A stretch of 36,002 nucleotides of DNA from an uncultured Pelagibacteraceae bacterium (GTDB lineage: Bacteria; Pseudomonadota; Alphaproteobacteria; Pelagibacterales; Pelagibacteraceae). Shown here piece by piece: positions 1 through 36,002 of the stretch (the stretch's first letter is position 1; every line of letters starts with the position of its first letter). A program made the position numbers and the translations under genes. The notes under the pieces were generated by a model that saw only the letters and a list, made by a program, of their open reading frames with translations, made no database searches and had not been told where the DNA came from. Location: NCBI GenBank assembly GCA_902594915.1, contig CACJOA010000011.1:1-36002 (forward strand), given 5' to 3'.

Positions 1-1
1 A

Positions 2-856
2 CTTATGAACTTGTTCTCTCAAACATTCACAAAACTAAAATTGAATATTTCACAAATTTTACTAACATTAGACGATACTGAGGAAAGAAGAAGATCAATA
101 AATGCAAAAAGAACTTTCGAAAATTTGTTCCAACTTGATTACATACCAATAGTTAATGAAAATGATACTATTGCTACATCAGAAATTAAATATGGTGACA
201 ATGATAGGCTTGCTTCAAGGGTAGCCCAAATTACTAATGCCGATACTTTAATATTATTATCAGATGTTGATGGTCTTTTCACAAAAAATCCTAAATTATT
301 TAAAGATGCAAAATTAATAAAAAAAATTAATAACCTAAAAAAAGATCTTAAAAAAGTTAATATTAAAGGTATGACTGAATTTGGACGTGGAGGGATGAAT
401 ACAAAAATTGAAGCAGCTAAGATTTGTAATTTAGCAGGGTGTAACATGGTTATAGCAAATGGTTTATTTATAAATCCTATCAGTAAAATTGAGATGAGGG
501 ATAATTGTACATGGTTTTTATCGAAAATATCAAAATTACACGCCAGAAAAAAATGGATTATTAGCTCTATTTCTCCTAAAGGAGAGTTAGTGATTGATGA
601 GGGTGCAAAAAAAGCTCTTCTTAATGGAAAAAGTTTACTAGCCGCTGGTATAAAGAAAGTAATTGGTAAATTTTATAAAGGTGATCATATAAAAATTTTA
701 GATAATAAAAGAAAAGAATTTGCAAGAGGCTTAAGCTCTTTTTCTTCTGCAGAAATCAACAAAATCATGGGCTATCACTCGAATGAAATAAAAAAAATTC
801 TAGGGTATGTTTCAAAATCTGAAGTGGTTCATAAAGATGATATGGTGAAGATCTAA
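2..856 (+). CDS. proB: Glutamate 5-kinase ProB, 5' end cut by the window edge
   Basis: ProB phosphorylates glutamate to gamma-glutamyl phosphate, the first step of proline synthesis, in the cytoplasm. The frame is open to the left edge, so the first ATG at base 5 is internal. About 80-100 N-terminal residues, including the start of the amino acid kinase fold, lie outside the window. Kinase-core motifs are visible: NENDTIATSEI, the KYGDND loop, and LLSDVDGLF. The segment GRGGMNTKIEAA matches the conserved substrate/ATP region. From about residue 180 of the visible part comes a C-terminal PUA domain (GELVIDEGAKKALL, then ARGLSSFSSAEI), as in full-length ProB. The stop overlaps the proA start by one base (TAATG), so the two genes are probably translationally coupled. 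Confidence 0.96.
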   Translation, partial: LMNLFSQTFTKLKLNISQILLTLDDTEERRRSINAKRTFENLFQLDYIPIVNENDTIATSEIKYGDNDRLASRVAQITNADTLILLSDVDGLFTKNPKLFKDAKLIKKINNLKKDLKKVNIKGMTEFGRGGMNTKIEAAKICNLAGCNMVIANGLFINPISKIEMRDNCTWFLSKISKLHARKKWIISSISPKGELVIDEGAKKALLNGKSLLAAGIKKVIGKFYKGDHIKILDNKRKEFARGLSSFSSAEINKIMGYHSNEIKKILGYVSKSEVVHKDDMVKI

Positions 857-2106
857 TGAAAAAATCATTAATTAATATTGGTATTAAATCAAAAAAAGCA
901 CTTGCAAGTCAGATCGACACAAAAAAAAAAAATAAGGTTCTTAAAGATTATATCTATTTTATCAAAAAAAATAAAAATTTAATTCTAAATGAAAACAACA
1001 AAGATATTAAGATAGCAAAAAAGAAGAAATTAAAAGATAACTTGATAAAAAGACTTGTCCTTAGTGATAGAAAAATTTTAGATATTACAGAAACAATTAA
1101 AAAGATAATTAAACTTAAAGATCCAACTAATATTATTTTAGAAAAATGGAGAAGACCTAATGGTTTAAAAATTTCGAAAGTATCAATACCAATAGGTGTT
1201 ATTTGTGTAATTTATGAGAGTAGACCAAATGTAACGTCTGATGTAGCATCTTTATGTTTTAAGTCTGGAAATTCTGTAATTCTAAAAGGTGGTTCAGAAG
1301 CTTTTTACTCTAATCTTATACTCTCAAAATTATTTAGAAAATCGCTAAAAAAAAATAATGTTGACCAAAGTTATGTTCAATTTATTGAAACTAAAAAAAG
1401 AAATGTAGTTGACTTCCTTTTAACGAAGATGAGTAAACTAATTGATGTAGTTATTCCTAGGGGTGGAAAAGGTCTTGTAAGAAAGGTACAAAATTTATCA
1501 TTAATACCAACTATTGGTCATCTAGAGGGTGTATGTCACTCTTACGTTGATAAGTATGCAGATCCCCAAATTGCAAAAAAAATAATTTTAAATGCTAAAT
1601 TGAGAAATACAGCAATTTGTGGAGCAACGGAAACAATTTTATTGCATGAAAAGATAATTAAAAAATTTGGCAATCTTATTTTGAAAAATTTGGAAAATTA
1701 TGGATGTAAAATTATTGGAGATAGTAAAATTGTTAAATTGTATGATAACAAGATACAAAAAGCATCAATTAAAGATTGGTCAAGAGAATATTTATCATCA
1801 ATCGTATCTGTAAAGTCTGTAAAAAATTTAGATGAAGCGATAGATCACATAAATAAATATGGGACGATGCACACAGACTGCATAATTACCCAAAATAAAA
1901 ATTCGGCAAAAAAATTTCTTGAAAAAGTAAAAAGTTCAATAGCAATGCATAATACCTCAACCCAATTTGCAGATGGGGGTGAATTTGGCTTTGGTGGAGA
2001 AGTTGGAATTTCGACAAGTACATTACCTCCACGGGGTCCTGTTGGTTTGAACCAATTAGTTTCTTATAAATATCAAATAACAAGCGATGGAAAAATAAGA
2101 GGTTAA
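856..2106 (+). CDS. proA: Gamma-glutamyl phosphate reductase ProA
   Basis: ProA reduces gamma-glutamyl phosphate to glutamate-5-semialdehyde with NADPH, the second step of proline synthesis. The 416-residue length is normal for the family. It has the aldehyde-dehydrogenase-type fold, with IGVICVIYESRPNVTSDVA near residue 112 and the catalytic cysteine in NTAICGATET at about Cys255. The C-terminal signature FGFGGEVGISTSTLPPRGPVG is close to the ProA consensus. The ATG overlaps the proB stop by one base. The lysine-rich N-terminal half reflects strong A bias, as in neighbouring genes. Confidence 0.97.
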   Translation: MKKSLINIGIKSKKALASQIDTKKKNKVLKDYIYFIKKNKNLILNENNKDIKIAKKKKLKDNLIKRLVLSDRKILDITETIKKIIKLKDPTNIILEKWRRPNGLKISKVSIPIGVICVIYESRPNVTSDVASLCFKSGNSVILKGGSEAFYSNLILSKLFRKSLKKNNVDQSYVQFIETKKRNVVDFLLTKMSKLIDVVIPRGGKGLVRKVQNLSLIPTIGHLEGVCHSYVDKYADPQIAKKIILNAKLRNTAICGATETILLHEKIIKKFGNLILKNLENYGCKIIGDSKIVKLYDNKIQKASIKDWSREYLSSIVSVKSVKNLDEAIDHINKYGTMHTDCIITQNKNSAKKFLEKVKSSIAMHNTSTQFADGGEFGFGGEVGISTSTLPPRGPVGLNQLVSYKYQITSDGKIRG

Positions 2107-2108
2107 TT

Positions 2109-2630
2109 TTGGTTCAAAAAAAAAACAAAATTGGAATACTTGGTGGATCCTTTGATCCTCCGCACAAAGGTCATTTAAAAATTTCTAAAGAGGCTAAGAA
2201 ATTACTAAGGTTAAAAAAAATAATATGGGCTATTACAAAAAAAAATCCCTTTAAGAAGATAAGCAAGACCAATGTTTCTTTAAGAATAAAAAGTTGTAAA
2301 AAAATAATTGGAAAAAACAATTTTATTGTTGTGAAATTTTATGAGAATTTAATTAGATCAAATAAGACATTTCATTTGATTAATTACCTTACGAAAAATA
2401 AAAAAGATGATATTTATTTTATAATGGGAGCAGATAACCTAGTAGGCTTTCATAAATGGTACAAATGGAAATCAATTTCAAAAAAATGCAATATAATTGT
2501 ATTCGACCGTCACGGTTATAAAAAAAAGTCGTTAAATTCTATGACATTTAAAAGATTAAATAACAAAAATCTTAAATTCATAGAGTTTGATAAAGTAAAT
2601 ATTTCATCTTCTCAATTGAGAAAAATTTGA
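2109..2630 (+). CDS. nadD: Nicotinate-nucleotide adenylyltransferase NadD, short C-terminus
   Basis: NadD transfers AMP from ATP to nicotinate mononucleotide to make deamido-NAD in the NAD pathway. The nucleotidyltransferase motif GGSFDPPHKGHL lies near residues 11-22, and the second signature appears as ISSSQLR at the extreme C-terminus. The start is a TTG two bases after the proA stop, chosen because AAGAGG at 2097-2102 sits six bases upstream and no ATG precedes the GGSFDPPHKGH motif. At 173 residues it is short. Most NadD proteins continue 15-25 residues past the ISSxxIR motif into a conserved helix, whereas here the stop follows almost at once. The core catalytic residues are present, so it is probably functional. 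Confidence 0.92.
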   Translation: MVQKKNKIGILGGSFDPPHKGHLKISKEAKKLLRLKKIIWAITKKNPFKKISKTNVSLRIKSCKKIIGKNNFIVVKFYENLIRSNKTFHLINYLTKNKKDDIYFIMGADNLVGFHKWYKWKSISKKCNIIVFDRHGYKKKSLNSMTFKRLNNKNLKFIEFDKVNISSSQLRKI

Positions 2631-2647
2631 TAAGGTCAAATTAATTA

Positions 2648-2998
2648 ATGGAAAAAACTTCTGATTTAAAAAAAAGCATAATTAAAACTTTAGACATAAA
2701 CAAAGCTCAAGATATCGTGAGTATAGACCTTAAGGATAAAAGCTCAATAGCTGACTTCATGATAATTGCAAGTGGTACATCGTCAAGACATATTCAATCT
2801 TTATCAGAACAAGTATTGAGTAAATTTATAGATAGAGGTTTGAAGGATAGTAAGATTGAAGGTAAAGAGAGTAATGAATGGAAATTGGTAGATGGTATAG
2901 ACATCATTGTTCATATATTTCACCCAGAAAAAAGAAAATTTTATGAACTTGAAAAAATGTGGTCTGAATTAATTCCTAAAGAAAAACTAATAATATGA
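2648..2998 (+). CDS. rsfS: Ribosome silencing factor RsfS (Iojap family)
   Basis: RsfS binds ribosomal protein L14 (uL14) and blocks 30S-50S joining when nutrients are low. The 116-residue length and the motifs fit the family: SIADFMIIASGTSSRHIQSL, then EGKESNEWKLVDGIDIIVHIF, ending in a short tail with YELEKMW. It follows nadD by 17 bases, and its stop overlaps the ctpA ATG by four bases (ATGA), indicating one operon. Many alphaproteobacteria have rlmH, and often a murein hydrolase gene, between rsfS and ctpA. Neither is present here. Confidence 0.95.
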   Translation: MEKTSDLKKSIIKTLDINKAQDIVSIDLKDKSSIADFMIIASGTSSRHIQSLSEQVLSKFIDRGLKDSKIEGKESNEWKLVDGIDIIVHIFHPEKRKFYELEKMWSELIPKEKLII

Positions 2999-4134
2999 TT
3001 AAAAAATTTTTTTTTAAATTCATAATAGTTTTTTATATTTCATATATCCATACTGCTATTTCGTCAGAAAATGATATTTATAAAAAGATTGATTTATTCG
3101 GAGAAGTTCTTGAAAAAATAAATAAAGAATACGTAGATGAAATTGATCAATCTGAAAGTATGGATTCTGCAATAAATGGTCTTCTTCAGTCATTGGATCC
3201 ATATTCTGCTTATATGTCTCCTGACATATTCAATCAAATGCAAACAGAGACTAGCGGTGAATTTGGAGGCTTAGGTATTGAAGTAAGTATGGAGTCAGGA
3301 GTTGTAAAGGTAATTTCACCTATAGATGATACGCCCGCTTCGAGGGCAGGTATTAAAGCTGGAGATTACATTGTTAAAATAAATAACACACAAGTTCAGG
3401 GAAAATCGTTGGGTGAAGCTGTAGATTTAATGAGAGGACCAGTAGGTTCTGGAATTGAATTAACGGTAAGAAGACGGGGTGAAAAAAAAGCTCTTAAATT
3501 CAAAATTATAAGAGAAATAATTCAAATCAAATCTGTAAAGGCTGATCTTCTAGATCAAAATATCGGCTATATAAGATTGACATCATTTAATGAAAATAGC
3601 GGTAACCAAATTGAAAAAGAAATTAGGGAATTAGAAAAAAATAAGAATGTTAAATCTTATATTTTAGACTTAAGAAATAATCCTGGTGGATTACTTTCCC
3701 AGGCAATTAAAATTTCAGATTTTTTTTTAGATAAAGGAGAAATAGTCTCTACAAGAAGTAGAAAAAAATCTGAAAATAGAAAATGGTTTGCAAACAAAGG
3801 TGATTTAACTAATGGTAAAACGCTTGTGATATTAATTAATTACGGGTCAGCTTCAGCATCTGAAATAGTAGCTGGTGCTTTAAAAGATCACAAAAGAGCA
3901 ATCTTACTAGGTGAAAACAGTTTTGGTAAAGGTTCTGTACAATCAATAATACCACTTAAGAACGAAGGCGCGATAAGACTTACTGTTGCAAAATATTATC
4001 TTCCATCGGGAAAATCTATTTCTGAAGTGGGTGTGTCGCCAGATATTGAGATTACAGAAGAAAGTGATGATTTTAGAATTAAAACTGATACTGATAATCA
4101 ACTAAATTACGCTATAAAATTATTGAACGGATAG
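2995..4134 (+). CDS. ctpA: Carboxyl-terminal processing protease CtpA (S41 family)
   Basis: This is a periplasmic serine protease that trims or degrades envelope proteins from the C-terminus. The N-terminus has a lysine-rich start and a hydrophobic stretch ending near TAISS, a likely signal peptide. A PDZ domain follows at about residues 88-165 (GEFGGLGIEVSM, GIKAGDYIVKIN). The S41 core holds LDLRNNPGGLL and the catalytic Ser-Lys dyad: Ser287 in NYGSASASEIVAGAL and Lys312 in GENSFGKGSVQ. Their 25-residue spacing is that of the family. At 379 residues it is at the short end of the family. The start overlaps the rsfS stop. Confidence 0.96.
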   Translation: MIKKFFFKFIIVFYISYIHTAISSENDIYKKIDLFGEVLEKINKEYVDEIDQSESMDSAINGLLQSLDPYSAYMSPDIFNQMQTETSGEFGGLGIEVSMESGVVKVISPIDDTPASRAGIKAGDYIVKINNTQVQGKSLGEAVDLMRGPVGSGIELTVRRRGEKKALKFKIIREIIQIKSVKADLLDQNIGYIRLTSFNENSGNQIEKEIRELEKNKNVKSYILDLRNNPGGLLSQAIKISDFFLDKGEIVSTRSRKKSENRKWFANKGDLTNGKTLVILINYGSASASEIVAGALKDHKRAILLGENSFGKGSVQSIIPLKNEGAIRLTVAKYYLPSGKSISEVGVSPDIEITEESDDFRIKTDTDNQLNYAIKLLNG

Positions 4135-4135
4135 A

Positions 4136-4612
4136 ATGGAGGAAAAGTTTAAGAATCTACCTCTCAGAAATGGTGTGGGCATAGTTCTTTTAAATAAACA
4201 GAATAAAGTTTTCGTAGCAAAAAGAATTGATAATGCAAAAAATTTTTGGCAAATGCCTCAAGGTGGAGTTGATGATGGAGAAGGATTTCTTGCAGCTGCT
4301 TATAGAGAATTAAAAGAAGAAACAAGTATTAACAATGTCAAGCTTATTAAAGAAATCGAAGGTACTATGACTTACGAACTTCCAAAGAATCTATTAGGAA
4401 TAATATGGAAAGGAAAATATAGAGGTCAAAAACAAAAATGGTTTTTAATGAGATATTTAGGCAATGATAATGAAATTAATATTAAAACATCTAAGCCTGA
4501 ATTCTTAGCCTGGAAGTGGATAGATCTAGATGAAATTACAAATGTTGTTGTTGATTTTAAACTTCACATCTATAAAGAGCTTCAGAAAAAAATAAAAAAG
4601 ATTATTAATTAA
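4136..4612 (+). CDS. rppH: Nudix RNA pyrophosphohydrolase RppH
   Basis: RppH removes pyrophosphate from the 5' triphosphate end of RNA and so starts mRNA decay. The Nudix box lies at residues 43-65, with Gly43, Glu49 and the Arg57-Glu58 ... Glu61-Glu62 metal-binding core. The position that is usually Gly in the box is Ser here. The N-terminus LPLRNGVGIVLLN and the segment KQKWFLMRY match RppH rather than other Nudix enzymes. Length (158 residues) and position after ctpA and beside the atp operon also fit alphaproteobacterial RppH. It begins one base after the ctpA stop. Its last eight bases overlap the oppositely oriented end of atpC, and no terminator hairpin is visible there. Confidence 0.93.
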   Translation: MEEKFKNLPLRNGVGIVLLNKQNKVFVAKRIDNAKNFWQMPQGGVDDGEGFLAAAYRELKEETSINNVKLIKEIEGTMTYELPKNLLGIIWKGKYRGQKQKWFLMRYLGNDNEINIKTSKPEFLAWKWIDLDEITNVVVDFKLHIYKELQKKIKKIIN

Positions 4613-4996
4613 TAGCCTTTAAAATTTCAATTTTTTGTTCATTTAAAAACTTGACTTGATCATTTGAAGTTATTTCTTTGGATTGATCTTCTGCAATTTT
4701 TAATAACTCTTGAAATTTGCTTTTTTGCGTTTGTTTTAAATCATAAATTGAACTTGTTAAAATAGTCAAATTATTATTTTTAAATTCTAAGACCCCATCC
4801 TCAATAAAAAACTTATCTTCTCCAGAATTTGAATTGATGATTATTAAACCAGGCTTCAAAAATGAGATTATTGAGATATGATCTTTAAGAATCCCCATTT
4901 CACCCTCGAGAGCTGGTACAACAACTTCCGTTACGTCTTCTTTTGATAAAAATAATTTTTCTGGATTAACAATTTCTAATTTGAACTCTTCGTTCA

Positions 4997-4997
<1 letters not shown>
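4605..4997 (-). CDS. atpC: F1 ATP synthase epsilon subunit AtpC
   Basis: This is the epsilon subunit of the F1 central stalk, coupling gamma rotation to catalysis and modulating ATPase activity. The N-terminal beta-sandwich is clear (FKLEIVNPEKLFL, VVVPALEGEMGILKDH), followed by a C-terminal helical part rich in Gln, Lys and Glu. The 130-residue length is normal. The ATG overlaps the atpD stop by one base (TAATG). It is the last gene of the operon and runs into the end of rppH. Confidence 0.95.
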
Positions 4998-7293
<2,296 letters not shown>

Positions 7294-7298
7294 AAAAA

Positions 7299-8834
7299 TT
7301 AAGGTTTAATAGTTTTCTTAAGATTTGTAATTACTTCAACCAAATTTTTTTCTGTTTCTTCCTCTAATTTTCCTGAATTTAAAATAGACTCAATAATTTC
7401 AGGCTTATCAGACTTACATCTCTCAATTATTTTACTCTCAAAACTAGCAATATCTTTCAAGTCAATGTCATCAAGATAACCTTTTACCCCACAAAATACT
7501 GCAATCACTTGTTCAGCAACTGTCATTGGAGAGTATTGTTTTTGTTTTAATAGTTCTGTTAATTTCGATCCTCTATTTAAAAGTTGCTGAGTTGAAGCAT
7601 CTAAATCTGATCCGAATTGTGCAAAAGCAGCCATCTCTCTATATTGCGCTAATTCAAGTTTCATTGAACCCGACACTTTTTTCATTGATTTTGTTTGAGC
7701 AGCAGAACCGACTCGAGAAACTGATAGCCCAACATTTATTGCAGGTCTTATACCTTGATTAAATAACTCTGTTTCCAAAAATATTTGTCCGTCAGTAATT
7801 GATATAACATTTGTAGGTATATAAGCTGACACATCTCCACCTTGTGTCTCAATAATAGGAAGAGCTGTCAGAGAACCTCCGCCGTGCTGATCACTTAATT
7901 TGGCAGCCCTCTCGAGAAGCCTGCTATGAAGATAAAAAACATCACCTGGATATGCCTCTCTTCCTGGAGGCCTTCTAAGTATTAATGACATTTGCCTGTA
8001 AGCTACAGCTTGTTTCGATAAATCATCATAAATAATTAATGCATGCATTCCATTATCTCTAAAATATTCACCCATAGCACAACCAGTATACGGAGCCAAA
8101 AATTGTAATGGAGCTGAGTCAGATGCTGTTGCTGCAACAATAGTCGTGTACTCCATTGCCCCAGCTTCTTCTAAAGTTTTTTGAATTTGTCTAACAGTTG
8201 ATCGTTTTTGTCCAACAGCAACATATATACAATAAAGTTTTTGTTTTTCATCACCTGTCTCATTAATTTTTTTTTGATTGATAATTGCATCAATTGCAAC
8301 AGCTGTTTTGCCAGTTTGTCTATCTCCAATGATTAACTCCCTCTGACCTCTTCCAATCGGGACAAGACTATCAATTGATTTTAAACCTGTTTGCATTGGT
8401 TCACTAACAGATTGTCTTGGAATTATACCTGGGGCTTTAACTTCAACTCTACTTTTTTTAATTCCCTTATCTAAAGAACCTTTTCCGTCAATAGGATTAC
8501 CTAACCCATCAACAACTCTTCCAAGTAATTCTTTTCCAACTGGAGTATCGACAATACTTCCTGTTCTTTTGACTACATCACCCTCTTTGATGTTTCTATC
8601 GTCACCAAATATTACTACTCCAACATTTTCACTTTCCAAATTTAAGGCCATTCCCTTAGAACCATCTGAAAATTCAACCATCTCTCCAGCTTGAACATTG
8701 TCTAAACCATAAATTCGGGCAATACCATCACCTACAGATAATACCTGGCCAACCTCAGAAATTTCTACCTTATCTCCAAAATTTTTTATTTGTTCTTTTA
8801 AAATTTTTGTTACTTCCGAAGGATTAATTTCCAT
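7299..8834 (-). CDS. atpA: F1 ATP synthase alpha subunit AtpA
   Basis: This is the non-catalytic nucleotide-binding alpha subunit of F1. The Walker A motif GDRQTGKT occupies residues 170-177. The [15 protein letters not shown] segment holds the arginine-finger region (SVSRVGS). [20 protein letters not shown] is the alpha signature. The N-terminal segment [13 protein letters not shown] binds the delta subunit. The 511-residue length is normal. The gene starts one base after the atpH stop. Confidence 0.99.
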
Positions 8835-8835
8835 A

Positions 8836-9393
8836 TTATGCCTCTATCATTTTATTTTCAATTTGTTGTAATTTATTTTTGATTGAAGTATCAATCATTG
8901 TGCTTCCAACTTGTACAATTAAACCTCCAATTAAAGTTGTATCATGATTGTATTTTAATTTTATCTTTGATTTAAAATTATTAGATAACTCATCTGTTAT
9001 TTTGTTAATTTCTTCTTGTGATAATTTTTTTGCTGACTTAATTTCTGCTCTCAGCTCACCTCTTTTTTCTGAACAAATTTCATTAAAACTTTTGAGTATT
9101 TTCACAATATAAAAAAACCTTCTTTTTAAAATTAGTAAATTCAAAAAGTTTTTGAATAAGGTCTCAAGATTGAAATTTTCTGAAATCTTATCAATAACAC
9201 TTTTTAAAACATTTTGACTTAAAGTAGGATCTTTAATTAAGTTTTTAAAATCTTTATTACTTGAAATTAATCTTAAAAGACCGTTGGAGTTCTCCTCAAC
9301 CTTTATTAACACATTAGCTTCATTAGCTAATTCATATAAAGCTAAAGAATATCTTTCAGCTGAAGTATCAGAAAAACCCTTATTTTTACTCAA
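8836..9393 (-). CDS. atpH: F1 ATP synthase delta subunit AtpH
   Basis: The delta subunit forms part of the peripheral stalk and joins F1 to the Fo b subunits. The N-terminal helical domain opens with [16 protein letters not shown]. The C-terminal segment [26 protein letters not shown] matches the conserved delta signature. The 185-residue length is normal. It is the first gene of the atpHAGDC operon. The Fo genes are not in this window, as expected in alphaproteobacteria, where Fo and F1 genes are usually separate. The non-coding leader of about 108 bp upstream holds a candidate promoter and a small inverted repeat. Confidence 0.95.
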
Positions 9394-9413
9394 ATTATTA
9401 CCTTTAAATGTCT

Positions 9414-9433
9414 GTGATTAATTTAAAAATCAC
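9414..9433 (-). repeat. Small inverted repeat in the atpH leader
   Basis: GTGATT and AATCAC form a perfect 6 bp stem around an 8-base A/T loop, between the candidate atp promoter and the atpH start. It could form a weak hairpin in the 5' leader of the atp mRNA, about 20 bases upstream of the start codon. In DNA this rich in A and T, such short stems also arise by chance. Confidence 0.3.
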
Positions 9434-9452
9434 GATTTAATTAACATATGCA

Positions 9453-9481
9453 TTTATAGTCTTCAAGTAACACATTGACTA
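9453..9481 (-). promoter_or_regulatory. Candidate sigma70 promoter of atpHAGDC
   Basis: Read on the - strand, TAGTCA (9476-9481; four of six match the -35 consensus) is followed after 17 bp by TATAAA (9453-9458; five of six match the -10). This would give a leader of roughly 55 bases before atpH. The 17 bp spacer contains one TGTGTTA heptamer (9468-9474). The -35 is weak and no transcript data are available, so this is tentative. Confidence 0.4.
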
Positions 9482-9501
9482 AAAATGGTTTTTTTTGGGC
9501 C

Positions 9502-11457
9502 TTAATTAAAGCTAATTGGATCAACATCAACTGAAAGTTTTATTCCGTAAGGGAATTTATAGTTTGGAATAATACTCGCCAAAGAATTCTGCAATTTTAA
9601 TGATTTTGGACCCCTGATCAAAAGTCTCATTCGATATTTTTTTTTTATTCTAAATATGGGTGCTTCCACAGGACCCAAAATTTTTCCAATTATTTTTTTT
9701 TCAACTGCTACTTTAAATTTTATAGCTTCTTTTTCTAATATACTTTCATTATTACCTGTTAAAATCAGAGAAATGAATCTTTGAAATGGTGGAAGATTAT
9801 TTTGTTTTCTAATTTGTATTTCTTTATCTAATAAAATATCTGGATTTTTATTAGTAATATCAGAAATCATTTTAGAATTACTATTAAAGGTTTGAAAATA
9901 AACTGTTGATGGTTTTCCAGTACGTCCAGCTCTACCTGAAAGTTGATGATAAAGCTGTAAATTTTTTTCAGTATTTCTGAGGTCGTGACCATTGGTCGAT
10001 AGATCAATATCTACAACAATAATGCAATTAAGACTCGGAAAATGAAATCCTTTTGAAATTAATTGTGTTCCCACCAATATATCAATTTCATTATTGATTA
10101 TTCTCTCTAACTTTTCTTTTGAGTCTTTTTTATTCATTGTATCACTTGAGAAAATCTCAATTTTTTTTTTGGGAAAAATTTTTTTTACTTCCTCAAAAAT
10201 TCTCTCAACACCTGGGCCACTGAATATAAAATCACAGATTCCTTCTTTTTTGCAATCTCTTCTAAGAGATGTTTTGAAACCACAATAATGACATAATAAT
10301 TTATTCTTTTTTTTATGATAAACTAAATTAATTGAACAATTTGGACATGAATAAGTGTTTACACATTTTTTACATAAAACATTCGGTGAAAATCCCCTTC
10401 TGTTTAAAAAGAATAAGACCTGATCTTTTTTTTCTAAATGAAATTTTATTTTTTTAATAATTTCATTTGAAATCCAAGTTTGCTTATCTAATTTCACATT
10501 ATTTAAATTTATTATTTCATAATTAGGTAATGAAGCGTTCTTATACCTATGTTTTAATTTCGAAATGTTATATTTACCGTTTTTAATATTCTCGAAAGTT
10601 TCAACGGAAGGAACAGCTGTAATTAAATTTATTGGAACATTCTCAAATGAAGCTCTTGCTATCGCCATATCTCTCGCATTGTAAATTATTCCTTCATCCT
10701 GTTTATAAGATTGATCGTGCTCTTCATCTACAATTATCAACCCCAATTTTTTAAATGGTAAGAATAGAGATGATCTTGCTCCAATAACAACTTTAATTTT
10801 GTTTTCTATTATTCCACTCCAAATTATTTCTTTATTTTTTTTTGACACATTGGAGTGCCAAAGAGCGGGGTTAAAACCAAAAAAATCAATAAATTTTTTT
10901 TCAAAATCGTTAGTTAATCCAATCTCAGGTAACATTATAAGTATTTGAAAGCCTTTTTCTAATCTTTTTTTTAGAGCTTCAAAATATACAATTGTTTTTC
11001 CAGATCCAGTGGTCCCCTGTAAAACATGAACATTAAATTCTTTATTCGAATTATTTATTTGACTTAAAGAATTTCTTTGTTCATCCGACAATTTAATAGA
11101 ATTTCTTTTTAATTGATAATTAAAATTTTCATAAAATTTGGTATTGACCTTTTCTACAGGTTTGCCGGCCAAAAACAGAAGTTTAAGGACCATGCCTTTT
11201 GGAACAATATTATATTTGGCGAACCAACTGATAAAATTTAATAAATTTTTATTTAATTTAGGTATATCTAATTTTTTAACAATTTTCCTAATTGCAAATT
11301 TCTTATTGTTATTTTTTTCAAATTCGTCCCATACAATTCCAAATATTTTAGATTTACCAAATGGAACCTCAACAAAATCACCAGTAGTTAAATTTAAATC
11401 ACTTTCATATGTAAATGGATAGTCAAATATATTCGGCAAAAGCACTGGGAACTTCAT
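9502..11457 (-). CDS. priA: Primosomal replication restart helicase PriA
   Basis: PriA recognises stalled or broken forks and reloads the replicative helicase. Visible features are the N-terminal 3'-end-binding domain, Walker A GTTGSGKT at 148-155, the DEEHD box at 244-248, and the C-terminal helicase motif SGRAGRTGKPS. The zinc-binding insertion has cysteines at 362/365, 371/374, 389/392 and 402/408. Three pairs are the usual CxxC. The fourth is Cys-x5-Cys, as if three residues were added between its two cysteines. At 651 residues it is shorter than the E. coli enzyme but fits alphaproteobacterial AT-rich homologues. Its position upstream of the F1 operon is a common alphaproteobacterial arrangement. 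Confidence 0.96.
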   Translation of the reverse strand: MKFPVLLPNIFDYPFTYESDLNLTTGDFVEVPFGKSKIFGIVWDEFEKNNNKKFAIRKIVKKLDIPKLNKNLLNFISWFAKYNIVPKGMVLKLLFLAGKPVEKVNTKFYENFNYQLKRNSIKLSDEQRNSLSQINNSNKEFNVHVLQGTTGSGKTIVYFEALKKRLEKGFQILIMLPEIGLTNDFEKKFIDFFGFNPALWHSNVSKKNKEIIWSGIIENKIKVVIGARSSLFLPFKKLGLIIVDEEHDQSYKQDEGIIYNARDMAIARASFENVPINLITAVPSVETFENIKNGKYNISKLKHRYKNASLPNYEIINLNNVKLDKQTWISNEIIKKIKFHLEKKDQVLFFLNRRGFSPNVLCKKCVNTYSCPNCSINLVYHKKKNKLLCHYCGFKTSLRRDCKKEGICDFIFSGPGVERIFEEVKKIFPKKKIEIFSSDTMNKKDSKEKLERIINNEIDILVGTQLISKGFHFPSLNCIIVVDIDLSTNGHDLRNTEKNLQLYHQLSGRAGRTGKPSTVYFQTFNSNSKMISDITNKNPDILLDKEIQIRKQNNLPPFQRFISLILTGNNESILEKEAIKFKVAVEKKIIGKILGPVEAPIFRIKKKYRMRLLIRGPKSLKLQNSLASIIPNYKFPYGIKLSVDVDPISFN

Positions 11458-11503
11458 AACTTAATACATAATATTTGGTTTTTTATCGAGTGAATAGTAA
11501 AAT

Positions 11504-13708
11504 CTATAGATTACTTAAATTTTCGAATTTTTTATTTATTGTAAATCTAGCTGACTTTTCTACAAGACCTTCTTGATCCTCAAATCGTAAATCAAGTTCG
11601 TAATTATAATCTTCATATTTAAAAGCCTTTTTTCCAAAGGTTAACCCTAAATGATAACCTGACCAGTCTTGATTCCCCTCATTACTGACATCTGCGTTGA
11701 AACCTCTCGCTGAAATTTTTATTTTATCATTGTAGTTTTTGAAACTACTTCCACCAAGATAAATTTTTGATATATTTCTTCCTGGTATCTTTGTCGTATA
11801 AGATAGCTCTAAAGTGTTAGCTAATAACCGATCAATGCTTTCTTTTACTAATAAAGTACCGTCCGTAAATTGTGAGGAATATTCTGGAAATCTTTGTGCA
11901 TTAAATGAACTCTCAAGGCCCACCGTAAAGAATTGATCAGCATCTATATGATTATTATTTTCCAACTTTAAATTTAGTCCCATAAATTGACTTAAATAAT
12001 TGTTACTTTTTATCTCAATTTTATCAGTATCATAGTCAGTTTGTTCTTGAAGACTTAAACCAATAATTGGTGTCAAAGAAGCTTTAATATTATTGTCCTG
12101 ATACGTATTTTTTAATCCTAAAGTAAAATTTTCACTATTCGATTTTGTTTTATCGTTAAAGTCGCTATCTTGTCTTGAATATCCTAGAAAGAGATTGCTA
12201 ACAGCATTTTCAGTGAGATTGATCGGAGAATACATACCAACACCTCCATAATTCTTGCCTTTATAAATATCTTCTCTTCTTTGAAAGCTATTAAAAATTT
12301 TTACAAATCCAGTGTTACAATCTTTGAATTCTTCATTATTTCCAATCTCATCTAGTGTAGTACATCTTTGTTTATTAAAACCAATATGATTAGCAGCATC
12401 ATAAAAATTTTTGAACTTAGTTAGAGTATTTTCTGCTCGATATTTGTGACTATCTTGATTTACTTCAAGTCTTTCACCTTTAATAACTAAAATTCCATCA
12501 TCCCCAGCGTTAAAATATTCACCAAGTACATTTAAAGCTTCATCACCTTGGCCCGTATGTTGATAAGTGTAGTTACCCGAGGTTTTTGCCGCTCTACCTG
12601 GTGTAATACTCCCCCAGCTATTAGTGCTTCCATCCGAAAAAGTTAATGTTTGTTGTCTTTTAAAGGTAACTTCATGCTCAGAATTGTTTGTAATAGTTAT
12701 TTTATCACTACCTCCTTCTCCATCAGAATAATCGAATATTCTTAACTCATAATCTCTATTAACATCGCTTCTGATGACAATTTCACTTGTTGTAGAATTA
12801 AAATCTATACCATTTTTAAATATAGCATCTTTTCCTATATTTACAGTTGTTTTACCACTGCCTGAGGCTCCACAAGCTCCCCATGGATCATTGCTATCTG
12901 AAGTTTCATGACATTCAGCAACCATTATGTCCATACCAATTCTGAACGAACTACCAGAACCTGCCACACTAAAAGATTGTTCAGGTCCACCTAATATAGA
13001 GCCTGTATTAGTGATTGTATTATTAACTTTATTATTCAACCTAATTGCATTCGCTCCTTTATCTGTTACTTCTATTGTACCTGAGTTAATAATGGTATAA
13101 CCACCAGCAGATCCAGCATCACTTTCATCTGAACATGAGCTATGTCTACTTGTTGAAGAACATTGACCGAGACTTATGGCTCCTTGGTGGGTTGGGTTGT
13201 GGCTTGTTTGAATATTTGAGAGAACTCCATAAGCACTTATAGTTCCACTATTATTGATAGTTAGATTTCCAGTAAAACCTAGTCCGTAATTAGTAATTGG
13301 TGCATGTGAAGTTGTGGAAATTGTACCAGTATTTGTGATAGTTGAAGTTCCTTTATTTCCGATAAACTCAATCATTTGACCAGGTCCATTAATCGTGCCG
13401 TTATTTGTAATATCAAAACTGGTTGCATCTTGTAAATAAATTGCTTGCCAAGCATTGCTTTGTCCTGGATCTATTGTACCATTATTTACCAGTGTAAAAT
13501 TTTCTTCACCAACTACATTAATCATACCAGATGCTCCTGAAGCTTGACTTATAGTTACGCCTTCATTTACTGTCATAGTCTGATCATCAGCACATACAAT
13601 TGTATTAGATATTGAAGTGTCAGAGGAATATGTAACTTCACAATTAGCTTTAGCATTATTGTGCGAAATAATAAATACAACGACTACTAAAAAAAAATAT
13701 TTTTTCAT
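11504..13708 (-). CDS. Autotransporter with NxGTI-repeat passenger and C-terminal beta-barrel
   Basis: This is a predicted outer-membrane autotransporter of about 734 residues. I start it at the ATG at 13708, giving MKKYFFLVVVVFIISHNNAKA, a good signal peptide. The frame also opens at a TTG at 13726, but that adds only MYFLSN before the same Met. The passenger (about 30-390) carries repeated short strands ending in N-x-G-T-I (VNNGTID, TNNGTIN, TNTGTIS, NNSGTIS, INSGTIE, TNTGSIL), typical of right-handed beta-helix passengers. From about residue 450 on, alternating hydrophobic strands (SNLFLGYSRQD, NFTLGLKNTYQ, FFTVGLESSF, YLGGSSF, YHLGLTFGK) look like a beta-barrel. The ligand is unknown. It is followed downstream by priA. 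Confidence 0.78.
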   Translation of the reverse strand: MKKYFFLVVVVFIISHNNAKANCEVTYSSDTSISNTIVCADDQTMTVNEGVTISQASGASGMINVVGEENFTLVNNGTIDPGQSNAWQAIYLQDATSFDITNNGTINGPGQMIEFIGNKGTSTITNTGTISTTSHAPITNYGLGFTGNLTINNSGTISAYGVLSNIQTSHNPTHQGAISLGQCSSTSRHSSCSDESDAGSAGGYTIINSGTIEVTDKGANAIRLNNKVNNTITNTGSILGGPEQSFSVAGSGSSFRIGMDIMVAECHETSDSNDPWGACGASGSGKTTVNIGKDAIFKNGIDFNSTTSEIVIRSDVNRDYELRIFDYSDGEGGSDKITITNNSEHEVTFKRQQTLTFSDGSTNSWGSITPGRAAKTSGNYTYQHTGQGDEALNVLGEYFNAGDDGILVIKGERLEVNQDSHKYRAENTLTKFKNFYDAANHIGFNKQRCTTLDEIGNNEEFKDCNTGFVKIFNSFQRREDIYKGKNYGGVGMYSPINLTENAVSNLFLGYSRQDSDFNDKTKSNSENFTLGLKNTYQDNNIKASLTPIIGLSLQEQTDYDTDKIEIKSNNYLSQFMGLNLKLENNNHIDADQFFTVGLESSFNAQRFPEYSSQFTDGTLLVKESIDRLLANTLELSYTTKIPGRNISKIYLGGSSFKNYNDKIKISARGFNADVSNEGNQDWSGYHLGLTFGKKAFKYEDYNYELDLRFEDQEGLVEKSARFTINKKFENLSNL

Positions 13709-13783
13709 ATTAGAGAGAAAATACAAAGAAAATTTTTAATTACAAATGCTTATAAACGTTGTTTATTAAAGATTTTTTATTGA

Positions 13784-15985
13784 TTAAAATTTATTAGTGA
13801 AATTTAATACAGTATTAAAGCTGTCTTTTCTAGAAAAATCATAATTGGAATTTATTGATACATCAATACCATTAATTTCATATTCATAGCTAAATTTAAG
13901 ATTTTTATCTTGAAGAGGATCATAATCTAAAGCAACTTGGGTATGTTTGTCACGTACATGGCTCAATTTTAGATATAAACTATCCTGATTAAAGGTATTT
14001 TTTTCAAAACTACTAAAATTTTCATAATTAAATCCAAAAGTATAACCATTATCTAATATTCCCTCAAATCCTATATTACTTTTTAAATTGTGAATTGAAT
14101 TCGAATTATAAAATTTAGATTGATAAACTGAGTCTCCTGCATTCCTAAACTCATAATCTACATCAGAAGAAAAATCATTAACATACTCAAAACTACCATT
14201 AATACTTCTTTTTCCATTCGAAATATTTTTTAGATTATCAAATTTTAATCCTGCAGTTAAATTTCCAGTTTCAAAAGTAGTCAAATCATGAGACGCTAAG
14301 AGTTTTTGAGATGTATGTAGTTGATTATATTCAGCAAGCTCTGAGATACCAAAGTCAATTTTAGCTGTGGGCATAATGTTAAAATTAGTAAATCCTTTAT
14401 TTGTTTGAAGACTTAAGGCGGAAAAAATTTGTTTACCATTTCGAACTCCGGTATTTGAACCTGACTCACGTTTATCAATTTCTAAAATACTTGCTCCTAT
14501 TAAAGAATTTAAGTCAAGTTTTTCATTTAATTTTATTGAGCTGTACAGATTTAAAGAAAGGGCCTCTGTTTCAAATTTATTTGCGCTTCTTAGAACATCA
14601 GTATCTTCGTTACCATATCTTAAAGCTAAACCAAAAAACTTATCATTATTAAATTTACGATCTGCACCTAATGTTAAACCCTTTGTTTGAATTTCTCTTG
14701 GTTTTAAACTATTAGAATCTCGATTTCCGATTGTTAAATCACCGTGAGACCAAAAAGACCATTTTTTACTTTCCTTTTTATTTTTTTGGATTAATGCATT
14801 AACCTTAGAATAGATTGCATTTGTTAAAGGTTTTTCAATTTCATCCGGTAAATGACTGAAAATCTGGCTTAAATTTAAATTGATATTATTAGAATATGAT
14901 CTTAAGCTGTTTTCATTTCTCCTTAACCAATCAAATCTTCTAAATATTGTTGAAGTATTATATTTAATAACATCTTTTGCAAATTCTATTTGTGATGCAG
15001 TATCTGTCTCTATACTTGCATTTGTTTCATTCAATTCGCAAATTACTACTCCATAAGGACAAATTAAATCATATTCAAAAATGATATCGTCTCCAACACC
15101 AGTAATTGCGTCTTCAGTTGAAACGTAAAGTTTCATTCCGTCTTTTCCAAAAGTCCATCCATAAGGTGAAACATTATTTCCATTCGCATCTATTTGATAT
15201 TTATCAACATAAGTTGCAGAACTTAATTCAAATGGATTACTCAATTTCCAAACATAAATAAAAGCAGGGATGGCAGTACTGTTATTATGAATTTTAGTCA
15301 GATAAAGTCTGGTACCATCATCATCAAAAGCTAAGTCCCCTGTAAATACATTTCCTACTATCGATTTTGTATCAAGATTATATTCGAAAGTACCAGAACT
15401 TGGATCATAGGGTGTGGAAAGATTAACTTGAACTATATTACCAGTATTTGAATTTCCGTCACTGAGGTACATTTTTGATCCATCGTTATTGAATGCAAAA
15501 CCTTTCATATTGCCAATAGTAGATGAATATTCTGTTCTATAATCAATACTGTCATCATCAATTATTGTTGAATCAGAAATTGAAGCTACATCATATGGAG
15601 TTGATAAATTATGGAATTGAGCTTGGCCTGAGCCACTAAAAAAGAAAACCTTAGTACCATCATTATTGAGTTTAATTTTATTATTTGAATTATTAGTATT
15701 CAAATTATCTCCAAGACTGTTTGTCTCTACAACTGTTCTATTAGCAACGTCCATAGTGCTTATATCAAAAGCTGTCGCTAGATCATAAATATATACCTTA
15801 TTATCAAAGTGACTTACCACAAACATTTTTTTTCCGTCAGCAGATATACTTATTCCGGTTGGTGATGGAACTTCAGTCGCACCGTCTAAATTTGTACCTT
15901 TGAATTGTTTATATATTGGTTTAACTATTTCAGCTTCTACTGGAAGAAAAATTAATAAAAAAAAAAATAAAAATAATTTTCTCAT
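13784..15985 (-). CDS. Autotransporter with beta-propeller passenger
   Basis: A 733-residue exported protein with signal peptide MRKLFLFFFLLIFLPVEA. Residues about 25-310 hold repeated units of the form G-x-x-x-S-x-DG-x-K-(M/L)-(F/Y)-(V/L)-S, each ending in an L-x-x-P-(F/Y)-(D/E) strand (GISISADGKKMFVVS, FAFNNDGSKMYLSD, LAFDDDGTRLYLTK, WTFGKDGMKLYVST). This indicates a beta-propeller of about six blades. After a helical linker (about 320-410), the segment from WSFWSHGDLTIGNRD onward has the look of an autotransporter barrel (LTLGADRKF, FFGLALRYG) and the protein ends in phenylalanine, as outer-membrane barrels usually do. Function is unknown; surface binding or adhesion is an inference. A separate promoter could lie in the 55 bp upstream gap, but I see no convincing one. 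Confidence 0.75.
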   Translation of the reverse strand: MRKLFLFFFLLIFLPVEAEIVKPIYKQFKGTNLDGATEVPSPTGISISADGKKMFVVSHFDNKVYIYDLATAFDISTMDVANRTVVETNSLGDNLNTNNSNNKIKLNNDGTKVFFFSGSGQAQFHNLSTPYDVASISDSTIIDDDSIDYRTEYSSTIGNMKGFAFNNDGSKMYLSDGNSNTGNIVQVNLSTPYDPSSGTFEYNLDTKSIVGNVFTGDLAFDDDGTRLYLTKIHNNSTAIPAFIYVWKLSNPFELSSATYVDKYQIDANGNNVSPYGWTFGKDGMKLYVSTEDAITGVGDDIIFEYDLICPYGVVICELNETNASIETDTASQIEFAKDVIKYNTSTIFRRFDWLRRNENSLRSYSNNINLNLSQIFSHLPDEIEKPLTNAIYSKVNALIQKNKKESKKWSFWSHGDLTIGNRDSNSLKPREIQTKGLTLGADRKFNNDKFFGLALRYGNEDTDVLRSANKFETEALSLNLYSSIKLNEKLDLNSLIGASILEIDKRESGSNTGVRNGKQIFSALSLQTNKGFTNFNIMPTAKIDFGISELAEYNQLHTSQKLLASHDLTTFETGNLTAGLKFDNLKNISNGKRSINGSFEYVNDFSSDVDYEFRNAGDSVYQSKFYNSNSIHNLKSNIGFEGILDNGYTFGFNYENFSSFEKNTFNQDSLYLKLSHVRDKHTQVALDYDPLQDKNLKFSYEYEINGIDVSINSNYDFSRKDSFNTVLNFTNKF

Positions 15986-16040
15986 AATACGAAGATTAGA
16001 TTATCTTAATAATTTTGGAATCATGCTAATTTTTAAATGA

Positions 16041-17021
16041 CTAATTGAGTGCACATTGCTTTTGACACATACTATCACTATTTCTTTGTTTACACTCATT
16101 ATAGCAAACAAAATCAAATGCCAATTTAGGTTGGCCAAACGCGGTTTCTACTGTCTTTAATGCAGAAATTTTATTTTCAGATGTATAACAACCAACATAT
16201 GCTGTTGCATTTAAAATTTTTTCTCCAACTTTATCTTTAGTCATCTCTTTAGTTTCATCATTTGAATTTTTAATATTATTTGCTGATGTAAAGTTTTTTA
16301 AAATTGATGATTTAATTCCAAAATTTGTATTTTCAGGGATTGTTCCATAAGACTCAAGTGCATCTTTATAATCTAGTTTTGCAACTGCTACTCCTATCAC
16401 ATCACCATTAATATTTACAATAGGACCACCGCTATTTCCTGGTTGTATCGCAGCATCTATTTGCACTAAAGCATAATTGTTTTGCAAACCTGCTAACGCA
16501 CTTACAACTCCCTTGGTGACCTTAACTGATGAACTCACAGCTTTACCAAAGGGATATCCCGCCACATAAATATCATCTAAGAGCTTGGCATCCTGTGTTG
16601 CGATATCAAATTTGTCTTTGGGTTTGATGTTTGTTTCTAATATAGCTAAATCATTCATTCTGTCATATGCAAGAATTTTCGCTTTACTGGTTTTTCCGGC
16701 ATAATTTACTTGATTAATATTACAATAGTTCACTACATGATAATTAGTAACTATATGACCTTCATCTGAAATAAAAAATCCAGATCCAGATCCTGTAAAA
16801 ATATTGTTATCAAAAACTTTAACAATCCTTTTCGATTTGGTGTCATTATCTATTTCTGTTTTCGCTTTAACTTCCTTACAAACAAAAGTGACATTTAATG
16901 GATTAACTACTTTTTCAGCAATATTCTTTGACTCGTTACATTGAGCTAAATTATCTTTGTAAACATGCTCTACCATGTTTCCATTTAAAAATAATAATAA
17001 TGCTACAACTGTTTCAACCAT
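16041..17021 (-). CDS. Trypsin-like (HtrA-type) serine protease with cysteine-rich tail
   Basis: A 326-residue protein with a complete chymotrypsin-fold triad: His95 in IVTNYHVV, Asp124 in RMNDLAILE, and Ser197 in QPGNSGGPIVN. The core (about 70-245) resembles the protease domain of DegP/HtrA, but no PDZ domain follows. The first 60 residues are a separate module with two cysteines. It begins MVETVVALLLFLNGN, which is hydrophobic but lacks the usual positive N-region, so export is uncertain. The last 50 residues contain a second module with Cys278 and two CxxxC pairs (306/310 and 319/323) eight residues apart, suggesting disulfides and thus a periplasmic or surface location. It sits between the pilin cluster and the autotransporters. 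A role in processing them is possible but unproven. Confidence 0.85.
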   Translation of the reverse strand: MVETVVALLLFLNGNMVEHVYKDNLAQCNESKNIAEKVVNPLNVTFVCKEVKAKTEIDNDTKSKRIVKVFDNNIFTGSGSGFFISDEGHIVTNYHVVNYCNINQVNYAGKTSKAKILAYDRMNDLAILETNIKPKDKFDIATQDAKLLDDIYVAGYPFGKAVSSSVKVTKGVVSALAGLQNNYALVQIDAAIQPGNSGGPIVNINGDVIGVAVAKLDYKDALESYGTIPENTNFGIKSSILKNFTSANNIKNSNDETKEMTKDKVGEKILNATAYVGCYTSENKISALKTVETAFGQPKLAFDFVCYNECKQRNSDSMCQKQCALN

Positions 17022-17042
17022 TAATTGATAGTACCTATAATT

Positions 17043-17630
17043 TTATCTATGAACAACACATAATTTGGTGCTTAAAACCTCGTTAGATCCTGATTTTGAG
17101 AATATCCAATACTCATCTTTTAGACCAGCTTGAACTATTATCTCTCTATCACAACCATTTTGTTGAACAGTTTCTGAATAAAGACCAATTTGACCACCAC
17201 ACATTTTCTTTCCTATGTGTGAAGAGTGTATAGATGTCATATCTGCCCAAGATTTTGCTAAATCACATGTTCTGTCAGATCCAACACTCCCATAGGGATT
17301 TTTTCCAGCTACTCCAATATAACCAATATGAGTTTGTAATACATTTTCATGAAATGGTGTCTTGTTATAATCAGTAACATTGCCACAATCTTTTTGTTGT
17401 CCACCTCCACTAGAATTTGTTTGTCTGAAAACTTTTGAATTTGGTCCATTCATTTTGCATAAAGCTGCATCTGATTTAATCCACTCTACGACAGCATTAA
17501 AATTTTTTTTTACTGCTTGTTTTTTTGCACTTTCGATTACACCTGCATAAATTTGTATAGATATTACCATTAAAATTATAAGTAAGGTTACAACAACTAA
17601 AACTTCTATTAATGTAAATCCTTTTTTCAT
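17043..17630 (-). CDS. Type IV pilin-like protein (195 aa)
   Basis: The N-terminus MKKG^FTLIEVLVVVTLLIILM is a textbook class III prepilin signal: cut after Gly, new N-terminal Phe, Glu at +5, then the hydrophobic alpha-1 helix. The globular part has about seven cysteines and an NPYGSVG segment that parallels NPHGGDP in the 153-residue pilin at 19241, suggesting the two are related. At 195 residues it is the largest of the three pilins in this arm. It could be an alternative major pilin or a minor or special-purpose pilin. Its ATG overlaps the stop of the upstream AsmA-like gene by four bases (ATGA). Confidence 0.88.
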   Translation of the reverse strand: MKKGFTLIEVLVVVTLLIILMVISIQIYAGVIESAKKQAVKKNFNAVVEWIKSDAALCKMNGPNSKVFRQTNSSGGGQQKDCGNVTDYNKTPFHENVLQTHIGYIGVAGKNPYGSVGSDRTCDLAKSWADMTSIHSSHIGKKMCGGQIGLYSETVQQNGCDREIIVQAGLKDEYWIFSKSGSNEVLSTKLCVVHR

Positions 17631-18322
17631 TTTAATAATTTTTTAAAGCTATTTTTTAGCTTCTCTTTAACTTTATCTTTTATAATTTCTTCATCAATCA
17701 TACCAGACGCGATTTTATTTTTTATCTCTTTATAAGATATATCCAAAATTTCTCTGGTCAGGATTTCATAATTTTTACTACCTTTTGCATTACCTAAATT
17801 TGTAAATTTCATATCGTTCAATTTTATTTTCTTAGTAATATCCAGCTCATTCGATGTTGCTGTGACGTTTAAATTTTTTATATCAAATTGTTTAATCAAA
17901 AACTTTTTAGAGTCAGGTTCAGAAGCTGGTCTATTTTTAGTATTAAGTGTTTTTTTAAGAGAATTGAAATTATTTTTAGCTTTATTAGTTATGTCAAAAA
18001 AATAATTTACTCTAACACCATCAAGTAAAATATTATCGATAATAATAGTCTCTTCATAAAAAGATAGGGCATCTAACTGAGCAGATGCTTTATCAATAAT
18101 TAATATTTTGCCTGGAAAATTCTTATTTTGAATCTCAATACTTTTTAAGTTTATCTCTTCACTCAAATACCCCACATCAAATTCAGCTATTTTTACAACT
18201 CTATCTAGACTGTTGGATAGAATATTTTCAAAAATTTTTTTAATGATTGTGTCACTGAAAAGAACAATAAAAATTGTAGACAATAAGCTAAAAGAAAATA
18301 TAGAAATAATAAATTTTTTCAT
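17627..18322 (-). CDS. AsmA-like membrane-anchored protein in the pilin cluster
   Basis: About 231 residues. I start it at the ATG at 18322 (MKKFIISIFSFSLLS); a TTG two codons upstream is also possible. One N-terminal membrane segment (about 3-27) is followed by a domain with the pattern EINLKSIEIQNKNFPGK, then LIIDKASAQLDALSF, then IIIDNILLDGVRVNY. This pattern of repeated amphipathic strands is typical of the N-terminal part of AsmA/TamB-type proteins, which span or shield lipids in the periplasm. The C-terminus is a lysine-rich helix. It lies between two pilin genes and overlaps the downstream one by four bases, so it is probably co-expressed with them. No AsmA-like protein is a standard part of the type IV pilus machine. 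Confidence 0.55.
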   Translation of the reverse strand: MKKFIISIFSFSLLSTIFIVLFSDTIIKKIFENILSNSLDRVVKIAEFDVGYLSEEINLKSIEIQNKNFPGKILIIDKASAQLDALSFYEETIIIDNILLDGVRVNYFFDITNKAKNNFNSLKKTLNTKNRPASEPDSKKFLIKQFDIKNLNVTATSNELDITKKIKLNDMKFTNLGNAKGSKNYEILTREILDISYKEIKNKIASGMIDEEIIKDKVKEKLKNSFKKLLK

Positions 18323-18382
18323 TTTCAATTAGTATCAAATTTAAATATATTTACGAAATATTATTGGAAAATTTTATTTAAT

Positions 18383-18796
18383 TTAACAACTATTGTTTCT
18401 TGTTACTTTTAAAGTTTGATTTAACGAAATCTCACAACCTGATGTAGGATTTTTAGCTGTAATTGTATAATTAGTTCCGCTTGCACTTATACAAAATTGA
18501 AAATCTTGATCGGTTAAATTATCTTGTCCGTCTAAAACATTTGATACAATTTTAGCGCTCGAAGAACTGCTGCAACTTGAGGCACCAGTATAGTAAGATC
18601 CATAATTCGACTTATATTCCTGTAATCCGAGGTTTATAGTATTTAAAGATAATTCAGCTGTTTTCTGTTTAGCGCTTTTGGTATAACCACTGTAAGAAAC
18701 TATTCCTACAGCCGCTAGAATACCTATTAAGGCTACAACAACTAAAAGTTCAATTAAAGTAAATGCTTTCTCGAGTGACTTATAGTGAAAATCCAC
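18383..18796 (-). CDS. Type IV pilin (137 aa)
   Basis: Prepilin with the signal EKA^FTLIELLVVVALIGILAA: an alanine replaces the usual glycine at -1, and Glu is at +5. The start is a GTG (MDFHYKSLEKA), giving an 11-residue leader. No ATG lies between it and the cleavage site, and it overlaps the previous pilin gene by 17 bases, so translation is likely coupled. A C-terminal cysteine pair bounding GCEISLNQTLKVTRNNSC looks like the disulfide-closed D-region of pilins. It is small and compact, as expected of a fibre subunit. Confidence 0.88.
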   Translation of the reverse strand: MDFHYKSLEKAFTLIELLVVVALIGILAAVGIVSYSGYTKSAKQKTAELSLNTINLGLQEYKSNYGSYYTGASSCSSSSSAKIVSNVLDGQDNLTDQDFQFCISASGTNYTITAKNPTSGCEISLNQTLKVTRNNSC

Positions 18797-19241
18797 CAGT
18801 ATCTATTGTAGTGGTAATTGTTTCACAAGATGAATCAAATTTTTTTGCTGCCTTTGCTACTATTGATGTTGCTGAAATCGAAATTTCACCTTGACCTTTT
18901 TCCTTAGCTCCACAACCGCCACCACCTGTTAAAGCAGTTACAAACGGATCTCCTCCATGTGGATTTTTATTCGATGCGTTAAGATGGGCTGCAATGTCAG
19001 CAGCGGTTACGTTACTGCATGTTTTTCCTGAAATACCAAAAGGCACGTGATTATCTCGATCCAACTCACACTGTTTTGACTCAGCTGCAATTAACTTTAC
19101 AGCATTTGCATGCATAGATTTTGTTGCGTTTAAATTTGCTGACTGAGTATAGCCTGAATAGGCCGTAACTCCCACAGCAGCTAAAATACCGATAATGGCT
19201 ACAACAACAAGTAATTCTATTAGCGTAAAACCTTTATTCAT
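18780..19241 (-). CDS. Type IV pilin (153 aa), candidate major pilin
   Basis: Prepilin with an ideal processing site MNKG^FTLIELLVVVAIIGILAAVG and Glu at +5. The globular domain is rich in Ala, Gly, Ser and Thr and has four main cysteines. It is the first pilin gene after pilC, with a 65 bp gap upstream that carries a possible promoter of its own. That position and its canonical signal make it the best candidate for major subunit, but sequence alone cannot decide between it and the 137-residue pilin. Ala-, Gly- and Cys-rich codon use makes this stretch less AT-rich than its neighbours. Confidence 0.9.
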   Translation of the reverse strand: MNKGFTLIELLVVVAIIGILAAVGVTAYSGYTQSANLNATKSMHANAVKLIAAESKQCELDRDNHVPFGISGKTCSNVTAADIAAHLNASNKNPHGGDPFVTALTGGGGCGAKEKGQGEISISATSIVAKAAKKFDSSCETITTTIDTGGFSL

Positions 19242-19247
19242 AAGTTA

Positions 19248-19276
19248 AATATTTATTAATTTTATTATTTTGTCAA
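19248..19276 (-). promoter_or_regulatory. Possible promoter before the first pilin
   Basis: On the - strand a perfect -35 hexamer TTGACA (19271-19276) is followed after 17 bp by AATATT (19248-19253; four of six match the -10). The -10 lies only six bases before the pilin ATG, so the transcript would start at or near the start codon and be nearly leaderless. No Shine-Dalgarno sequence is seen. A perfect -35 can arise by chance in this composition, so this is tentative. Confidence 0.3.
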
Positions 19277-19306
19277 CCGTATTAATTTAATGCCAGAAAA
19301 TCGTAA

Positions 19307-20539
19307 TTATTGGCCCATTATCGCCCCAACATTGAATATTGGCGAGTATAAAGCAAGCATTAATCCACCAATTGTAAGGCCCATAAATACGATCATAATG
19401 GGTTCTATTAAGCTAGAAAGATTTCTCACAGCTGTATCAAACTCCTCTTCATAATATTGTGCTACTGAAGCAAACATAGAGTCTAAACTTCCAGTTTGTT
19501 CACCTACAGAGATTAGTTGACTAAAAGTGGGTGGAAAGATTTTTTCTTTTGAAAATAATGCCGTTAAGGTTTCTCCAGAAAAAACACCTTTTTTAATATT
19601 TTCTAGCGACTCTGTGACTATAGTGTTTGTACTTACAGATTTTGCAATATCTAAACTTTCAAGAATATCAACACCTGCTTGGTTAAGATTTCCCATCACT
19701 AAAGAAATTCTAGCTAATAAAGACTTTCTAATTAAATCCCCAAATATAGGAATTTTAAAAGTGAAAGCATGCCAAGCTTTTCTAAATTGATAGCTTTTTT
19801 GTATACCTAACTTAAATGAAATTATTGTAACAATTGATATAATTAAACTAACAAACCCCCCAGTACCACTCAAGAAAGCACTTGCACCCATGATAGCTGC
19901 CGTAGCTCCGGGTATTTCAACACCCATACCCTCGTACATTTCAGTAAAAATCGGAACAACTTTAATTAACATAAATATTGTTACACTCACCGCAACGCTA
20001 AATAGAACAGTTGGGTAAAATAAAGCACTTTTTATTTGAGATTTTATCTTTTCTCTTTTCTCAAGCGACATAACTATTCTTTCTAGAAAAACATCTAATT
20101 TTCCACTAGCTTCACCAGCTTTAATTAAATTAACTGTTACAGTATCAAAAACTTTTGAATGATTTTCAAAACACTTTGATAAGGCATTACCAGCCTCTAA
20201 ATCTTTTTTTATTTGCTCGATAATTTTTTTCATATTAGGAGAATTAGTTTGCTCAATAAGCAAATTTAATGCGTTTAAAACAGGCAAGCCAGATCTTAAC
20301 ATAGTAGAAAATTGTTTAGCAAAAATTAAAATATCCTTAGCCTTAACACCTTTGCCAAAACTAAATCCTGTGGATTTTTTTTTTTCTTTTTCGACTTTCT
20401 TTTTTTTTGCTTGAATAAGTTTAGTAATTATGACTTTCTGTTCTTTTAGCTTGAAGGCAGCCTCTGAGTTATTTATAGCCTCAATTTCTCCTTCGACATA
20501 CTTTCCTTGAGAAATTCCTTTATATTGAAAGTTAAGCAT
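19307..20539 (-). CDS. pilC: Type IV pilus inner-membrane platform protein PilC
   Basis: This is the polytopic inner-membrane platform on which the PilB and PilT motors act. An N-terminal cytoplasmic region (YKGISQGKYVEGEIEA) leads into two T2SSF/GspF domains, at about 75-195 and 275-400. KDILIFAKQFSTMLRSGLPVLNALNLL is the first-domain signature, and LISVGEQTGSLDSMFASVAQYYEEE the second. Membrane segments lie near 172-192, 222-242 and 375-397. The length of 410 residues is normal. It starts one base after the pilB stop. Confidence 0.96.
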   Translation of the reverse strand: MLNFQYKGISQGKYVEGEIEAINNSEAAFKLKEQKVIITKLIQAKKKKVEKEKKKSTGFSFGKGVKAKDILIFAKQFSTMLRSGLPVLNALNLLIEQTNSPNMKKIIEQIKKDLEAGNALSKCFENHSKVFDTVTVNLIKAGEASGKLDVFLERIVMSLEKREKIKSQIKSALFYPTVLFSVAVSVTIFMLIKVVPIFTEMYEGMGVEIPGATAAIMGASAFLSGTGGFVSLIISIVTIISFKLGIQKSYQFRKAWHAFTFKIPIFGDLIRKSLLARISLVMGNLNQAGVDILESLDIAKSVSTNTIVTESLENIKKGVFSGETLTALFSKEKIFPPTFSQLISVGEQTGSLDSMFASVAQYYEEEFDTAVRNLSSLIEPIMIVFMGLTIGGLMLALYSPIFNVGAIMGQ

Positions 20540-20540
20540 A

Positions 20541-22259
20541 TTATTCTAAACTTAACACTCTCTGATACTCACTAAAAGATAAATCACCAGAATGAATTAA
20601 TTCCCGTCCCATATCCTGCATAGTTCTAAAATTATCCTGTTTAGCCACCTGTTTTAGTTCAAGAGTGGTCGCTTTTCTCAATATTGCATCTTTAATATTT
20701 TTCGAAACTTTCAAAATTTCGTAAATTCCCATTCGGCCTTTATAACCATTTCCAACACCTGCCTCACCACTAGCACATGATTTACAACCTTTGCCATATA
20801 CTGGTCTTACTCTAGAAGCTTCTTCAGCAGTAAAGCCTATTGAAGTAAGAACTTTTGGGTTGACCCTTTCATCAGGTGCTCTGCATTCAAGACAGGTTTT
20901 TCTAGCTAATCTTTGAGCCATAACTAAAGTGCATGCTGCAGAGATCAAATAATCTGGAGTTCCCATGTTTTGAAGTCTAGTAATTGTACTTGGTGCATCA
21001 TTTGTATGAAGTGTGCTAAAAACTAAGTGACCGGTTAGTGCAGCTTTTAAAGCAATATCAACTGTTGCTTTATCTCTAATCTCACCAACTAATATCACCT
21101 CCGGGTCTTGTCTTAAAAATGATCTCAGAGCTGTTTCAAAAGTATAACCAATGTCATCTCTAACTTGCACTTGCCCAACTCCCTCTAATTCATATTCAAC
21201 AGGGTCTTCAGCAGTCAAAATATTCATAGAGGGTTTATTAATTGTCTTTAAAATACTATAAAGAGTTGTTGTTTTACCACTACCTGTAGGACCAGTAACT
21301 AACACCATTCCTTGAGGTGAGTGGATTGCTTCTTCTAAAACTTTAAGATCTTGGTCAGCAAAACCAAGTTTATCTAAAGACTTATCTCCTGCCTCTTTAT
21401 TTAGTAAACGCATAACAATTCTCTCGTTATTTTTCGTTGGCATTATTGATATACGAAGATCCATTTCCTTATCACCATACTTAAAAGTAGAGCCACCATC
21501 TTGAGGAATTCTTCTCTCAGCAATATCAAGTTTACTTAATATTTTTACTCTGGTTACTACAGAGTTATAATTTAATGGGTCTTTGTTTAAGAATTCAGTA
21601 AACTCTTCCATTACCCTTAGTACTCCATCAATTCTAAATCTAACATGGGCACTATCTTTAAAAGGTTCAATGTGAATATCACTTGTTTCTAATTTGATTG
21701 CTTTATTTAAAATTTTGTCAACAAAAGCGATAACATCTGACTCTACCTCTAAAGGTACGTTTACTTGCTTCTTTTTTACTTGTTCTATTTTTTGATTTTT
21801 AAGTTTTGAGGGAGCGCCATGCTCTAACCTTGCTATAAAATCAGAAATTTGCTGTATTGAAGCTGCATAAAGTTCGGGTTGAAGTTTAGTTAAACTCTCA
21901 ATATTTTTAATTAAGCTAAATTTTGAAGCATCAGCAATAGCAACTTTTATTGACTTTGTATCTATCTCAAAAGGAATTATGTAATTTTCTTTAAGAAATC
22001 TTATCTCCGTATATTTTTTTAATTCATCATTTATTTTAACCTCATCTAGTTTTATTAAAGGTATTGAAAAACTGTCTGATAAAAGTTGAGCAACTTTCGT
22101 TTCATTTGTTATATTTAGCTCAAATGCAGTTTCAATTTGAGATTTTCCAGACTCTTTACTTAAATTTTCGATTTGTTTTACTTGTTGTCCACTTAGAGCA
22201 TTATGTTCTTTAAGCATGTTGATGATGCTTTGCTCACTTGTATTATCTAATCTTATCAT
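20541..22259 (-). CDS. pilB: Type IV pilus extension ATPase PilB
   Basis: This is the cytoplasmic hexameric motor that drives pilin polymerisation. An N-terminal MshEN-type domain (about 1-150) is followed by the GspE ATPase core: Walker A GPTGSGKT at 323-330, Asp box LTAEDPVEYELEG, Walker B VILVGEIRD near 388-396, and His box LVFSTLHTNDAPST. A tetracysteine zinc site is present (Cys456/459 and Cys492/495), as in PilB/GspE but not PilT. The length of 572 residues is normal. It sits between pilQ and pilC with one-base gaps, so it is part of a single operon. Confidence 0.97.
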   Translation of the reverse strand: MIRLDNTSEQSIINMLKEHNALSGQQVKQIENLSKESGKSQIETAFELNITNETKVAQLLSDSFSIPLIKLDEVKINDELKKYTEIRFLKENYIIPFEIDTKSIKVAIADASKFSLIKNIESLTKLQPELYAASIQQISDFIARLEHGAPSKLKNQKIEQVKKKQVNVPLEVESDVIAFVDKILNKAIKLETSDIHIEPFKDSAHVRFRIDGVLRVMEEFTEFLNKDPLNYNSVVTRVKILSKLDIAERRIPQDGGSTFKYGDKEMDLRISIMPTKNNERIVMRLLNKEAGDKSLDKLGFADQDLKVLEEAIHSPQGMVLVTGPTGSGKTTTLYSILKTINKPSMNILTAEDPVEYELEGVGQVQVRDDIGYTFETALRSFLRQDPEVILVGEIRDKATVDIALKAALTGHLVFSTLHTNDAPSTITRLQNMGTPDYLISAACTLVMAQRLARKTCLECRAPDERVNPKVLTSIGFTAEEASRVRPVYGKGCKSCASGEAGVGNGYKGRMGIYEILKVSKNIKDAILRKATTLELKQVAKQDNFRTMQDMGRELIHSGDLSFSEYQRVLSLE

Positions 22260-22260
22260 A

Positions 22261-23814
22261 CTAACCTATAACTCTTGGTGCTAAAAAAATTAACATTTCT
22301 TCTAACTTATTTTGACTATTTTTTCCTTTAAATAAATTTCCAACAACCGGAACATTACCTAAGCCTGGAGTTTTTGTGTTTGAGCTAGTATCAGTATTTA
22401 TTTTGATCCCACCAATAACAACGATATCACCATCACTAACCAACAATTTGGTGTCTATTTCTCTTTTTGTAATACCTGGCTCATCAGAACCTGCTACTTC
22501 GACAGGAGTATCATTATTGACTAAAATATCTAATAAAACGTTTCCATCACCAATGATACTAGGAGTGGCTGTTAAAGATAATGCGGCATCTTTAAATTCT
22601 GTAGATGTTGTTCCATCAGCAGTGACCGTATAAGCGATTTGCGTTCCTTGAGTAATTTTGGCCTCCTGATTATTCAAAGTAAAAACACTTGGGCTAGAAA
22701 TAATTTTTGTTTTTCCAAGTGATTGTAAAGCCTCAATTTCAAGTTTGAGTGCAGCTGTGCCTAAAGTTTTAATTATTCCAATTCCACTTGTTGCTCCTGT
22801 GATAGAATTATTTGTTACTGTTCCAGCAGCTGCTCCTAGTGAAATTCCAGTTTGATCTGTTGCTACTCCTCCTATTGTACCAGTAATTATTTCTGACCCT
22901 TTTTCACCACTCACACCTTTTTTAGTCATAGCTCCAATTCTTGAGCCTAAAGCTTTTTGGAAATCCGAAGTTGCGGTAACAATAAATGCTTCGATTAAAA
23001 CTTGTTGTGTTTTTACATCAATTTCTTTTAATACTGCATCAATCACATCCAAATCAGGTTTTCGACCTCTTACAATAATGGATCTAGTCATACTTTCCTC
23101 TGTAATCTGGATGCTACTCAAAGTACTTGTTCCTTCGGGTCCTTGGGATTTGAATAAATTTTCTAGAGTAGTTTTAGCTTCCGCTGGACTTATATAATAC
23201 AGCCTAAAAATATCTGCTAAAATAGGTTCTACTGTATCTTCTAGTTGAATTTTCTTTTTTAGTACCTCTGCTCTTGCAGACTTTAAAGTTTCTTGTGCTG
23301 TTAATTTTTCTGGCGTATGAATTCGAATAATTCCTCTAGCTACATCGATATCTGCACCTAGTGTTTTCATATCAAGTAACGTTTGAAAAGCGACATCCCA
23401 ACCCACATTATCAAGTTTAGCAGTTACCGTCCCGCTAACTTCCTCGCCTACTATAATATTTATACCCCCAATTTGAGCAAGAGAGTCCATTGCATCTCTA
23501 AAATCAACACCAACTAAGTTTAAACTTACGTTTTGTTTTAAATTATCATACTCATTAGAAATACTTACGTAGTTTCTGACTTGCTCGGTTGTAATAGTTT
23601 TTCTTTTATTGGCAGTAGGATCGAATTCTGTTTCAAATGGTTTTGGGCCATATAAGACTTTTTTTTGCATTTCCTCTGTACCTTCAACTACAACTTTAGA
23701 TGGATCAATTAAAGGTTTGTCCCCATGAACAGATTTTTTTTGTGTAGATGCACAATTGGTAACTAATGTTGAAAAGAGTAAAAATAACACTAACTTAAAA
23801 AAACTAATTTTCAT
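22261..23814 (-). CDS. pilQ: Type IV pilus secretin PilQ
   Basis: This is the outer-membrane ring through which the pilus leaves the cell. The N-terminal signal ends at LVTNC with Cys21, a plausible though non-ideal lipoprotein site (Asn at -1). A secretin/TonB short N-terminal domain lies near 95-170 (NLVGVDFRDAMDSLAQIG), then an N1-type domain (DIFRLYYISPAEAKTTLENL). The secretin core carries KTQQVLIEAFIVTATSD and the C-terminal signature TKTPGLGNVPVVGNLF. At 517 residues it lacks the AMIN peptidoglycan-binding domains of larger PilQ proteins. The gene overlaps pilP by four bases (ATGA). Confidence 0.95.
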   Translation of the reverse strand: MKISFFKLVLFLLFSTLVTNCASTQKKSVHGDKPLIDPSKVVVEGTEEMQKKVLYGPKPFETEFDPTANKRKTITTEQVRNYVSISNEYDNLKQNVSLNLVGVDFRDAMDSLAQIGGINIIVGEEVSGTVTAKLDNVGWDVAFQTLLDMKTLGADIDVARGIIRIHTPEKLTAQETLKSARAEVLKKKIQLEDTVEPILADIFRLYYISPAEAKTTLENLFKSQGPEGTSTLSSIQITEESMTRSIIVRGRKPDLDVIDAVLKEIDVKTQQVLIEAFIVTATSDFQKALGSRIGAMTKKGVSGEKGSEIITGTIGGVATDQTGISLGAAAGTVTNNSITGATSGIGIIKTLGTAALKLEIEALQSLGKTKIISSPSVFTLNNQEAKITQGTQIAYTVTADGTTSTEFKDAALSLTATPSIIGDGNVLLDILVNNDTPVEVAGSDEPGITKREIDTKLLVSDGDIVVIGGIKINTDTSSNTKTPGLGNVPVVGNLFKGKNSQNKLEEMLIFLAPRVIG

Positions 23815-24236
23815 CCTTCAACCTTTACTAAATTATTATTTAAATCAAGAGAATATTCTATTTGATCCATCTTAAGATAAATATTTTCATTAAATATATC
23901 TAAAATCATTAGATCACTAGAAATAATTGTATCTTCTTTATATTTAACTGTTCTACCATCTGGCAAACTAAATATTGCGATTTTTTTGTTGGACCCTATG
24001 ACAATACCACTTAGTTTCAAATTTTTTAAAGAGACTGAATTATTAGATGAATTTACTCCAGTGGTGCTTAAACCGTCTCCTGATACACCACTTGTTCCTG
24101 TTCCTCCTAAAAATGGATTTACTGCCGGAAGTTCTTCTTCAATTAAATTCTCCTTATCATGATTCTCAGCCAAACTTGGACTGAACCAAAATAAAACTGA
24201 TAATAAAAGAATTAATAATTTTTTATTCATACTCAT
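23811..24236 (-). CDS. pilP: Type IV pilus assembly protein PilP-like
   Basis: A small periplasmic protein expected to link PilQ to PilN-PilO. Signal peptide MSMNKKLLILLLSVLFWFSPSLA is followed by a flexible Gly/Ser region with NPFLGGTG, then a compact beta domain (about 75-141: LKNLKLSGIVIGSNKKIAIFS, LPDGRTVKYKEDTI) like the homology-region fold of PilP/GspC. There is no lipobox cysteine, unlike classical PilP, which is a lipoprotein. The assignment rests on position between pilO and pilQ plus the domain pattern. A second ATG two codons downstream could be the real start. Confidence 0.8.
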   Translation of the reverse strand: MSMNKKLLILLLSVLFWFSPSLAENHDKENLIEEELPAVNPFLGGTGTSGVSGDGLSTTGVNSSNNSVSLKNLKLSGIVIGSNKKIAIFSLPDGRTVKYKEDTIISSDLMILDIFNENIYLKMDQIEYSLDLNNNLVKVEG

Positions 24237-24858
24237 CTGGTAACCCCACGATTGAAAGCGTTCCTACTGAATTTATCCCCCCGTTTTTTACAACTTTAAT
24301 TTCTTCTCTATCAAAATTTATAACTTTATTAGATTTAGCAAGTGCTCTTCTAAATTTTAAATAACCAAGATAATTTCCTGATATTTCATATGAAACTGGA
24401 ATTCTAAAATAATCTGGCTTTTTTTTATTTCCTTGAATTACAGGTAGAGGATTTTCTTTATTCAAATTTACAATATTTAAATTATTCACGGACGCAAAAT
24501 TGCTGATATTTTGATATAGACCTTCAACTTCTTTTTGACTATGAAATAATTTACTTTTTTTGTCATACTCTGGTTGAATCTTTTTTATTTTTGACTTTAA
24601 TAAAATAATTTCCTGCTTTAGGGTCTGAGTTTGTTGTTCCTTTTGCAACATTAATTCAATTCTTTTTTTTTGAGCTTCTACCTTAGGATTAATAAATACA
24701 TAATAAATGATTAGGAAAAGCATTATTGATCCAAAATAAATTCCAAATTTTGTAAGAAATTTTTTATCTTTAAATATTTCGTTTTTTTTAAGTTTTTCTA
24801 ATAAATCTTTAACGTCAATATTTTTAAGATCTAAATTTTTTAATTCATCTAACTTCAT
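24223..24858 (-). CDS. pilO: Type IV pilus assembly protein PilO-like
   Basis: Inner-membrane alignment protein that pairs with PilN. A short cytoplasmic N-terminus (DELKNLDLKNIDVKDLLEKL) leads to one membrane segment (about 37-60, IYFGSIMLFLIIYYVFI). A long periplasmic coiled coil follows (about 65-120), then a ferredoxin-like domain with the PilO pattern PVSYEISGNYLGYLKFRRALA. The length of 211 residues is normal. It overlaps pilP by 14 bases and the PilM-PilN gene by four (ATGA). Confidence 0.92.
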   Translation of the reverse strand: MKLDELKNLDLKNIDVKDLLEKLKKNEIFKDKKFLTKFGIYFGSIMLFLIIYYVFINPKVEAQKKRIELMLQKEQQTQTLKQEIILLKSKIKKIQPEYDKKSKLFHSQKEVEGLYQNISNFASVNNLNIVNLNKENPLPVIQGNKKKPDYFRIPVSYEISGNYLGYLKFRRALAKSNKVINFDREEIKVVKNGGINSVGTLSIVGLPDEYE

Positions 24859-26996
24859 ATTTTTAATTTACAAAGAATTGTAAAACCTTTTTTGTTATTT
24901 GCTGATTGTAAATCATTTTGTCCTTGTGGTACATTCATTGCTTTTAAAGACGCTTGATCGACTAGATCTTTTGAGTTTAAATTAGATATAAAGTTTATAA
25001 TATCTTGATCAGAAAAAGCTAAACCTGTAATCATTATTTCATTCGCTCCATTATAGTTTAAGTTAGTAAACTGAACTCTTTGTGGAACACTTCTGGTAAT
25101 CTGAGCAAGTGCTCGATAGGTGATTTTTTGATTTGAGTTAACCATTGCTCCAAGCTTTAGAGCCTTTTCCATATCCTTAACTAACTTAGTCATCTGCTGA
25201 TGTTCTTTATTAATAATATTAAATTCTTGTTGAATATTACTCTCATTAACTAACTTATTTTTATTTGCACCAATTTGGAAAAAAGAAAATCCAATTAAAA
25301 AAATGTATATAGCTGCGATTCCACCAACTAAACCTTTCATTGCAAAACCTGATAAAAACTTCATCTTTGTTTGTCTTTTTAATGCCTCTCTGTTTGGTAG
25401 AAGATTAATATTCTTAACGGCAGTAACGAATTTATAATAACCAAATACATCTAATTTCCTGTAAGCTAATCCTAGAACTGATGTATAAATGGATTTATTA
25501 ATTATATCGATTTTTTCTTTATTATATTCAGGTATTTGAATTTCATTTAAAGGATCAAAAACCTGAAGCCCAGTATTTAATAAGTTCTTCCTAAATAGAG
25601 GAATTAATTCTTCAATATTATTTAAGCTACTTACGATCTTAATGTTATTTATTTTTGACGAATATTTACTTTCATAATCATTCAGCGCTTGTTTCAATTG
25701 CATACAATATCTTCTTACTACACTATCAGTATCGTCGTTTTGCATGTTTCCTGAATGTTGAGACAAAATTTCTTTCTCATTTGGTCTTAAAAAAATATCT
25801 GTAATAATTGGAATATTTTCATGCACTACAATCAGATAATTGTCCTCAGATCCGATTTCTAACATGGCATTATTAGCCTTATTTTCAATTTTTAAAGCAT
25901 TATCAAAAGCATTCTTTAAGGTAAAACACTTAACATCCATTATAACAGGATTTAAACCTGCTTTTTTAACTATTGAGGAATATGAGTTTACATCACTAAG
26001 TTTTGAAGCAACAAAAAGTATTTCCATTGTATTCATTTTATTATTTCTACTTATTACCTGATGAAATATAGAATACTCATTCAAATCATCTGTTAATTGA
26101 ACCAAATTTTCCCAAAGCGAGTCTGTTTCTATGGCCTTTTGTAGTTCCTCATCTGTCATGAGAGGACTAGTTACAACTCTAATTATAGCGCTCGTTACTG
26201 GAATAGAAATTGCAACGTTAGTTGTTGCAATCTTTGAATTATCCATAGCGAGTTTAAGTTCATCTGACACATAATCTTTTGAATTGATTATTCCATCTGC
26301 AGTTTTATTTTTATCAAGTAGTCTTAATGAAATTTTTTCTAATATCCAGTTTGACTCAGTTTTGGTTAATTGAGCTATTTTGATAGAATCCTCACTAATA
26401 TCTATCCCAGCAATTTCTTCACCTGCAACATTTGCTTTACTTATTTTTTCTGAAAATATTTTTTTAAAATTCGAAAATCTCTTATTATTTTGTTTTTCAC
26501 TTTTATTAGTATTGGACTCCTTTTTCTTTAATAAAAACTTATCTTTTAAAGATGAAAAGTTTTTTAAAGATGAAAAATCTAGATTAAATATTTTTTTCTT
26601 TTTTTCATCTAATGCAGGCTTGTCAGAAGGTTTTTTGATTTTCTCTTTTTCTGGAGTTTGAACATCTATTCTATCGTTAACGACAGTTTGGTTATCATTT
26701 ATATCCTCTAAGCTCTTTTCAAAAGTTTCTGTCTCAACTTTAGTTTCTATTGTTTCATCATTTTTTTCATTATTAGTCGAATTTTCTTCAAGTTTTCCTG
26801 CAATTAAATCATCGTACCATTTTCCAAGTATTACTTTTGCTTCTTCAAGATCTGTTGTGCCCGAAGATATGACTTTTTGTTTGCCATTATGAAAGGTTCT
26901 ACCTACCCAATTCTCAGATTTCAACTTACCCTTGTATTTATCTTGTCTTACATAGATGTGTAGTCTTCCATCTTTAGTTGAAATAATATTTGTCAT
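24855..26996 (-). CDS. pilM: PilM-PilN fusion with an N-terminal integrase-like DNA-binding head
   Basis: A 713-residue protein that fuses two parts of the pilus alignment complex. Residues 195-520 are the actin-like ATPase PilM (IAGIDISEDSIKIAQL). Residues 525-713 are PilN, with the INLLP motif at 530-534, a membrane segment at about 551-575 and a periplasmic coiled coil and globular domain. Normally PilM and PilN are separate and PilM binds the INLLP motif, so a fusion is mechanistically sensible. The first 70 residues are foreign to both. They form a short beta-rich region (RLHIYVRQDKYKG, WVGRTFHNGKQKV) then SGTTDLEEAKVILGKWYDDL, which strongly resembles the N-terminal DNA-binding domain of tyrosine integrases. 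A charged, low-complexity linker (71-190) tethers it. The head would be cytoplasmic. The gene is first in its operon and faces the heptamer array. Confidence 0.88.
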   Translation of the reverse strand: MTNIISTKDGRLHIYVRQDKYKGKLKSENWVGRTFHNGKQKVISSGTTDLEEAKVILGKWYDDLIAGKLEENSTNNEKNDETIETKVETETFEKSLEDINDNQTVVNDRIDVQTPEKEKIKKPSDKPALDEKKKKIFNLDFSSLKNFSSLKDKFLLKKKESNTNKSEKQNNKRFSNFKKIFSEKISKANVAGEEIAGIDISEDSIKIAQLTKTESNWILEKISLRLLDKNKTADGIINSKDYVSDELKLAMDNSKIATTNVAISIPVTSAIIRVVTSPLMTDEELQKAIETDSLWENLVQLTDDLNEYSIFHQVISRNNKMNTMEILFVASKLSDVNSYSSIVKKAGLNPVIMDVKCFTLKNAFDNALKIENKANNAMLEIGSEDNYLIVVHENIPIITDIFLRPNEKEILSQHSGNMQNDDTDSVVRRYCMQLKQALNDYESKYSSKINNIKIVSSLNNIEELIPLFRKNLLNTGLQVFDPLNEIQIPEYNKEKIDIINKSIYTSVLGLAYRKLDVFGYYKFVTAVKNINLLPNREALKRQTKMKFLSGFAMKGLVGGIAAIYIFLIGFSFFQIGANKNKLVNESNIQQEFNIINKEHQQMTKLVKDMEKALKLGAMVNSNQKITYRALAQITRSVPQRVQFTNLNYNGANEIMITGLAFSDQDIINFISNLNSKDLVDQASLKAMNVPQGQNDLQSANNKKGFTILCKLKI

Positions 26997-27022
26997 AAAC
27001 GAATCATTAATTTTTTTGTGTT

Positions 27023-27051
27023 ACAATACAATTCTAACACAATTTTGTCAA
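27023..27051 (-). promoter_or_regulatory. Sigma70 promoter of the PilM-PilN operon with heptamer in the spacer
   Basis: On the - strand a perfect -35 TTGACA (27046-27051) is followed after exactly 17 bp by TATTGT (27023-27028; four of six match the -10). Transcription would start near 27016, about 20 bases before the ATG at 26996. One heptamer (27035-27041) lies in the spacer and another (27017-27023, opposite orientation) touches the -10 and covers the start site. A protein bound there would block RNA polymerase. No Shine-Dalgarno sequence is seen. Confidence 0.65.
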
Positions 27052-27226
27052 CATATTTTGTGTTATACAAAAAAAATGATAATTTTCGATCTATAATTGA
27101 CCTTTTTTTTGTGTTACAATCATTTAAAGATAAAAAATTTTTGTGTTAGACAATATTTTATTTGTGTTAGAGTAGAAATTATAGTGTTAGAATTTAAAAA
27201 TAATATTTTTTTTTTAATGCTAATTC

Positions 27227-27255
27227 AAAAAAACCAATAAAATCAAGGTTTTTTT
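27227..27255. repeat. A/T-rich inverted repeat between the two promoter zones
   Basis: AAAAAAACC and GGTTTTTTT form a perfect 9 bp stem around an 11-base loop. It lies between the phased heptamers and the pilT promoter. With only two G-C pairs it is a weak terminator at best, though the T run on the + strand is suggestive. It may act as a boundary or be chance. Confidence 0.35.
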
Positions 27256-27260
27256 AGATA

Positions 27261-27289
27261 TTGATTAAGATTTGTATTTATAGTATAAG
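27261..27289 (+). promoter_or_regulatory. Sigma70 promoter of the pilT arm
   Basis: TTGATT (27261-27266; four of six match the -35) is followed after 17 bp by TATAAG (27284-27289; five of six match the -10). Transcription would start near 27296, inside the heptamer at 27293-27299, leaving a leader of about 70 bases before the pilT ATG. Confidence 0.6.
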
Positions 27290-27291
27290 TT

Positions 27292-27329
27292 TTGTGTTAG
27301 AGTTTTTTAAAAAAACTACTCTAACACAA
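27292..27329 (+). repeat. Inverted repeat of two heptamers at the start of the pilT leader
   Basis: A 12-13 bp arm (TTTGTGTTAGAGT and its reverse complement ACTCTAACACAAA) flanks a short A/T-rich centre. Each arm contains one heptamer, so as DNA it is a two-site operator at the transcription start. As RNA it would be a hairpin at the 5' end of the pilT message. No T run follows, so it is not a typical terminator. Confidence 0.6.
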
Positions 27330-27352
27330 ATTTTAATTAAAAAGTTATATTT

Positions 27353-27359
27353 GAAGGGA
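27353..27359 (+). promoter_or_regulatory. Ribosome binding site of pilT
   Basis: GAAGGGA lies eight bases before the ATG at 27368. It is one of the few clear Shine-Dalgarno sequences in the window and fixes the pilT start. Confidence 0.65.
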
Positions 27360-27367
27360 AATTTTTA

Positions 27368-28378
27368 ATGATTGATAAGATTTTAAACATAATTAGTGAA
27401 AATCCGAAGGTGTCAGATTTTCATCTTAGAGCAAATTGCCCATTTTCTTATAGATTATTGGGGGAAATTAAGATTTTAGACGAGGAAGTCATAAAAAGTG
27501 AGGATATTGAAGCATTTTTAAGCAAATACTGCTCAAAATCAGATGTTGAGATATTTAACTCAAAAAATGAGCTTGATAGTGGATTTATGGTAGAAAACGT
27601 AAGATTTAGAGCAAATTTCTATAGAACCCTTAAAGGTCCTGCGGTTGTCCTCAGAAAAGTTGAAACCACGATCCTCAGCATGGAAACGCTTAATTTACCC
27701 CCCGTTTTGTACAGTATTGTTGATATGCATAAAGGGTTAGTGTTAGTAACAGGGCCAACTGGTTCAGGTAAATCTACTACATTAGCTTCAATAATTAACC
27801 AAATAAATGAGTCTAGGCATGCGAATATAATCACAATAGAAGATCCTGTTGAATTTATCCACAAAGATAAAAAAAGTATTATTTCTCATAGAGAAGTAGG
27901 AAAACAAACAGAAAGCTTTTCAACAGCGCTAAAAAGTGCATTACGAGAAGATCCTGATGTTATTTTAGTAGGGGAGCTTAGAGATATTGAAACTATTAGT
28001 ATGGCTTTAACAGCAGCTGAAACTGGTCACTTAGTTTTTGGAACATTGCATACCAGTGGAGCACCTAATACGATTAATAGAATAATTGATGTATTCCCAT
28101 CCGAACAACAAGCTCAAATTCAAGCGCAACTTGCTGATAGTTTGAAGATGGTTGTTACACAAAAATTATTTAAAACAACAGATGGTAAAGGGAGGGTTGG
28201 TGCTTTTGAAATAATGGTTTGTAACTCTCCTGTAAAGAATTTAATTCGTGAAAAGAAAATTCATCAAATTCCAAGTGTAATGCAAACCGGAACACGCGAT
28301 GGAATGATATCTATGGAAAAATCTATTGAAAATTTAGTACAATCTGGAAAAATAAGTAATATAGATGCAAAACAATAA
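27368..28378 (+). CDS. pilT: Type IV pilus retraction ATPase PilT
   Basis: This is the hexameric motor that depolymerises the pilus and powers twitching or uptake. After a PAS-like N-terminal domain (about 1-100) come Walker A GPTGSGKST at 129-137, Asp box ITIEDPVEF, Walker B VILVGELRD, and His box LVFGTLHTSGAPNTINR. The run from IDVFPSEQQAQIQAQLADSL onward is characteristic of PilT rather than PilB, and there is no tetracysteine site. The length of 336 residues is normal. It is the first gene of the + arm, divergent from the PilM-PilN operon, and its 3' end overlaps the next gene by 14 bases. Confidence 0.96.
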   Translation: MIDKILNIISENPKVSDFHLRANCPFSYRLLGEIKILDEEVIKSEDIEAFLSKYCSKSDVEIFNSKNELDSGFMVENVRFRANFYRTLKGPAVVLRKVETTILSMETLNLPPVLYSIVDMHKGLVLVTGPTGSGKSTTLASIINQINESRHANIITIEDPVEFIHKDKKSIISHREVGKQTESFSTALKSALREDPDVILVGELRDIETISMALTAAETGHLVFGTLHTSGAPNTINRIIDVFPSEQQAQIQAQLADSLKMVVTQKLFKTTDGKGRVGAFEIMVCNSPVKNLIREKKIHQIPSVMQTGTRDGMISMEKSIENLVQSGKISNIDAKQ

Positions 28379-29063
28379 AGCTTTTTCAATAATAGAATTA
28401 TTGGTTGTTATAGCCATAATCGCAATCGTATCAGTATTTGGATATCCTAAAATTGATCAATGGTTAACCGACAGAGAGATGAAAAATGAAGTAAATAGTT
28501 TTGTAACATACTTCGAGGAAAAAAAATCTGAAGTTGAAAATAGAAAATACGGTGTATTAGTAATTGGTCAAACATCCCCTGAACAAGACAAAAGTAGAAA
28601 CTATTATATAACTAATGAAGAATATGCAATTCAAATGAAAGTTCCAGCAGCAGGTAGAACAAACAGAAATGACCCGTCTAAATACGATAACAAGAGTATA
28701 ATGAACTTTTACAAAATGTGTCCAGGCTCTCCTCAAAATAGTCCAGATGCTAATTGGATTACAGATGAAAGTGGAGCGTACCAATGGCCAGATACTGTTT
28801 ATACGTGGCCAAATAAAAAATACTGTGTATCTAGAAATGCGATTTTGTTTCCAGGACAACTTGAATTCAATGTAACCCCAACAGAGAAAGCAAGTTTTGT
28901 TATTTGCTCTAGAAGTAATACAACACATTCTAGTGGAAATAATAGATGCAACTATAGTAATAAAAATGCTTATCGTTATGCTGTTCAGATCGCAAGAAAT
29001 TTAGATCTAAAAATTTTTAAATATAATAAAGATACAGATAAATGGATAGAACAAAAAAGATAG
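28365..29063 (+). CDS. Minor pilin, FimT/GspH-like
   Basis: Prepilin with site NKA^FSIIELLVVIAIIAIVSVFG: alanine at -1, Phe at +1 and Glu at +5. After the alpha-1 helix comes FVTYFEEKKSEVENRKYG, a helix followed by strands as in FimT/GspH pseudopilins, but the globular domain is larger than usual (232 residues in all) and contains four cysteines. As the first of a set of four minor pilins before PilY1, it is expected to sit in the tip-priming complex. It overlaps pilT by 14 bases. Confidence 0.8.
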   Translation: MQNNKAFSIIELLVVIAIIAIVSVFGYPKIDQWLTDREMKNEVNSFVTYFEEKKSEVENRKYGVLVIGQTSPEQDKSRNYYITNEEYAIQMKVPAAGRTNRNDPSKYDNKSIMNFYKMCPGSPQNSPDANWITDESGAYQWPDTVYTWPNKKYCVSRNAILFPGQLEFNVTPTEKASFVICSRSNTTHSSGNNRCNYSNKNAYRYAVQIARNLDLKIFKYNKDTDKWIEQKR

Positions 29064-29506
29064 AAGGAGTAAGTTTAATAGAGTCTTTAGTTTGCTTAGT
29101 TATTATAGGTATAGGTTTTATTGGTGTTAATCAAATGATTAGCTACGCCACAACCTCTATTGATAGGTCTGTGGATGCAAATAAGATTAATTTTTTATCT
29201 GAAACAGCTGTAGAGGACATTATGGGGGATGCAAACAATGCATCGAAATATAGTTTTTCTCAACAATGTACTAAAAATTACAATTCCACAGGATCACTCG
29301 CCGAAAAAGTTAAAGTGAAGTGGGCAAAACATTTTATGCAAGAAAACCAATTAAAAATTAACAATAAATTTAAAAAAATACCTTGTGATCAATTAGACAC
29401 TAAAGAAGCTACAATAAATTCTGGAACGGACGGTACGACAGTAAAATTTAAATTTAAATCGGGCAAAGGAAAAAAACAAAAATTTATAGGGGTCGTAGTC
29501 AAATGA
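29042..29506 (+). CDS. pilV: Minor pilin, PilV-like
   Basis: Prepilin with site KIEG^VSLIESLVCLVIIGIGFIG: Gly at -1, Val at +1 and Glu at +5. The following NQMISYATTSIDRSVDANKI resembles PilV/GspI-type minor pilins. At 154 residues the size fits. It overlaps the previous gene by 22 bases and the next by four (ATGA). The assignment rests on signal type, order (FimT, PilV, PilW, PilX, PilY1) and size. Confidence 0.8.
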   Translation: MDRTKKIEGVSLIESLVCLVIIGIGFIGVNQMISYATTSIDRSVDANKINFLSETAVEDIMGDANNASKYSFSQQCTKNYNSTGSLAEKVKVKWAKHFMQENQLKINNKFKKIPCDQLDTKEATINSGTDGTTVKFKFKSGKGKKQKFIGVVVK

Positions 29507-30234
29507 GAAAAATTAGAGCATTTTCACTTCTTGAAACCCTAATAGCAATGGTGATAGGAGCAATTTCAATTGCAGCAATATCCTACTCTTATATTTACTT
29601 TAATAACAGTTATCAAAAAATTTCAGATAAAGCCAAAATGAGTAAAGCAGGAAGATCATCTTTAGCAACAATTGCTAAAGATCTTAGAAATGCCGGGTAT
29701 AAAAATATGAACTATACAAGATCCGACTGGGACCGTTGGATCGAAAAGAAAGACTCTTTCAATGGAACGCGGGGAGATAGGCTTAGAATATGGTATAATA
29801 CTTCATCACAAGATAGGATTGAAATTAGTTATTATTTAGTAAAAAAAAACAATTCTGAAGAAACTTATTTAGTTAGAGAGATAACTGAGAATCCAGTCGT
29901 TAATCCAATGAAAAGAAATTGTGAAAGATTTGATACACAACAAAATTGCGCCCCTATTACAATAGTTGAAAATGCAACCGATTTTCAAGTTTTCTTTAAT
30001 GACATTAATGGAAATAGGCTAAACAATGTTGATATTTCTTCAACTGAAAATCAATCTAAAGTTCATACTGCTGAAATTTATATTACTGTAAGATCCCCAA
30101 ATGAATTATTAAAAAATCCTATCTCTTTTGATATGTTAAACGGAGGAACTTCAGGTCAATTTACTAAAAGCGACAGATACTTAAGAGAAACTTTTTATAT
30201 TAGTGTATATTTGAGAAATGTTGTTAAATCATAA
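29503..30234 (+). CDS. pilW: Minor pilin, PilW-like
   Basis: Prepilin with site IRA^FSLLETLIAMVIGAISIAA and Glu at +5. The region SKAGRSSLATIAKDLRNAGY is the hallmark of PilW/GspJ-type minor pilins, in which a D-(L/M)-R-x-A-G motif follows the alpha-1 helix. The 243-residue length fits PilW. It overlaps both neighbours (4 and 17 bases), so the minor-pilin genes form one coupled translation unit. Confidence 0.88.
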   Translation: MRKIRAFSLLETLIAMVIGAISIAAISYSYIYFNNSYQKISDKAKMSKAGRSSLATIAKDLRNAGYKNMNYTRSDWDRWIEKKDSFNGTRGDRLRIWYNTSSQDRIEISYYLVKKNNSEETYLVREITENPVVNPMKRNCERFDTQQNCAPITIVENATDFQVFFNDINGNRLNNVDISSTENQSKVHTAEIYITVRSPNELLKNPISFDMLNGGTSGQFTKSDRYLRETFYISVYLRNVVKS

Positions 30235-30832
30235 AAAGATAAAAAATGAAAAAGGTTTTGCTATTGCTCTAGCTTTACTTATGTTAGTTGCTATGTCTTT
30301 GATGGGAGCTACTCTTATGATTATAGCTGCTGGAGATCATAAACAGAATGGAAACCTTAATGTGAAACAACAAACATTCTATGCTGCAGAAACAGGTATA
30401 ACTGAGGCAAAAAAATGGTTGAGTACTCAATCAACCTTAACACTTGGAAGTGACCCAAATAGTCAATTATCTTTTTGTAAAACATCTTTATTTGGAGAAC
30501 TTTCTAATCCTAAAGCTATAAAAGATTATATTGGAAAAAAAGATATGAGTGAACTTATAACCGGAGAGAATAACTTGACTGATTACAGTTATGAATATTT
30601 TATTACTTATACACCAGATGCTGGGGGAAATACTCAAACTCCTATTACTCAAACTGTTTCAGGCGCTACAGGAGGTGATATTTCTCAAGGAACTAATTAT
30701 AAGAATACAGGCACATCAACAGCTACGTATTACAATATTTATTCATGCGGCTGTAATGCAAATAAAAACTCATGTAATTTAAATGATGATATAGTAACAG
30801 CTTTACAAACTACAGTTACACTTGTGAATTAA
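30218..30832 (+). CDS. pilX: Minor pilin, PilX-like
   Basis: Site EKG^FAIALALLMLVAMSLMGATLM. There is no Glu at +5, as is usual for the PilX/GspK type that caps the fibre. The downstream pattern KQQTFYAAETGITEAKKWL is the PilX signature (Q-x-x-x-AAE-x-G-x-x-x-A). At 204 residues it fits. A cysteine-containing C-terminus (YSCGCNANKNSCNLNDD) may form disulfides. Its stop shares one base with the next gene's ATG (TAATG). Confidence 0.88.
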   Translation: MLLNHKKIKNEKGFAIALALLMLVAMSLMGATLMIIAAGDHKQNGNLNVKQQTFYAAETGITEAKKWLSTQSTLTLGSDPNSQLSFCKTSLFGELSNPKAIKDYIGKKDMSELITGENNLTDYSYEYFITYTPDAGGNTQTPITQTVSGATGGDISQGTNYKNTGTSTATYYNIYSCGCNANKNSCNLNDDIVTALQTTVTLVN

Positions 30833-31350
30833 TGAAAAAAATAATTTTAACAATTTTTGTCTTTTTTTTAAGCTCTAAGATAGCTAATGCTTGTGACATT
30901 ACTTTTGTAAATTTTGGAGATAAAAGTGATAAACTAATAGAAAACCAAGATGCATTACCTTTTGAAGATCAATTTAATGGTCAAAAAATACTTGTTCCCA
31001 CCTTATTTATTTGTCCAGAAAACGAAAAGCTTAAAGACACTATGGTGGAATACTTATTTGTCGAAAATAAGCTTGTATTAATAACTTTAATGAGAACTTT
31101 TATGAACGATAATGCTCTTATGGATTTTGCAATGAATAAATACGGTAAATTCAAATTACCTATTGGAAAAGATAAAAAAGATTGGCGAGGAAGTCATACT
31201 TGGGAAGTGGGAAACAATATAATTTTATATGTTCATGCAGATACTGAGGAAGGACCTGCAGAAATATTAGAAATAAGCAGTAAATTATATGCTCAACAAC
31301 TCTATAATTACAATGATAAGGTTTCAGAATGGCTAGACTCTCAAGAGTAA
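30832..31350 (+). CDS. Unknown exported protein between PilX and PilY1
   Basis: A 172-residue protein with a good signal peptide, MKKIILTIFVFFLSSKIANA, so probably periplasmic or secreted. The mature part has a cysteine at its second residue (CDITF) and another in LFICPENEKL, which could pair. The rest is mixed alpha/beta with KDWRGSHTWEVGNNIILYVHAD. I do not recognise the family. It is tightly coupled to pilX (one-base overlap) and pilY1 (22-base overlap), so it is made with the tip complex. It might be a chaperone or partner of PilY1, but nothing in the sequence proves this. Confidence 0.7.
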   Translation: MKKIILTIFVFFLSSKIANACDITFVNFGDKSDKLIENQDALPFEDQFNGQKILVPTLFICPENEKLKDTMVEYLFVENKLVLITLMRTFMNDNALMDFAMNKYGKFKLPIGKDKKDWRGSHTWEVGNNIILYVHADTEEGPAEILEISSKLYAQQLYNYNDKVSEWLDSQE

Positions 31351-34300
31351 TACTGATTATCATTTTTGCGTTAATAAATACAAAGTTGTATGCAAAAAAC
31401 CCTCCACCAGGAACTGGTACATCAGACATACCAGCAAATATATTAATAATGTTAGATAACTCAGGAAGTATGAGATCGCAGCTTCCGCAGAAAACAGGTC
31501 TTCTTTATCCAGTAGATGTTCAGACTGATAGTTCAGGAAATATTTTTGTTTTAGAATATGCTTATGACAGAATGAAAGTTTTTGATAGTTCAGGAGACTA
31601 TGTAAGAGGATTTGGTAGTAGAGGTTCAAGTTGTAAACAATGGAGAAATGCTAGACAGTTTGTAATTTATAACGATCAAATTTATATTGCTGACTATGGC
31701 AATCGTAGAGTTACTGTTCTTGATCTAAATGGAAATTGTGTAAGACAAAGTGCAACTGTTTTTGCTCGACCGTCAGGTATAGCTGTTAATAATGATTATG
31801 TTTTTGTGAGTAACAGAGGCACAAGCATAGAAAGATTTACTAGAAGTGGTTTAAATCAAGCTGGTTATCAATATTTTAGTAGTAGTGAAGTTAATTGGGC
31901 TTTTGGTTTATCTATGAACAATGCTGGAAATAAACTGATTGCTGCAAATTGGAGTGGTAGAAGATTTTCTGAATTTAATGTATCAGGTAGCTCGCTAAAT
32001 TTCTCAAGAAGTTTATATAGAGGTCCAGTAACATTTGATGCAGATTATGATAGTAGTGGAAATATTTTTGGGTCAGAATCTAACAGACTGAGAAAATACA
32101 ACTCTAGTTTATCATATCAAAATCAAATTGCTGCAAACTATAGTATGCCACTCGGGGTTCATCTTGACAGTAGTGACAATATTTATGTAGCAGACCACAG
32201 AAAGAACCGACTTGTAGTATATAACAGTGCAGGTACTGTTCAATTTCAAGTGGGAGGTGGAAGAGCTAAAACACGTTTGAGAGCAGCAAGAGACGTTATA
32301 AAGAAAATTGTCTCAAACACAGATCTTACTTCTGGAGCTAATTTTGGTTTGATGGAATGGGGATCAAATAATAATTCAAGAACAAAGATTTTAGTTCCAA
32401 TAAGTGATAATGGTGCCAGACAAATTTTTAGACAAGTTAATAGAATAAGAGCCATAGGTGGAACAAGACCTGTATTTGCAATTGATAAAGCAAATAAATA
32501 TTATAAAGGGCAAACAGGTTTTGGAGCTGTGCCTAATTATGGTGAGACATGTGCTCAAAACTATATAATTTTTATTAGTGATGGCCAATGGTCTAATCAC
32601 AGTACTTTCATGAGTAGATTATCAAACATGAAAAACCAAGATCAAGGAAAATTAATTAAAACTTTTGTTGTTGGTTTTGCTGTTGGAGGAAATACAAGCA
32701 ATTACACAACTGCAGCTACAGCAGGAGGAACTGGTAGCCCTTTATTTGCAGAAAATGAGTCTGAGCTTTTAACAACTTTAACTGATGCAATTAAACAAGC
32801 TATTTCTGGAAGATTAACATTTACTACACCTGCAGTTATGTCCGACGTGCAAAGAGGTGACTTTGTTTATCAAGCGACATTTGAATATGCTAGCAACAAA
32901 CAATGGGAAGGAACTATAAAAAAATATCAATTGCAAAGTAATGGCGAGTTCGGAAATATGCAATGGGATGCTGCAGCTACACTTAACGCTAGGACAAGCG
33001 ATAGGAGAATTTGGTCGTCGGGAATCTCAGGAAGCACAAGCCTGAATAATTTTACTACAACTAATAGAGATGAAATAAGAGGTTTAATATACCCACAAAG
33101 TACTCCAACTGATACTGCTATTGATAACTTAATTAATTTTATTAGAGGAACAGACACCTATGATCAGGATAGTGATGGCAGTACAACTGATGATATTCAT
33201 AAAGTAGCCGACATTTACCATTCAAATTTGATTGTTGTTGGTGCACCTGAGGCCTCAACAGCAACTTCTGTAGTTTCAAATTTTAATAAGACTGATGCAT
33301 ATTATAGAATTCAAAATAGTTATGAAAATTTTAAAACTTCAATGGACTGCGGGGTGAGTTGCCAACACAGAGAAGAGGTAGTAATTGCAGGTGCAAATAA
33401 TGGTATTTTACATGTTTTTAAAACAGATAATAATTCTGGGGGAGAGGAACTTTGGGGATTTATTCCTCCTGCAATAATGGAAAACTTATCAAGAATTCCA
33501 TCGAATAAAGCGAATGCAACAAATCCAATTTACGGAATAGACGGATCACCTGTAGTTAAAGATATTTACTTTGATGATACTCCAAGTGATAATGTTTCAA
33601 ATCCAAGATGGCGAACAGTCTTAATAAGTGGATTAGGTGCTGGAGGAAATGGTTTTTTTGCCCTGGATATTACAAATTTAGAAAAGCCTAAACAACTTTT
33701 TTCAATTTTAAATGACCCAACAAATAAAATTATAACCCACTGGGATAGCGATGGTGGATCAAATATTTTTAGTTATGTTAATGGAACAATTAATGCTGAA
33801 TTGGACTACCGGAAATTAGGTGAAACATGGTCTACTCCGAGAATAATTAGAATAAAGTTAGATAGCACGAATGATGGTCAAGTTAACCCAACAGATAGAT
33901 GGGTTGCAGTTTTTGGAGGTGGTTACAACCAATCAGTTAATCCAGATATTGGTTCAGCGGTATTTGTAGTAGATTTAGAAAATGAGGGAAAATTGTTAAA
34001 AGTGATAGATATTGAGGATAAAAAGGAGTCGTCATATGCTTGGACAGGCTCTTTGTTCAAAAGGACTTCAGCATTGATAAAAGATCCAACTACGAATGAA
34101 GAAAATAGAGTATTTGCTGTATCCGCACAAGATAGTTCATCTAATTTTGGTACAAATCCTGGATGGAACCCCAACGTTTGTTACGACCCAAACACTAATC
34201 AAAGTATAACTGCAGAATTCAATCCTGTTGTATCTCATAACATTGAATTTAAGACTGTAGGTAACTTAGAATGTGTAGATTATGTAGAACTTGATGAGTC

Positions 34301-35192
34301 TTGGCCAAATACCCGTGAAGGGGGGCCACCTAAGCCTGATAGAGGTGATGTTACCTTTAGAAGATTAGGTAATGACGTTGTAAATGGATTACCTGCTGAC
34401 TTAACTGTTATTACTGCAGATGGTACGGGTAAAGCAAATTATAATGGAGCAATGATTTATGCAAATGACCTTGAGGGAAAAATTACAAAAATTGATTTAA
34501 CTGGGGATTACACCATGGACTTAGATTCGACCAGTCCTACTTACTTAACTATAAAAGAAAACATTGATAAGACAATATTATTTGATGCTGAAACGACTTC
34601 TGATAATGGTAGATATATTTTCACTAAATCAACTGTAACAATTAATAATGATAATAATTTATGGTTATATTTTGGTACTGGCAATACTCAAAAGTTACGT
34701 GAAGAATCTGCTCAAATACAAAATAGACTTTTTGGAATAAAAGATACAGATTTTCCAAATTTTGTAAATGTTTCATCTGTTGGCAACGTTTCTAAGTGTA
34801 CAAAATCAGAGTGTCCAGTTCCTGCAAACAAACTTGGTTGGTATGTTGAATTACAAAACAAACAAAAGCTTACAGCTGAACCAACTGTGAATAAAGATCG
34901 CGTCTTTTTTCCAATATATGAGCCATTTAGAGGAAGTGCATGTACAACAGGTAAAGCTTTGTTAACAGCACACGACACATTATGCGGTAAATCTCTTTTA
35001 AATATTGAACTTGGATCTGGAGTGTTGTCAAAAGTTGTTGTTCAAGGTGATAATATATACGTCGGTATAGCAGGTAGAGCTAAAGATAAAATTGATGGTT
35101 TCACCTCAACTGATAATTTGATAACAGGAAAAACTGGATCAACTAGCACTGGAGGCGCGGTCCAAACTCAATATTGGAAAGAGATTGATTAA
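31329..35192 (+). CDS. pilY1: Giant PilY1-like pilus tip protein, vWA domain split by an NHL propeller
   Basis: A 1287-residue exported protein with signal peptide MARLSRVILIIIFALINTKLYA. A von Willebrand A domain begins at about residue 36: its metal site is Asp43/Ser45/Ser47 (DNSGS), Thr379 (GGTR) and Asp418 (ISDG). Between Ser47 and the next vWA helix (KTRLRAARDVIKKIV, about 314) lies an insert of about 255 residues with six NHL-type blades (for example VQTDSSGNIFVLEYAYDR and VHLDSSDNIYVADHRKNR). The C-terminal half is the usual PilY1 propeller, with an EF-hand-like calcium loop DQDSDGSTTDD at 612-622 and ISGLGAGGNGFFALDIT. It would sit at the pilus tip, with the vWA domain and propeller acting as an adhesin. 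It is the last gene of the + arm and ends 15 bases from pilD, tail to tail. Confidence 0.93.
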   Translation: MARLSRVILIIIFALINTKLYAKNPPPGTGTSDIPANILIMLDNSGSMRSQLPQKTGLLYPVDVQTDSSGNIFVLEYAYDRMKVFDSSGDYVRGFGSRGSSCKQWRNARQFVIYNDQIYIADYGNRRVTVLDLNGNCVRQSATVFARPSGIAVNNDYVFVSNRGTSIERFTRSGLNQAGYQYFSSSEVNWAFGLSMNNAGNKLIAANWSGRRFSEFNVSGSSLNFSRSLYRGPVTFDADYDSSGNIFGSESNRLRKYNSSLSYQNQIAANYSMPLGVHLDSSDNIYVADHRKNRLVVYNSAGTVQFQVGGGRAKTRLRAARDVIKKIVSNTDLTSGANFGLMEWGSNNNSRTKILVPISDNGARQIFRQVNRIRAIGGTRPVFAIDKANKYYKGQTGFGAVPNYGETCAQNYIIFISDGQWSNHSTFMSRLSNMKNQDQGKLIKTFVVGFAVGGNTSNYTTAATAGGTGSPLFAENESELLTTLTDAIKQAISGRLTFTTPAVMSDVQRGDFVYQATFEYASNKQWEGTIKKYQLQSNGEFGNMQWDAAATLNARTSDRRIWSSGISGSTSLNNFTTTNRDEIRGLIYPQSTPTDTAIDNLINFIRGTDTYDQDSDGSTTDDIHKVADIYHSNLIVVGAPEASTATSVVSNFNKTDAYYRIQNSYENFKTSMDCGVSCQHREEVVIAGANNGILHVFKTDNNSGGEELWGFIPPAIMENLSRIPSNKANATNPIYGIDGSPVVKDIYFDDTPSDNVSNPRWRTVLISGLGAGGNGFFALDITNLEKPKQLFSILNDPTNKIITHWDSDGGSNIFSYVNGTINAELDYRKLGETWSTPRIIRIKLDSTNDGQVNPTDRWVAVFGGGYNQSVNPDIGSAVFVVDLENEGKLLKVIDIEDKKESSYAWTGSLFKRTSALIKDPTTNEENRVFAVSAQDSSSNFGTNPGWNPNVCYDPNTNQSITAEFNPVVSHNIEFKTVGNLECVDYVELDESWPNTREGGPPKPDRGDVTFRRLGNDVVNGLPADLTVITADGTGKANYNGAMIYANDLEGKITKIDLTGDYTMDLDSTSPTYLTIKENIDKTILFDAETTSDNGRYIFTKSTVTINNDNNLWLYFGTGNTQKLREESAQIQNRLFGIKDTDFPNFVNVSSVGNVSKCTKSECPVPANKLGWYVELQNKQKLTAEPTVNKDRVFFPIYEPFRGSACTTGKALLTAHDTLCGKSLLNIELGSGVLSKVVVQGDNIYVGIAGRAKDKIDGFTSTDNLITGKTGSTSTGGAVQTQYWKEID

Positions 35193-35207
35193 TTAAATTT
35201 TGCCTAA

Positions 35208-35957
35208 TTAAAAATTATAAAAGTAAATAATCGAAGCTAAAATAAGAAAAGGCCCAAAGGGTATTGCTGTTTTAAGAGAGCTTTTTCCGCTTATTAAATT
35301 CGGGACAGAAAAAATCAAACCTAAGATGGCAGCAATAAATAAAATTATAAAAATAGATTGAATGCCTAATATAAAGCCCATAGCAGATAAAAGTTTAGCA
35401 TCTCCAAGACCCATCGCTTCAACTTTCTTAATTTTTTTATACAAAAATATTAATAACCAAATTATAAGATAACCTAAGACACCACCTAAAAATGACTGGA
35501 ATATATCTTGGTTTAAATTTAAAGATGTTTCAGGAAAAAAATTTTTTAATATTCCTAAAGATATCAAGATAAAATTCAAACAGTCAGGAATAATAAAATG
35601 CTTTAAATCAATAAAAAAAATAATTACTAGTATGTAAAAGATTAAACTTAAAAGGATTATATCCAAATAATTAAATACATAGACAAATGCAAAGCATAAA
35701 AATGATGCTGAAATTAATTCCACTACAAAATATCGGGGCGAGATAGATTTTTTACAAAATCGACATTTAAACTTTAAAATAATAAATGAGATTAAAGGTA
35801 TATTATCAAACCAATTGATTTTTTTTTTACATTTTGGGCAAGAAGATCTAGTATAAATAATATCAAGATTTTTGGGTAAACGATAAATACATACATTTAA
35901 GAAACTACCTATCACAGCTCCAATTAAAAAAATTAAAAAAAGGTTATCTATAAACAA
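35208..35957 (-). CDS. pilD: Prepilin peptidase PilD
   Basis: An inner-membrane aspartyl protease that cleaves prepilins at the Gly/Ala^Phe site and methylates the new N-terminus. It carries the zinc cysteines Cys40/Cys43 and Cys65/Cys68, the catalytic aspartates Asp117 (FFIDLKH) and Asp186 (GLGDAKL), and about eight membrane segments. Length of 249 residues is at the short end. The start is a TTG; an in-frame stop lies three codons upstream and no ATG precedes the conserved N-terminus, so the TTG is the best start. This enzyme would process all the pilins and minor pilins in this locus. Confidence 0.95.
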   Translation of the reverse strand: MFIDNLFLIFLIGAVIGSFLNVCIYRLPKNLDIIYTRSSCPKCKKKINWFDNIPLISFIILKFKCRFCKKSISPRYFVVELISASFLCFAFVYVFNYLDIILLSLIFYILVIIFFIDLKHFIIPDCLNFILISLGILKNFFPETSLNLNQDIFQSFLGGVLGYLIIWLLIFLYKKIKKVEAMGLGDAKLLSAMGFILGIQSIFIILFIAAILGLIFSVPNLISGKSSLKTAIPFGPFLILASIIYFYNF

Positions 35958-35958
35958 A

Positions 35959-36002
35959 TTAAATTTTTATCTTAGCAGTTAAATCTAGAACATACTCAAT
36001 TA
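35959..36002 (-). CDS. Possible end of an upstream gene, cut by the window edge
   Basis: Reading right to left, a frame stays open from the edge to a TAA at 35959-35961, coding IEYVLDLTAKIKI and then stop. It ends one base before the pilD TTG start, a spacing typical of coupled genes. Thirteen residues are too few to identify a product, and open frames of this length occur by chance. Confidence 0.3.
   Translation of the reverse strand, partial: IEYVLDLTAKIKI

Follow-up and report, generated by a model that had tools for sequence, protein, structure and literature searches.

The window analysed here (36,002 nucleotides) is a contig from an incomplete 1.05 Mb SAR11 (Pelagibacterales) genome consisting of 28 contigs. 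At 24855-26996 on the reverse strand it contains an uninterrupted single open reading frame (ORF) of 713 amino acids, here called pilMN, in AT-rich surroundings (G+C about 29%). The encoded protein is made up, in order, of an N-terminal head, a disordered charged linker, PilM, a transmembrane helix and PilN. The head (residues 1-66; 26799..26996, (-)) is a DNA-binding domain of the integrase arm-binding type, assigned by homology to SAR11 integrases, an AlphaFold2 model and structural matches. The linker (residues 67-190; 26427..26798, (-)) is charged, poorly conserved and predicted to be disordered, with pLDDT below 50 across residues 71-192 in the full-length structure model. The PilM part (residues 191-530; 25407..26426, (-)) is supported by Pfam and the model, and the PilN part (residues 531-713; 24858..25406, (-)) by Pfam, the model and the sequence, where an INLLPNRE stretch is kept at residues 530-537. 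Both Pfam matches exceed the curated cut-offs: PilM_2 at residues 197-395 (E 1.2e-22, 80.8 bits; cut-off 27) and PilN at residues 630-710 (E 2.8e-9, 37.3 bits; cut-off 22.8). The full-length model has one transmembrane helix, at about 554-578, ahead of the PilN domain. The start at 26996 is correct for the window's lineage, in which the protein begins at the head, as in integrases; most other headed lineages have an acidic leader (mostly 54-134 amino acids) ahead of it.

The gene lies in a cluster of type IV pilus genes. Co-directional with it are pilO, an ORF at the pilP position and the pilQ secretin (22261..24858, (-); Pfam PilO, Secretin), of which the pilP-position ORF (23811-24236) has no Pfam match, and the same operon-like run includes pilC and pilB (19307..22259, (-); Pfam T2SSF, T2SSE, MshEN). 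Divergent from pilMN are pilT, pilin-like ORFs and a PilY1-like gene (27368..35192, (+); Pfam T2SSE, N_methyl, T4P_PilY1). The window also contains an autotransporter beta-domain protein adjoining the pil cluster (13784-15985, (-)), in agreement with a reported adhesin beside pilus genes in SAR11 (PMC12636525). A further pilin-like ORF (18383-18796, (-)) has a weak match, below the cut-off (E 0.0011), to ComP_DUS, the minor pilin of DNA uptake.

An original prediction, made without database searches, had described residues 1-70 as an integrase-type N-terminal head that is not followed by a catalytic integrase domain, and had proposed structure prediction as a check. Both parts of this description hold. 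AlphaFold2, using 20 relatives, gives the head a beta-beta-beta(-beta)-alpha structure with a pLDDT of 87 (strands at 4-7, 12-21, 24-36 and 39-44, C-terminal helix at 50-65), which is the integrase N-terminal type of fold and meets the criterion for an arm-type binding domain, a three-stranded sheet plus a C-terminal helix. A tyrosine recombinase catalytic domain after the head was found neither by Pfam nor in the model, and the charged linker, PilM and PilN are there instead. Foldseek by itself gave no significant structural match for the head. Re-alignment of its candidates with VIA-align 2 lifted arm-binding domains to the top: P4-like integrases, matched in their arm-type binding domains, take the first three places (Z 6.1-6.5, rmsd 2.0-2.2 Å), and an AP2 domain comes next. 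Structural Z values below 8 are weak on their own, and the stronger evidence for the integrase arm-binding identity of the head comes from sequence homology. A head profile matches two SAR11 proteins with E values of 6.5e-29 and 2.2e-28, both of which are full-length tyrosine integrases (Pfam Phage_integrase) adjoining tRNA-Leu. A wider profile matches, more weakly (E 3.7e-5), one integrase in another alphaproteobacterial family, outside the order, which was recognised as an integrase by reading its sequence. The computation shows homology between the head and the arm-binding domain at the N-terminus of tyrosine integrases. Other searches with the head were less productive: with the head alone there was no match in Pfam, a sequence search of the PDB returned nothing credible, and matches in PHROGs were all weak, with a family of unknown function as the best of those shared. 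Weak matches of the head profile in proteins of about 390 and 450 amino acids were rejected as chance, as they fall inside what read as CoA-transferase-like and histidine-kinase-like proteins. The head is nevertheless a real conserved domain and the best conserved portion of the protein; compared with a distantly related headed protein (L003), the window's protein is 72% identical in the head, 56% in PilM, 39% in PilN and 29% in the linker.

Among 397 sampled Pelagibacterales genomes, 119 have pilMN, and at least 69 carry the head on it (one of them partial, at a contig edge). The headed genomes span several genera and include the single-contig complete genomes G066 and G190; the head also occurs in dozens of single-cell genomes. 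Relatives are SAR11/Pelagibacterales by their record names. In all 80 loci fetched from named genomes the head is in a PilMN-type reading frame, with a few cut by contig ends. The possibility that the protein exists only in one sequence, as an assembly error, is ruled out by this recurrence in complete and single-cell genomes. One claim of the original prediction fared less well, namely that a fusion of PilM and PilN is itself unusual. Headless SAR11 congeners have the same fusion (about 570-590 amino acids), so the fusion as such is ordinary here, and in type II secretion a single protein, GspL, is the counterpart of PilM plus PilN (PMC4471445). What is new is the head and its DNA sites. It is worth noting that one genome, G354, has two pilMN loci (L191 and L165), one headless and one headed; in the headed copy the acidic leader appears frame-shifted. 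In a second headed lineage (L020, L022, L025, L027) the divergent pilT neighbour has been lost and the box array described below has been kept, and in several of its members pilMN follows an ORF of about 430-460 amino acids that reads as GAF-domain-like.

The DNA sites were not part of the original prediction, and they lie outside the coding region, in the 371 bp separating pilMN from the divergent pilT. Here there are nine TTGTGTTAGA sites, a box being defined as a site with at most one mismatch from TTGTGTTAGA. Five of the six exact copies of TTGTGTTAGA in the 1.05 Mb genome fall in these 371 bp. Three boxes are at the pilMN end: box 1, TTGTGTTACA, at 27016..27025 (+); box 2, TTGTGTTAGA, at 27033..27042 (-); and box 3, TTGTGTTATA, at 27058..27067 (+). 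Box 4, TTGTGTTACA, is at 27109..27118 (+), followed by box 5, TTGTGTTAGA, at 27141..27150 (+), box 6, TTGTGTTAGA, at 27162..27171 (+), 21 bp from box 5, and box 7, TAGTGTTAGA, at 27182..27191 (+), 20 bp from box 6. At the pilT end are box 8, TTGTGTTAGA, at 27292..27301 (+) and box 9, TTGTGTTAGA, at 27320..27329 (-). In other headed genomes, exact TTGTGTTAGA sites likewise cluster upstream of pilMN; headless genomes have one or two scattered exact copies. Across 42 dereplicated headed loci, there are 7.7 boxes per 500 bp upstream of the start versus 0.14 downstream, and in these upstream regions the most common spacing between neighbouring boxes of the same orientation is 21 bp, two helical turns. 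The arrays comprise 5-9 boxes and are found between or upstream of pil operons. The lack of a genome-wide scatter speaks against reading the boxes as DNA uptake sequences, and that reading was rejected.

Promoters were called as consensus matches. The best promoter-like site of the region in an independent scan (10/12) is a predicted pilMN promoter, TTGACA-17-TATTGT, at 27023..27051 (-). Box 1 overlaps its -10 element and extends over the start-site side, box 2 is within the -35/-10 spacer and box 3 is immediately upstream of the -35, so that three of the nine boxes upstream of pilMN are on the predicted promoter; both the promoter and the binding are predictions. The predicted pilT promoter, TTGATT-17-TATAAG, is at 27261..27289 (+) and is followed by box 8, at the expected start site, while box 9 is downstream of the predicted start site. 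Both arrangements are largely kept in the window's group. In 8 of 9 dereplicated lineages there is TTGACA-17-TATT(A/G)T at pilMN, and pilT has, also in 8 of 9, a TTG-type -35, a 17-bp spacer and TATAA(A/G), then directly TTTTGTGTTAGA. Promoter-like sites are not enriched in the region as a whole (5 versus 4.1 expected from shuffles). The promoter is harder to make out in the second headed lineage, where three boxes lie mostly 25-95 bp before the ATG. For the window's lineage, the computation shows that boxes overlap promoter-like sequences.

Head and boxes occur together. In the set of loci used for the PilMN tree, at least two boxes are present in 43 of 43 dereplicated headed loci and in 0 of 32 headless ones, and all 38 headless loci with 500 bp of upstream sequence have no box there. 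One headless locus (L013) has two bare GTGTTA and no array. The contrast is also seen within a single genome, G354, where the headless copy is without boxes and the headed copy has seven; in G335, which is headed among headless relatives, there are three boxes in the available 207 bp. One headed contig, L087, was left out of the box counts; it has no boxes and looks chimeric just upstream of the gene. Its positions 1-499 resemble the antisense of a neighbouring gene, which suggests a single-cell amplification chimera. The PilMN tree needs only about three head changes, with one independent pair on well supported branches, and the head-box counts are therefore not independent. What the computation shows is an association with few independent events.

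A further line of evidence comes from the two SAR11 integrases. Their non-coding att flanks were scanned for enriched 7-mers, with the pil boxes kept out of the search. GTGTAAG is the top 7-mer in one locus and, with overlaps, among the commonest in the other, and the flanks carry GTGTAAGAG, near-identical to the pil boxes. Each integrase locus has three exact TTGTGTAAGA sites, on both sides of the integrase plus about 2.6 kb further. Near matches exceed every shuffle in L147; in L148 the enrichment is weaker, with 6 of 200 shuffles as high. A separate 21-bp repeat (D20), found blind, contains the same word as these sites, and sites of this kind also lie no more than about 70 bp from the ATG of the integrase gene, as they do at pilMN. 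The TTGTGTAAGA sites are what would be expected of arm-type sites, one base off the pil boxes, although binding is inferred. The loci themselves (L147:2611-4877 and L148:2482-4729) are small elements integrated at tRNA-Leu(caa); besides the tyrosine integrase they contain a 236-amino-acid ORF that reads as serine recombinase-like. The simplest history that we can infer is a joining of pilM to the 5' part of an integrase gene that brought its own operator-like arm sites along.

In the window's lineage boxes lie on predicted promoter elements of both pilMN and pilT, and PilMN is therefore most likely an autogenous repressor. We regard it as likely that this is a captured integrase circuit, with PilMN acting as a membrane-anchored repressor of pil operons; the binding, the repression and any coupling to assembly are inferred. 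On this reading the fused, GspL-like PilM-PilN belongs to the inner-membrane part of the type IV pilus and has acquired a tyrosine integrase's arm-binding domain, either along with its arm-type DNA sites or matched to them. The head would bind the TTGTGTTAGA boxes, PilN would anchor the protein in the membrane, and the flexible linker of about 120 residues would reach the DNA. PilMN would in this way repress pilMNOPQBC and, where divergent, the genes for PilT, pilins and PilY1. As an example of possible coupling, unassembled PilMN might expose its heads and shut pilus synthesis down. There are no binding or expression data for this reading, and the sequence cannot decide between repression and activation. 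Matching sites cluster on the predicted promoters of the pilus machine's own genes, and it is therefore likely that a part of the pilus also controls pilus genes. A bolder version, in which the machine senses its own assembly, retraction or phage contact and reports to the promoters through the membrane-held head, is possible, but we lean slightly against it.

The rival that survives best is that the head binds the boxes and activates, or switches between activation and repression, with PilMN as a membrane regulator of the ToxR/CadC type that reads the state of the pilus. The membrane-anchored topology with a cytoplasmic head is in its favour, and additional groups of boxes distant from the core promoter could serve activation or looping. 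Against it, the boxes of the window's lineage that fall on the -10 or between it and the -35, and the one covering the pilT start, are at the usual positions of repressor operators, and the pilMN promoter hardly needs an activator because its -35, TTGACA, is already consensus. We consider this rival unlikely. Less probable still is that the head tethers the chromosomal box array to the pilus base, in a positioning or structural role without transcription control. A tether would be well served by five to nine phased boxes, a multivalent membrane protein and a long flexible linker. However, the array is found only upstream of pilMN, follows pilMN across genomic contexts and sits on promoter elements, none of which a tether needs. 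There is equally little to recommend the view that an unrelated regulator uses the boxes as operators, with the head binding something else or nothing. No binding has been shown and the independent evolutionary changes are few, but a motif one base different surrounds SAR11 integrases that carry the homologous domain, and the co-occurrence of head and boxes is perfect, including the contrast within G354. An accidental fusion or assembly artefact without function, conceivable when the protein had been found in a single genome in 28 contigs, is all but excluded, since several genera have the protein in genomes that are complete or come from single cells, and the head is its best conserved part.

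The proposed autorepressor resembles several known systems in part. The arm-binding domains of tyrosine integrases (IntTn916, IntSXT/P4-like and related subgroups; PMC8138268) share with the PilMN head the beta-beta-beta-alpha fold, the N-terminal position and repeated short sites, which for PilMN are putative targets, in addition to the homology with the SAR11 integrases. PilMN differs in having no core-binding or catalytic domain, in the fusion to PilM-PilN, and in having its putative sites on predicted pil promoters, not on att DNA. Integrases of tRNA-associated elements are known to repress their own expression from sites that overlap the int promoter (PMC2951348). In the autoregulation of KplE1 intS and P4 int, the sites overlap the gene's own promoter, as is predicted for PilMN, and this is the apparent source circuit; in PilMN the presumed targets are pilus genes, and the recombination function has been lost. 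PutA, an enzyme that associates with the membrane, carries a DNA-binding head and is an autogenous repressor (PMC5293562). As proposed for PilMN, a functional protein here controls its own regulon through an N-terminus that binds DNA; unlike PilMN, PutA has a ribbon-helix-helix head and is a metabolic enzyme and a peripheral, not an integral, membrane protein. GspL has a PilM-like cytoplasmic part, a transmembrane helix and a PilN-like periplasmic part in one chain, and is not known to carry a DNA-binding head. AP2-type transcription factors of plants and Apicomplexa are related to integrase DNA-binding domains (PMC6631176) and are another case of an AP2/integrase-type domain reused for transcription, but they are eukaryotic, dedicated transcription factors and not components of a machine.

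To our knowledge, a DNA-binding domain has not been described in any other structural protein of type IV pili or type II secretion systems; the literature searched names none, and contains no experiment on a headed PilMN protein. Among heterotrophs in surface ocean waters, SAR11 bacteria are the most abundant (PMC12636525). Their pili and gene control are hardly known. The case illustrates how a host machine may take over the regulatory circuit of a mobile element, domain plus cognate sites, and the prediction is directly testable, as it states which domain would bind which 10-bp sequence at which promoter. If the bolder sensing reading were true, one protein would link a surface machine to transcription, derived from a whole captured integrase circuit.

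The head domain is also found outside cells' pilus genes. Four marine viral contigs encode a protein of 115-116 amino acids that consists of the same head domain and a hydrophobic, transmembrane-looking C-terminal helix (L207:2992-3339, L208:2992-3339, L209:1828-2178 and L210:2983-3333). These proteins have no catalytic domain and no box array nearby, and known phage genomes contained no relative of them or of the SAR11 integrase. Judging the transmembrane helix by the appearance of the sequence, the viral protein is a second, phage-borne and membrane-anchored version of the head domain.
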